DNA of 64,000 nt, taken from the NCBI GenBank assembly GCA_922989275.2, contig OV277861.1, positions 50,259,623-50,323,622 on the forward strand, given 5' to 3'. Shown piece by piece: positions 1 to 64,000 of the stretch (positions are counted from its first letter, which is position 1; every line of letters starts with the position of its first letter). Source of the DNA: Gari tellinella (taxonomy: Eukaryota > Mollusca > Bivalvia > Cardiida > Psammobiidae). The translations under genes and the position numbers were made by a program. The notes below the pieces were generated by a model that had not been told where the DNA came from, searched no databases, and worked only from the letters and a program-made list of their open reading frames with translations.

Positions 1-568
1 ACCTCACGTGAGAGCAGAAAGGTAAACAAAGATGTTCAATAATATTTTTGTTGATCATAAATGTCAATTTGTCATGTCATTTACTAACAGTAACAGGAAG
101 AAATTCAACATAATTAATCTAAAATAAATTTACCTGTGCCTGTGGGAAAAACAGCGTTTCGATTCCTTGTGAGATAGTTGGGCGCCTAGGTTGCTTGGCA
201 ATTGTAATTGATGTGAATGGCACTGCCACTGAATGCTTAAGCGTTAGTGAAAGGGGAAAATGAAAATATTTAGAATTAGAATGTCTACTAACCAAAGGTC
301 TGGTAGGCCTACTGTGCAAGTTGCAGGACCCAACGTTCCGCTTCCTGATGTTTTCTGATTTAACGTATCGTACCAGGGACATTTCGCCACCCAGACAATT
401 CGCCTCTTAGGTTATTTTTTCCCCTTATATAATTCTACAATGACTATGTATTTTAGAATCAGATTAATATTTCTTACTTTTGCCTTTTAAATATTATGGA
501 GATAAATTACAAATACCTGTGACAAAATATTTTGATGTGTTGTTTGTTGAACAAGTTAAGGTGTTGCT
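1..568. other. AT-rich non-coding sequence, no gene seen
   Basis: No exon-like reading frame with splice sites or recognisable protein is visible on either strand. The 87-codon open frame on the minus strand (119-382) has no recognisable domain and no codon-like composition. This is read as intergenic sequence, or intron if the gene to the right has a distant 5' exon. Confidence 0.5.
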
Positions 569-1110
569 TTAAAGCGACTCGCAACTAGATCCATGGTGTA
601 CGTATTAGCAAAAATAAAAGAAAATACTCAAATAAAACTAAATGTGTATCATTATCGTTCATCTGGCATTAGAAAAATATGATAAGTCTAAGACATCCTT
701 CAGAAAGGTCTTCAAATCTTATTTTTGATATATTTTCCATCGCTTTATCCAGCGTCGAAAGAGTACGCTATAGAAATAATAAAATTGATCACTGGCTCAG
801 ACATAAACCCCAGCCAAATTATGCACTCTCCATCGCTACATGGTGAATTACGTTAAATCCAACACAGAGATATGAATAGGCCTGTAGTCGAGCGGTCTTA
901 GGGGTTGCCTTATTTTTGCTATTCTGTCCCTGCAGCATGCTGGGTCATGGGTTCGAATCCCACAAGAGCTCAATATTTTTTTGTATTGAAAAGCATTTTT
1001 TTAAACTGAATTTCTCATCCTAAACTAATTCTTACTCCCTCATATAAGCGTTTGACATATATTTACAAATTGATATTTTTAATGCTAAATCTGGTTGCGA
1101 GCCTCTTTAA
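569..1110 (+). mobile_element. TTAA-flanked TIR element with internal tRNA-like cassette (family T4, copy 1)
   Basis: The element is bounded by TTAA on both sides. Its left end reads AAGCGACTCGCAAC and its right end GTTGCGAGCCTCTT, an inverted repeat. About 310 bp in lies a tRNA-like stretch with an A-box-like TAGTCGAGCGG near 885 and a perfect B box GGTTCGAATCC at 950-960, followed by a T-rich run. Two more copies in the window (11,735-12,279 inverted; 29,395-29,930) share the whole layout. TTAA targets and short TIRs are typical of piggyBac-type elements. There is no coding capacity, so it is non-autonomous. The age order of the copies is unknown. Confidence 0.75.
884..960 (+). promoter_or_regulatory. 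tRNA-like Pol III internal promoter (A and B boxes) inside T4 copy 1
   Basis: An A-box-like TAGTCGAGCGG and a B box GGTTCGAATCC are about 55 bp apart, followed by 'cacaagagct' resembling a tRNA 3' acceptor strand. I cannot fold a complete cloverleaf, so this is a tRNA-derived cassette of the SINE-head kind and not a functional tRNA gene. Confidence 0.6.
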
Positions 1111-1470
1111 AGTCTATTCATGACTTAAAGACATTTCCTGACGACCTTTCAGTCATAACGCCTTGCCAGACAATTTCCTTGCAAAAAGCATGGGTCTTGT
1201 GCACATGCTGGTTGCAAAGAACCATTGAAGCGTCTCATGTAAGACCAAACCTTTATATTTGATAGTTTGATAAGAAATAACATTGATAGGCCGGCTGAGA
1301 CTAGAGCATGAGTTTTTCTGGGCCTCACCAGGTAAACTGAGATTGGTATATCTTCTGGCAGCTTATGCTGCATGCTTTCTCACGCCTATCATGAACAATT
1401 GGGGACTCCATCAATGGACTGAAGAAATATCTTAAAGACTTTTGCATATACATGTAGGATCACAAAACTT

Positions 1471-2735
1471 CATATGCTGGTGTGCCTCAATGACAATGAG
1501 TAGATCATTATGCACCGCAGTTTGATAACCTTGACCTTGACCTCTAGGGTCATCATTAAGGTTTTGCTTTAAAGTCTGTTCTGAACAAACAACTTCACCA
1601 ACAGTCAGTCACCATTAAGCTTCATATACCGATGGGCCTCATTGGGTAGACAATTATGCACCACAGTTTGGTGACCTTGACATTTGACATTGACCTCTAG
1701 TGTCAAAGTTAATATTTTGCGTTACAGTCTGTTCTGAGCAAAGGACATACTGCACCTAGGGTCACATAGGCAAACAGTGCAGACTCTGATCAGATGTGGC
1801 ATAATGAAACTTCATGTGCTGACTAATCCTTCATAGAAAGACGTTGCATTATTATTATAGCAGCATATAATATATATATTATCGATTATGCTATTATCAA
1901 CATTCCTTTCATTATTAGTGATATTTTACAGTTTTCAGTTTTGGGAATATGCAACGGGTTGATACTAATACATGATAAAGACATAAATGATTAGAGAGAG
2001 AGAAACATCTAAATAACTTGGACTACATGTGCTGAAGCACTTCAATCAATGGGTAAACCATGCTGCACCGCAGTTTTGTGACCTAGACCTTTGACCTTGA
2101 CTTCTAGGGTCAACAAGGTTTTGCTGTAAAGTCTGTTCTGAGCAAACCACTGCACCTATGGTCCCGAAACTTCATATGCTGATGCCCCTCAATGAGTAGA
2201 CCATGATGTTCTGCAGTTTGATGAATTTGACCTTGACCTCTAGGGTCAACGTTAAGGTTTTGCATTAAAGTCTATTCTGAGCAAACAACTGCACCTGCCG
2301 TAACCTACAGTAACCATTAAACGTCATAAACTGATGGGCCTCATTGGGTAGACAATGTTGCACCACAGTTTGATGACCTTGACCTCTAGGGTCAAAGTTA
2401 TTTCTTGTGTTACAGTCAGTTCTGAGCAAAGGACTGCACCTACATTGTAGAGTCACATAGGCAAGCAGTGTAGAATCTGATCAGACGTCGCATAATGAAA
2501 CTTCATATACTAATTGGCCTCATGGGAAAACCATTATGCTGCACTACAGTTTGGTGACCTTGACCTTTGACATTGACATCTAGGCTTAATGTTTTGGTTA
2601 TGGCTTAAAGTCTGTTGTTAGCTAACGACTGCACCTACAGTCACGAAATTTCATATGCTGATCAATGTACATGTACCTCAATGAGTAGACCAGTACAGGG
2701 CATTGCAGTTTGTGATGGTTCTTGCACCAATGTTA
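1471..2735. repeat. Diverged tandem repeat, about 150-bp period
   Basis: The phrases 'ttgaccttgacctctagggt', 'aagtctgttctgagcaaa', 'gactgcacctac' and 'aaacttcatatgctgat' recur in the same order at roughly 150-170 bp spacing through the interval. Copies differ by substitutions and small indels. No coding potential is seen; the 63-codon frame on the minus strand at 2265-2456 is an artefact of the repeat. Confidence 0.75.
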
Positions 2736-2747
2736 ATAGTGCCATTT

Positions 2748-4016
2748 TAGCTCACCTGAGCCAAAGGCTCAAATAGAGCTATTGGGATGGCCCTGTGTCC
2801 GGCGTTGTGCGTCGTCCGTCGTACGTCGTCCGTCGTCGTTAACAATTGCTTCAAATGACATCTCCTCCTATAACGCTTGGCAGAATTCAACCAAACTTTA
2901 CAGAAATGTTCCTTGGGTCAAGCTCTTTCAAATTTGTTCAAAGAATTAAAAAACAAAATGCAGAACTCTGGATGCCATGGCAACCAAAGTGAAAAAATAA
3001 GGAAATCTTAAAAAATCTTCTTGTCAAAATCTGCAAGGGCCAGAGCTTAGATATTTGGCACATAGCATCATCTACAGGTCCTCTATCAAGTTTGTTCATA
3101 TTATGCCCCTGGGGTCAAAATTGACCCCGCCCCAGGGGGTCACAGTTTTACATAGAGTTATATAGTGAAATTTTCAAATGTCTTTTCCTCATAAACTAAT
3201 ATGACCAGAGCTTTGATATTTGGCATGATGACACTTCTAGATGTCCTGTACCAAAAGTGTTCAAATGGTTCTGGTCAATTGCATAACTAGGTCACAGGAG
3301 CTAAAACCAGATTTTTTTCAAAGAAAACTTAAAAAATCTTCTTGTCTGAAACTACAAGGGCCAGAGCTTAGATATTTGGCACATAGCATTGACTACAGGT
3401 CCTCTATCAAGTTTAATCAAATAAGGACCCTGGGGTCAAAATTGGCCACGTTCCGGGGGTCACCGTTTTACTTAGAGTTATATAGTGAAATTTTCAAACG
3501 TCTTCTTCTCTGAAACTTATATGGCCAGAGCTTTGATATTTGGCATGGTGACACTTCTAGATGTCCTATACCAAAATTGTTCAAATGGTTCTGGTTGGTT
3601 GCATAACTAGGTCACAGGAGCTAAAAATAGATTTTTTTTCAATGAAAACTTAAAAAGTCTTCTTGTCTGAAACTACAAGGGCCAGAGCTTAGATATTTGG
3701 CACTTAGCATTGCCTACAGGTCCTCTATCAAGTTTGTTCAAATTATGCCCCTGGGGCCAAAATTGGCCACGCCCCGGGGGTCACAGTTTTACATAGAGTT
3801 ATATAGAGAAAAAAATTTCAAACGTCTTCTTCTCTGACACTAATATGGCCAGAGCTTTGATATTCGGTATGGTGACACTTTTAAATATCCTTTATATATT
3901 TTGTTCAAATGGTTCCGTTCTGTTGCATATCTAGGTCAGTCCTGGACATAAATCATTATCTCCATTTTTTCAGCTATCTCAGGTGAGCAAAATATGCCCC
4001 ATTGGGCTCTTGTTGA
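2748..4016. mobile_element. 'agctcacctgag' mollusc-type repetitive element
   Basis: It begins 'tttagctcacctgagcc' and closes with 'atctcaggtgagcaaa...gggctcttgtt', so the two ends are inverted. Near the left end is a run of short imperfect GTCGTCCGTCGTAC-type repeats. The inside consists of a ~322-bp tandem unit. I recognise this terminal motif as widespread in mollusc genomes, but no transposase or RT is present and its class is not known to me. Confidence 0.65.
3002..3960. repeat. Three-copy ~322-bp tandem repeat inside the element
   Basis: The phrase 'ttcttgtctgaaactacaag', then 'gggccagagcttagatattt', 'tgcccctggggtcaaaatt' and 'atggccagagctttgat' recurs starting near 3,012, 3,334 and 3,657. 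Spacing is about 322 bp and identity is high by eye. The reading frame of 90 codons at 3,241-3,513 is internal to this repeat. Confidence 0.8.
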
Positions 4017-4159
4017 TTTTCTAATGCAAATACCATGATATCCTCAATGCATGATATAATTGAATAGGGTTGGAAATTGAAGACATCATCTACATACTCC
4101 CACTGATGTAGGAAACAGTGCCCTTAACTAATACAGCACTTATTGCTTGGAGGTTCAAC

Positions 4160-4432
4160 AGTGTTAGAAGGGCTGAACCCTTTTCAGGCCATAGAAGCGC
4201 CTTTTAGCGCATTCAGTTTATTCCTCCGCCAAAGAAAATAGAACCAATTTATACAGTCATAAATATGCATCATCAGGAACATTTTCTTTATTCTTACAGG
4301 TGGTAGCTGAAAGCAGACTGAAAGTAAAGCAGAATGCACCTTAAATTAAGGCACATTCTGCTTTACTTTTAGCCTACTTTAAGTAGTAGCCTATTTTCAA
4401 AACTAGAAACAGGCTCTGGGGTAAAGGGTTAT
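4160..4432. mobile_element. T1 hairpin MITE (diverged copy)
   Basis: It has the T1 landmarks: 'gcgccttttagcgcattcag', 'tttattcctccgcc', a central imperfect hairpin around 'gtaaagcagaatgcacctt' / 'aaggcacattctgctttact', then 'caaaactagaaacaggctct' and 'ggggtaaagggtta'. Outer TTAA ends are degraded. Confidence 0.7.
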
Positions 4433-4671
4433 TACAGGTTTATGTTTCAATTAGCTGTCTTTAAGTTTTAAGTCTTGTATAATTTACAACCAAGTCTTGT
4501 AAAAATGAACAAATAGATCAATATAGAGCAGTTAATTAAGATATTGAATTAATGATTACGTTATTATTTTCATCTGATTTTTACTAAATTTTCCCCAAAG
4601 ATTACAAGCAAATTTTAATTGTCATTAAAAAAGAAATTCCCTAGTGTCTTTCCATCCCTCTGTGTTATCTA

Positions 4672-4714
4672 TTTGTCTGTCTGCCTGCCTGTCTGTCTGT
4701 ATGTGTCTGTCTGT
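4672..4714. repeat. CTGT/CTGC tetranucleotide microsatellite
   Basis: Runs of 'tgtctgtctgcctgcctgtc' form an imperfect short tandem repeat of about ten units. Confidence 0.8.
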
Positions 4715-4897
4715 AATAAGCTCATGCTCTACTGATACTTTTCAGATAAACCTTCATATATGGCAAGAGATTGATGATTAGAAGTATCATGTACAGATTC
4801 ATATCTCTTGCATCAATACTGAGTTCTTCCCCTTTTTCCATATTATATTTTTCACCACATAATTTATGTTATACTCAAGATCAAATTTCATTTATGG

Positions 4898-5374
4898 TTA
4901 ACTCTTTCAACACTAAGTAACTATCGTGGGTTAATATGTTCCCTTTTGGATCTCTTTTGTTACCAAAACATGAACCAGTCTACTTGGAATTCTGGGTAGT
5001 TTAATAAATGCTGCTCTAAATTAGCAAACAGTGTAGACCCTGATCAGAGGTCTCCTATAGGATCCCTCTGACCTGGGTCTACACTGTTTGCATGACTTTG
5101 TGTAATTAGTATATTTTAACCCATTACCCCATACATATGCCTTTTTACGCCTTTAATTTATTCCTCCACTCAAGTAATATTTCAATTTATATATGTCAAG
5201 AATATGTTTCTTAGGAAATAGTTTCTATATTCTAGCAGTTGGTGGCTTAAAGCAGGCTGAAGGTAAAGCAGAATGTGCCTTTCAACCTGCTTTAAGTGGT
5301 CACATGTCTTCAAAACTAGAAATAGGCTATGGGGTAATGGGTTAAACAGATCCATGTGGTGTTGAAAGAGTTAA
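4898..5374. mobile_element. T3-type TTAA hairpin element carrying a nested T1 MITE
   Basis: The outer ends are TTAACTCTTTCAACAC and GTGTTGAAAGAGTTAA, an inverted repeat. The core is a hairpin with arms 'gcaaacagtgtagaccc' and 'gggtctacactgtttgc' around 5,025-5,092. A T1 MITE (5,116-5,345) with its own TTAACCCATTACCCC and GGGGTAATGGGTTAA ends sits inside the right arm, with TTAA on both sides. This is direct evidence of TTAA-targeted insertion of one element into another. Confidence 0.8.
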
Positions 5375-5535
5375 AGCTTGACGAGCACAAGTGTCTTTAT
5401 GCGTGACTCTTGCATCATTATTATGAGGTTTATTCCCCTTTGTACTGTTTATGGAAAGAGCTTGATTACAGCAGGTGACACATGTGTTCCAAGATAAACA
5501 CACTTTTAGTTTTGTTAAATTTCAGATCTATTGCC

Positions 5536-5690
5536 ATGACATCGTTTAATCTAGTTCTACTGATCACAGTGGCTACTGGGGTCAAGGCACTGGACAATGG
5601 ACTTGCTCTGACTCCTCCAATGGGCTGGTTGTCATGGGAGGCGTTTGGATGTAACACAGACTGTGATAATGACCCAGATTATTGTCTCAG
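5536..5690 (+). CDS. Alpha-galactosidase exon 1 (start, signal peptide, barrel strand 1)
   Basis: It encodes a hydrophobic leader then [20 protein letters not shown], the GH27 N-terminus with PPMGW, and the CNTDC...YC cysteine cluster. The donor is CAG|gtaaat, and the exon ends after two bases of a Ser codon, as human GLA exon 1 does. I chose the ATG at 5,536 because 'ttgttaaatttcag' ends at 5,525 and looks like a 3' splice site, placing ten bases of 5' UTR before the ATG. An in-frame ATG at 5,482 would add 18 residues and cannot be excluded if there is no upstream exon. Confidence 0.9.
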
Positions 5691-8600
5691 GTAAATGAAA
5701 AATAATAACTCTCTTATAGCTTCTATATTGGAATGTCTGTACAAGAGCTTATTTAATTGTTTTATAAAATTGAGTCTGATCAAAATTATTTTCATGCCAC
5801 GCCATGATTTAGTTGAGGGCATATTGTTTTTGCCCAATGTCTGTGTGTCCACAACTTCAACATTTGCCATAACTTTAAAGCTATATATGATAGATACTAT
5901 ATTTCATAGTTTGGCATGTGCACTCATCTCAGAAGGCTCACTATATAACTAATTGGGTTATGTCTGACAAAGTTCAAGGTCATTTAGAGGTAAAATAAGC
6001 TTAAATAAACCTTGGCCATAACTTTGAAACCTCATGTGATAGAGACTAAATATTTAGAATGTGCACTCAACTCAAGTACAAGTTGGGTCATATCAGACAA
6101 AGGTCAAGGTATTATGAGGTCATGGCCACATCAGGAGCATTATGAGTGTTTCACAAACACATCTTGTTAAAAATTAGTCAGATAGTTAACCAGGAAGGTA
6201 TGTACATTTCATATACGTCCCTGGTTTAACCTTTCCCCAATAGAAACATGTGCCTTTTAGTGGGTTAGGTATTTTCCTTTATACTATGTTCCACAGCCTG
6301 TTTCTAGTGGTTAAGATAGGTGAACACTTACAGCAGATTAAAAGTAAAGCAGAATTTCAGCCTGTTTTATGCTTTCATCTGCTAGGAAAGAGAAGTCATT
6401 ACTGTATAAAGTGTATCTATTTTCTTATGGGATAAAATAATTAAATGTGTTTAACCCATTACCCCATAGCCAGTTTCTCGTTTTGAAGATATGTGGCCAC
6501 TTAAAGCAGGTTGAAAGTAAAGCAGAATGTATCTTAAGGTGCATTCTGCTTTACTTTCAGCCTGCTTGAAGCTATTATCTGCTAGAATATAGAAAATATT
6601 TCTTATGATTTTTATTGATCCGCGATAGCGCAGCGTAGCGTAGCGTAGCGTAGCGTTTTCGCGGATTCATTAATACCAAATTCGCAAAGTAACACATTTC
6701 ATACTGCAAAACTGACTACAGCCAAATCTAACAAGAAAATAGTGCTTGCTTTTAGAAGTGATCTATGCTTTGATAGCACTACATGTGGGTTGAAGTAAGT
6801 TGTATCTCTTCTAATTAATTTAATATGAGATTTTTCAATGTTTTCCGGAAGGTCAGAATATGTCTTTTGCTTTATTTTTAAGAAAATGTTGAATAGTATT
6901 CATTCGCGAAAATCGCTGATGTCCGTTTTACGAAGCATACTCGGTCCTGTCCGTATAGCCAATAGTTTCGACCGACGAGTATAACGGGGAAAGCCGAGCA
7001 GCTGTTCGTATTACATTGCGAAAATCGCTGATGTCCGTTTTACGAAGCATACTCGGTCCTGTCCGTATAGCCAATAGTTTCGATCGACAAGCATACGGGG
7101 AAAGCCGATCAGTTATAACGGGAAACGTCTAATCTGGTTTCCGGTACTGTAGGATTATGTGCGTTTTAACCGGGAACCAGAACGAGATATTTTACGTGGG
7201 TAAATAAAACATGCCATTTTGCTGAAGTGGAGATTAACCTTAGCAGAAAGAAAAACACGAAGAGGACATTAGCAAATTGTTATTTGCTCAGAGAGATTGT
7301 CGACGGAATTACTTCAAAGTAAGTACGTAGATATTGGTCGTGTTCGAATCATTGAGTTTGTTGACAACGAAAAGTGGGCGGAGCAAATGCGCGAAGATTT
7401 ACTGATGACAACGATTTTGGCCCGGCTCAAATAGAAATTGTGGTCAACGAAAACTTTGTATTAGTGTTTTCTTCTGACATATCAGAGTTATTTAAAAGGG
7501 ATGATCACCGTACTCGTTGATTTCCGTACAGTTAGCCAGGGATACGGAAAGCTGTATTTATTGTGCGTAATGTACAGTAGTCTTTATAGTAGAGAAGAAT
7601 AAACGCAAACACAATCACTGACAATGCACTAAACTGTAGATGATTTATTTTATCTTTTTAATCTGGTTCAGGTTGGCAAACAGATTGGAGCCTAATCAGA
7701 CGTCAGGTTACCCGGCGTCTGTTCTGGCTCCAACCTGTTTGCAATGGACATAATAGTTTTTAGCATTTTATAGGATTCTACGACGTTCTATATTCAGATT
7801 CAGATTCATAAACACGTTTATTGAGAATGAATAACATATCAGTAAAATTAGCGCAGCTGTCTCTTGCTGCACGAGGATCATGCTGAATATCTCAAGTTTG
7901 AAAGTGTGCAACTATATAGATCCGATGTTACCTTGCTTACCTTTTTACCATTATTAACTATATTGTTCTAAAAATAACTTTGACAGGTCAGAAACATCGA
8001 ACAATACTTCCGGACGAAAGGAAATGAATAAAACACCCTTTAAAAACAGTCGTAATGCCCCCAATTTTAATAAAGGCAGTGGCTAGACGTCCGGAACCGG
8101 ACAGCTAGCCAACCGTCACAGGACGGGCTAGACGTCCGGAATAAATTTCTCTCAGGAAATATACTGCTTTATATGTGGGTTAGTGCCTGGGTATATTTAA
8201 AACAAGTTGAAACAAAACTAAATGCATTTAATTTTCCATAAAACAACAGAGAGCAATAACAAATCACATTTATATAAAGGAATTAAATTACCTTCACTTA
8301 AGACCAACGTTCGCATCCGCCAGTTTAATTGGTAATAGACTGTTGCCCTGACTTTGTCGTTATTAGATTAGCACGCAGGACATTTTTGTTGATTTTATTG
8401 TAATTTATGCATGTTAATATCATACTGAATGTTAAAATTAGAGATTGAAGTTAAATATGCCGAAAGTATTTCAAATGGATGGACTACGTATGATATCAAT
8501 ACGTTGATTATCGCAAAATCTAATTATCGCAGCCGGTATCTCCATGTTCATGTGGCAAGCAGCAAACTGTGAATGTATCGGAAATAACATTAACAAAGCC

Positions 8601-11600
8601 ATGCAAAAAAAATCCATTGTTATTAACAGTTAAGCATCGGCATAAAGTGGCATTTGGAGTAAAAGTTTGAGTAATACATGTATTTATGAAGGTCATTATA
8701 TTTCGAAAAAAGGAAGACCTTTCCATTACCATAGTTCGCTGTGAAATTCTAAGTTGGAGATATTTCTCTGACATTAAGGAAAACAATTAAAAAAGGGAAA
8801 CATTCTGTCGTGGACGTCATGTACATTTTTTCGAACGTGTCAGTTTAGCGAAAGGTATTCAATCATCAATTAAAAATGCCTGCGAGAGTGCGGTTTTCCT
8901 ACTAAGGTGGGGACAAAATACGGCAACAACGACAATGGCGGATGCGATCGTAGCTCATAGTGACGGTAAATTAATTCCTTAAAGTGTGACTTGTTTCTGT
9001 TCTCACCGATTTTCTGAAGTTCAAAATTGTATTTAAGGTTGTTTGCCATATATATCCAGGCACTAACTCACGTAAATTATGCAGTATATCAGGGGTGTAA
9101 AAATCTTTCAAAAGCTACTCGCCCTGTAGGACTAGTAGCTATTGAAATCCACTCGCCCTTCTGCAACTTTTGCTCGTCCGTGAATTTTCATATATAATTC
9201 ATATGTACTAAAACTTTCACAATTTTCTTATTCGTTTATTTAAATTCGAAAATATCAACATATAGAAACGCACTGTTTAACTGTTTCAATTCTTGTGGGT
9301 CTTGTCATCGTTTCGACATCCCTGTTAATGCCGCTATTTTACTACAAAAACGACTGAAGATAGTTTTGTTAGGTTGTTTACATTTTGACAAGTAGCGGGA
9401 ACTAACGGTGCTTCCGGTTTTTTCGGCATGTAAAATTTTGACTCGTTCAAATTAGGTACGAAATCGTCGAAGCTTTATATTAAGAAATGTTTGCAGTTTG
9501 ACAGATGATTGAACAATAAAACACGTTATAACACTGTTATTCATACTTTAATTTTATAATTTGAATAAATATTTGAACCACCCCTCGATACTTTCAACAC
9601 AAATAAACCTTTTTGGGCCGAAACTTTCGTACTTTGAAGGCCGAATAATATAAAGAAGAAACAAGCAGGTGCCCGTGAATCGGAACGCCTCCAAACTCGT
9701 TGTCGATAATAGACTAGTGAAATGCAAAACATTGTAGAAAATGTGTCGTTGATGTTGACACACGCGGAGAACTTCAGCCGTTTTAATTTGCACTCTAATT
9801 ACACTGCCCAAAAGATCCACTCGCCCTTAAGGTCGAGTATATATTTGAAAGCACTCGCCCGACTTCAAAACCTACTCGCATTGGCGAGCGGGCAAGTGGA
9901 ATTTGACACCCCTGTATATGCTTTGACGAAAATCTATTCCGGACGTCTAGCTTACCCTCACAGGGCAGGCTAGCCCTCCGGAACCGGACAGCTATAGCCA
10001 CTTCCTTTTATAAACGCATATAATGCCATGCGGTCTGGATCCATTCGATTAATTGAGGTCTTCATGTTTGTTTTATCTAGTGACACAAATCACATGGTAT
10101 AAACATGGTCATGTGACTAAATCATCGCTCGATTTTAGGGTTTGTTAACATTTTGTCAACGGAAAACATCAAGTTAGTGGTGATTCGAATAGAACTTGTT
10201 GACAACTATTCCAACTAACGCGAGTGTTTACACCCCAGAGGCCACACATTTTCTCCAATCTTTCTCAAACTTGCTCAGGTTGTATATTACCATAAGAATT
10301 TAGATGAGTTTAATTATGGTTGTAATCAGATTAATAGGTCAAGAGTTATCTACCTTTAAATTGCTGAAAATGATATATTTAACACTGTGTTTTCACTCCA
10401 GAGGCCACAATATCTACTCAAGCTACTCAACTACAGTTTTGAACAGATTTTGATTATTCTTGCACACAATGTATATAGCTATAGGTTCTCAAAGGAGTGC
10501 AATTATTGTTTAAAACTTATTGTGACAATAGTTATCTGCCCTTGATATACTTTGAAATGCTAAAAAAGGCTTCATTTCAGTATTGTTTAGTGTCTAGTTA
10601 TCAGCCCTTGATGTACTCTACTATACTAGAATTATGAGGTTGTATTCCAAAATGGTTTACATGCTATACTGCAAATTTGAATAGATCTAGATGAAAACGG
10701 GTGAAACAGAAAGGTAAAGCTATCAGGTTTCAGTACAAAAGGTGAGCGATATCAGGGCCTTCAGGCCCTCTTGTTCTATATTTAGAATCAATGTATTATA
10801 AATGGAATCTGTCTCAACCTTACTCACCATAATAAAATATCTGTCTTGTCCAACCATAATTGATTGTTTATCAAGGTGGCTTGCCTAAGGACTGCCTTTG
10901 GAGACCTCTGATCTGGAGCAACACTGTTTGCATAGTCATGTGTACCTTCAGAGGTGCACTGTTTGTAAACGACGAGTAAACAAATACTCATTACTAGTCC
11001 TGATTGGATGTAAATGAGTGTCTATCCATTTTTCCTAATTTGTTGATATTGCTTTGGATATATAGCTCTGATTAGCTGTAACTTTTGTTTCATAACCCCA
11101 TGAAAAAAATAATTCAGGCCGCGCCTTGTCAGGACTACTTTCTCTTAGTCCAACAGTTACTGCTCTCCAAGAGCGCTGCATGAAGCAGGACGCCGAATGA
11201 TGTCATTGACTTTACTACAAAACAATGTCGCGTTTTGGCGGAAAATATATATGGCGAAGGGACTACAACCTCCTTTTTAAAGTGTTAAATAATGAACACT
11301 CGTGTCAGATTCTCTATTTAACCCTCTTAAATTCAGTAGTGATATTAAATTATGAGGAATAATTGGGAACATTTATTGTATTCATGGAGGTATGAAAAAA
11401 ATCCTGGACACACTTTTGTATGAAACCGCTTCGCTTTCAATATATTTAAAAGAAGAATTTTTAGAAAACTCAGAACTATACACAGCAAAAATAAAAACTT
11501 TACATTGGATTCTAATGTGTATATTTCTGTCTACAAACACAATTTTTCAGAAGGCTTAAGTTAGTGTTATTCGAAACTTTGGATCAATGTCTGCAATTTC

Positions 11601-14600
11601 TCAACAATGGTGATGAAAAAAAATCCAAAAGCAACATCGTTATTTGACGTCAAAATGCAAAGGGGTCGATTTTAAAATTATCAGAGATGTGAACGTGTAC
11701 GCAAGATGTGTTTTATTCATTTTACTGTTTCATTTTAAAGCGACTCACAACCAGATGGTGCATTAAAAATAGTAATTTGTAAATATGTGTCAAACACTTA
11801 TATAAATGGTAAAGAATTAGTTTAGGATAAGAAATTCTGTTTAAAAAAATGTATTTCAATAAAAAAAAATATTGGTCTCTGGTGGGATTCGAACCCGTGG
11901 CCCGGCATTGGCGGACAGAAGGCAAAATAGGGGAAACCGCTTAGACCAATGGACCACGGAACTATCCGTTTATCTCGGATCGATTTAACGTATTTTAATG
12001 TGTATCGATCGAAAGTGCATACAACTTCGTAATTCGGCTCGTGTTTATGTCTGAGTCCGTGTAGAGAAGCAACAACAACAACTATACCGTCTACTAGTCG
12101 GTATAGAAAAACGATGGAAAATATCTAAAAATCTAAGATTCGGTGACGATTCTTGAGACTTTTTTTGGACTGATCATATTTTTTTAATGTCAGAAGCCAA
12201 ATAATGCCACAAATTTGCTTTTATTTGAGTATTTTATTTTATTTTGACAAGTACACCATCCGGTTGCGAGTCCCTTTAAGTGATCGACTTTTTTTGCATA
12301 AAGACAGTTTAGTCATAAGTTAAGATCTGCCCTGTATACGGTCTACTGGTACGGATAGGACGTAAGAGTGTGGTCGTCTCTATGTGACGTCAACGATCTC
12401 CGAGTCCGACGATCCCAGACATAACCCGTAGCTCTCAGTCTGTAACGAGTAGTTAGGATATGAATTGTCTATCTTATGCGTCCAAAATGACGCGCAGCAT
12501 CAGTTACTGACGCAACCAAAGTAAGCATGCCAAATGGCCTGATATCTGTGATTTTTAGCTCACCTGAGCTAGCTCAGGGTGAGCTTTTGCAATCCTTGAA
12601 TGTCCGTCGTCCGTCGTGCGGCGTCAACAATTTCAGTGTTTACACTCTAGAGACCACAATATTAATCCAATCTTTCTCAAACTTTCTCAGATGGTATATT
12701 GCCATAAGAGTTCAAATGAGTTTGATTATAGTTCAAATCGGACAAATAGGTCATGAGTTATCTACCTTTGAATTGCTGAAAATGCCATATTTTACAGTGT
12801 TTACACTCTAGAGGCCACAATATTTATCCAATCTTTCTAAAACTTGCCCAGATTATATATGACCATAAGAGTTCGGATGAGTTCGATTTTGGTTGAAATC
12901 TGACCTAAAGATAAAGAGTTATCTACCTTTGAACTGCTGAAAATCCCATATTTAACAGTGTTTACATTCTAGAGTTCACAATTTTTATCCAACCTATCTC
13001 AAACTTGCTCAGATTGTATATTACCATAAGAGTTCAGATGAGTTTGATTATGGTTGAAATCAGACTAATAGGTGGAGAGTTATCTACCTTTGAATTGCTG
13101 AAAATGCCATATTTAAGGTGGTTCGACAGCGGGCGGGCCGCATTTCGAGTTCCGGAAATGCTGATGACTTTCACCTGATCTTTGCGGCACGTGCTTATAG
13201 TAGAAAATGTAGATAAAGAAAAGTTTGAACTGCTTCAGTGTCTTCTCTGTTAGAGCAGTTGATACGGTGATTGACTTGCAATCCAAATGTTCTAGGTTCG
13301 ATTCCCACTCGCTTCAAAACTTTTTTTTTTAACAAATTCTCCGATTTTAGTGACTAGTCAATCCATAACGCAGTGATCAAAGGACAGGCTATGTTAAGCC
13401 ACGTAATAATAAATAATATCAGATGCAAGTATAGTCATGTGACAGCTAAATTTGTGAGGATTATAGCCTATATGACAGATGGCAGCTTAACAAAGGACAA
13501 AGGTAATGCTAAAAGATAGATACTAAAGCAGCTTTTATGCATTACTTTTGTTATGCATTAAACAGCCACTTGCCTTTAAAGATCTACAGGCTACCGTATT
13601 CAATGGTCCCTTATTAAAGGTTTGACTTAAGGTATTATTTAGAGCTGACGGCATTTTAAAGTTGAACTCAAGGGAGGTTACTCGTTTTGTGTTAACATTT
13701 TGTCAGAATTTCAGGAAAGCATGTATAAAATGCAAATTCCACTGTAGATTTTCATTAAATTTGTGTGACTAGTAGAATTAAGTTATATCTATCTAATAAG
13801 AGTAAAATTAGTGTATGTTAAACAGCTAGATTTTTTGTAATTTGAGATTTTCAGAATTTGACTTTTTTAAAATATTGATATTTCCAGAAAATATGTTATG
13901 AAATACTTTTGTTTGCCCACTATCTTATAGTCTATGTACAGTTTACTTGAATGTACAGAAATTATTGAGTTATATCATTTTATAAAGAAATTATTCCTGT
14001 TTATTAAAAAAGGAGCTTTTCTCGACAAAGGTCCTCTCAGAAAAAATGGCACTGTAACTTTTTTTTATATTAACGATTTTTCACTCTCCATATGGTATAT
14101 TTCAATTTAATCAAGGTTTCAAAGAATTCTGACACAGAATAAGCTGACCCGCGAACCACCTTAAGGGTGTTTACACTCTAGAGGCCACAAATTTATCCAA
14201 TCTTTCTCAAACTTACTCAGATTGTATATTACCATAAGACTTCGGATGAGTTCAATTATGGTTGTAATCGGATCAATAGGTTGAGAGTTATCTACCTTTG
14301 AATTGCTGAAAATGATATACTTAACAGTGTTTACGCTCTAGAGGCCACAATATTTATCCAAGCTCTCTCAAACTTGCTCAGATTGTATATGACCATAAGA
14401 GTGCGAAAAAGGGTGATTATGGTTGAAATTGGACAAATAGATCAAGTGTTATCTACCTTTGAATTGCTGACAATGCCATATTTTACAGCGTTTACACTAT
14501 TACAACTACAGTTTTCAATGGATTTTGATTATACTTGTACATAGCTATACGTTCTCGAAGGAGTGCAACTATTGTTGAAATCTAATCATTGTGGCAATAG

Positions 14601-17600
14601 TTACCTGCCCTTGATGTACTTTGAAATGCTAGAAAAAGGCTTCATTTCAGTATTGTTTAGGCTCTAGTTATCTGCCTTTGATGTACTCTCTTATACTAGA
14701 GTAGGTCGGCAAATTTGACTGGATTTAGAATAAAACGGGTGAAATTCAAAGGTAAAGCTATCAGGCTTCATTACAAATGGTGAGCGATATCAGGGCCTTC
14801 AGGCCCTCTTGTCATAAAACTGTGGCATCTCATTTTTGAAACGCAGGTGTTTACAAGTTTGTTTTTTCGGTGTTTGGCTAAAGTCTGTGTGTGCCGTGCT
14901 GCATTAAATAAACTTTCAAAAAACCTGACTAGGTCAACTCGCCGTCAGTGTTAAATACTGGAAGTGGAAAGCGTGCTACGTTGTGCACAGTACAAATTAG
15001 CGAGAGTGTGGCTCTTTATGGTCTTTATCGATAACTCAATTGTGAAATGTGCGTATATTTTATGACACGTATAGTACCTCATTTAAACATCGCTTAAACC
15101 GGCTCTAAAGTATGTAAAGTTTCTATTTTTGTTAAGTTAAGTAAATTAAATGAAAACAAGATTTGTTTGCAAAACGCTATGCCCCCTTATGTGACAGGTC
15201 TCTTAAAAACCGTGACCTTTGTCTGACATTACTCAACTTGTACTCAAGCTCAAAAGCCTTCTCAGTTGAGTACACATGCAGGTACATGTAATCAACAAAT
15301 TACAGAATAAAAATAATAGATCTATCTTAAAATATTCTCATCATTCATGAAAGAATTAAATGCAATTCAACTGCCTTTTAAAGATGGAATTTGACACTGG
15401 CTACATTTCAAATTCTTTACCCCTGTGAATCGAGCAGTAGATCCATCTCGGTGCAAAATGTACCTTAAATTGAATTCTGCTTAATCATTTGATGTATACC
15501 CCTCTGTAACCAGGACTAAACAATACTTATTGATGGAACAAAAATAGCTGACAACTTACAGCACAGTGAAACAATTAAAAGCAGAAAACATATTTAAATG
15601 CTCTCTGCTTTACTTTCATCTTTCTTTAAGTGACCACCTGCCTTATACAGTAAATGATTACTGTAGCCTCAGTTGTGGCTACAGAGTGGTTTACTGAATT
15701 GCAAAACCTCATCCTTGGCAACTCTCAAGACCTTCACTCTTTGATTTATATTGGTTGTTTATTGTGAAAACTTACACATATTTTTTAACTACATGTATTT
15801 CAACAGGGGAAATGGTAACATGGTATGGATGGATCCCATGGATGAGTCAGATTGTATGGCACCACAGCACTAAATGGGTCATTTAGCAGTAAGCACCGAT
15901 GGATGATGAGGGATGAAGAGATGAAGATGATTTCAGGACAGCTGATTTCATCTAATCTCATTGATTGTGATGAAGGGCATGGTAACATCACATTAACATG
16001 GTACCAGACCTTTCAAGGGGAATTCAACAGCCATACAATAAGGTAAATTATTGCTTCTTTCTTTAAAAAACTACATAAATTTAGAAAAAGTTAAAACTTA
16101 TACACCAGTCAGCTGAGGTTAGCCTTTGTTAGCTGCTAGCTCAGGGTGAGCTTTTGCAATCCTTGAATGTCCGGCGTCCATCATCCATCGTGTGTCGTCC
16201 GTCATCCGTCGTCAACTATTTTAGTGTTTACACTCGAGAGGCCACAATATTTATCCAATCTTTCTCAAACTTGCTCAGATGGTATATTGCCATAAGAGTT
16301 CGGATGAGTTTGGTTATGGTTGGAATCGGACTAATAGATCATGAGTTATCTACCTTTGAACTGCTGAAAATGCCATATTTAACAGTGTTTACACTCTAGA
16401 GGCCACAGTTTTTATCAAATCTATCGTAAACTTGCCCAGATTGTATATGACCATAAGAGTTTGGATGAGTTCGATTTTTGGTGAAATCGGACAAATAGAC
16501 CAAGAGTTAACTACCTTTGAATTGCTGAAAATGCAATATTTAACAGTGTTTACACTCTAGAGGCCACAGTATTTATCCAATCTTTCTAAAACTTGCCCAT
16601 ATTGTATATGACCATAAGAGTCCAGATGAGTGCGATTTTGGTTGAAATCCGATGAATAGATCAAGAGTTATCTACCTTTGAATTGCTGAAAATGCCATAT
16701 TTAACAGTGTTTACATTCTAGAGTTCAAAAATTTTATCCAATCTATCTCAAATTTTCTCAGATTGTAGATGATTATAAGAGTTCAGATGAGTTTGATTAT
16801 GGTTGAAATCAGACGTATAGGACGAGAGTTATCTACCTTTGAATTGCTGAAAATGCCATATTTAACGATGTTTACACTCTTGATGCCACAAATTTTATCC
16901 AATCTTTCTCAAACGTACTCAGATTGTATATTACCATAAGACATCAGATGAGTTCAATTATTGTTGTAATCGGATCAATAGGTCAATAGTTATCTACCTT
17001 TGAATTGCTGAAAATGATATATTTGTGTTTATGCTCTAGAGGCCACAATATTTATCCAAGCTCTCTCAAACTTGCCCAGATTGTATATGACCATAGAAGT
17101 TCGAAAAAGGGTGATTATGGTTGGAATCAGACAAATAGATCAAGAGATATGTACCTTTGAATTGCTGACAATGCCATATTTTACAGCGTTTACACTCTTG
17201 CAACTAGAGTTTTCAATGGATTTTGATTATACTTGTACACAAAGGATGTAGCTATACGTTCTCGAAGGAGTGCAATTATTGTTGAAATGTAATCATTGTG
17301 GCAATAGTTACCTGCCCTTGATATACTTTGAAATGCTAGAAAAAGGCTTCATTTCAGTATTGTTTAGGCTCTAGTTATATGCCTTTGATGTACTCTACTA
17401 TACTACAGTAGGTCGACAAACTTGATTGGATTTAGAATAAAACGTGTGAAATTCAAAGGTAAAGCTATCAGGCTTCATTACAAATGGTGAGCGATATCAG
17501 GGCCTTCATGCGCTCTTGTTGAAATTGCAACATGGTGAAAAAACATGCTAATCATCTGGAACAGTTTTGATACAGATAAGGCACCACTTATGCGGGGCCT

Positions 17601-20600
17601 GATCTCGATCTACTCTGTTTGACACTCAGATTCTTATTCTGTTAGGTAAAATAGATTTTTAATTTATCATACAATACTGAGCATGTAGCTATTTTGTGTA
17701 GACTATGTGTAATAGATAATACATGTTAAGGGCTGTACCTTCAAGTACTTGAACCAGATACAAACTACCTTGGCAAACAGTGTAGACCCACATGCAAAAT
17801 ATGAAGTATCTATCAAATGTAGTTGCAAAGTCGTGGCCTGTGTCAAGTTCATCCTATTTGACCTTTAGTTGACATCTACATGGCCTTGACATTTGTCTGT
17901 TTAACCAAAGTTGTACTGTTCTCATGAGATTCTTAAGTGCACATGCCAAAATGAAGTCTCTATCACATGTAGTCACAAAGTTAAGGACTTATGGCCAATG
18001 TTACATTTTGCGTATTTGGCCTTTAAAAGCTGAGTCTCCTTAAAATGCAAAATAGTTTTGTATGTTATGTTATAATTTAGAGAGCCTACAAAGTACAGTA
18101 TATAGTAGTCTGGTAGCAGATACGGATATTTTAGCTTAACCTTGCTTGGAGTTGTATAGAAAATGTTTTTGTGGTTTTTGGTAGAATAGACCCTCAGCAT
18201 CAAGGATCCGATGTATGACCGCCGGTCATCCTTGAGCGTTTCCAGATATTCAAGATGGCGTCCAAGATGGCCGCCAGCATGTATCTGGCTAACTGTTAGG
18301 TTTGATTCAATAAGCTATAACACAATTTTCAGCCAATTATAGTTCAATTTCATCTTTGATGACATTATCAAAGTTCTAAATAGAAATAAAAATAATCTAT
18401 AAGTCAACATGGCGTCCAAAATGGCCGACAATGACCATTTTTATGTGAAATAAAATGAAAATGACGCTTTACAAGGCTACAATTTGCTCCAGTTTTTTCC
18501 CGTCGTGATAATATGATTGTTCATAATTAATAAATAAAGCGTGAAAAGATCAAGTTGGCAATTAACTCATTCATAAATGAATTATCAGAGACTGTCACCA
18601 GAATACAGTATGCATAAAAAACATACAGCTTAAGTTTACATTGAGTTAGTCCATGCATAACGATGTAAAATGACTAGCTGTTGGGTTTGATTTAAATTTT
18701 TCAGCAGATTATGGTTCATTTTCATAACGTTTGACATTATTTAAGTTCAAAATGGAAGTAATAATAATAATGCTTTATTCAAAATGGCGTCCAAAATGGC
18801 CGACAAAGTATCAAGGTGACGTCCAAGATGGTTGCGGGAATAAAAATGAAACTGCTGTCAGTTTTGATTAGGTAATTGTAAACTGTAAACAAGATTAAAA
18901 GTAGTTCAATACTTCTTCGATGTTTAAAAAAACAAACAGAGAAAAGTATACTGTTACTTTCAAAATGGCGTCAAAAATGGCCGACAAAATATGCAAAACA
19001 GATGCTTGTCTCTTCAATATTATATAATAAGCAAAAAAACCCAGAAAGTACCCACTTTTGTATTCTCATATATAAACTTATCATTGTGGCTAAATAACTG
19101 GCACATTGTATTGAAAATGAAAAGGTCGATAACTCTTTCCGGAAAACGGCATTTTTTATTATAAACGTTCTCCATAGAGGAGATACAATGGTGCTCATAT
19201 TCAGCAGCTAGAACATTTGCTTAAAGAAAATAAAATCACATTAGACTTTCATTCATCGCATAGGGGAAGGGCCGTAACTAATGTTTTTGGAACTTGTGGC
19301 CCAACCCCATTTCCATGTTGAAAGTTTGGAAATAAAATATGTTTAAACTGATTCATCGCAATATTCACGGCGTTATCAAGACTAGAAAGTCTTCAAATAT
19401 CAAATTACCTCCCTTTGATTTGAAATAAGAATATACCTTGTGTGTTTCATTTTCTTTATATGTGTCGTTTAATATAAATGTTTTACTGGAATACATTGGT
19501 GAACGTATGAACCCTAAAAATCTCAAACAAAACTTGAGTTGATGAAGTACTTCAAAAGATATGGAGCCTGAATTTTTACTTAGTGTAAAATAAATGTAAA
19601 AAGTGAGTATATAATCTATCCACCAAGCATACCAATCTTTTTAGCCTCTTTTTAAGACAAATGAGTGTTTTTAAGAATTAATTAGAATTATGAAATAACT
19701 GTTTTTTGAAAGATTAGTCTTATGTTGATCTATATTAATCATCGCCTTCTGCAGAAAAAATCAAAATTTGAGGTTAATTCAAGTTTGAGTCAGCATTGAT
19801 GTTTGTGTTTTGAACATGAATTATATGATTCGTTTTCTAAATGGCAATCAGAATGGCTGCCAAAGTCAGCGTTTTTGTTTTGTTTGTTTTTCAAGAAGTA
19901 ATATTATGTGAGATGTAATATACATTGGATACTATTCCTGTTTCTGCATGTATTGTGAATTTGAAAATGAGTATGTCGCACACAGCAACCTATGTAAAGG
20001 AGTTAATAAACATATATTGGTGTCGATATACAGTACGTTTATAAATTAGCACATGCATATTGTACTATTATATAAATGAATATTCTTATTAGTAGGGAAT
20101 AAAATTGCACACTGTTAATGATAATTAGAAACAAAAGGTAATGTCAGGTTTCTAACATAGCTTGCAATTAAGTTAGTTGTACTTGACATGATCCTGCGTT
20201 TATTTCTCAACTGCTGTGAATGTCCTAGCAACTCGGGTAGCCTGAATGTGGCTAGAATGTCCTCAAACCTGATTTATATGCTCCTCTGACACGCAGGACC
20301 TGGTCATCTCTTCCATAGTCTAACCATGGCGATTGTGATCTTTTACTAAGTCTAAAGCGCAGAATGGTCCTCCTCGTTATTGAGTTGATGCATGAAGTGG
20401 CACACTCCGCCTGTCCATAACATCCCAAACGTTTAGTTCTCATTACTTGTATCTGTGGGACCTCCTCGTCCTGTTTAACGCCACAGATCCAACTGATCAC
20501 AGGCTCAATTTCTGCAAACTGTCTGCAAGTCTCCGGCAGACGACATTAATGTATAGCCGCCATATTAAATGAAAAAAATAACAAACAGGTGTTGAACACT

Positions 20601-23600
20601 ATTCTACGAGTCTCAAGGATATAATTGTGCTAGGCCTTTCTTTGAAATTTCCTGTCCTGTGATTATGACAAGCTCGAATCCTCTTCTAGCAAACACCATG
20701 TTACAGAAGCTATTCTAGACACCAATTGTAGCCCCATCGACACCTACCTGAGTAACTGGTCTTCCATCAAAAGGACAAGTTTAGTCCTGACGGCATGGGC
20801 ATACAAAGTCTACACTGCTTGTAATTTTACAATTAATGTCACATAACTACTGCAATTGAATTTTCTCCAATCTGACAGTCAGCACAGGAACATTCCCTAC
20901 AGTCTCGAAGAAGACCAAGCCAATGACCACTCTGAGATCATGAGCCAAGTATTCTTCATGTTAACTTTCAGTCAACTCAGTTTGATAACATCCTTCCATC
21001 CAGCTTTTTGGGTTACCCTGTCAGTGAATTTGTGATCACAGAAAATTGTGTACAGAAGCGCCAACGGAACACCTTTGCTAGACTCTTATGACAAAGCCTC
21101 ATACACTAGTAAAACAGAACATCAAGCACTGGTACAGCAGAGGGTTGAGATCAAATACCTAATGCAAACCATACACAAAAACTTCTCGTAGTACTGCCCG
21201 CTTCATGTAAGCGGTTTTCAACCTCTGTTTGACATGCAAATCGCATTCCTCAAACCAAAAGCTCATTCTTGGTATTGAATCTAAAGGCTTTCTCCAGATC
21301 AACAAAGGCCACATGCAGAGGTTTGATTTCGACCTTTTACTTGTGCTATAGATGGACCGGTACACGGTGACGAACGAATCAATAGTACCTATACCCGTAA
21401 CAACGCGAAACTACATGCATCAATGTTGATAATCTCACGCACAGAGGTATCTTTTTAATCGGTTCATCAACTTTATTGTCTGGTCCTTGAGCTTTACCAC
21501 ATGATAAGTTTCGCTCATGCGAGCTTGTTATTCACATTTTTATTGTTTGAGGATGTAATTTGCCTCCCTAGCTGTCCTCAGATATCACACAATTACTGAA
21601 AATCGCATCAGTCAGTCGTCTTCAAATCTCAAACCCCTTGTACTCCGAAGCTGCTTTAATCATCTCGGCTATCACTCCTGATAGGCCAGCGGCCTTGCAG
21701 TATATCATCATGTCAAGAGTTATGCACTTCTTATACAAGATGACCACTTTTGTAGTGACTGAGTTTGACAGTAACTGTACCAAAGTTCTGTTTACTTTGG
21801 TAATTCAGGAGTAAAGATATGCAATTTTTATATTTGAAATTATATGTGATGTCATTTTTTCTTATTCTAATCTATGGTTAAGCCAAAAGACTGTTCAGTC
21901 AAGTGTCTGTGTAGCCATGTACTCATTCAGCAATATTTCAAATATATGATGATTCTTTGCAGCAGCAGTACTAGCTTAGAAACTCACAGAATACATGTTA
22001 AAAGGCTTGATGAAAAGGAATACTGAACATAGTTTTATACTGAAAGATAATGTACACAGTTATCTGGTTCAAATAGGTGCCACCTCAGGAGGCTTGCATC
22101 CCAAGAAGAATTATTGGTATCCATTCTATCAATTTATTTCCCTGTTCCTAAGAAGCTCACATGTAACTGAACTATTTAACAGGAAAGGTGACATGTGGTG
22201 ACAAATATCACAGTAATGCAAACACAAAACTTTATTTTTGTACGATAATTTCAGCATTCTTTGCTTAAAAAACAGTGACATTTATATATTAAAGGTACTT
22301 AATGGGGTTCTATGAACTAATTGATAATATTTGAGTTTTGACTTGACTAATTACTTTTCTGTTAATCTGAAATATTTATTGCATTTTACATCGTTATGCA
22401 TGAACTATCTCAATGTACATTTAAGCTGTATGGTTTTTATGTATACTCTATTCTGGTGACAGTCTCTTATAATTCATTTATGAATGAATTTATCGCCAAC
22501 TTGATCTTGTCATGCTTTATTATTAATTATGAACAATTATATTATCACGAAGGGAAAAAACTGGAGCAAATCGTAGCCTTGTAAAGTAACGCACATACTT
22601 TGCAATTTTTTTTACATAAAAAGTACTTTGTCGGCCATTTTGGACGCCATTTTGAATTATAGATTATTTTTATTTCTATTTTGAACTTTAATTATGTCAC
22701 AAAAGATAAAATTGAGCAATAGTTTGCTGAAAAATCTGTTAAAGCTTATTGAATCAAACCTAACAGTTAGCCAGATATATGCCGGCGGCCATCTTGGACG
22801 CCATCTTGAATATCTTAAAATGCTCAAGGATGACCGGCGGTCATACATCGGATCCTTGATGCTGAGGGTGTATTCTACCAAAAACCACAAAAACATTTTC
22901 TATACAACTCCAAGCAAGGTTAAACGTGTCCGCGGCCGGACTATAGTAAATAATTGAAAGAAAACATTTAAAAGACAAGTTAAAGGCAATGACTATGTGT
23001 TTGGGTCTTTAGATTGAAAAATAATAGACAGTAATGTGTACAGTCCTGACACTAACAGTATAATTATTTTCATTTCAGTCCATGAAATCCGATATATAAT
23101 TACGAGTCAGGGCTCCACATAAGTTGGAGTAATGAGACCAAATGCAGCTTTTCTTCACGTCAGCACCAACGCCTATGGTGTTACCATTCATTAGAATTGT
23201 CTTGAAAACAGGATTCTAATAAGTAGTCACACCACTGGGTTAAATGTAGACATAAAGAATTTTACTTTTCAGTTATCTGAAACCCTGTATGAGTAGAACT
23301 ACGTCAACATTAATTTATAATCATTCTATTTTAGAACTTTAACTCCATTGATTGAATACATATACCAGACATGCTGAAAAATTCATGGGAAAGTACAAAT
23401 AAGCCACAACCATGCCTTATTGATCACATGTTTCCATAACGCCAAATAAAACTTAACATTGCCTCCAAAATTCAGCTTACGCTTTATAAAGAATAGTTGA
23501 AGAATCTTCAACATAATCTCCTGCTTTTGCACAAGTAACTTTGCTAAAGCAGGAACTTGTGAGAGACTACTAGTGTCATTTTGTGGAATAAAATCTGCTA

Positions 23601-26600
23601 TTTGGTCAATATGTTAAGTGGTACAAAAATTATAAAAGAAAAAAACAACACAAAAGTCCTGAGATGTTTCAGGCCTGTAGAAAGCCTTATGCATATGATA
23701 ACAATCAATTATGTTTGTACTATCTATTGCAGAATCATCATAGCCTGTGTGGTGTTTCATAACCAGTGCAATTTTTGGAATGTTTCCCTGCCTGAAGTGG
23801 TAAACAATGTAGGACGAGCAGTAAACATGACATCCAGCAGTTTCCTATCCAAGATGGACTTTCATAAACAGAGTCAGAGACTATGATGCAAATTAAAACT
23901 GACTTTTTTCAAGGGCGAACAACATAATTATGTGCTGAATTTGAGAAATAAATATATGAACTGATTAGAGCGATGGATATGTTCAATTGGATGGAAATTC
24001 CATGTCAGCACCAAATCCTATGGTGTGGTTAAACTTATTTCGTCTTCTTTCGTATTTATTTGTTGCCACAATAGTGTTACTTCACAGTAACTTGTGCTGT
24101 GTGGAGGCCGTAAAACGTCGCCCCGTACATTTAATCAATATTGTTATCATTCCTCCTGCAGGAGCGTGCACTTGTTGTACAACTCGTCTCTTTAGCTTTA
24201 TGTTTGTCTTGCGTGTTGTTTTCTATTTAGTGTGTAGATGAAGGAATGGTATTGCGTGTGTGTGTGTGTGTGCTTGTTATGGTATGGCTGTGTGTGTGTT
24301 CTGCCATAGAGATGGGTGTATTGTTTGTGTTGCGTTTCCTGCTTGAGTCTTCTTTCGTATTTATCTTTAGAATTGTCTCTTTGAACCAATTCTAATGAAC
24401 AGTCGCACCATATGGTTTAATGCAGACATAAAGATTTAAGTTCTTGAAGTACTTCCCTTATGCGGAGCCCTGAATCCATGTTATTTATTTGAAAGAAAAT
24501 TATGCTGTGATTTTTAACTAATGATTTTAATATAGTTTCTCAAAAAGCTGTTAAATTGAAACGTAAGGTTTACAACTTTATAGTGTTCACTGTTGTTGGT
24601 ATTTTTAACTGCTGTGTATTATCAGAACTGATGAAATAGGAAAAAAAGCAAATTAAATATAAATTACATATTTTTTCTGTTGTGTTTATAGATAATTCAT
24701 AATATCTTGATACAGTATAAGTGCGAGTAAATAAAATCAGAATTGAAAGCCCGAGATAACCTTAATTTTAACAAGATCATGTTTTATACGCCCACCTCTA
24801 AAGGTGGTTGTATATTGGTGCGGCCCTGTCTGTTCGTTTGTTCGTCCGTCAACATTTTGTTTGTCCGGAGATTTCTGGGAAAACTTTTGGAGGGATATTA
24901 ATGAAACTTCACATAAATATTATATGCATCAAGATCTAAAGCTGAGTCGAATTTTAGGTTCATTTGAATTTTTGTTACAGAATTATCTGCCCTTGATGTA
25001 CTCAAATATGCTATAAAAAGCTTGTCCGGAGGTTTCTGGGGAAACGATTGGAGGGATATTAATGAAACTTCACACATGTGTTATGTGCATCAATATCAAA
25101 AGCTGAGTCAAGTTTGAGGTTCATTCAACTTTTCTTACAGAGTAATTTGCCCTTGATGTACTCAAATATGCTATAAAGAGCTTGTCCAGAGTTTTCTTGG
25201 AAAACTATTTCAAGGATATTAATGAAGAGAGATTTTATGCATCAAGATCTGAAGCTGAGTAAAGTTTGAGATTTATTTGATATTTTATTACAGAGTTGTC
25301 TGTCCATGGTGTACTCAAATATGTTATAAAAGGCTTATTTGACAGTGTTAACACACTTAGCAACTACAGTTTTGAATGGATTTTGATTATGTTTGCCCAT
25401 AGTATAATTATAGAAGTATAAGTTCATGAAAGGGTTAATTATTATTGAAATCGGATCATTGTGCCAAGAGTTATCTGCCCTTGGTGTATTCAGATATGCT
25501 AGAAAATGCTCTATTTCAGTATTGTTTATGCTCTCAGAGCTCTAAGTGTCTACAAATTAAAATGAAATTTTATAAAACTATATATTTCTTTGCCAGTGGG
25601 AGTATAATGTACCGTTTGCGGTGCTCTCGTTCTTTTTGTATGCGACATTTCACTCTCTGATGCTTATTTTGAATCTCGATGCCAACAATAGTTTCATTTA
25701 CAGTAAAGCACATCTATTACAACCACTACATGAGGCCCAATTGTTGGTTTACAGGACAACTTGTCAAGTGGCTGCATTATGCAAGATTATTTAGATAAAA
25801 GTAAAGCAGAAAGCTCCTTAGGTGCTTTCTGATTACTTTCGCATTGCTTTACCCCTTTCCTCCATAGCCAAAAGTGCAAATCTCCTATATCCAACAGTGA
25901 GTGAACTACATTATGTCAAAACACTGACTGCTTAAAGTAAGATGAAAGTAACTTTTTGCAGGGAGCTCCTGCCAGAGCTTTTTGCTTAAACTTTTATCTT
26001 GCTTTGAACTACCTCATGTGCACCACTGACATCTCATTACAATAAATTAAATTACTTATACTGCAACATAATGCAAGTTTTGCCCACACAGCATAAATCT
26101 ATTTCGATTTCATTTTTATGCCCCGCACGACTTAGTCGGGGGCAAATCGTTTTTGATCTGTCTGTTTGTCTGTACACAACTTTTACCTTGGCCGTAACTT
26201 TAGAACAACAGTGAATAGAGACTTTATATCTGGCGTGTGTACTGACCTCAAGAAGCTCTTGAGGTCAGTACAACTTGGGTCATGTCTGGCAAAGGTCAAG
26301 GTCATTTAGAGGTAAAATCGGGTGAAATGGGAGATAACCCATCCTATATTATTTCAAGTGAATAGGAAGGGAGATAACTCATCATAGCTGGCCATAACTC
26401 TTTGATAATGTGATCATTTCTTAATTTAGAAATAAGTCCTCAATATGCCATTTGACTATAAAATGAAGTTGAAAATTGATTTTCAGTTCTGATTTTTTTT
26501 CTACCATCAATATTTTTCGGCTCTAAATGACCATTGGTGTCGATGGGCCATAAAACACTAATCAATCGATCAAAATCAATATAACATATGATCTTGTTCA

Positions 26601-29600
26601 GTATCAAACGGCAAGCTCATGCCAAACAAAACAGGCCACACTGAGACGTGTCATTCCTGAGTTATCGCCCTTGTTATATTTACATAAATTTTGTAAAATT
26701 TAAATATCTTAAAACTATGAAAGGTTATAACTTCAAACCTTGCATTCTTGTTAAATATCAAATGATAACTAGTTACAACAAGACAGGTTACTGTTTATTT
26801 GAAACTTCCAATACTTGTTAAGTATCAAATGGGCAACTAATTACAACAAGGCCGGCAAAGATAGTGTACTTGTTTATACTTACTGATTGCTTTAAGTGCA
26901 CTTAATAGGTGTAAAATCTTCAATACGTTCAATTAAACTAGATCATTTCACTAATCGCGGATCTCTCAGTGCTTTCAGCACTTTGATTTGTTACTGTATC
27001 AATTGGAACGATTTTCTTCAGAGGAGGAATAAATAAATAAAAGGCGTACCTATGGTGTAAAGTGTTAAAGGGCTTATCTATGGTGTAATGGGTTAAAGGG
27101 CTTATCTCTGGTGTAATGGGTTAAATGGCTTATCTATGGTGTAATGGGTTAAAGGGCATATCTATGGTGTAATGGGTTAAAGGGCTTATCTATGGTGTAA
27201 TGGGTTAAAGGGCATATCTATGGTGTAATGGGTTAAAGGGCATATCTATGGTGTAATGGGTTAAAGGTCTTATCTATGGTGTAATGGGTTAAAAGGCTTA
27301 TCTATGGTGTAATGGGTTAAAGGGCTTATCTATGGTGTAATGGGTTAAAGGGCATATCTATGGTGTAATGGGTTAAAGGGCTTATCTATGGTGTAATGGG
27401 TTAAAGGGCATATCTATGGTGTAATGGGTTAAAGGGCTTATCTATGGTGTAATGGGTTAAAGGGCTTATCTATGGTGTAATGGGTTAAAGGGCATATCTA
27501 TGGTGTAATGGGTTAAAGGGCTTATCTATGGTGTATTGGGTTAAAGGGCTTATCTATGGTGTAATGGGTTAAAGGGCATAACTATGGTGTAATGGGTTAA
27601 AGGGCATATCTATGGTGTAATGGGTTAAAGGGCTTATCTATGGTGTAATGGGTTAAAGGGCATATCTATGGTGTAATGGGTTAAAGGGCTTATCTATGGT
27701 GTAATGGGTTAAAGGGCATATCAATGGTGTAATGGGTTAAAGGGCTTATCTATGGTGTAATGGGTTAAAGGGCTTATCTATGGTGTAATGGGTTAAAAGG
27801 CATATCTATGGTGTAATGGGTTAAAGGGCTTATCTATGGTGTAAAGTGTTAAAGGGCATATCTATGGTGTAATGGGTTAAAGGGCTTATCTATGGTGTAA
27901 TGGGTTAAAGGGCATATCTATGGTGTAATGGGTTAAAGGGCATATCTATGGTGTAATGGGTTAAAGGGCTTATCTATGGTGTAATGGGTTAAAGGGCTTA
28001 TCTATGGTGTAATGGGTTAAAGGGCTTATCTATGGTGTAATGGGTTAAAGGGCTTATCTATGGTGTAATGGGTTAAAGGGCATATCTATGGTGTAATGGG
28101 TTAAAGGGCTTATCTATGGTGTAATGGGTTAAAGGGCTTATCTATGGTGTAATGGGTTAAATGGCTTATCTATGGTGTAATGGGTTAAAGGGCATATCTA
28201 TGGTGTAATGGGTTAAAGGGCATATCTATGGTGTAATGGGTTAAAGGGCTTATCTATGGTGTAATGGGTTAAAGGGCATATCTATGGTGTAATGGGTTAA
28301 AGGGCATATCTATGGTGTAATGGGTTAAAGGGCTTATCTATGGTGTAATGGGTTTAAGGGCTTATCTATGGTGTAAAGTGTTAAATGCTGTATCATTTGT
28401 TTTCAGTGAAAAGCTGATCATGCAGATGGCAGACCATCTAGTAGCTGATGGGTATAAGGATGTAGGCTATGAGTATGTCTGTATTGATGACTGTTGGCTT
28501 GCCCCACAAAGAGATATCTTCCACCGTCTACAGCCAGATCACAAACGCTTCCCTAGTGGCATGAAAAATTTGACAGATTATGTGAGTAATTCTGAAAAAC
28601 ATGTAGTCCCTAATACATGTTTTGGAGTTGTATTCTTAATTAAAGTTTGTACCCACTAAACTGTCTCTGTGTGCTTAACAAACACTTATAAGATTTTAAA
28701 GATAAATAATGCAATTTTTATATTTATTATTAAAACATATTTTCAAAAAATAGGTCCCAGATGTGTATTTCAGCCTAATTACATGCCATAGCAATCACTA
28801 GCTGGTCACTAGGTCGTTATCTCTCTGGCGATGACTCTGCCCTGCTTCTAATAAGCTGGAACCAGTTTCAATTTGTAGGTTTATGGTACTGAGAATTATA
28901 CTTCATATTTTCAATATGCGTCTAGACGACAACGTTACATGGCAAATGTAAATATGGTATAACCTGATATTGCCATTTACTCATTAACCCTTAGCCCGCC
29001 AAAAAAATTGTCGTCTGCTATATTTCTCGTCTGCTTCAAGTTTCAAAGTGCTTCAAAATTGCTCAAAATTGCTGAAAATGTTGTTCGAGTGTCAAACAGC
29101 TTGGATCCGGATGAGACGCCGAGTTACTCGGCGTCTCATCCGGATCCAAGCTGTTTGCATATGGAGCTATAGTCGTGATTGGCAGGCTAAGGGTTAAGAC
29201 CATAATCAGCAGATTATATAGAAACTATAGAAAATATAGAAACTTCTTTTAGAGCATTTAATTTATTCTTCCACTGAAGAAAATAGTTCCAACTCATACA
29301 GTCCTGAAAATGTACTGGAATAAATATTTTCTAAATTTAAGCAGATGATAATTAAGGCACATTCTGCCTTACTTTCAACCCGTCTTAAAGGGACTCGCAA
29401 CCGGATGGTGTACTTGTCAAAATAAAATAAAATACTCAAATAAAAGCAAATTTGTGGCATTATTTGGCTTCTGACATTAAAAAAATATGATCAGTCCAAA
29501 AAAAGTCTCAAGAATCGGCACCGAATCTTAGTTTTTTAAGATATTTTCCATCGTTTTTCTATAGCGTTAGCTAACGGTATAGTTGTTGTTGTTGCTTCTT

Positions 29601-32600
29601 TACACGGGCTCAGACATTAACCCGAGACGAATAAAGTAGTAAAAGTACTATCGATCGCTACTAGTGAAGTACGTTAATTCGCTACTATAGATATAGAGAG
29701 CGCTGGTAGCCGAGGTAGTATAGGAGCTTCTTCATTTTTTGCACGTTTCTCTCCGCATGGAGGGTCACGGGTTCGAATCCCACCAGGGCTTCTTCTTTTT
29801 TTTTTTTTTGAAATGGATTTTTTAACAGAATTTATTATCCTAAACTAAATCTTACCCATTTATATAAGCATTTGACATATATTTACAAATAACTATTTTT
29901 AATGCTAAATCCGGTTGCGAGCCTCTTTAAGGTGTCACCTGTCTTCAAAACTAGAAACAGGCTATGTGGTAAAGGGGTTGAATATAGGACAACAATGCTT
30001 TATAATGGGTTAACATAAGTGAGAATATTTGTTGTTGTCAGGTTCATTCTAAAGGTCTTAAACTGGGTATTTATGAAGACTTTGGTTCAAAGACCTGTGC
30101 TGGTTACCCGGGCAGTGAGTACTACATGGAGCTGGACGCCCACACCTTTGCTGAGTGGGGCATTGACTTGCTTAAATTTGATACCTGCAATTCAGATGCT
30201 CATGAGAACAAGTATGGTAAGCAAATTTATTTCATCACAAAATAGTTATCCCTGTAAACCTTTTATCAGCTATACAGGTTTTTAGCTCACCTGAATACTT
30301 TTGTAATACATGAATGCACCTTCATCTACTAAGGTTTATAACTTTGCATTGCAAACAGTTTGGATCCAGATGAAATGTCATCATATAATATGAAACATAT
30401 GAAAACTGTTTGACACTTATGTGGGTCTTATCCAGACCCATGTCGAAGATTGACGATGTTTGTATGGTTAAGTTATGTACTCGGCTCAGACATTAAATTA
30501 CCTAATGTTGCTATTATACATGTAAGTAGCCACTTGCCAAACAGAAATCCAAAACAGGATATTAAAATTGATTCAGGTTACTCACATAGTTTCCTATTTT
30601 ATAAAGTTAAACTGCTTTTTCATGAAAGACTAACATTTCAAAAGTATTGTCCACTAAACAAGTATTGTTCACTAGATTTTACTGTTTTCTCGAGCATTAA
30701 CCCATTACCCCATAGCCTTTTTCTTAAGTTGAAAACAGGTAACCACTTAAAGCAGGTTGAAAGTAAAGCAGAATGTGCCTTAAGGCACATTCTGCTTTAC
30801 TTTCAACCTGCTTTAAGCAACCATCTGCTAGAATATAAAAATATTTCTAATGTTCAATATTTTTAACTGTTCAAATTGGAACCATTTTCTGCAGTGGAGG
30901 AATAACTTAAAGGCGTAAAAAGGCGTATTTATGGGGTAATGGGTTAACTGTATTACTAGTCATGGGTTCATGGTAATATTTCAGGTTTCCCTGCTATGTC
31001 GCTGTACTTGAATCAGACAGGACGACCTATTTTGTTTTCTTGTGAATGGCCATATGGAGAGTTGCAGCAAAATCTTAGTGTATGTTCTTTTTCTTGATTC
31101 ATCTTTTTTTGTAGAGCTGCAATGCAAAAAGCACATACAACAAAACCTCTCTATTATGACCACTAAAAAGATAAAGATAAGTGGCATCAAATCTTCCAGC
31201 CAGGTTTTCTCTTGGCAGTACTCTTTATTTTTTAAAATTTTATATTCACTAAAGAGAAGGTTAATTAAATATATAAAAGACAGGCTACAGCTTAAAACAT
31301 GAGGAAAGTGAAACAGAGAGTTGTAATAGAGAGGTTTTGCTGTATAATTGTGTTACCAGTTTGTCTGTTTCTCCCAGATTAGTTGCACTGTAATTTTGTA
31401 AGAATCATTATAGGCATCCTGTATAATGTGAAACCTATCACAACATAGCCTGTTTCTAGTTTTTAAGACAGGTGAGTCGGTGACCAGTAACAGCAGACTG
31501 AAAGTAAAGCAGAATGTGCCTTAAGGGGCATTCTGTTTTACTTTTAGCCTGCCTTAACCCTTTATATCATAGTCTTTATCCAGTTTTGAAGACAGGTGAC
31601 CACTTGGAGCAGGTTGGAAGTAAAGCAGAATGTGCTTAAAGGCACATTATGCTTTACTTTCAGCCTGCTTTAAGCTACTATCTGCTAGGATATAGAAACT
31701 ATTTCTTATGATACTTATTCATGATTGTATAAATTGGAATTATTTTCTATAGTGGAGAAATAATTTAAAATACATTAAAATGCATATCTATGGAGTATTG
31801 GATTAAGCTACCATCTTCTATAAAATGCTTCTAACATTACATGAATGTATTCATGACAGTTTAAAGCTCTTTGTATTTCAGTCAAATTATGACCTTGTTG
31901 TTGAAGCTACATGTACTCTTTGAATTTCAGTCAGATTATGGTCATTGTAAGCAATTCATTGTATTTCAGTCAAATTATGGTCCTGTTGTTGAAGCTATTC
32001 TTTAAATTCCATTCAAATTATGGTCCTTTTGTTGAAGCTATTCTTTAGATTTCATTCAAATTATGATCCTGTTATTGAAGCTATTCTTTATATTTCAGTC
32101 AAATTATGGCCCAGTTGTTGAAGCTATTCTTTATATTTCAGTCAAATTATGGCCCTGTTCAGAAATACTGCAATATTTGGCGTAATTACTGGGATATCAG
32201 TGATGACTTTGGCAGTGTACAGCGTACCATTGACTACTATGCACAGAACAATGAGCTTTTCAGAAACTACTCTGGACCAGGTGGCTTTTTTGATCCCGAC
32301 ATGGTCAGTACACTGTACATCTTCTTCTTATTTATTTAACCCATTACCCCACTAATACACTTTTACGCCTTTATTTTATTCCTCCATTGAAGAAAAAGTT
32401 AAAATCTATACATTCATCAATATATATCACACAAACTATTTTCTATATTGTGGCTGATGGTTGCTTTAAATGGTGAACTATCTTCAAAACTAGAAACAGG
32501 CTATATGGGGTAATGGGTTAAGAGAGATTTTACTGTACTTTACTTTCATCCTGCTCTTAAGATTGAAACCTGAACTTTACCATAAAGATCTAAAGTCACA

Positions 32601-35600
32601 ATGATTACAGTTGAACGATATGTTATATTCACAAATATTAGTTTGTTGTTTTGTATGACCACACCAATTAGTTATGGGGCATACTGAATTGATGATTGTG
32701 AATATGTCACTTTTTTTGTGACGAGATGCCGAACTGAATTCATGTCTATTTCTTGTACATATAACTTGGACAAGAACCATTTGAGTTGAGTAAATAAATA
32801 CAGGACTTCTTCAGATGTGGATCATGAATGTTTCAAAATTCATAAGCAATGGTATTATTTGATATAGATATTAATTACATATTTTTGATAGTTCTGGTAA
32901 CCCATAATTCCATAAATTAAAACACCCTTTTACATCTCTAATTGATCCCTCCAGTGAAGAAATTAGCCTCAATTTGTACAGTCATGAATATGCATTATAT
33001 GCAACATAAGAAAATTTCTGATTTTCCTGCAAGTGGTAGCTTAAAGTAGGCTTTACTTTCAGCCTGCTTTAAGCTACAACTTGTTTAAAACATTGAAGAC
33101 AAGCTATGGGGAAAAGGGTTGAATATACAAAAAACTAGTTATGTCAGTTAATATACCGTATATATTTTGTCAACATGATTGATTTCCATATGGAAACTGT
33201 TTTAAATAGTTTGTAACTAAATATTTAAGTAGAAATCAAACTTTTTGTCCATATTTGCTCTTATAGAACTGAAGAGTTAGTTTCAGAATTAGTAGAGGTC
33301 ATTTTGAGCAGACAATATTTTTTCAGTATTAACCCATTTATCTGTTTCTAGTATTTAAGATAGGTGAACACTTAAAGCTGGTTGAAAGTAAAACAGAATG
33401 TGCCATAAGGCATATTCTGCTTTACTTTTAACTTGTTTAAACTACCATCCTCTAGAACATATAATCATATGATTTTATGTGAAGCGCTTTGGAAAGCACA
33501 ACTCTTGTGTGAAAAGAGCCCTATGTAACATCTGGTTTAAAAATTACATAAATAAGTAAATAAATAAATAACACTTTTAGCTCGCCTGTCCGTAGAACAG
33601 CAGAGCTAATGTCATACCCCCGGCGTGAGCGTGGGCATGAGCGTGGCCAAGGTTAAAGTTTTTTGGACGGGTTGTTTTAAAGCTTAATATTTGTGCTAGG
33701 GTTATAACATTTTGTATGGAGGTTCATTTGGGGTTAACTAAACATTGATGTTATGAAGTTTGAATTTAAAAATAATTTTAATTTATATCAATTTTTGACA
33801 TGTTTTGGAATTAGATTTTTCTACTACAAATCACCAGGTTAAAGTTTTTTGGACGGATTGTTTTAAAGCTTAATATTTGTGCTAGGGTTATACAATTTTG
33901 TATGGAGGTTCATTTGGGGTTAAACATTGATGTTATGAAGTTTGAATTTAAAAATAATTTTAATTTATATCAATTTTTTGACATGTTTTGGACTTAGATT
34001 TTTCTACTACAAATCACCAGGTTAAAGTTTTTTGGACGGGTTGTTTTAAAGCTTAATATTTTTGCTAGGGTGCTTAAATTTTGTATGGAGGTTCATTAGG
34101 GGTTAAGCATTGATGTTATGAAGTTGGAATTTAAAAATGATTTTAATTTATGTCAATTTTTGACATGTTTTGGACTTAGGTTTTTCGACTACAAACCACC
34201 AGGTTAAAGTTTTTTGGACGGGTTGTTTTAAAGTTTAATACTTGTGCTAGGGTGCTGAAATTTTGTATGGAGTTTCATTAGGGGTCAAACATTGATGTTA
34301 TGAAGCTGAAATTTAAAAATAATGTTAATATTTGTCATTTTTTGACACGTTTTGGACTTAGTTGTTTTGACTTCAAATCACATGGTTAAAGTTTAATATC
34401 ACTAAACTAAGACTCACCATTCATTTAATAATCTTTCTAAACTAAAAATTTATTTGTTTTGGATACAAGATGTTTTTAGACTGAAATTTCAAGCAGGTGA
34501 GCATCAGGTGGCTTAGACACCCATTTCTGGTTTGAATGATACACTCATTACTGTATAAATTGGAACTATTTTATTTAATGGAGGAGTAAACTAAAATTGT
34601 GTAAAGATGTGCAACTATGGAGTAATGGGTTAAATGTGTTTATTCAGGTGCTGGTTGGAGGGTATGGCCTCAGTGATGAATCACAAAGATCCCAAATGGC
34701 AATGTGGGCTATGTTCTCTGCACCATTGCTTATGTCCAATGATCTTAGAGCAGTGCCACCTAATGCTCGACAACTTGCCCAGAACAAACTGCTCATATCT
34801 GTAGACCAAGATCCACTAGGTGCAATGGCAAAAAAAATTTGGGAGGTATGTATTTAGAGTTGTTGTTGCTTTGTCTTGCTGCAATAAAGGAGGGAAAGAG
34901 AGAAATGTATTGATTTCCTGTCGGCAGTGCAGGTTGTGGCAATAAACACTCAGTGTTTGTGTCCTGACTAATTCTATGGAAACACTTACTAGAATTTTAT
35001 GAAATTTTGCAATACTTTTTTTTATTGTTTAACCCATTACCCCATAGACAGTTTCTAGTTTTGAAGACAAATGACCACTTGAAGCATATTGAAAGTAAAG
35101 CAGAATGTGCCTGAAAGCACATTCTGCTTTACTTTCAACCTGCTTTAAGCTACTATCTACTAGATTATAAGATATATTTTTTATGATACAAATTCATACC
35201 ATATTTTATTTTGTAGAGGAATAAATTAAACGAAAGGGGTACAAAGACTTATTTATGGGGTAATGGGTTAAAGTCAAATAGATTGTTGTAGATAAGGGTG
35301 CATGTGTTCAATGTCATTGGATTATCATAATCCTGTGTAGCTACTGCAAATATATTTTTAGCTGCAAATCTGCCTAGTAATTATATGGAAGGAGTTTTAT
35401 GCATTTTAAGTCGTGTATACATGTATATGCATGTTTAACCCATTAATAATCTGTTGTTGGTATTGGAGCTTTCTGTATTAACATGTTTGTTGATAGTTAA
35501 AACATTAGTATTTTTATGTCCCAGCATGATGTAGTCAGGGGCATATTGCTCTGTCTGTCTGTTTGTTTGTCTTTTATGTAGGCCATAACTTTGAAATTAC

Positions 35601-38600
35601 ATGTAACAGAGACTTCATAGTTGGCATGTGTACTCAACACAAGAAACTCTTGAGCTTAGTACAACTTGGGTCATTTGTGACAAAGGTCCAGGTCATTTAT
35701 AGGTAATTTAGACGTCTAAAAGGCAACTGCATAGGATATAGAGATTTCATCATTTTGGTGACAACTTAAGGCAAGTTGAAAATAAAGCAGAATGTGCCTT
35801 AAGGCACATTCTGCTTTACTTTCAGCCTGCTTAAAGCTACAACCTGTTAGGATATAGAAAATATTTCTTGTGAGCATTCATGACTTTATAAATTGAAACC
35901 ATTTTCTTCTGTGGAAGAACAAATTAAAAGCATATAGATCTTTGATTTCAAAACAGCAATGATTTCTCTTTGTACAAACAGAAGTGATTTATCTTTGCAG
36001 AAACAGCAACAAATTTTCTTTTCACAAACAGCAGTGATTTCTCTTTGCACAAACAGCAGCAATTTCTCTTTGCACAAGCAGTAGTGACTTATTTTTGCAC
36101 AAATAGTAGTGATTTCTATTTGCACAAACTGCAGTATTCTATTACACAAACAGCAGGAGTAGTTTCTTCTTGGTACAAACAGTTACAGCAGTGATTTCTC
36201 TTTGCACAAACAGCAGTGATTTCACTCTGCAAAAACAGCAGTGATTTCTCTTTGCACAAATAGCAGCGATTTCTAGTCTCACAAACAGCAGTGACTTCTT
36301 TTTGCACAAATAGTAGCAATTTTTCTTTGCATAAACTGCAGCTATTTTTCTATGCACAAACAGCAGTGATTTATCTTTGAACAAACTGTATTAATTTCGC
36401 TGCATAAACAGTAGTGATTTCTCTATACACAAACAGCAGTGCTTTCTCTTTTCACAAACTGCAGCAATTCTCTTTTCACAAACTGCAGTGCATGTCATAA
36501 GCTTTAAATGTTGTTCTTTATACTGTTACAGAAAAGTGGAGTACAGATATGGGTGAAACCAATGTCCCCCGAAGGCAGTGTAGCAGTAACAATTCTTAAC
36601 ACTAGCAAAGCCAGTGGCTTTAGTGGGACAGTTGTGACACGGAATGCTAGTAGTATTGAATTGACAGCTCCACAAGGATACTCTGTCACTGAAGTCTTCA
36701 CAGGAAAAAATATTGGAACATTTACCCCACAGTCTGTGCTGAAAACAAGAATTTTCCCCTTTGATGCATACATGATAATATGTAAAATTTTGTAATATTA
36801 CATTCATAGATTTCAATAGTTGTACAGTAACCTTTTACTCTAGTGCACCTTTTAGCGCATTAAATTTTTTGCCCTATTGAAGAAAATGGTCACAAACATG
36901 AAAAAAAAAATATAAAAATTTCTAGCAGATGGTTGCTAAAAGCAGGCTAAAAGAATTAAGCATGCTTTACTTCCAACCTCCTTCAAGTGGTCACCTACTA
37001 TCCTAAACTATTATGAAGGGTAAGCATGTATTAACATTAAATAGTGTAATAAGTTTGCCCTGCATTCATAGAAGTACTTAAATTCTTGTTATACCTTTCC
37101 TGTGCGACATATGACCATCTCATGTGTGGCGGTGCTGTAAAACTCAACTCAATCAATCATGTTTAGAGAGTTAATGGATTGATATTTTATAGTAAATATA
37201 ATGATGCATTTATTTGGCACAAAAGGTTTCACCACTGAGGCTTCAAACGTACAACTTTTAATTTCGCAATTAACCCATAACCCCATTAACATGCCTTTTT
37301 ACACCTTTAATTAATTCCTCTACTGAATTTATACCAATTTATACTGTCACAAATAAAAATCATAAGAAATAGTTTCTATATTATAGCAGATAATAGCTTA
37401 AAGCAAGCTGAAAGTAAAGCAGAATGTGCCTTAGGGCACATTCTGCTTTACATTCAACCTGCTTTCAGTTGTCACATATCTTCAAAACTAGAAACAGGAG
37501 ATTTGGTAATGGATTAAGTCTGGTCCAACTTTACGTATTTATGGATGATTTTAACCATATACCAGGGCTCCAGATAAGGGGGGTATTTCAAAAACTAAAA
37601 TCTTTATTTCTAAATTAAACCCTATGGTGTCACTACTCATTAGAATCGTCTCTTTGAGACGATTCTAATGAGTAGTAACACCATAGGAGTTGATGCTGAA
37701 ATGAGTGAGAAAATGTTGAATTTGTTTAATTTACTCCTTCTTATCTGGAGCCCTGTATACATATATTACGAAATGTCAAACAGATCTCTTGGTTCAGGGT
37801 CTACACTGTTTTCATGGGAAAAATGTACTCTTCACATGTACACTGTTTGTGAATGTTGTGTATACTTGTTGTTAGGGTTGAATGTGTTAAATGTTTTTGT
37901 TTGTCTTGTTTACAAATGATTGGTACTCAACAATACATTAACTCCTTGAATGCCATGAAAGAATCTGCTTTGAACAATTGATGTTTGCTTTATTTTCTAA
38001 AACTTAATTTTAGTAAAATTGACAAAAGTAATATCATATTGAATGTCCAACAGTTTGAATCATGACCAGATGCCATATTACTAAACTTGGTGTCTGGTCA
38101 GGATCCAAACTGTTTGCAAAGAATCATTGTTCTTATGGTAAGGCAGTGAAGGGGTTTATAGTTGTATATAATTCAATAAAACTTGTCTATGACAACCACT
38201 GAAAGGAAGAATAAATGATTGTATGAAAGGCAGGTGTCATCTTGACTTAAAGCAAGATGAAATTAAAACAGAAATCTCCTATAGGAGCTTTCTGTTTTAC
38301 TTTCACCTTGTTTTAAGTGATCACCTGTTTTAAACACATACTAATTAACACAATTTAGTGGTCATTGTAGAGAGGTTTTACTGTATACTGGCTGAACTCT
38401 AATCACCTTTTCTTTGTGCATGCTATCACTTGTTAGTACATGTAAGCTTTATATGTTGCAGTACAAAACATTCAAATCCATACAGTAAGAACTGAGTTAA
38501 CATTAATCCATTAACCCATAGCCTGCTTCTAGTAGTGAAGATAGTAGATCACTTAAAGCAGGTTGAAAGTAAAGCAGAATGTGCTTTAAGGCACATTCTG

Positions 38601-39544
38601 CTTATTTTCAGCCTACTTTTAAGCTACCATCTACTAGAAAATACAAATTATATCTTATGATAAATACTCATAATTGTATAAATTGGAACTATTTTTTTTA
38701 GTGGAGGAATAAACTAGAGGCATAAAAAGGGGTATTTATGGGTTAAAGGGTTAAAAGAAAAGTGACTGTTTAGGTCAGGTAAAAGTAATACAGAAAGTGC
38801 CAAAGGGTAGCCTCCTGTATTTACTCTGTCCTCCCATTGGCCATGAACCATGCACCGTTCTTTTAATGCTTATTGTTAAAATGGCGTAAGAGAGTTTTTA
38901 TTATGCCCCTGCTATAATCAATCTTGGGCATACTGTTCCTGCTGTGGAATATTGAGTTAACCCATTACCCCATAGCCTGTTTCTAGTTTTGAAAATAGGT
39001 GGCTACTTAAAGCAGGTTGAAAGTAAAGCAGAATGCGCCTTATGGCACATTCTGCCTTACTTTCAGCCTGCTTTAAGCTATTATCTGCTAGGATTTAGAA
39101 AATATTTCTTATGGTATATTTTCATAACAGTATAAATTGGGACTAGTTTCTTCATTGTAGGGATAAATTAAAGGAGTAAAAAGATGTATTTATGGGGTAA
39201 TGGGTTAAATGGTCTCCCTCAGCAAAGGTTTGAGTGTTACAACTAGAGTATTTTTTGTCTTAGTATAACTAACATCTCTTCTTCAGGTCAATGGACTTCA
39301 ACTCTGGGTTAAACCTATTACTCCCAAAGGTAGTTTAGCAATTACATTCTTCAATACAGGGAGTCACAGTGGAACTCCTGTCAATATGACTGCAGGAAAT
39401 ATTGGAATGACAGACCCAAGAGGGTATATGGTCACAGAGGTGTTCAGTGGATCAAGTCTGGGTAAAGTCATGCCTGATATGTACCTCAAGTTTAGAGTGT
39501 TTACATTTGATTCTGAAATGTTCATTTGCAAGATTGTGTCATAA
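5536..39544 (+). CDS. GH27 alpha-galactosidase / alpha-N-acetylgalactosaminidase homologue (whole spliced gene)
   Basis: Joined exons are 5536-5690, 28407-28581, 30042-30216, 30985-31079, 32142-32303, 34648-34845, then either 36532-36795 (7a) or 39287-39544 (7b). All junctions keep frame and use GT/AG, giving 407 or 405 residues; human GLA is 429 and NAGA 411. The family removes terminal alpha-galactose or alpha-GalNAc from glycoconjugates in lysosomes or outside the cell. Visible features: signal peptide (residues 1-18, cleavage after GVKA), PPMGW, CIDDCW (Asp79/Asp80), LLKFD with the probable nucleophile Asp157, CEWP (Glu189), and WRNYWD with the probable acid/base Asp218. Cys39/43/50/81 and Cys129/159 match the conserved disulfides, and NxS/T sites lie at 106, 178, 198 and 242. 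Exons 1-6 encode the TIM barrel and exon 7 the C-terminal beta-sandwich. Glu189 matches the GLA residue that selects galactose (Ser in NAGA), so galactose is the likelier sugar. The acceptor-like sequence 10 bp before the ATG suggests an unseen 5' UTR exon. Confidence 0.93.
5780..6170. repeat. Diverged 'tatgccccg...ggggca' type interspersed repeat
   Basis: It contains 'catgccacgccatgatttag', 'gagggcatattgtttttgcc', 'gtctgtgtgtccacaactt' and repeated 'gggtcat(g/a)tc(t/a)gacaaag' and 'caaggtcattt'. It matches the repeats at 26,118 and 35,516 in order. No coding function. Confidence 0.55.
6225..6618. mobile_element. Two T1 hairpin MITE copies, one diverged and one truncated
   Basis: A diverged copy (~6,225-6,430) has the hairpin arm 'attaaaagtaaagcagaatt'. 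A second copy starts with TTAACCCATTACCCCATAGC at ~6,450, has a clean central hairpin near 6,505-6,570, and stops at 'gatttttattgatc', where unrelated GC-rich repeat sequence begins. Confidence 0.7.
6619..6663. repeat. TAGCG pentanucleotide repeat with inverted ends
   Basis: About five units of 'tagcg/cagcg' are bracketed by 'ccgcga' and 'tcgcgg', so the whole can fold as a hairpin. It lies exactly at the break point of the truncated T1 MITE. Confidence 0.75.
6905..7118. repeat. Two-copy ~112-bp tandem duplication, GC-richer than surroundings
   Basis: 'gcgaaaatcgctgatgtccg' followed by 'ttttacgaagcatactcggt' and 'cctgtccgtatagccaatag' occurs at about 6,905 and 7,017 with very few differences. 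The flanks (about 6,620-7,620) are also richer in CpG than the rest of the intron. No gene is recognised there. Confidence 0.8.
7640..7800. mobile_element. H-type hairpin element
   Basis: The arms 'caggttggcaaacagattgg' and 'ccaacctgtttgcaatgg' surround a 'cagacgtcaggttacccggc' centre. This is the same hairpin type that is abundant at 44-63 kb. Confidence 0.6.
8078..10010. mobile_element. ~1.9-kb foldback element with long inverted arms, interrupted by a nested element
   Basis: The left arm starts 'agtggctagacgtccggaac' and the reverse complement of the right end reads 'agtggctatagctgtccggt'. The arms then stay alignable through 'gctagacgtccggaata', 'atatactgc', 'gttagtgcctgg' and, further in, 'ggaattaa(a/t)ttacc' and 'cgcatccgcca' (left ~8,278-8,325, right ~8,935-8,985). 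The inverted arms are therefore about 280-300 bp once the insertion at 9,090-9,914 is removed. No transposase frame is recognised. Its superfamily is unresolved. Confidence 0.7.
9090..9914. mobile_element. Nested 825-bp element with CAGGGGTGT termini
   Basis: It starts CAGGGGTGTAAA and ends TTTGACACCCCTG. It is immediately flanked by TATAT on both sides (possible 5-bp target duplication) and lies inside the right arm of the foldback element. Subterminal 'ctactcgccct' and 'actcgcccgac' motifs repeat inside both ends. The termini look hAT-like, but the flanking repeat is 5 and not 8 bp. The small reading frames within (9,541-9,973) are not recognised. Confidence 0.65.
10222..10780. repeat. Fragment of the 'tttacactctagaggccac' repeat element
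   Basis: It shares 'tttacaccccagaggccac', 'caatctttctcaaacttgct' and the terminal 'ggtgagcgatatcagggcct' with the larger elements at 12,555 and 16,120. It is a shorter, diverged copy lacking the left end. Confidence 0.75.
10781..11734. other. Intron sequence, nothing recognised
   Basis: AT-rich sequence with a weak 'gcagtgtagaccc'-like hairpin remnant near 10,905-10,970. No exon, RNA gene or clean repeat boundary could be supported. Confidence 0.4.
11735..12279 (-). mobile_element. TTAA-flanked TIR element with tRNA-like cassette (family T4, copy 2, inverted)
   Basis: Ends TTAAAGCGACTCACAACC and GGTTGCGAGTCCCTTTAA form the TIRs and TTAA target. On the minus strand the B box GGTTCGAATCC (complement at 11,885-11,895) and the A-box region 'tggtccattggtctaagcgg' (complement near 11,937-11,956) form the tRNA-like cassette. 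The non-tRNA parts match copy 3 (29,395-29,930) closely on the minus strand, while the tRNA-like part differs more. Confidence 0.78.
12280..12554. other. Intron sequence, nothing recognised
   Basis: Mixed-composition sequence between two mobile elements. It is slightly CpG-richer near 12,340-12,500, but no exon or motif can be named. Confidence 0.4.
13113..14164 (+). mobile_element. 1,052-bp TTAA-flanked element with tRNA-like cassette (family T5), nested
   Basis: The ends TTAAGGTGGTTCG and CGAACCACCTTAA are perfect inverted repeats including TTAA. The host unit elsewhere reads 'atatttaacagtgtttac' with a single TTAA, so the TTAA was duplicated on insertion. Inside is a tRNA-like cassette: A-box-like TTAGAGCAGTTGA near 13,250 and B box GGTTCGATTCC at 13,295-13,305, followed by a T-run at 13,321. 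No coding frame is recognised in the remainder. Confidence 0.75.
13250..13305 (+). promoter_or_regulatory. tRNA-like Pol III internal promoter inside the T5 element
   Basis: TTAGAGCAGTTGA and GGTTCGATTCC are spaced as A and B boxes. A T-run of ten bases (13,321-13,330) could act as a Pol III terminator. A full cloverleaf was not established. Confidence 0.6.
14816..16119. other. Intron sequence with a weak P1-type hairpin fragment and one unclassified open stretch
   Basis: A diverged TA-type hairpin fragment ('cagtgaaacaattaaaagca' ... 'ctgctttactttcatctt') lies at about 15,560-15,660. At 15,808-16,043 a stretch of higher complexity has acceptor-like 'ttcaacag' and donor-like 'aag|gtaaat' flanks, but no frame stays open across it. 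The 64-codon frame at 15,852-16,046 matches nothing I recognise and is not part of the GH27 protein. Confidence 0.35.
16120..17520. mobile_element. Second copy of the 'gtgagcgatatcagg' repeat element, uninterrupted
   Basis: It has the same opening ('agctcagggtgagcttttgc', then short 'gtccgtcatccgtcg' repeats) and the same internal ~160-bp tandem units and ending as the 12,555 copy, but without the TTAA insertion. It is therefore the natural comparison for the empty insertion site. Confidence 0.75.
18115..22930. mobile_element. ~4.8-kb element with ~490-bp terminal inverted repeats
   Basis: The left arm (18,130-18,610) and the reverse complement of the right arm (22,430-22,925) match over their length. 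Matching landmarks include TTAACCTTGCTTGGAG, 'tttttgtggtttttggtaga', 'catcaaggatccgatgtatg', 'gatggcgtccaagatggccg', 'aggtttgattcaataagc' and 'gctccagttttttcccgtcg'. The interior carries repeated 'caaaatggcgtccaaaatgg' motifs (18,410; 18,780; 18,962) and a minus-strand LINE remnant. No DNA transposase is visible, so it looks like a non-autonomous composite. It lies wholly in intron 1. Confidence 0.75.
20230..21370 (-). pseudogene. Degraded non-LTR retrotransposon reverse transcriptase remnant
   Basis: On the minus strand near 21,265-21,330 the frame reads [11 protein letters not shown], the RT motif around the first catalytic Asp of LINE-type enzymes. Further downstream on the same strand (20,500-20,400) [11 protein letters not shown]... 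followed by a CYGQ segment resembles the 'RWMCGV ... WYGH' C-terminal stretch of many LINE ORFs. The two lie in the correct order about 0.9 kb apart, but stops and frame changes intervene. It is a dead fragment inside the 4.8-kb inverted-repeat element. Confidence 0.6.
23107..23290. mobile_element. P2 hairpin MITE ('cagggctccagataag' family), diverged
   Basis: It starts 'cagggctccacataag' and ends 'ttatctgaaaccctgta', with central 'ccattcattagaattgtctt' / 'aacaggattctaataagtag'. It is related to the cleaner copies at 37,561 and 40,673. Confidence 0.65.
23700..23870 (+). pseudogene. Possible PIF/Harbinger transposase fragment
   Basis: After the acceptor-like 'ctatctattgcag' the frame reads [22 protein letters not shown]. 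The 'IIACVVLHN' pattern is characteristic of the C-terminal part of DDE_Tnp_4 (Harbinger) transposases. Only this short stretch is recognisable, and surrounding sequence in the same frame (from 23,581) shows no further family features. Tentative. Confidence 0.35.
23995..24471. mobile_element. P2-type MITE split by an inserted stretch with a (GT)n run
   Basis: The left part 'gtcagcaccaaatcctatgg' and right part 'ccaattctaatgaacagtcg...gcggagccctga' are P2 landmarks. Between them, TCTTCTTTCGTATTTAT occurs as a 17-bp direct repeat at 24,043 and 24,348 bounding the extra sequence, and a GT dinucleotide run lies at about 24,255-24,272. The open frame at 23,987-24,241 is within this sequence and is not recognised. 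Confidence 0.55.
24784..25660. mobile_element. 'tacgcccacctctaaaggtgg' element with ~160-bp tandem units
   Basis: It opens 'tatacgcccacctctaaagg', with 'tgttcgtttgttcgtccgtc' typical of this kind of mollusc repeat. Units marked by 'cttgtccggaggtttctggg', 'gatattaatgaaacttcaca' and 'tgcccttgatgtactcaaat' then recur near 24,860, 25,021 and 25,181, followed by diverged units. Short frames inside are repeat artefacts. Confidence 0.7.
26118..26330. repeat. 'tatgccccgcacgacttagt' interspersed repeat
   Basis: It contains a 5' inverted motif 'tatgccccgcacgac...ggggcaaatcg', then 'tctgtctgtttgtctgtaca' and 'gggtcatgtctggcaaagg'. Related copies are at 5,780 and 35,516. Just inside it is the hairpin 'ctgacctcaagaagctcttgaggtcag' (26,250-26,276). 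Confidence 0.65.
27041..28384 (+). repeat. 48-unit, 28-bp minisatellite ending 22 bp before exon 2
   Basis: The unit is AGGGCTTATCTATGGTGTAA followed by TGGGTTAA. Counting by eye gives 48 units, 1,344 bp, with no indels. Two main variants differ at one position (GGCTTATC versus GGCATATC), interspersed irregularly. The sequence just left (26,990-27,050: 'atcaattggaacgattttct', 'cagaggaggaataaataaat', 'aaaggcgtacctatggtg') is the long arm of a T1 MITE. The first unit is that MITE's own terminal 28 bp, so the array has grown from a transposon end. The last unit ends GTGTTAA, followed by 22 bp and the exon 2 acceptor. Confidence 0.95.
28407..28581 (+). CDS. Alpha-galactosidase exon 2
   Basis: 175 nt, the same length as human GLA exon 2. 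The acceptor is 'catttgttttcag|T' and the donor TAT|gtgagt. It encodes [20 protein letters not shown], then [16 protein letters not shown] with the substrate-binding Asp pair and disulfide Cys81, and [13 protein letters not shown] (N-glycosylation site Asn106). It starts with the last base of the Ser codon begun in exon 1 and ends in phase 0. Confidence 0.95.
28984..29197. mobile_element. T2 hairpin element (214 bp, copy a)
   Basis: Ends TTAACCCTTAGCCCGCC and GGCAGGCTAAGGGTTAA. The central hairpin has arms GGATCCGGATGAGACGCCGA and its complement. Nearly identical 214-bp copies are at 41,872-42,085 and, inverted, at 43,646-43,859. There is no coding capacity. Confidence 0.9.
29240..29972. mobile_element. 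T1 MITE split by a T4 element
   Basis: The left half ('agcatttaatttattcttcc' to 'gccttactttcaacccgtct') and right half ('ggtgtcacctgtcttcaaaa' to 'tatgtggtaaaggggttga') are one T1 MITE. Its arm normally reads 'caacctgctttaagtggtca'. The T4 element (29,395-29,930) sits exactly at that TTAA, which is duplicated. Confidence 0.85.
29395..29930 (+). mobile_element. TTAA-flanked TIR element with tRNA-like cassette (family T4, copy 3)
   Basis: Ends TTAAAGGGACTCGCAACCGG and CCGGTTGCGAGCCTCTTTAA. The tRNA-like cassette has 'gctggtagccgaggtagt' as A-box region (29,703-29,720) and the B box GGTTCGAATCC at 29,771-29,781, then a T-rich run. The body aligns with the minus strand of copy 2 nearly base for base before the cassette. 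Confidence 0.82.
30042..30216 (+). CDS. Alpha-galactosidase exon 3 (catalytic nucleophile)
   Basis: The acceptor is 'tttgttgttgtcag|GTT' and the donor TATG|gtaagc. It encodes [40 protein letters not shown] and IDLLKFDTC. Asp157 in LLKFD matches the GLA nucleophile Asp170, and Cys129-Cys159 matches the Cys142-Cys172 disulfide. 175 nt versus 178 in human GLA (one residue less). Ends in phase 1. Confidence 0.95.
30697..30947 (+). mobile_element. T1 hairpin MITE ending 37 bp before exon 4
   Basis: A complete copy of 251 bp with TTAACCCATTACCCC and GGGGTAATGGGTTAA ends. The hairpin runs 'aaagcaggttgaaagtaaag' ... 'tgccttaaggca' ... complement. The long arm contains 'ccattttctgcag|tggagg', which looks like a cryptic 3' splice site. 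The 138-codon frame at 30,450-30,866 merely reads through it. Confidence 0.9.
30985..31079 (+). CDS. Alpha-galactosidase exon 4 (substrate-recognition loop)
   Basis: The acceptor is 'catggtaatatttcag|GT' and the donor CTTAGT|gtatgt, chosen because it keeps frame with exon 5 and matches a donor consensus downstream of the cut. It encodes [20 protein letters not shown], then [12 protein letters not shown]. Glu189 corresponds to GLA Glu203, whereas NAGA has Ser there. The next two positions (Leu206-Tyr207 in GLA) are Tyr-Gly here. 95 nt versus 92 in human GLA. Confidence 0.9.
31135..31344. mobile_element. P1 TA-flanked MITE ('acctctctattatgacca' family)
   Basis: Ends 'taCAACAAAACCTCTCTATT' and 'AATAGAGAGGTTTTGCTGta' are inverted and flanked by TA, as in mariner/Tc1-type MITEs. 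It lies in intron 4. Other copies are at 38,170, 42,575 and 42,949. Confidence 0.75.
31435..31806. mobile_element. Two adjacent T1 MITE copies
   Basis: The first (31,440-31,560) is partial, with the hairpin 'aaagtaaagcagaatgtgcc' / 'ggcattctgttttactttt'. The second (~31,556-31,806) has a full hairpin and long arm, ending 'atctatggagtattggatta', a diverged form of the GGGTAATGGGTTAA terminus. Both are in intron 4. Confidence 0.75.
31866..32141 (+). repeat. Tandem array of exon-5 3' splice sites (43-bp unit)
   Basis: The unit is TCAAATTATGGTCCTGTTGT, TGAAGCTATTCTTTATATTT, CAG. Exon-start copies begin at 31,882, 31,931, 31,970, 32,013, 32,056, 32,099 and, as the true exon, 32,142. The last four steps are exactly 43 bp, the first two 49 and 39. 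Five copies keep the CAG acceptor; those before 32,013 and 32,056 have CAT. Each upstream copy repeats the first ~17 nt of exon 5 and then diverges. 43 is not a multiple of three, and every upstream copy leads to an early stop when read in the phase set by exon 4. Confidence 0.95.
32142..32303 (+). CDS. Alpha-galactosidase exon 5 (catalytic acid/base)
   Basis: 162 nt, identical in length to human GLA exon 5, phase 0 at both ends. Acceptor 'tctttatatttcag|TCA', donor ATG|gtcagt. It encodes [20 protein letters not shown], with Asp218 in WRNYWD matching GLA Asp231, and ends [13 protein letters not shown] has GGWNDPDM, so the Trp-Asn pair is Phe-Phe here. The upstream in-frame ATG seen in a longer frame belongs to the acceptor array, not the protein. 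Confidence 0.95.
32337..33480. mobile_element. Intron 5 cluster of diverged T1 MITEs
   Basis: Copies are recognisable at ~32,337-32,521 (TTAACCCATTACCCCAC...TATGGGGTAATGGGTTAA, hairpin core largely deleted), ~32,890-33,122 (partial hairpin 'taggctttactttcagcctg') and ~33,330-33,480 (hairpin 'gttgaaagtaaaacagaatg'). The space between (32,522-32,890) holds no recognised feature. Confidence 0.7.
33575..34525. mobile_element. 'tagctcgcctgtccgtagaa' element with four ~182-bp tandem units
   Basis: It opens 'tttttagctcgcctgtccgt' and closes 'caggtgagcatcaggtggct', inverted relative to each other. The inside is a tandem array marked by 'aggttaaagttttttggacg', 'ttgttttaaagcttaatatt', 'gtatggaggttcat' and 'atcaatttttgacatgtttt', with starts near 33,655, 33,838, 34,020, 34,203 and a partial fifth near 34,384. 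No coding frame. Confidence 0.8.
34551..34633 (+). mobile_element. Solo T1 MITE right arm ending 14 bp before exon 6
   Basis: Only the long-arm end is present: 'ctgtataaattggaactatt', 'taatggaggagtaaactaaa' and 'tatggagtaatgggttaa', the left end being lost. It leaves only 14 bp (34,634-34,647) before the exon, so any branch point and the upstream part of the pyrimidine tract must lie in transposon-derived sequence. Confidence 0.8.
34648..34845 (+). CDS. Alpha-galactosidase exon 6
   Basis: 198 nt, identical in length to human GLA exon 6, phase 0 at both ends. Acceptor 'atgtgtttattcag|GTG', donor GAG|gtatgt. It encodes [38 protein letters not shown] and SVDQDPLG, the conserved end of the TIM barrel. 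It ends KKIWE, at the domain border. Both terminal exons 7a and 7b can follow in frame. Confidence 0.95.
35029..35271 (+). mobile_element. T1 hairpin MITE, complete, in intron 6
   Basis: TTAACCCATTACCCCATAGA and TATGGGGTAATGGGTTAA ends, with a central hairpin 'attgaaagtaaagcagaatg' / 'cattctgctttactttcaac'. Confidence 0.9.
35516..35942. repeat. 'tatgtcccagcatgatgtag' repeat followed by a T1 MITE without a right end
   Basis: 35,516-35,710 is the same repeat type as at 26,118. 35,740-35,942 is a T1 MITE (hairpin 'aataaagcagaatgtgcctt'...) whose long arm runs 'aaaccattttcttctgtgga', 'gaacaaattaaaagcatata' and then passes into the 25-bp array with no TTAA end. Confidence 0.7.
35942..36490 (+). 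repeat. 25-bp minisatellite of pyrimidine-run plus CAG, just before exon 7a
   Basis: The unit is close to GTGATTTCTCTTTG followed by CACAAACAGCA, about 22 imperfect copies, ending some 42 bp before exon 7a. Each unit holds a T/C-rich run followed by ACAG or ACAGCAG, so it resembles a weak 3' splice site on the + strand. The minus-strand open frames at 35,886-36,384 are produced by the repeat and are not genes. Confidence 0.9.
36532..36795 (+). CDS. Alpha-galactosidase terminal exon 7a (C-terminal beta domain, version a)
   Basis: Acceptor 'ctttatactgttacag|AAA', phase 0, 87 codons then TAA. It begins [20 protein letters not shown] and contains [10 protein letters not shown] and [11 protein letters not shown]. 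It corresponds to human GLA exon 7 (the antiparallel beta-sandwich after QDPLG). It is homologous throughout to exon 7b, by eye about 40-45% identical, with one NxS site (RNASS) not shared. No canonical AATAAA was found close behind the stop; ATTAAA occurs near 36,860. Confidence 0.92.
   Translation, partial: KSGVQIWVKPMSPEGSVAVTILNTSKASGFSGTVVTRNASSIELTAPQGYSVTEVFTGKNIGTFTPQSVLKTRIFPFDAYMIICKIL
36835..37520. mobile_element. T1 MITE copies downstream of exon 7a
   Basis: A diverged copy spans ~36,840-37,017. A better one (37,270-37,517) has ends TTAACCCATAACCCC and 'tttggtaatggattaa' with the hairpin 'gaaagtaaagcagaatgtgc' / 'gcacattctgctttacattc'. Confidence 0.75.
37561..37760. mobile_element. 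P2 hairpin MITE, clean copy
   Basis: Ends CAGGGCTCCAGATAAG and CTTATCTGGAGCCCTG. A perfect central hairpin is built from 'cattagaatcgtctctttga' and 'gagacgattctaatgagtag'. It matches 40,673-40,872 almost throughout. Confidence 0.85.
38039..38754. mobile_element. H-type hairpin, P1 MITE and T1 MITE in a row (intron before exon 7b)
   Basis: 38,050-38,120: hairpin 'caacagtttgaatcatgacc' / 'ggtcaggatccaaactgttt'. 38,170-38,385: P1 MITE with hairpin 'acagaaatctcctataggag' and terminal 'gagaggttttactgta'. 38,503-38,754: T1 MITE with TTAATCCATTAACCC and GGGTTAAAGGGTTAA ends. Confidence 0.75.
38957..39208 (+). mobile_element. T1 hairpin MITE ending 78 bp before exon 7b
   Basis: A complete 252-bp copy with TTAACCCATTACCCCATAGC and GGGGTAATGGGTTAA ends. 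The long arm faces exon 7b, as also seen before exons 2, 4, 5, 6 and 7a. Confidence 0.9.
39287..39544 (+). CDS. Alpha-galactosidase terminal exon 7b (C-terminal beta domain, version b)
   Basis: Acceptor 'aacatctcttcttcag|GTC', phase 0, 85 codons then TAA. It begins [20 protein letters not shown] and contains [10 protein letters not shown] and [10 protein letters not shown]. It aligns with exon 7a along its whole length, with a three-residue gap. The frame is intact, the conserved WVKP, GY.VTEVF and ICKI positions are kept, and the differences include many conservative ones, so this looks like a functional exon and not a relic. It is used only if 7a is skipped, since 7a carries a stop. It has no long frame starting at ATG and is easily missed by ORF searches. 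Confidence 0.9.
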   Translation, partial: VNGLQLWVKPITPKGSLAITFFNTGSHSGTPVNMTAGNIGMTDPRGYMVTEVFSGSSLGKVMPDMYLKFRVFTFDSEMFICKIVS

Positions 39545-40136
39545 GTAGTGTCATAAGTAGTTATTGTACAATCACTTTGTACCTCAATACTGTGGGTTCA
39601 AATCTTGATATTGGCACTATTTGTGTTCGAAACAGTTCATAAAGGACACCTGGGTTCATCCCCCACCTGTGATGAATTGGATGTCACCCTATGACTGATA
39701 TATTGTTAAATGGCATCATTATAACATAACAAATCAAATCAAATGCTGTAAGGGTCTTTTTTATGCATGAATTGATTTGTTGGCAGCAATTTATGAGACT
39801 AGCTATCACCACAAAATTTATACCATCATTTTAACCTTTTCTTAGACCCAAAATGGCAAATATGGTCTGTTGAAATTCGTTTTTCTGCAATTTTATGCAA
39901 CTTCAAATATTTGTTTGATTTTAACTGAACAAATAATGCTATATGAGTGCCAAACAATTTGGAACCTGATAAGACGCCATATGATCTGGATCCAATCTGT
40001 TTGCAAAGTTTAGTCGCCCTTGGTGATGAAAGGATTAAATAAGTATAGTTTGGTTCAACCAAAATGTTGAATATCAACAAACATTTATCAGGACAAACAT
40101 AAAATATCAGCAGACACATGGATTCATAAAGTTAGT
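39545..40136. other. 3' flank of the alpha-galactosidase gene with a degraded H-type hairpin
   Basis: The sequence after the stop is AT-rich. An H-type remnant ('gtgccaaacaatttggaacc' / 'ggatccaatctgtttgcaaa') lies near 39,945-40,005. No clear AATAAA is seen within 300 bp of the stop. Confidence 0.5.
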
Positions 40137-40345
40137 TTTAACCCATTACCTCATTCTTTAAAATATTCATTTTTACACCTTTAATTTATTGCTCCACTAA
40201 AGAAAATAGTTCCAATTTAAATAGGCATGAATATGTATGTTAAGAATATTTCAACATCCTAGAAAATTGTTTAAAGCCAGTTGAAAGTAAAGCAGAATGT
40301 GCCTCTTCAAAACTAGAAGCAGTCTATGAGGTAATGGGTTAAAAT
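40137..40345. mobile_element. T1 MITE with one hairpin arm deleted
   Basis: Starts TTAACCCATTACCTCATTC and ends 'tatgaggtaatgggttaa'. Only one arm of the central hairpin ('gaaagtaaagcagaatgtgc') remains. Confidence 0.75.
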
Positions 40346-40672
40346 GAAGCTATTCCAGTCTGTTTGGCCAAAAGGTCAAAGGGACTTTAAAGCAGATTCA
40401 ATTAGAATCTGACTAGAAATAAAAAAAAAAACACCATTGTAATACATGTATAATTTTGAGACATGATGAAATACCATGTCTATAAGAAATCCTGTTTTTT
40501 CATATTTTGTTTTTGTTTTTAGATATATTTTGTATAAACAGAAATTATGTATAATGTATATACTTTCCTCAGTGAGATGTTTAAAATGCTCAATGTTAAA
40601 TATTTTTGTGATATTCTTCATTACATTCAATACATTTTCATGCTTCCCAAAAGGTTTTTGGGAGAGCATATA

Positions 40673-40872
40673 CAGCAGAGCTCTAGATAAGGGGGTATTT
40701 CAAAAACTAAAATCTTTATTTCTGCATTAAGCCCTATGGTGTCACAACTCATTAGAATCGTCTCTTTGAGACGATTCTAATGAGTAGTAAAACCATAGGA
40801 TTTGGTGCTGAAATAAGTGAGAAAATGTTGGATTTGTTCAGTTTACCCCCCTCTTATCTGGAGCCCTGTATA
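40673..40872. mobile_element. P2 hairpin MITE, clean copy
   Basis: Same structure as 37,561-37,760, including the perfect 'gaatcgtctctttgagacga' central palindrome. Ends CTTATCTGGAGCCCTGTA. Confidence 0.85.
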
Positions 40873-41326
40873 GTCATCATCCTGTCCATGTCTGAATGAC
40901 TAATGTGTGTCTCCACCAAGGAGGAAATATTTTTAATCTTATTTCTTTTGAACAGGTAATTAGGTGTTGAAAATATATGAATGTCGTTAAAACAACCAAG
41001 TTCCTATCAAGGTTAAGGTCGTACCAAGAGTTAAAGGTTAACAGGATAAATCCCCTCTTTCCCTATCTTGTCAACCAGAGAAAGGATCTTGATATTTTTT
41101 TAATTGTATACATGGTTGTACAAAGATGTGTTGCAAATGGCAACCAAGTCTCTATACCAAGTTTCAAGGTCACACCAAGTCTTTAACTCTCAGCAGAAGA
41201 GTTTCTTTCTGCTACTGTTTTTAACCGGTGAACAGATTTTGATAATATTTTACTCTTTTTTGTGTGTACATGTATGTTACCAGGAAGGCTATTTCCACAG
41301 TTTGTAATTGGTCATACTATGAAGCT

Positions 41327-41831
41327 TATAACCCTTTACTCCATAGCCTATTTCCTTGATTATGAAGACAGGTGAACACATACAGCAGGTTCAAAGTAAA
41401 GCAGAATGCGCCTTAAGGCGCATTCTGCTTTACTTTCAGCCTTCCTTAACTCTTTCCTCCCTGAAGCTTCAAATGGACAATTCCAGTTTCCATTTTAGTC
41501 TAGTCCATTTCTGACTTTTAAGGGTTGTTTTTGTCAATGTTTTGCATTTTGACAAACAGTGAAGACCCAGATCAGAGGGCTCCATAAGGAGCCCTCTGAT
41601 CTGGGTCTTCACTGTTTGCATATGACAAGTGTACTTTTAATATGTATACTGTTTGAAAAGGATGCCTATATGCGGGACTAGGGTTCAAAGGGTTAAGCTA
41701 TTATCTTCTATAATATATTATATACTTTTTGTACATGATCATGATTGTATAACCTGGAACTGTTTTTCTGCAGTTTAGGAATAAATACTTTTAAATGCAC
41801 ATAAAGGTACTTCTGTGGAGGAAAGGGTTAT
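41327..41831. mobile_element. T1 MITE carrying a nested T3 element
   Basis: The T1 copy ('accctttactccatagccta' ... 'cttctgtggaggaaagggtt') is interrupted at the TTAA of its arm by a T3 element, 41,446-41,696. The nested element has ends TTAACTCTTTCCTCCC and 'ttcaaagggttaa' and a perfect hairpin 'cagatcagagggctccataa' / complement at ~41,560-41,622. Confidence 0.8.
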
Positions 41832-41871
41832 GTTGTTGCACAACTGTAGTAACTGTAATGTATTGTATATT

Positions 41872-42085
41872 TTAACCCTTAGCCCGCCAAATAAATTGTC
41901 GTCTGCTATATTTCTCGTCTGCTTCAAGTTTCAAAGTGCTTCAAAGTTGCTCAAAATTGCTGAAAATGTTGTCCGAGTGTCAAACAGCTTGGATCCGGAT
42001 GAGATGCCGAGTTACTCGGCGTCTCATCCGGATCCAAGCTGTTTGCATATGGAGCTATAGTCGTGAGTGGCAGGCTAAGGGTTAA
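41872..42085. mobile_element. T2 hairpin element (214 bp, copy b)
   Basis: TTAACCCTTAGCCCGCC and GGCAGGCTAAGGGTTAA ends. Same length as and almost the same sequence as copy a (28,984-29,197). Confidence 0.9.
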
Positions 42086-42574
42086 GCTGTGACCTGTCTT
42101 TTATACAATCAGCCTTGTTTAACTGGTAATTACAAAAAGAAACATTGAACTCTTTTACATCAATTGGTACAGAAAAAGGTAGAGCATAAAACGGTGAAAG
42201 AGCTTTCTGCTATGCATTGGAACCTATTTATTGCAAGCACTAAATTGTATTGAATTATTAGGTTTAACACATGTGATTACTTAAAGCAAAGTGGCAATAA
42301 AACAGAAAGCTAGAAAGGAGCTTTCTGTTTGAATGTCATCTTCTTTAAGCTGTCACCTGTCTCTTATAACATCAATAAGTCTTCTTGTTGTAATAATGAG
42401 GTTTACTGTACTTGTGTCCTTGTCTGTATTATAGGTCTGTTGCCCAAACGATCATAGCCAGTTTCTAGTTTTGAAACTGGTTAACACTTAAAGTAGTTGG
42501 GAAATAAAGCAGACTGGTTCTTAAGAAGCATTATGCTTTATATTCAGTCTGCTCTGAGTTCCCAATTTTAGAAA

Positions 42575-43171
42575 TACAGTAAAACCTCATTATTATGACA
42601 ACTAAAACGAAGGCTTATTTATTGCATAATAGAGAGATGGCAGCTTGAAGCAAGATGACAGTGAAACAGAAAGCTCCTAAAGGAGCTTTCTGTTTCACTG
42701 CCACCTTGCTTTAAGCGGTCACCTATCATTTACACCCTAATAATTAACATAATTTAGTGGTTGTAATAGAGAGGTTTTACTGTATTGAAAACCCCTTATG
42801 TATTTCATGTGAAGCACCTCCAAGATGAGGACTACTTTCCTTAGTGTAGAAATAAGTAAAGGCTTAAAAGGTTTTATTTATGGAACAATGGGTTAATTCA
42901 TTTTCTTGTGTGTGGCCGTTTAGCCCAACTTGGACATAAAAACTGAATTACAGTAAAACCTCTCTGTTACGACCACTGAATTATGGTAGTTTTAAGGTAT
43001 TTCTGGCGGTTGGCTGCTTAAAGCAAGGACTAAAGTAAAGCAGAAAACGTTTGAAAGAGCCTATTGTTTTACTTTCACCTTTAACACTACTTGCCTTAAG
43101 CTGCTACCTGTCTTTTGTACCATCAATTAACTGTCGTTTTAGAGGCCATAATAAAGAGGAGTTTTACTGTA
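42575..43171. mobile_element. Two P1 TA-flanked hairpin MITEs
   Basis: 42,575-42,784 has TACAGTAAAACCTCATTATT and AGAGGTTTTACTGTA ends and a perfect hairpin 'cagtgaaacagaaagctcct' / complement. 42,949-43,171 has TACAGTAAAACCTCTCTGTT and GAGTTTTACTGTA ends with a diverged core. A diverged T1/P1 mixture precedes them (42,270-42,560). Confidence 0.8.
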
Positions 43172-43432
43172 CTTTGCTGATATGTCATTGTTTGTTAAAA
43201 ACTTGAAATGTTCATGTTTTTACTGATATATACTATCCCGAGCATAATATACTCCAAATATACTCCAAATAGTGTCCCTCATTTTACATGTATTCTTGAA
43301 TATATTTTGAATACCAACTATGTCTTTGTTGGAATTTTGTTATCTGCCTTGTATAGTAGAGTTATATAACATTATTACACCTCGCTTTTAGTTACGTACA
43401 ACGTTATTTCCCATATTTTCCTTACAAAACAT

Positions 43433-43859
43433 TAACTCATTCACCCCTGAAGCTTTTAGTGGACAATTCCAATTTCCAATTAAGTCTGGTCCAATTTTTT
43501 TTTATTTAGCGTTGATTTTAAGAACATATTGCAAAATGACAAACAGTGCAGGGTCTACACTGTTTGCATAGGACAAAAGTACGGTACCCTTCACACATAC
43601 ACTGTTTGTTAATGTTGAGTATACTCTTTGATAGGGTTGAATGTATTAACCCTTAGCCTGCCACTCACGACTATAGCTCCATATGCAAACAGCTTGGATC
43701 CGGATGAGACGCCGAGTAACTCGGCGTCTCATCCGGATCCAAGCTGTTTGACACTCGGACAACATTTTCAGCAATTTTGAGCAACTTAGAAGCACTTTGA
43801 AACTTGAAGCAGACGAGAAATATAGCAGACGACAATTTATTTGGCGGGCTAAGGGTTAA
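43433..43859. mobile_element. T3 and T2 elements abutting and sharing one TTAA
   Basis: 43,433-43,649 is a T3 copy (TTAACTCATTCACCCC ... 'ttgaatgtattaa') with its hairpin partly deleted. 43,646-43,859 is T2 copy c in inverted orientation, exactly 214 bp. The TTAA at 43,646-43,649 is the right end of one and the left end of the other. Confidence 0.85.
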
Positions 43860-45150
43860 TTAAGGGTCTACTAATAGACAACTTGACCATGCTCTTCCTG
43901 GCCCAGATGACTGTCATCAGATAAAAACAAACAGTGCCTCCAAACGATTTGCCACCATTTTGGAAAAGGATATTTGCCAACTAGACGGTGAAAAGACGTC
44001 GTGTCTTCAATCTTCTTGTCATAACGTTCTTCTTTCTTTCTTCAGTTTCTTGTAATGAATTTTACAAACAATGTGACGCCAACGTCAGGGGCGTACGTCG
44101 TTTCTCGCGTTACATTATGTACGTGCATGGTGGCGCTAAATTGGTAATCACAACATATTTATAAAATACGAATGAGACTATTCCGAAGTCATGGTTGAAG
44201 AGCTGGGCCATGGTGTAGTAAAATAAATGTTGTCGGTTTGTCATACAAATACAAATTTGTCAACCCTCGAAAACAAGAATGTCACCATCGGCTCCGCATG
44301 GGATGACACTCTGTTTTTCAGGTTGACTAGTTGAATCATCTAATACTTATATGATATTACCGTTCGCCCTAGTTTGCCAGATATGACAGGGCTAAATATC
44401 AGCGAGAAATGGAAAAAAAACCATGTATATTGCATATTGCTAAATTTGGTAGCTGCAGAAATAACCGGGTTTTTTTTGCCATAACGGTTCATAACCTGCG
44501 TTACTTCTGCTATTCCCGGTACAAAACGGAACAATATGCATATAGTTTTCCTTTCCCGCTGAAATACACTCAACAAAATTTCTTCTAATTGGTCACCTAC
44601 ATGTACGTCAGTCGGGATCAATGTGGTCTGCTTTTATTTCTTAAATATATATATTTTGCTATTTTGACTGAAGAAATAATGAAATGAGTGTCAAACAGTT
44701 CGGATCAGGATCTAACCTGTTTGCAATAAACTGTAGAAAAGGGTTATTTTTTGGCAATTCAGACTAATCCATGTTAAATAATCTGAATGGTAAACAGTTT
44801 GGATCGAACATTTTGCAATTGAAATAATTGTTTTTGCTTAAATGCGTCTAGCGGAAAATAATAACGTCTTCTCCACTGTACCATATTCAACTCTAGCAAT
44901 GAGTATACACGTACTCGTCATTTACAAACAATGAACCTGTGAAGAGTATATTTGTTCTTTGCAAAAAATGCAGACCCAGATCAGAGAGTTCCAAGGTCGA
45001 CACTGTTTGTCATTTTGTAATATATTACATAAAACAACATTATGTAGTTGTAAATGGACTAGAATTAATTGGAAGCTTGAATTGTCCATTTAAAGTTTCA
45101 GGGGTGATCGAGATATAAGAGGCTTGGCAAACACCTGGGAGCCCGTCCAA
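43860..45150. other. Intergenic sequence, H-type hairpin remnants only
   Basis: Degraded H-type pieces ('caaacagttcggatcaggat') lie around 44,690-44,830 and a T3-like piece near 44,890-45,115. The 93-codon minus frame at 44,340-44,621 has no recognisable domain or splice context. Confidence 0.45.
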
Positions 45151-45154
45151 TTCT

Positions 45155-45330
45155 CATTTTTTTCTCTCCATCTAATCCTGTCTTTTTTGCAATCGTCTTG
45201 AAAATATTATTCTAAACAGATGTCGTAGGACAGGATTAGATGCAGAATTCAGATATAAGATGTTTTTTAAAGTTTTGATTTACGACCAATTTTGTCGTAC
45301 GACGTTTCGTACAACTTTACGGACCCACAT
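45155..45330. mobile_element. Foldback element related to the one at 58,868
   Basis: It contains 'atctaatcctgtcttttttg' and its inverted partner 'gtaggacaggattagatgc', then 'tacgaccaattttgtcgtac' and 'gacgtttcgta'. The same segments form the foldback beside the SINE at 58.7-59.1 kb. The left outer arm is missing. Confidence 0.6.
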
Positions 45331-46984
45331 GCATCTTGCAGTTTTCGTTTACTGTTTGCGTAAAAACTGGAAATGCTTATTAATCATATCAAATGCAGGG
45401 ATTTTACACGTTTCAAGGCAAAGGATATAAAAACAAGCTTTCTGTTTAATATCAGTACCTTTATTTTGCATGAAAATATCGGACATTAAATCAACATTAT
45501 GCATATTGAACAAAACATATTCTGTCTTCACAATCATATAACAAAAATACAACATTCATTTTCTACATTTATTAATTACTTCAACCTAACTACCACAATG
45601 TGACGACACACGAAATATGACATTTAGACATTGCAAACAGAGAAGACCCGGATCAGTCGCCGCTTGGGTATTGTTACCCAACACCCAATATAATTTATAT
45701 GCATCATTTATAGACAGTATGGATGTACGCGCGTCCTATGCCATCAGTGTATACTGTATACCCAGATCAGTGGGGGTCCTACATGACCATTTTTAACGTT
45801 ATATAAACAGCCTAAATAGTTAAAATATGATGAATTAGATATGATTTGGATTAACGAATTAGATTTTACTGCAAACTGGAACTGTCCATTTAAATTTTCC
45901 AGTATCATTGTATGAATGAATTAACACCTTTTGCCTACTACCACTTCAAACCAAAGCGGCAGCTGATCTGGCGTTTACTGTCCGCGCTATCCGATTGTCT
46001 TCTCTCGTGAGTTACATATATATGTACATATATAATATGTACATGACCTGCATGGAGACCAAAAGGGTCTTATCAACAGGCGTGCTTATCTGGACTTACA
46101 ATATGTACTGGCAATTCTCCATCCGCAGTGGTGGTTTCACATCTTACATATATAACCTTAACATATTCAACCCTAGAGACGAGTATACTCGCCATTAACA
46201 AACAGTGTAATGGTCCATGTGTCCTATGTCAACAGTGTAGACCGAGATCAGAGGGCTCCTCAAGGAGCCCATGGAGCATCGTCTGCATTGTTGTTTTGCA
46301 ACATTATTGATAAAACCAACTCTAAATAGTTACAACTAGACTAGGCTTAATTAGAAACAGAAGTTTCCAATTAACAGTTTATGGGTGTATCAAAAGGTAG
46401 ATATTTGTACATAGACAAACAAATGGCAAGAGAAGTGAGCAGGGTGTTAACTTATTCACTGCCATGACGTTACCAGTTTAAAACATTTGTCGGCTGCTTT
46501 TATTTCTTAAATCTACATTTTAGGTATTTTGACTTAAGAAATACTCAATTGAATGTCAAAAAGTTTGGATCCTGATCAGATGCCGTGCTACACGATGTCT
46601 GATCAGGATCCAACCCGTTTGCAAATAACCATTGTACTGTTTTAAGTCGACATCTGTCTTAAAAACAAGGAACTGGGTAGAGTAAAGGATTAGTATGCTA
46701 TTATCATATAATGTTTGTACATTTATGATTACAATCATTATCGATAATGTTTTACTGATTTTAATTTACTCAGTACAATTTTACCTTAACCAAGCGTGGT
46801 ACATATTCTTGACAATGCCTATCGTATACAGTTCAACTGAAGCACGTGCCTAAATATTCATTATTCAAACGATTTGGATCTAGACACGAGGGGCTTTGTG
46901 TCTGGTCAAATACCAAGAACTTAAATGGGCAAACTCCAATTCTTAAGCAAATTATCACATAGCATCAGAAGAGACTACCTAGTA
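45331..46984. other. Intergenic sequence with T3 and H-type hairpin remnants
   Basis: A T3-like piece occurs at ~46,155-46,395 ('caaacagtgtaatggtccat', 'gaccgagatcagagggctcc') and an H-type hairpin at 46,550-46,625 ('aagtttggatcctgatcaga' / 'tctgatcaggatccaacccg'). No gene recognised. Confidence 0.5.
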
Positions 46985-48240
46985 AGGAACGTCATAGCTG
47001 TATTCTGTTGTCACTTTTCTTCTTTCCTTGTTCAAATTCATGCTTGTCATATCTAAAAGCCATGTCGTCATCATGTCGAAGCGCTGTGTGAACTTGTCTA
47101 TGGATTATCTTATTATGGTCGACGGCTATGGTATTATGTTACAAAGTAGGTTCATCGTATTAAAAATAATGTGAACTTGTCAATATGATATGTTATATGC
47201 CTGTGGTGTTCTGTCAATGTACTGTGGTATTGACTTGTCCAACAAGCGTCTTGTTATGTTCAAAGGCACATGTATTGCTTTTATGTTAAAAAATGAAGAT
47301 ATCTTGTCTAGATCATGCACGGTAGTTGACTTGTCCACACTGCTTCTTATGCTGAAAAGTTATGCTATTACATATATGTCGAAAATATATGCTATTTTGT
47401 CTACGTATAGTGTAAATAATGTCTTGTTATGTCTATTGTCTATGATGTTTTGTTACAAAGCAGTTTCATCTTATCAAGGTGTAGTGTGAAACTTGTCTGT
47501 ACGGTTATGTTATCATGTTAAATACACGTGGTTATATGTCAATATAAACTGTTGGCAGTGAGCCTAAACATTGTGATATGTTAAACGGCTGTGTTATTAT
47601 GTTACAAAGTAGTTTAATCTTGTCAAAGCGCAATGTGTTCCATATTATATGTTATCATGTTAAATGCACGTGTTATGTCAATATACAGTGTTGATTTGCC
47701 TAAATTATGTCTTATTGTGTTCAGCATCAATGCTTTTATGTTACAAGGCAGTTTCATCTTGTCTTGGTGTAGCGTGAACTTGTCAACACTGTATATTGAC
47801 ATAACACTGCGTACATTTAACATGATAGCATGATATAGACAAGCTCATATTGCTCTTTAGCAAGATGAGACTACTTTGTATACTTATATAATAACATAGC
47901 TGTTTAACATAATAAAACACAGATTGGACAAGTCAACACTGTATAGCGGCAAAACAACAGCGCATTGCTGTAGACACGTACACATTACGCTTTAAGAAGA
48001 TGAGACTATTGTAAAATAATAACATAGCCATTTAACATAAAGTTGTTTTGGACAAGTCGGCAATATATAACAACGCGCATTCTGAACATAATAAGATATT
48101 CAAGTTCACGTTGCTCTTTAACAAGATGAAACAACTGTGTAACACAGTAACATAGGTGTTTGAGATAACCGACATATACATGTAGTTGAACAAAACAACA
48201 GGAGACAGCTACGACGTCCTATAACTTAGGACGTAAAGTA
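46985..48240. repeat. Repeat cluster with inverted halves (foldback-like)
   Basis: On the left side phrases such as 'atgttacaaagtagtttcat' and 'cttgtcaaggtgtagtgtga' recur several times (47,130-47,780). On the right side their complements recur ('aacaagatgaaac', 'agcaagatgagactactttg', 47,860-48,130). A near-perfect inverted repeat lies at 47,653-47,695 and 47,785-47,828 ('gtcaatatacagtgttga' / 'tcaacactgtatattgac'). Short frames on both strands here are repeat-derived. Confidence 0.65.
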
Positions 48241-48353
48241 ACCTGCTTCACGTACTCTTAGGAGCAATCACGCAACATGCCTATCTACGGTGCTTTTCGA
48301 TATACATTTATCTATATACAGTCCATAATATTTACATTGACATTTGGCCTTTG

Positions 48354-48589
48354 TCACGTGGGCATCCAACCCATGAACATCACTAAAGGCAACTGGGAAG
48401 CTAATACTGCAACAATGTCTATGTACTTGTAATTTCTAGCTGACTCGGCGCCGGAGCGACTTTCTAATTCAGTTTGTTGGTCAGTCCAAAATGTGCTGTA
48501 GGTGACTCCACTTTTTTCATGAATTGGAGTCGTGTGGATTCGGTCCCGCGACGGATTTTGCTCCGGTTTGCAAAATTTCGATTTCTCCT
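48354..48589 (-). CDS. Minus-strand gene, last exon G
   Basis: Acceptor 'ttggttttattttcag|AG'. The first two bases complete a Glu codon begun in exon F. It encodes EKSKFCKPEQNPSRDRIHTT and continues to YIDIVAVLASQLPLVMFMGW MPT and TGA. The hydrophobic C-terminus after a polar stretch suggests a GPI-attachment signal or a tail anchor. Confidence 0.75.
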
Positions 48590-51500
48590 CTGAAAATAAA
48601 ACCAACAGCAATGAGCATGCAAATAATAAAAAAGTTCTCTACCTCTTTTGCAATACAACAAGTCTGGTTTTCTTATAGTTTGTATACGCTGTATGAAATA
48701 CATTGAACAAATCAACAAAAAATTACCGTCGTGAAGATAGAGGAAGGCCCTGGGAGAGTTATCTATGATACATGGAGAGTCAGAGAGTGTGGCACACTGG
48801 GGACTCTGTAGTCTGTACATGGCACGGTACTGCCAATCCCAGTTCTTACACAATGGCGCAGTAATCACCTACAATATAAAACATACTGCATGACCTTAAG
48901 TATTGGGACAGATAGACTTGAAGGGACTGTCTGGTCAGGGTATGCACTTTTGTGCCATTCTTTTACAGAAAACACATCTTAAATAGTCACACATGGGCTA
49001 ACTATTCTTTCTGTTCTAAGGAAGTTGTTAATTCAATAGTTGAAAGGTAACTATAAAACGGCAAATGTTCTGTTAAAAAAAAAAATTCCAATGCTTGTTG
49101 TACTAGCTTACTTGTTTTATCCGCTTGATACCGTTTGGAAAATCATTCAAAACTTTGGTTGAAAAAGAATTTATGAAGATATGCATGTACATTCTGCAGT
49201 CATATGTTATCATAAGCATTTATTTCATATTTCCAGTATACCACTTATGAAAGTAATCACTATAAGTTAAATACTTTAACAAGGTGTAATACAAAATCTC
49301 ATATTGTTTGAATTAATCATTGACACATAGCTGCTCAAATTGCGTTACTTGTGAAGGGAAGTAACTATTTACATTTAAAGTAAGTTAATCTTCGGAGTAA
49401 TATCCCATAAATTGACACACCTTGCATAATGCATCAAGTAAGTAAAACTTAAATGAATATTAATGATTCTCAAATTATTAGTTTTATCGGGGAGTAAATA
49501 CTGTGCAATACAGAGGTAAATGTAAATACCTGATACCCTCGAAACTGACACGCGTTTTACGCAAATTAGTTTTAACACAAATACATTTTATATGAGAATA
49601 GTGCTGTTACAGGGATGGATTGTACTTTTAAGCAGTTTTTCTTGGTCAATTTAATGGATTTGAAACTGATTGTTCGTATATTTGCAAAATTAAATTTTAT
49701 ATATAACAGTAAACAGCATACACTCAGATGAGACTCCAAAGTTTTCAATGAATGAACTAAATTAAAGTAGTTTAGGCAGATGTGTTTAATATATTTAATT
49801 ACCAAGTTTTAACCTATATAATGATGAGATCGGAACTCTACGCCGGTAGAGCTTGCGATATTGCTTGACATCGGCTGAATCTCATCAGGGGTCCTCAATC
49901 TTAAAATACCGATTGGTTGGTAAATGCCAAGATCTTCGAAAGCTCCATGTTTGCACATTTTCCAAATGCGTCATGGTTGTCTAGATCTCATTTAACATAT
50001 CGATTTGTTGTCCAAAGAACGTTTTTATTTTAAATGCTTTGTTACAATGACTGTAAGCACCATGATAATGGGACAGTGGAGACGACTTCATTATATTCCG
50101 TTTAAAGTTTTACCCTTTACATGATAGCCTTTTTATAGTATTGAAGATAGTTGACTACTAAAGGCAGGTTGAAAGTTAAGCAGAATGTGCCTTAAGGCAC
50201 ATTCTGCTTAACTTTCAGCCTGCTTTAAGCTATCATGTGCTAGAATATAGAAACTATTCCCTATAATATATATTCATGACTAATTAAATTGGAACTATTT
50301 TCTTCAGCGGAGGAATAAATCATATTCGCTAAAAGGCGCTTCTATGGGGGAAAGGGTTAACAAAACGCAAACAGCAGTACAGTAAAATAAAACAAAAAAC
50401 AATGTGTCTAAACTTCTAACGATTTATTTTTTATCTTAGTGGCAAACAGTTTGGAGTCTGATTTGGCTCCAAACTATTTGCAATGGGTATAATAATGTTA
50501 TCATAAACAAGTTTTCTTTGGGAAAAAACTTCTTCTGCACAGTAAGTGATCTGGTCTGGATATCCCTGTCTCTCACTGACAGACAGTTGACAGATGCTTT
50601 AAATGCTGCCTTATTTATGACAGCACGGGTAATAGGAACGTTAAGACTAGACACTCAGGAACAAGGGATACAGATACGCTAAAACTTCTTTTGACTCTTA
50701 TCATGCTAAGCGCGATTTGATGAACATTTGTAAACGGTTTGGAATGCGGTGTTTGATCTGGATCCAAACTGTTAATCACTGACATTCAACATGTTTTACA
50801 TTTTTAAAAAGGAAAATACACTTTTTTGAGATTTGTTTTTAGCAAAACATATACACACGTATTTGAAGTAGTGGACAGGTCATTACGATATGGGTAAATT
50901 GATCACAAAGTAACTCTTTAAATATGAATGACAGCTTACTGTTTTGTTAAAGTCATGCAGAAAGTTCCTATATGTGCATTCCATATTACTTAAGACCTGC
51001 ATTAAGTTCCCCCCTATCATGGATAATACAAATATATCCTCTTTTTAAGAGTCGCTAGACACACACATATAATGAAACGTTTCTTTCGGACATTCTATAT
51101 AACGTTCAACATGCTTCATCAGTTATGCGTTTTAATTGTCATGAAAAAGAATTTGCTTTATATAATGTGCAATAATATATGTTATAATAAAAATGTAGAC
51201 CAGTTGTTGTTTTTGCTTTGGTAAATAGGTTGAGAAGTCAACCGACCGTCTGATTACGATCCAAACTGTAGTGACACTCCTTACATATCGATTCACCGTA
51301 AGCTCGAATGCCTTAACTCATTCACCCCTGAAACTTTTAATTGACAATTCCAAATTCAAAATAAGTCAAGTCTATTTTTTCTATTTCGGGTTGATTTTTT
51401 TACAATATATTTCAAAATGACAAACAGTGTATACCATGATCAGAGGGCTCCTTATGGAGCCCTCTGACAATGGTCTACACTGTTTGCATAGGACAAGTGT

Positions 51501-54500
51501 AATCATCACAGGTACACTAATGGAAAATGACGAGTATACTCGTCGCTAGAATTGAATGTGTTAATAATGATGTGTGTATACGTTTGAGAAATGCTGATGA
51601 TATATGATGACAGCGGGGGAGGGGGGGGGGGGGTATTAGTCAAGTGGTTCGCTTACCCAACAGTTATATTCGCCGGTCTTCTTAGACTTGGTGATGAGGA
51701 ACTGTTCCAAGTGATTGTCTTTCTGCTTCAGGAAACCAAGGCACTGAAACTCTGGAAAACATTCAAGTACGAGTGCACTAATATTTCAAACGAATTACTA
51801 CGTATTAAATGTATTCCTCCACCGAAGAAAACGTTATCTTCAGCCATGAAGATGTATCATAAGAAATAAGCTTCGTTGTACTAGCAGATAATAGCTTAAA
51901 GTAGGCTGAAATTAAAGCAGAATGCGCCCTCACGCGCATTCTGCTTTACTTTCAGTCTGCTTTAAGTGGCCAATTATCTTCAATACTAGAAACAGGATAT
52001 GGGATAGATGGTTAAATAGATACTGAGGCCAAGACATTCTCGACAACATACTTACCACAAAATAAACGAATATCTAAACATATGTACAAGAATACAGAAT
52101 ACACATCGGCGTCTGATCAACGTAATTGTGTCTGTGTTTCAGGAACTGCTTAAAGCGAAGCTGAAAGTTAAACAATACGGTCCCTCTGTTCTAATGTATC
52201 CCTTTACCCCATAGCCTGATTCTACAAGAAATTGTGAAGACAGACGGTCAAAGTTAAGATTCATTGAGGATTTAAAAAAAGGTGCAGCTTAAATCTGTAT
52301 GAAAGCTAAGAAATAAGCTCTCATACGATTTTTCTGTTTTACTTCCGTTTTGTATGAAACACGCCCTTAACCCTTTCCCTTTTAATGACGTCTTTAAGAG
52401 CATTTGCAAACAGTTTTTATACTGTTTAGAGGCCGCGTAACTTCTTGTTTTAAAATTACGTCCGTTATACTGCCTTAAATCTAAGTTTGAAACGATATTG
52501 CATACAACAATATTGAAGCAGACGACACTATGGTTGTAATGGGGTAAAACCTCACGATAATTTCAATCATGAAAGGGTTAATGGGGTAAAACATTATTTT
52601 ATTGCACTTTTAAATAAGACATAAAATTATGTCACAATTATCGACGAATCCCGGAATAGAAAGTGTTTTCACCTTGTGTTAACTGTGTTCATATATCCGT
52701 TTTGTTCCCGAACCATGTATTTGCTAATAGCATTGACTTTTCGTTAAAACCAAATGAACAATAAACTGCATTTCACATGCAAACCCGGCCTATATTATTG
52801 AATTTGGTGCCACTGGAATCATGATTAGAATGTTTAACCCCTTTGCTGCCGTTTTCAAGAGCACTATGGTAATTTGCAAACAGTTTGGATCCTGATCAGA
52901 CGCCGGGTTACGCGGCGTCTGATCAGCATCCAAACTGTTTGACACTCATTACGAGATTACTCCAGTCAATTTTCCTAACTTTTAAATCTAAGAAATAAAA
53001 GCAGACGACAATATTTTAAAGCGTATGACGTCATGGCAGCGAAAAAACTGAGTCCATGACATTGCAAATATTTGCAAGCGGTCGATCATTTCAAATATCT
53101 TCTCTTTCGATTTAACGAATTACAGAAACACGGGATCAAGTTATTAAATTTGGTTTTCATGAAGACGTTAATACACTTGATCATTGATTACGATGACAAG
53201 TGTGATGAGTGATAAGTGTGTTTTATTTCCCGGCTACAAGATTAAAATAGTTTAGAACCAATATTGAGCCAAGGCCTCAATATTGTGGAGAGCAAAACAT
53301 GTTCGTTTACATTGTTGATTACATGGAACAGTGTGCGCCAAACAGAGACCTAGGTCTGTGGAACATCGTTAACTTCATGTTTGGAAAAAAACATGTACAA
53401 ACTAACATGTCAGGGCTACCATAAGTTGTTCATAAAAATCCTAAGAGTTGCCAATTTTCAAACGCGATTTAGGAATCGTACCTTTTAACAATTTCACTGT
53501 CACGTCGCATAATTATGCACATAATTTGGATCCAGATCAGACGCCGCGTAACGCGTTAAATCCTAACTGATTGACACCCATATCAATGTTTCCTAAGTAA
53601 AAAACGCAGTGATAGCAGAAATCCGAAGATTTCGGAAAAGTCCGTAGGCCCGGAGAAATTATGAACAATTAGAAGATTTCGGGAAATCATTATCACCAGC
53701 TGTCCATTTCCCTTTAAGGCGCATACTGCTTTACTTCCAACTTGTTTTAGGTGGCCACCTATTTTAAAAACTTGAAACAGACAATGGGGTAATGGGTTAA
53801 ATGATTCACATAACAAGAATCGACGAACCAAACATATAACAAATAATGTAGTTCCTAACTTGTTAACACATCAGAACGGGTCATATGCTTATGTCATTTA
53901 GATTCTGAAGTCATATTCAAAGTCATATTGCAAATTGTACGGTCTCTTATCAAAGATCGGATTGCATGCACGGTTCGTAAACAATTTGGATACTGATCAG
54001 ATGCCGTGTTACACGGCGTCTGATCTGAATCCAAACTGCTTACAAATGTTCGTCAATTCGTTATTGATAGTCTAAGTGTTGAATTCCTCATACACCTAAC
54101 CCGTTCACTCTCAATGACGTCATTTTCACACTTTCCCTCATAGGAACGCCTTTTAGCACATTCAGTTTATTCCTCCGCTGAAGAAAATAGTTCCAATTTA
54201 TACAGTAATGAATATATATCATAAGAAATAGTTTCTTTATTCTAGCAGATAGTAGCTTAAAGCAGGCTGAATGTAAAGCAGAATGTGCCTTAAGGCACAT
54301 TCTGCTTTACTTTCAACCTGCTTTATGTAATTAACTATTTTCAAAGCCAGAAATAGGTTATGAGGTAAAAGGGTTAAGCGCATTTGCAAACAGTCTCGAT
54401 CCTGATCAGACGCCGCGTAAAATTGTTTGCCACTTGTTTTGAAATTACGTCAATTATACTGCCTTAAATATAACTTTGAAACAATATTGCAGACAACAAT

Positions 54501-57500
54501 ATTGAAGCAGACGGCAAAATGGCGATGAAGGGGTAAAAACCTCACGATTAACATGAAAGGGTTAACAACTACTAAACGGTTGCTTTTCTGGAACTCTATG
54601 ATTAAAGTCCCGACCACAATGGCCAATTACTGATAGTCGCCGCAAGCGTTGTAATAAAACGTTCTTAACCCATTTAGATTCATGCCTTGATATTGCAATT
54701 AACTCTCCTTGTGTGTTTGCTAGAAGGTTTAATTATAATTAAACATTAGTCATTTAAAGACACTGCAGTGTTTTTCCATGAAACATGAAACTTTTTGAAA
54801 CTTTATTGAAATATATCTAAATACCATGAATCGCGCTGTTCATTTCTTATATTTTCAATATATTTGCTGTAATTTCTAATGTTAGATTAACATTTTGTAA
54901 GTATGCATGTATCTTTAATCCATATTAGAGGTCGATAACACGAATAATGTGTACCCTATCAGGAACATCCATGACCGAATTACTGAAGCTGCGTACATTC
55001 AAAAGCAAAAAAATAAGTTCCATTGTTTACATTCTAAGATCAACAACTTTGACAGTTTGGCGCGAAAATGCCGATTTGACGTCATTTGGAAGTGACGTCA
55101 TATTTAAAGTAGGATTAATATATCGTGTTTTAGCATAAAGGAATGCAGACAGTTGCTGTTTATAAGGTATGTCAATTTTCTTGCAATTTATCTCATTAAT
55201 AAAGAAGAATTTTAGTCGGGAATCATAGTTTCCACTAATAGGATGGCATAGATCGGTTAAGAACAAATTTTGAAAAAAATCCGCCAAATGTTTGCTGTCC
55301 AAATTCCAAAGATTAATTTGCGAATGGAATCTGCATATGCCCCGCCTCCTCTGCGAAACTTTTCCACAAGTCCCGCCCTCTCGAGAAATGGTGTTTATAC
55401 GAAATGAACAGCAGTTTTGTCAATGGAATTGAATGGACGAATGTAAATATATATATTTTTAATAACAGAATATTTCATATGTGATAACAAACAGTGTAGA
55501 TCCAGTGAGACGCCGCGTAACGCGGCGTCTAATCATGGTCAACACTGTTTGCCCCATTTTCTCTTTACTAGACGCTGTGCTTAAATGGGTAAAACACCTA
55601 GTGCGACACAAAACCGTATTATCTACAACAACAAATGTATGCCGTTATCACAGGGTTTACTTTTAACCAAACAAAAGTCGGATAATTGGCGCTCAAGTTT
55701 TTAAAATTTAATTTGAACATATTAGTTACAAATATACATGATGAAAAGGTTGTTATACAAAGCTTATGTATACAGTAAAACCTATCTATTAAGACCACTA
55801 AATTAGTAATTAACCAGGTGACTGTTTAAAGCAAAATGAACGTAAAACAGAAAGCTCCTAAACGTTCACCTTGTTTTAAACTGTCACCTGTTTTTATTGA
55901 TTCATTATACCTTCTTTTTAACTCATTTGTGCCTACGACCCCATGTATGGGACACAGGCAAACAGTATAGACTCCGATCAGACGCCGCATGATGCGGCGT
56001 CTGATAGAGTAAACACTATTTGCTGATAGGAATTTCAATATAAAACAAAATGAAAATGAAAATTTTGACCAGGGATACCTTTGATAAAAATGGACTAATC
56101 CAATATATAAAACATGGAAGAATCAAGTAGGCGTAAATGGATTAAATGGTGGTAATTGAGAGTCTATACCCTACGAATAGAAAGCTTACTGCACAGCAGT
56201 TGATTTAACTGATTTAATCCTTTCATAGGCAAATTAATAATCTGATTTAACCTTTCTTAAACAAAATGTCGTTAACTAATATTTGTCTTCTGCAATTCTT
56301 TGCTTAATTAAATTTTCTAAAGTAATTTAGTCGTCTAGGATTAAGATGAAACATGTACTGTAGATGGTAAAAATAAATTATAAACGTGATCGGCTAGCCT
56401 CTAAATTCTATACACCATTAGTAAAACTTCTTGTTTCCAATTTTGAGGCGTCTCTGAGAGTTAAATTCTTGTGTAAACAATAATTCAGCCAGTTTAAATG
56501 TACAGTAAAACAAAATCATGTCACAGAAGTAACCGATAAACATGTCAGAGCTCAATTCCTTCCACAGTTTAACTCTTTGCATGCTGGGTAATATTTTTCG
56601 TCTGCAACCTCTGTCGTCTGCTATTGTTTTAAAAATATATTTTTCTAAACTCATTTTCAAAACGTAGTCAGAGTGTTAAACAGTTTGGATCCTGATGAGA
56701 CGCCGCGTTACGCGGCGTCTCATATGGACCAAAACTGTTTGCAAAAACAATCACTATGGCGGATATATCCGCCCCTAGCATGCAAATAGTTAAATCCACC
56801 GTGATGTAATATCGTCTGCTTCGAAATTCACGTCTGCCACTTTTTTCAAATTTACGAATTATTATCAGTATTTTTGTAAGAAGAATATTCAAAACGAGCT
56901 TAACATAATGTTGATCCAAACAAAAACTGATTTATTCGACATGTGATCTAGAACTGCTCTGTTAACAATGCCACTTGGACCGCCTTCAGCATGATAATGG
57001 TTGAAACTTTGGTGTCATTTCCATCAAACCCAAATTCATAAAGCAAAACATAACTAACACAAATGATGCTATAAATTTGATAAATGGGAGCAAATATACC
57101 ACACTTGGTTTACTTAATGGTCTGGATTATTCCAGAGCTGTGCTTTTTACCCGTTTCAATCTAATGTTGAAAAAGAGGGTGAAAACATATACATGTACTT
57201 TACAAGACTGAGATTGACAAGTATTGCCCAGAAAGAATACTTCTCTATTACAACCACTAAATTCGGAAGATTTTCACCTCTTCATCGCTTTATTGTCGCC
57301 TGCTTTAATATTTTGTCTGCAAGACACTTTTCAAAGTTAGATTTAAGGTTGTATGACTTAAGAAATATTGATAAGAGTGTCAAACAGTTTGGATCTTAAT
57401 CAGACGCCGCGTGACGCGGCCTTTGATCAGGATCCATTTGCCAATGCGCTTTATGACGTCATTGAGTAAAAAGGTTACATTAAAGACGCTTTCAACCCCT

Positions 57501-60500
57501 TAAAGTTACTACCATGACATCACCGATTTTAAACAATAATTATTGTCGTCTGCTTTTATTTCTCAAACTTAGATTTAAGGTATTTTTACTTTATATATTG
57601 AAATGAGTGTAAAACAGTTTGGATCCTGATCGGGCGCCGCGTAACGCAAATAAAGGGTTAAAACTCGTTTGCAAAATAGGTCTGCAGTATTTGCTGGAAT
57701 TGATTCATCTTCCTTCAACCTTTTATGGTCAAATTATTCGAGAGAATTTTACCCCTTTATCGCTTGTCATCTGCTTCAGTATTGTTGTCTGCAATGTAGT
57801 TTTAAATGTAAAAAAAAGGCAGTATGACTGAAGAAATTACCAAACAAGAGTCAATCAGTTTGGATCCTGATCAGACGCTTGTTACGCGGCGTCTGATCAG
57901 GATCCAAACTGTTTGAAAATGCGCTTTTAAGCGGCATTGAGAGCGAAAGGGTCGAAACTGATTTCAAAGTCGACTGTAAATTTTAGTTCATGGCGTGATA
58001 AAGCTTTATTTGTGAGAAATACCATTTGAGTATCGAACAGTTTTGATCAAGTATTCATTCGACATCGGGTTACTTAGCTGCATGGATCCGAATTTCTTGC
58101 AACATTTAAAATCAGAATTTACCATTTGATATTTCAGGGGTGAAAGAGTTAATACTAATTACGTTTTTATTATATTGGTAATTGATGGTTTAATTAATTA
58201 GCAATGGAAAGTGTAAAGTAATCTAGTAAATGATCTAGCAATTTATAATTCATTAAACAGTAAAACTGCTAAATGCCCTTTAATAAAACGCTGAGTTCTA
58301 ATGTATTCGTTTTCATGGATTTTTTCAGTATGAATTTAGGTAAATATTAATCATGCAACACAAAGACAAAAGTATGTCATAAACTGCATTTTACACAAGC
58401 TTTAAACTTTCAAATACTGCTTTAAACAATTAAGGTTTGATCTCATTTCTCAATGCAGTGTAAATTGATTAAAGTGATATCGTAATGTGTGTCAAACAGT
58501 TTGGATTCTGATCAAATTGTTTTGCAAATAAACATTGCACTCGGGATAAGGCGGCAAAGGATTTAAATACGTTTTGAACGGGTATATATTTGAACACTTA
58601 AGTAAAAATATTACTCAAGAAAAGACTTGTTTCCGAACCATCTTTCGCAGAAGCAAAAATATCGGGCCACATATGCACACATTGGTCTCCATGGCCGAGT
58701 GGTTATATAATCACTGTTATTGACAATCAGCCCTTTGTGTTCAAATCCTGGTCTAGGCAATTCAAATTTTGAGAAGCCGTCCAACTGGCTTGCGGAAGAT
58801 CAGTGGTTCTATCAAAGTGCCGATTTTTGCCTGAAACAGTGCGTAAAGGGCTCCACCTGTAAGTACCTGGGTTCATTTCATAAAACTGCGTACGACAAAT
58901 GTTGTCGTAAGTCTGATTATAAAAGTCTCATATACCATTTATTTCTCCCTCTAATCCTGTCTTGTGACATCTCTTTGAAATCGTCTTGAAAGGACGATTC
59001 CAAAGCTATGTCACAAGACAGGATTAGAAGGAGAAATGAGAAATTAAATGTATTTTAAAGTTCTGTCTTACGACCGTTTTTGTCGTACGAAGTTTTATGA
59101 AACGGGCACCTGGACCTTGCGATATGAATACTACTCAAAGCACCAAAGGTATAACCTTTATAGGAACCAATGCATTGACCCTCTAACTTTACCACATTAT
59201 AACTTTCCATAGCTTTGTTCAATTCCTACAAAATGTGCAGGGGCTGTAGCTACAGGTTCTAATGTAATTTACACATGTAAATGTCCGATGCAGGTACATT
59301 TGGTAAAAAAGATAAAATATCACATATTCACCACACTCTGCAAAATTTAAAAAATCTGTTTTTGAGTTAACGAATATGCTTTACAATTCATTAATGTATA
59401 TAATTGAAAAGGTAAAGCATCATTTTTTTCAAATGAATATTAAATGTTTTGAAAAATCTCAGAAAATTTACATGTTAAAATTTCCTAAATGTCCACCTAG
59501 AGAACATAAACAAGTATAAAAATATCAGACTGTTCAATAAATCCTTGGTAATAATGTCTATAAGTTTGGATGGAATTGAACAAAAATGTTTGAAATTATG
59601 CGGTGAGAAAGTGATAGGGTCAATGCTTTGGTACATATAAATGTCTATATCCTTAGTTAGCAAACTGAGAGCAGTACATTAAGCTTTGTAAAATCATAAC
59701 AAAACAACTAATATGCTTACCCATTGGCATGTCAAGGTGATTACATTGATCAGACTTCACATACAGGGTATCCTTGGCAACACAAGCATCCGCGTCCCAG
59801 TCGGATACATGGCCTGAGCACGATTCTCCGTATATGGTCCCGTTAAATGGAATAGTATGACCAAACCCGCAAAACTGACCCCACAGGTTTCCAACCACTT
59901 ACATATAATAGAATACAATAATTACAATAAACTGACGGTTCACAGACTGCTGACATCACATTTCATGTACCGGTACATGTTTGTCAATATCAAAACTGCT
60001 TGTTTTCTAATATTTTTCCTCTATCGGACTTTATAAAAGCTATTTATTTCCAAATACATGCCACGTTTTGCTCCATGTATTCAGCCATATTAAAATCCTT
60101 TTTGTACTTTATGGCTGAAAGCATGAAACTAAAATGTGACGTGTATTTGGACATGATTAAAATTAAATTGCAAAGGAAAAAGTATAAGAAGCTGAAAAGA
60201 GCAAGTTTATACTGTCTGTATTCCCCTTTTTGAATTGTTTTATTTTAATAGGCCATGGGGTAATCGGTTAATGGGGTATTCTACTTTATTTTCAACTTGA
60301 TTTAAGCTACCATTTGAAAAGATACTGAAAATGCCTTTTGTTGTATATGTTCAGGAATACATAGACTTAGATCTTTTGGTAGAAATAATTAGCATCATTA
60401 TATTCGTATTGTATAACTACAATGTACATGTATATCACGGTTTTAACTGACTTGAAGAGAACACTTGTTACAGCTTTTTATTTTGTTTCTGTTCAAACCG

Positions 60501-62557
60501 AACGCAAGTTATAGTATGAATATTTGACTTGTGATCAGCAAATAGAGCATCTGGTAACTTATATTGGGTGTTAGGAAAGAAAATATTGAACGGTGTAAAG
60601 AAATACGACGTACATATCAGGTTCTTCATGTGCCTCCCTCTGTAAGAATCTTCTGCTTGATTTGGCGGATCATCAAATTGGCACATTTGTTCAAATCCAA
60701 TATCTGTTGTGTAACTCGATCCTAAACGGCCACAATAGAACCAATTAACATATTACTATCAATGGCTTCATTATACCGGTATATGATTTTACAAAACAAT
60801 TCATCACCCTATAACCTATTTCTAGTTTTGAAAACAGGTGGCCATCTTAAAGCGGTTTGAAAGTAAAGGAGCCTGCTTTAAGATACAATGTGCTAGAATA
60901 TATATATTTCTTACGATACATAATCATGACTGTTTAAATAGGAACTGGGTTTTTTCAAAGTAGGAATAGATTAATTGCGCTACAGGGCTGCCATAAGTTG
61001 ATCATAAAAATCCTAAGATTTCAAATTTTCAAATTTTCAGACGCAATTTTACTAATCGTACCTTTACCCCATAGGCTTTTTATTGTATGGAAGACACATA
61101 ACGGCTTAAAACAGGTTGAAAGCAAAGCAAAATGCGCATATAGGCGCATTTTGCTTTACTTTCAGCCTGTTTTAAGCTTTCATCTGCTAGGATAAAAATC
61201 CGAAGACTTAGGAAAAATCCGGAGAAATGGCAGCCCCTGGCGCTAAAAGGCACGTCTGTGGAGAGGGGGTAAACTTGTTCCTGTTTTGGCACCTGTTGAA
61301 TCGCACTGCATTGTCTGTAGAAATCTGCCATCATTATTTTCAATGACTATTAAAATATGGTGGATCTTTATAAGATTTACGGTATTCAGTTTATGATCAG
61401 GATCAAATGTTCAAAAGAGTTCGACACTCGCTTTTATTTTCCTTTAAAACTGTTTAAACATTAACATTGATAACATGGCTATAAATGTATGTCTACATGA
61501 CCAAGATTCCCACAGACAGACAGGTCAGCGTGTGTCTCTATGACCAAGAGTTCTATATAGGTCAGTTTGCATATGAGAAAGTTGCTCACCTGCTCTAAAT
61601 TGGAGTATGTTCTGATTCTGTCTGTGAAACTCAAGGCACGTATACCGCATGGCACTGAAACGAGAAAATAGACATAACAATGACACCTCTCTGGAGCAAC
61701 GAACCAGTAAAGAAGAATGAATACATTACTGGAAAAAACGACTGTCCAACTTAAGTGTTGGGATCCTGACTCGACTTAAACTGTTATATCTATCTGCACC
61801 GTTCGCTAATGTCAGTGGCGATTGGCTAACCAGGATTGAGATTCCTTGATGTTACGCGTGAAGGTAAAGTGCATTTAACTGGTAATAACTATTGTTTCTT
61901 GTATTGCACAAGTCTTGGATGCTCATATAGATTTTTAATCTCTCGTTTGCTCTGTACGGAACCTAATTCAATTGAATTTCAAAGACATATGCTGATTACA
62001 AAATGAGACTGACAAAATACCCATTAACCATTTCACTGCCAAATTTAACCGTCTTACTTAACCCTTTGTCAGAAAAAGATCGCCTGCAACAAATTGTCGT
62101 CTGAATAATTACATGTATGCCATACCGGTACTCAAATTTTCTTGGGAAATATTAGTACGATTGCCAAACAGTTTATATCGTGATCAGACACCGCGATACG
62201 CGGTGTCTGATCACGATATAAACTGTTTGCAAATTCGAATTTAGTAGCATGTGACGATAAAACAGTAAACCAATCCTCAGTAACGAGAATTGCACCTTGT
62301 GAAGCGACTACATAAAGTGATATTACTTATTACATATATTACATACCATCCGTTTGTAAATGTGGTAATCGTTTTATAGAACTGCAGCTTTGGACTCAGA
62401 CTCTTCTCCTTGCACGTAAAGGTTCCAAACTTTGTGAATATTGCAGTTGTTGTATTGATGATGACCCTTTCTTCCCGGAATATGTCGATAAAAAGCCAAG
62501 TCCCGGCAGCGCTCGCAGAAAACGCACACATCATGCCCATCAAATCTTGTCTTTCTT
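48354..62557 (-). CDS. Cysteine-rich secreted or GPI-anchored protein, DUF7042/7044-like (gene model, incomplete)
   Basis: Exons on the minus strand: A 62557-62347, B 61654-61590, C 60721-60614, D 59897-59721, then an unlocated exon, F 48868-48727 and G 48589-48354. A-B-C-D and F-G join in frame with GT/AG sites. D ends in phase 1 but F must begin in phase 0, so at least one exon between 59.7 and 48.9 kb is unseen; D and F could alternatively belong to different genes. The N-terminal part (CAFSASAAGTW, KFGTFTC, NGCAMRYTCLEFHRQN, ILQFRAG) resembles the cysteine-rich ectodomain repeats annotated DUF7042-7045 in invertebrate membrane proteins; this is from memory. The last ~22 residues are hydrophobic and terminal, fitting a GPI-anchor signal. 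Function unknown. The signal peptide should lie in an upstream exon not identified. Confidence 0.7.
48727..48868 (-). CDS. Minus-strand gene, exon F
   Basis: Acceptor 'gttttatattgtag|GTG', donor GACG|gtaatt, 142 nt. Only the phase-0 frame is open: VITAPLCKNWDWQYRAMYRL, QSPQCATLSDSPCIID, NSPRAFLYLHD. Three cysteines, extracellular-type composition. The intron to exon G is 137 bp, which explains a 134-codon open frame that reads through it. Confidence 0.78.
48869..50107. other. Intron of the minus-strand gene, nothing recognised
   Basis: AT-rich sequence without clear repeat family landmarks or exon-like frames. The minus-strand frames at 49,375-49,805 look random. Confidence 0.45.
50108..50510. 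mobile_element. T1 MITE and a short H-type hairpin
   Basis: 50,108-50,360 is a T1 copy with a perfect hairpin 'aagcagaatgtgccttaagg' / complement. 50,440-50,485 holds 'gcaaacagtttggagtctga' / 'tggctccaaactatttgc'. Confidence 0.75.
51313..51564. mobile_element. T3 hairpin element, complete
   Basis: Ends TTAACTCATTCACCCCTG and 'tagaattgaatgtgttaa'. Hairpin 'gatcagagggctccttatgg' with complementary arm, flanked by 'acaaacagtgtataccatg' and 'tggtctacactgtttgca'. Confidence 0.8.
51604..51636. repeat. Poly-G tract
   Basis: A run of G interrupted once by A ('gcgggggaggggggg' and onward). It may form a G-quadruplex on the + strand. The 92-codon frame beginning at 51,591 reads Gly from it and is not considered a gene. 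Confidence 0.8.
51785..52015. mobile_element. T1 hairpin MITE
   Basis: Long arm 'tgtattcctccaccgaagaa' and a hairpin 'attaaagcagaatgcgccct' / 'gcgcattctgctttactttc', then 'atactagaaacaggatatgg' and 'atggttaa'. Confidence 0.75.
52016..52832. other. Intron sequence with diverged hairpin-element pieces
   Basis: Weak matches to T1/P1 arms at 52,145-52,370 and an H-type half at 52,405-52,545. Nothing gene-like. Confidence 0.4.
52833..53050. mobile_element. H-type hairpin element (TTAACCCCTTTGCTGCC family)
   Basis: Starts 'tttaacccctttgctgccg'. Hairpin 'gtttggatcctgatcagacg' with 'cgtctgatcagcatccaaac'. Followed by 'taaaagcagacgacaatatt' and 'gacgtcatggcagcg'. The right TTAA is lost. Confidence 0.75.
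53400..53800. mobile_element. 'cagggctaccataagttg' element with embedded T1 and H-type fragments
   Basis: The left part 'gtcagggctaccataagttg', 'cataaaaatcctaagag' and right part 'atccgaagatttcgg' are shared with the element at 60,984-61,237. An H-type half-hairpin (53,525-53,575) and a T1 short arm ending 'caatggggtaatgggttaa' are included. Confidence 0.55.
53960..54560. mobile_element. H-type hairpins bracketing a T1 MITE
   Basis: 53,972-54,036: hairpin 'tttggatactgatcagatgc' / 'ggcgtctgatctgaatccaa'. 54,104-54,377: T1 copy with a perfect 'cagaatgtgccttaaggcac' core and 'ggtaaaagggttaa' end. 54,383-54,560: H-type with the second arm deleted, ending 'catgaaagggttaa'. Confidence 0.75.
54561..55480. 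other. Intron sequence, nothing recognised
   Basis: AT-rich. The 91-codon minus frame at 55,027-55,302 was examined as a candidate for the missing exon of the minus-strand gene but shows no family-like residues or suitable splice pair. Confidence 0.4.
55485..56040. mobile_element. H-type hairpins and a truncated P1 MITE
   Basis: 55,487-55,555: 'acaaacagtgtagatcc' with the 'gacgccgcgtaacgcggcgt' palindrome. 55,770-55,890: P1 left end TACAGTAAAACCTATC. 55,957-56,022: hairpin with 'gacgccgcatgatgcggcgt'. Confidence 0.75.
56570..57960. mobile_element. Series of H-type hairpin elements
   Basis: Hairpin centres at ~56,680-56,740 ('gacgccgcgttacgcggcgt'), ~57,380-57,440 (one arm shortened), ~57,612-57,655 (second arm deleted) and ~57,850-57,917 (a near-perfect pair 'agtttggatcctgatcagac' / complement). 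Each is accompanied by 'gtcgtctgcttttatttct' and 'gacgtcattga'-type flanks. Confidence 0.75.
58684..58770 (+). mobile_element. tRNA-derived SINE head
   Basis: 'ggtctccatggccgagtggt' contains the A box TGGCCGAGTGG, and GTTCAAATCC at 58,739-58,748 is the B box. The spacing fits tRNA-Leu/Ser-type heads. It is followed directly by unrelated sequence and then by the foldback. Confidence 0.7.
58866..59112. mobile_element. ~245-bp foldback element next to the SINE head
   Basis: The left arm 'gtttcataaaactgcgtac'-type sequence ('tttcataaaactgcgtacga', 'tgttgtcgtaag') and the right arm 'cttacgaccgtttttgtcgt', 'acgaagttttatgaaacg' are inverted. The centre is a second inverted pair, 'taatcctgtcttgtgacatc' and 'tgtcacaagacaggatta'. 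I recognise the arm motif as common in bivalve SINE-associated repeats; the exact family is uncertain. Confidence 0.65.
59113..59720. other. Intron sequence, nothing recognised
   Basis: AT-rich, with no repeat landmarks, between the foldback and exon D of the minus-strand gene. Confidence 0.4.
59721..59897 (-). CDS. Minus-strand gene, exon D
   Basis: Acceptor 'ctattatatgtaag|TG', donor ATGG|gtaagc, 177 nt. Encodes VGNLWGQFCGFGHTIPFNGT, IYGESCSGHVSDWDADACVA and KDTLYVKSDQCNHLDMPMG. Four cysteines and an NGT glycosylation site. Phase 1 on both sides. Confidence 0.78.
60614..60721 (-). CDS. Minus-strand gene, exon C
   Basis: Acceptor 'ggccgtttag|GA', donor GATAT|gtacgt, 108 nt. Encodes SSYTTDIGFEQMCQFDDPPN then QAEDSYRGRHMKNLI. 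The first codon is completed with the G from exon B. An alternative donor a few bases further on is possible. Confidence 0.78.
60784..61275. mobile_element. Partial T1 MITE, and a 'cagggctgccat' element with a nested T1 MITE
   Basis: 60,800-60,980 is a T1 copy with one hairpin arm deleted. 60,984-61,237 has inverted ends CAGGGCTGCCATAAG and 'gaaatggcagcccctgg'. Inside, a T1-like hairpin ('gaaagcaaagcaaaatgcgc' / complement) has been inserted. Lies in intron B-C. Confidence 0.65.
61590..61654 (-). CDS. Minus-strand gene, exon B
   Basis: Acceptor 'tattttctcgtttcag|T', donor GCAG|gtgagc, 65 nt. Together with the TG left by exon A it encodes CAMRYTCLEFHRQNQNILQF RAG. In phase with A and C. The RYTCLEFH...ILQFR pattern is the strongest family-like stretch. 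Confidence 0.8.
62035..62280. mobile_element. H-type hairpin element with a perfect 31-bp stem
   Basis: The stem arms 62,165-62,195 and 62,199-62,229 are fully complementary around a 3-base loop. They contain TATATCGTGATCAGACACCG in place of the family's GGATCCTGATCAGACGCCG, the change being present in both arms. Flanked by 'ttaaccctttgtcag' and 'gtcgtctgaa'. Confidence 0.85.
62347..62557 (-). CDS. Minus-strand gene, exon A (first recognised exon)
   Basis: Donor GATG|gtatgt. The upstream limit is the acceptor-like 'cataattcaacag'. The frame reads ERQDLMGMMCAFSASAAGTW, LFIDIFREERVIINTTTAIF, TKFGTFTCKEKSLSPKLQFY and KTITTFTNG. If translation began at the ATG at 62,540 there would be no clear signal peptide before CAFSASAAGTW, so an additional 5' exon with the leader is likelier. 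Confidence 0.72.
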
Positions 62558-62619
62558 CTGTTGAATTATGAGGTTAAATTAGTGTAATTTACAGGGGATA
62601 AGGCGTTAATTTTTCCTTT

Positions 62620-62995
62620 TAACCCCTTCACTTCCTTACCCCGAGCACAACATTTTTTTGCAAACAATTTGGCTCCTGATCAGACGCCGCGTTACGCGGC
62701 GTCTAATCAGGATCCAAACTGTTTCACACTTATTTCAGTATTTCTTAAGACAAAATACCTAAACATTGTTTTTTAGAAATAGAAGCAGATGACGATTGTT
62801 TAAATCTGATGACGTCATGGCAGTGAAGGGGTTGAACGAAACGAAACGCAAACGCAATGTAATGAGTTGTAGACCTACAACAACTACATTAAAATATTAA
62901 CGATCAGTTTTGATATGAATAGCAAACAGTTTTGAGCTTATCAGAAGCCGAGTTACCCGGCGTATGTATGACTTGGGAACTGTTTGAAACCTTTT
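62620..62995. mobile_element. Two H-type hairpin elements
   Basis: 62,620-62,838 starts 'ttaaccccttcacttcctta' and has arms 'aatttggctcctgatcagac' / 'gtctaatcaggatccaaact' around 'gccgcgttacgcggc', ending 'gtcatggcagtgaagggg'. 62,922-62,990 is a diverged one with 'gccgagttacccggc'. Confidence 0.78.
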
Positions 62996-63061
62996 GTATT
63001 ATGTTTATACGTATTTTGGATTGTGCTTGCGTTCTTTTTCGTTTAAATGGAAAGTGATAAC

Positions 63062-63330
63062 AAAACCGAAAATAATTTCTCCAGTGTACAACCATCACAC
63101 AACTGACAATATACCAATTTTCTAGAGTACAACTATCACATAACTGACACTTGGCCGATTCCCAAGTGTGCCACTGTCACATAACTGGAAATATACGGTT
63201 TCCCTAGCTCCACTTCTCTTGAAGGTATAGGGTATATTTTCAGTTATGTGATAGTGGTACACTTGGAAATCTCATAAGTGAAAATATGTGGTCTCCTAAA
63301 TGTACACTTATCACATAACTGAAACTATAA
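63062..63330. repeat. Cluster of direct and inverted 'tatcacataactga' repeats
   Basis: 'gtacaactatcacataactg'-type phrases occur at about 63,083, 63,140, 63,172 and 63,303 on the + strand, and inverted as 'cagttatgtgatagtggtac' at 63,240. 'cacttgg' and 'ccaagtg' accompany them in both orientations. No gene. Confidence 0.7.
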
Positions 63331-64000
63331 AGTTTTCCCTATTAGCACATGGCTTGGAGCTCTCGGCCAATCAGATGCCTCAAAAGCATGTGAATATATC
63401 GTTTAATTGAACAAAACCATGAAATAACTAACACACTGTTCACTTAGTCCATGCTTCCGTCATCTCAAGGCAATTTGACGTCACAACCCTAGCAATCCTC
63501 CGAGTGAGCCACCGCGAAAACCTTTTGCCTGCACTGTAGGCTTAACGATAAATAATCGGAATAAACACCAGATCAAGGATTTACCCCATTCCTCTGGACC
63601 TAGATATATGCACTGTTTCAGCTGTAGATGTAAAAACAGGGATATGCATGTCTAGATTGTCTTTACTAAACAGCTGAGATCAGAGGGGAAATGCACACGC
63701 TTGATTACGTCATATTATGTACAGTGAGACCTAAACTTTAAAGGCAATTAATAATGAATAGTGCTTACAAATATAGAGCTTCAATAAGCGTTATTTATGT
63801 TGGTCTTTAAGCATGCTTAATGTCTCAAACTACACATTGAAATAACCTTTCAATTTAAGTAAAATAAATATAATTACAGATAAAATGACTTTTTTTGTCA
63901 AAAACAAAAGGCAGAAACGAAGGGTCTTCTTGTTTTCCTCGAGCACAAGCCAGTGCTAAATAGGTTAGATCATGGTTGCGCGCGAATAAAACGACATAGT
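63331..64000. other. Flanking sequence, nothing recognised
   Basis: Mixed AT-rich sequence with slightly higher GC near 63,430-63,560. The missing 5' exon of the minus-strand gene could lie here or beyond the window, but I see no convincing signal-peptide frame. Confidence 0.4.

What the first reader, a model, noticed from the sequence alone, without database searches (positions are those of the whole stretch)
36532..39544. Duplicated terminal exon gives an alpha-galactosidase with two interchangeable C-terminal beta domains
Exons 7a and 7b both start in phase 0 directly after exon 6 (ending KKIWE), each has a strong acceptor and its own stop, and their 85-87 residue products align end to end (WVKP, GY.VTEVF and ICKI conserved) at roughly 40-45% identity by eye. 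In GLA/NAGA this exon encodes the whole C-terminal beta-sandwich, so the gene appears able to attach two different beta domains to one TIM barrel. Known: GLA and NAGA have one such exon. Inferred: alternative splicing plus alternative polyadenylation, possibly altering dimerisation, stability or targeting.
Basis: partly seen in the sequence, partly recalled or inferred. Interest (0 to 1): 0.78.

Follow-up and report, generated by a model that had tools for sequence, protein, structure and literature searches.

The report
Duplicated last exon in bivalve alpha-galactosidase
A bivalve gene for the sugar-cutting enzyme alpha-galactosidase carries two intact, old and quite different copies of its last exon, so it can probably make two versions of the enzyme with different tail domains; similar arrangements are known in other genes, and its use here has not been shown.

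Summary
The window holds a complete alpha-galactosidase A-like (GH27) gene: exon 1 at 5536-5690, exons 2-6 at 28407-34845, then two homologous terminal exons, 7a (36532-36795, 87 aa) and 7b (39287-39544, 85 aa). Both join exon 6 in phase 0, have a CAG acceptor and their own stop. They are 50% identical (42 of 84), with synonymous sites near saturation (dS at least 1.07) and dN/dS below 0.41, which makes it unlikely that either copy has been neutral since the duplication. Both are predicted with high confidence to fold as the GH27 C-terminal beta-sandwich. No second barrel lies nearby. Of 8 GH27 genes found in this genome, only this one has two terminal sets. Best reading: alternative last exons giving two enzyme isoforms. 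No transcript evidence was found, relatives' DNA was out of reach, and no functional difference or dimerisation effect was tested. The architecture has a close bivalve precedent, oyster alternative oxidase with a duplicated terminal exon (PMC5589949, abstract and passages). New member of a known kind.

The parts
5536..5690 (+). exon 1, coding part (ATG, signal-peptide-like start, [13 protein letters not shown])
   Evidence: tblastn of relatives; donor AG|gtaaat; frame checked
28407..28581 (+). exon 2
30042..30216 (+). exon 3 (holds the KFD motif, the nucleophile by recall)
30985..31079 (+). exon 4
32142..32303 (+). exon 5 (holds the DPD motif, the acid/base by recall)
34648..34845 (+). exon 6, last shared exon, ends in phase 0
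36532..36795 (+). terminal exon 7a with stop, 87 aa beta-sandwich
   Evidence: PF17801 38.6 bits; pLDDT 94.7
39287..39544 (+). terminal exon 7b with stop, 85 aa beta-sandwich
   Evidence: PF17801 26 bits; pLDDT 96.2
35951..36490 (+). 25-bp tandem array (21 copies) 41 nt upstream of exon 7a; 14 acceptor-like sites
   Evidence: any role in splicing is inference

Best explanation
One alpha-galactosidase A-like gene with a tandemly duplicated terminal exon. Exon 6 is joined either to 7a or to 7b, each of which ends the reading frame, so the gene makes two enzymes (407 and 405 aa) with the same TIM barrel and a different C-terminal beta-sandwich. Shown: gene structure, homology, intact frames, matching phase, long-term coding constraint and predicted fold of each domain. 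Inferred: both junctions are used, the choice is regulated, and the isoforms differ in something other than the active site, whose known residues (by recall) lie in the shared barrel.
For: Same phase, CAG acceptors and own stops. 50% aa identity with third-position identity 0.39 against 0.76 at second positions. NG86 dS 2.0 (bootstrap at least 1.07) and dN 0.40 (0.28-0.54), dN/dS upper bound 0.41; a copy neutral ever since the duplication would by itself add dN of about 0.53 at the lowest dS and about 1 at the point estimate. Columns invariant in 7 relatives are kept more than variable ones: 7a 23 of 33 against 20 of 52, p=0.007; 7b 27 of 33 against 26 of 52, p=0.005 (weak evidence, since 'majority residue' at variable columns need not be the ancestral one). 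Both fold confidently as the GLA/NAGA C-terminal domain, Foldseek TM 0.80-0.88. No other barrel exons between them or up to about 44 kb past 7b. Only 1 of 8 GH27 genes found has two terminal sets. Bivalve precedent with both forms expressed (PMC5589949).
Against: No transcript evidence: the third protein search returned 6 proteins from 79 candidates, and none of the 4 read spans a 6-7a or 6-7b junction of this species; the other two are listed at 35-36% identity. None of the 120 relatives listed shows two C-termini on one barrel, but the database is clustered at 90% identity and a 7a/7b-like pair would be about 89% identical overall, so this is weak. Both copies lost sites invariant in the relatives (10 and 6 of 33), whereas 6 of 7 relatives lose at most 2 in leave-one-out and the seventh 7 of 40. 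The barrel is also on a longer branch (0.22 against 0.06-0.16 in its group), so some relaxation of the whole gene is possible.
Confidence: 0.8

Rival explanations
1. Only one exon is used now; the other was used after the duplication and has fallen silent recently, before stops accumulated. 7a, the more diverged one, would be the likelier relic.
For: 7a is less like the relatives than 7b in 6 of the 7 closest (e.g. 53% against 64% to Mercenaria), scores a little lower on a profile of those 7 (109.6 against 114.8 bits), has lost 10 of 33 invariant sites and has the longer end branch (0.71 against 0.55). Partial exon copies exist in two sister genes. No transcripts were seen.
Against: Intact frame, acceptor and phase in both copies. 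In a substitutions-only simulation 2.4% of neutral copies kept an open frame at 1 substitution per site, 17% at 0.25. dN is low for long neutrality. 7a matches Pfam Melibiase_C better than 7b (38.6 against 26 bits). Recent silencing is not excluded by any of these.
Confidence: 0.13
2. Both exons are used, but through competing 3' splice sites with one shared 3' end: the 7a message runs through, with 7b as part of its 3' untranslated region, and no separate polyadenylation is involved. (A variant of the best explanation; its odds overlap with it.)
For: This is how the oyster AOX gene with a duplicated terminal exon is reported to work (PMC5589949 passages). The poly(A) signals after 7a are not distinctive: ATTAAA at +64 and +241 and AATAAA at +557 from the stop, with G+T fractions of 0.33-0.55 downstream.
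Against: Canonical AATAAA signals do lie between 7a and 7b (37352, 38175, 38210, 38708); a 3' UTR of more than 2.7 kb would be needed. Consensus signals alone decide nothing.
Confidence: 0.35
3. Partial gene duplication or assembly artefact: 7b is the remains of a second tandem gene, or a misplaced haplotype.
For: GH27 genes do occur in clusters here (8 found, all on contig C6).
Against: No remnant of exons 2-6 between 7a and 7b or up to about 44 kb past 7b. 50% identity excludes an allele. 7b follows an in-phase acceptor.
Confidence: 0.03

Closest known systems
Alternative oxidase (AOX) of the oysters Crassostrea virginica and C. gigas, duplicated terminal exon 10 (PMC5589949; abstract and passages seen)
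   Same: Bivalve gene with a tandemly duplicated terminal exon, each copy with a stop; products of the same size; the first copy is the more diverged one; both spliced.
   Different: 41 residues, not a whole domain; expression shown there, not here; the AOXB message includes both copies; different enzyme.
Drosophila pip (eight homologous mutually exclusive terminal exons) and PGRP-LC (3' variable regions chosen by competing RNA structures) (PMC9013439; passages seen)
   Same: A common upstream part joined to one of several homologous terminal exons.
   Different: Insect genes, more copies in pip; RNA-structure control was not looked for here.
Human capping protein beta, homologous 3'-terminal exons with multiple poly(A) sites (PMC3228551; passages seen)
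   Same: Homologous terminal exons of similar length and frame.
   Different: Poly(A) sites are described there; the mode is unknown here.
Insect serpin genes with alternative C-terminal exons (PMC10513286; passages seen)
   Same: Alternative C-terminal exons multiply one protein's products.
   Different: Many exons, 44-50 aa in PpSerpin-1; reactive-centre diversity (title in its reference list). Here a separate, non-catalytic domain is exchanged.
GLA / NAGA and mollusc GH27 enzymes (PDB 1r46, 3h53, 1ktb; Mya, Mercenaria, Mactra proteins)
   Same: Same barrel (72-79% identity to the 7 closest relatives) and same beta-sandwich fold.
   Different: One C-terminus per barrel among the relatives listed (clustering at 90% could hide pairs).

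Membership tests
GH27 alpha-galactosidase A / NAGA family | Melibiase_2 TIM barrel | tested here: met
   PF16499, E 1.3e-109; human GLA E 1.9e-100
GH27 alpha-galactosidase A / NAGA family | catalytic KFD and DPD aspartates (roles recalled) | tested here: met
   aligned with LLKFDGC and GPGGWNDPDM of human GLA
GH27 alpha-galactosidase A / NAGA family | C-terminal beta-sandwich domain | tested here: met
   PF17801, cut-off 22.9: 7a 38.6 bits alone, 34.5 in the full protein; 7b 26 alone but 22.0 in the full protein, just below. PF17450, cut-off 22.5: 7a 21.2-21.7, below; 7b not listed. Folds match GLA/NAGA
GLA rather than NAGA specificity | Glu then Leu in the SCEWPL motif (human GLA 203/206, recalled) | tested here: inconclusive
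   window has SCEWPY: Glu kept, second position differs; activity not testable
Tandemly duplicated alternative terminal exons | homologous tandem exons of like length, same phase, own acceptor and stop | tested here: met
Tandemly duplicated alternative terminal exons | no separate upstream gene body for the second copy | tested here: met
Tandemly duplicated alternative terminal exons | both junctions present in mature transcripts | not testable with these tools
   no reads; protein search showed no junction of this species
Alternative last exons with separate poly(A) sites | cleavage site after each copy | tested here: inconclusive
   AATAAA/ATTAAA after both stops but none distinctive

The most novel reading that the evidence does not exclude
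A lysosomal-type glycosidase that swaps its whole non-catalytic beta-sandwich by splicing, giving one catalytic barrel two oligomeric states or destinations (for example lysosomal against secreted or digestive). The choice would be tuned by a rapidly evolving array of about 14 acceptor-like decoys directly in front of the proximal exon (35951-36490).
Probability: 0.12. Interest if true: 0.65.

Novelty: new member of a known kind. Interest (0 to 1): 0.45.

Why it matters
The role of the C-terminal domain of GLA/NAGA is mostly known from disease mutants and crystal structures (recalled). A natural gene that pairs one barrel with two diverged C-terminal domains would let the domain's contribution to stability, dimerisation and targeting be tested with the barrel held constant. 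It would also add a second enzyme gene to the oyster AOX case of duplicated terminal exons in bivalves.

Tried and rejected
Age and polarity of the duplication: both copies fall with the 7 closest AGAL-like proteins (9-row set, 99/98 in the 29-row tree; only 80/89 in the 14-row tree), but whether 7a and 7b are sisters is unresolved. Holding them together is not rejected (p-AU 0.52 with 29 rows, 0.12 with 14 rows); neither is 7b with the 7 relatives (0.41) nor 7a with them (0.15). 7b beside Mercenaria has only 80/80 and 85/85 support. One residue is shared by 7a and 7b and absent from the 7 relatives (F at alignment column 77), too little to decide.

C-terminal domains specially accelerated: not clear. 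The C-terminal to barrel distance ratio is 2.7 (7a) and 2.2 (7b) against a mean of 2.06 (1.19-2.87, 21 pairs) among relatives.

Shared flanking DNA as a trace of the duplicated block: intron and 3' flanks give many matches, on both strands, that I read as interspersed palindromic repeats, and nothing next to the exons.

Isoform pairs among relatives: 2 pairs of the 120 proteins have barrels over 90% alike and C-termini under 80% (P0019/P0015, 244 of 269 and 72 of 93; P0117/P0027, 249 of 269 and 64 of 85). Their barrels differ too, so I read them as different genes or species; this was not followed up.

Transcript fragments: the search with exon 6+7a and 6+7b aligned gave 6 proteins of 79 candidates. 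Four were read; P0121, P0122 and P0126 look like exon-6 reading frames running into intron and P0124 is a distant relative. P0123 and P0125 were not read. A search with the 7b part alone found one relative already known, P0004.

Ruditapes 'isoform X2' (P0008) ends a few residues after exon 6: not a second beta domain. The promoter/terminator scan is bacterial in design and told nothing. The two dS values (2.9 and 2.0) come from two alignments. The first joined frame that included exon 1 started two bases off and was corrected. A recalled-motif scan for exon 1 in 10000-28400 found nothing because exon 1 lies further upstream.

Full report
What is there. The window lies on contig C6 of a 1.6-Gb assembly. 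The gene has coding exons 5536-5690, 28407-28581, 30042-30216, 30985-31079, 32142-32303 and 34648-34845, with GT/AG borders, and two possible last exons, 36532-36795 (7a) and 39287-39544 (7b). Joined, they give 407- and 405-aa proteins without internal stops. Intron 1 is 22.7 kb; 7a lies 1686 nt and 7b 4441 nt after exon 6; 2491 nt separate the stop of 7a from 7b (from the coordinates).

Identity. The barrel matches Pfam Melibiase_2 (E 1.3e-109) and human alpha-galactosidase A (E 1.9e-100) with the KFD and DPD motifs in place. Alone, the C-terminal parts match Melibiase_C (7a 38.6 bits, 7b 26.0 bits, cut-off 22.9); in the full proteins 7a gives 34.5 and 7b 22.0, just under the cut-off. AlphaFold models of each exon product, built with 65 of the proteins found, have mean pLDDT 94.7 and 96.2 and the same order of seven strands and one short helix. 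Foldseek places both on human GLA and on NAGA structures, TM 0.80-0.88 by query length. The models are of single domains, not of the whole enzyme or a dimer, and alignments made of relatives favour the family fold, so they show compatibility with the fold and not function.

Are both under constraint? 42 of 84 aligned residues are identical. Nucleotide identity is 0.63, 0.76 and 0.39 at codon positions 1, 2 and 3. NG86 gives dS 2.0-2.9 (bootstrap lower bound 1.07), dN 0.39-0.40 (0.28-0.54), dN/dS upper bound 0.41. If branches are about equal, a copy that had been neutral for its whole life would add dN of at least half of dS, which at the lower bound (0.53) is already at the upper limit of the total dN observed; NG86 near saturation is rough, so this is strong but not final. 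In both copies columns invariant among 7 relatives are better kept than variable ones. Recent silencing of one copy cannot be excluded. Against the reading: both copies have lost more of those invariant sites (10 and 6 of 33) than 6 of the 7 relatives in leave-one-out (P0006 loses 7 of 40), and five of those columns are changed in both (1, 27, 28, 36, 65).

Controls inside the genome. A search with the barrel listed 33 exon matches, all on C6 (counts are lower bounds). With profile models of exons 2-7 over the stretches fetched (four regions), 8 GH27 genes appear: the window gene, and those near 50.22, 50.24, 48.49, 39.25, 11.59, 11.60 and 11.61 Mb. The other 7 each have one terminal set; in 4 of them the domain matches two separate pieces. 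The gene at 50.24 Mb carries a partial second copy of exon 2 as two pieces in different frames, and the gene at 48.49 Mb a 22-residue second copy of the start of exon 1 (E 0.002-0.016). So partial exon copies do occur in this family here, and 7a/7b, both full-length and in frame, look different from them. The downstream stretch examined for the window gene reaches C6:50343622.

When did it arise? Unresolved. Both exons sit with the closest AGAL-like proteins, but 85 residues cannot say whether they are sisters. None of the 120 listed relatives shows two C-termini on one barrel, but only the best 120 of 7615 are listed, and the database is clustered at 90% identity while a pair like this one would be about 89% identical, so similar pairs could be hidden. 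Genomic DNA of the relatives was not within reach. A lineage-specific origin is possible but not shown.

How it most likely works. A polymerase that has passed exon 6 meets 7a first; use of 7a ends the protein there, skipping of it gives 7b. Whether 7a messages end at their own poly(A) site or run on through 7b is open. AATAAA or ATTAAA signals follow both stops, none distinctive, and the oyster AOX gene uses a run-on arrangement. A 25-bp tandem array ends 41 nt before exon 7a and holds 14 acceptor-like sites in 540 bp: 26 per kb, against 13 per kb in intron 6 as a whole, 6.6 between 7a and 7b and 4.9 in 10 kb of intron 1 under the same simple rule. It could compete with 7a; this is inference. 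The catalytic residues (recalled) are in the shared barrel, so a difference in stability, partner contacts, glycosylation (N-x-S/T sites at different places in 7a and 7b) or routing is more likely than a change of chemistry; none of this was tested.

What is known. Duplicated terminal exons used alternatively are an established kind: Drosophila pip and PGRP-LC (PMC9013439, passages), human CapB (PMC3228551, passages), insect serpins (PMC10513286, passages) and, closest, oyster AOX (PMC5589949, abstract and passages). A search for alpha-galactosidase with bivalve and alternative splicing found no paper. A search for GLA, alternative splicing and exon 7 gave 16 papers, 10 listed, whose titles and abstract openings concern human disease or splicing. 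A search for exon duplication, bivalve, alternative splicing and terminal exon (3 of 4 terms) gave 21, 12 listed, the oyster paper being the only one with a bivalve in its title. Within those three searches of one open-licence library I saw no report of this gene structure. It is a new member of a known kind.

Noticed in passing
31868-32159: A 43-bp tandem array, 6.7 copies, whose unit includes the exon 5 acceptor and the first codons of exon 5; five of the seven copies listed keep an acceptor-like CAG, the true one included, so an intron-exon border has been multiplied.
   Followed up: partly
27038-28385 and 35951-36490: Minisatellites of 28 bp (48 copies) and 25 bp (21 copies) end 21 and 41 nt before exons 2 and 7a; with the array that overlaps the start of exon 5, three of the seven acceptors have a tandem array at or right in front of them.
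   Followed up: partly
G000:C6 11.59-11.62, 39.25, 48.49, 50.22-50.30 Mb: All 8 GH27 genes found lie on one contig; in four of them the C-terminal domain matches two separate pieces.
   Followed up: partly
G000:C6:50242840-50243207 (-) and 48485747-48485812 (+): Partial second copies of exon 2 and of the start of exon 1 in other GH27 genes.
   Followed up: partly
window, e.g. 30760, 31501, 33385, 35092, 37411, 38566, 39020, 41393: A palindromic interspersed repeat: the pattern AAAGTAAA[GA]CAGAATG occurs 11 times on the + strand and 9 times on the other, many inside introns of this gene.
   Followed up: no
P0008 (Ruditapes philippinarum isoform X2): A database isoform of a close relative that ends with a few unrelated residues right after exon 6 and so lacks the beta domain.
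   Followed up: no
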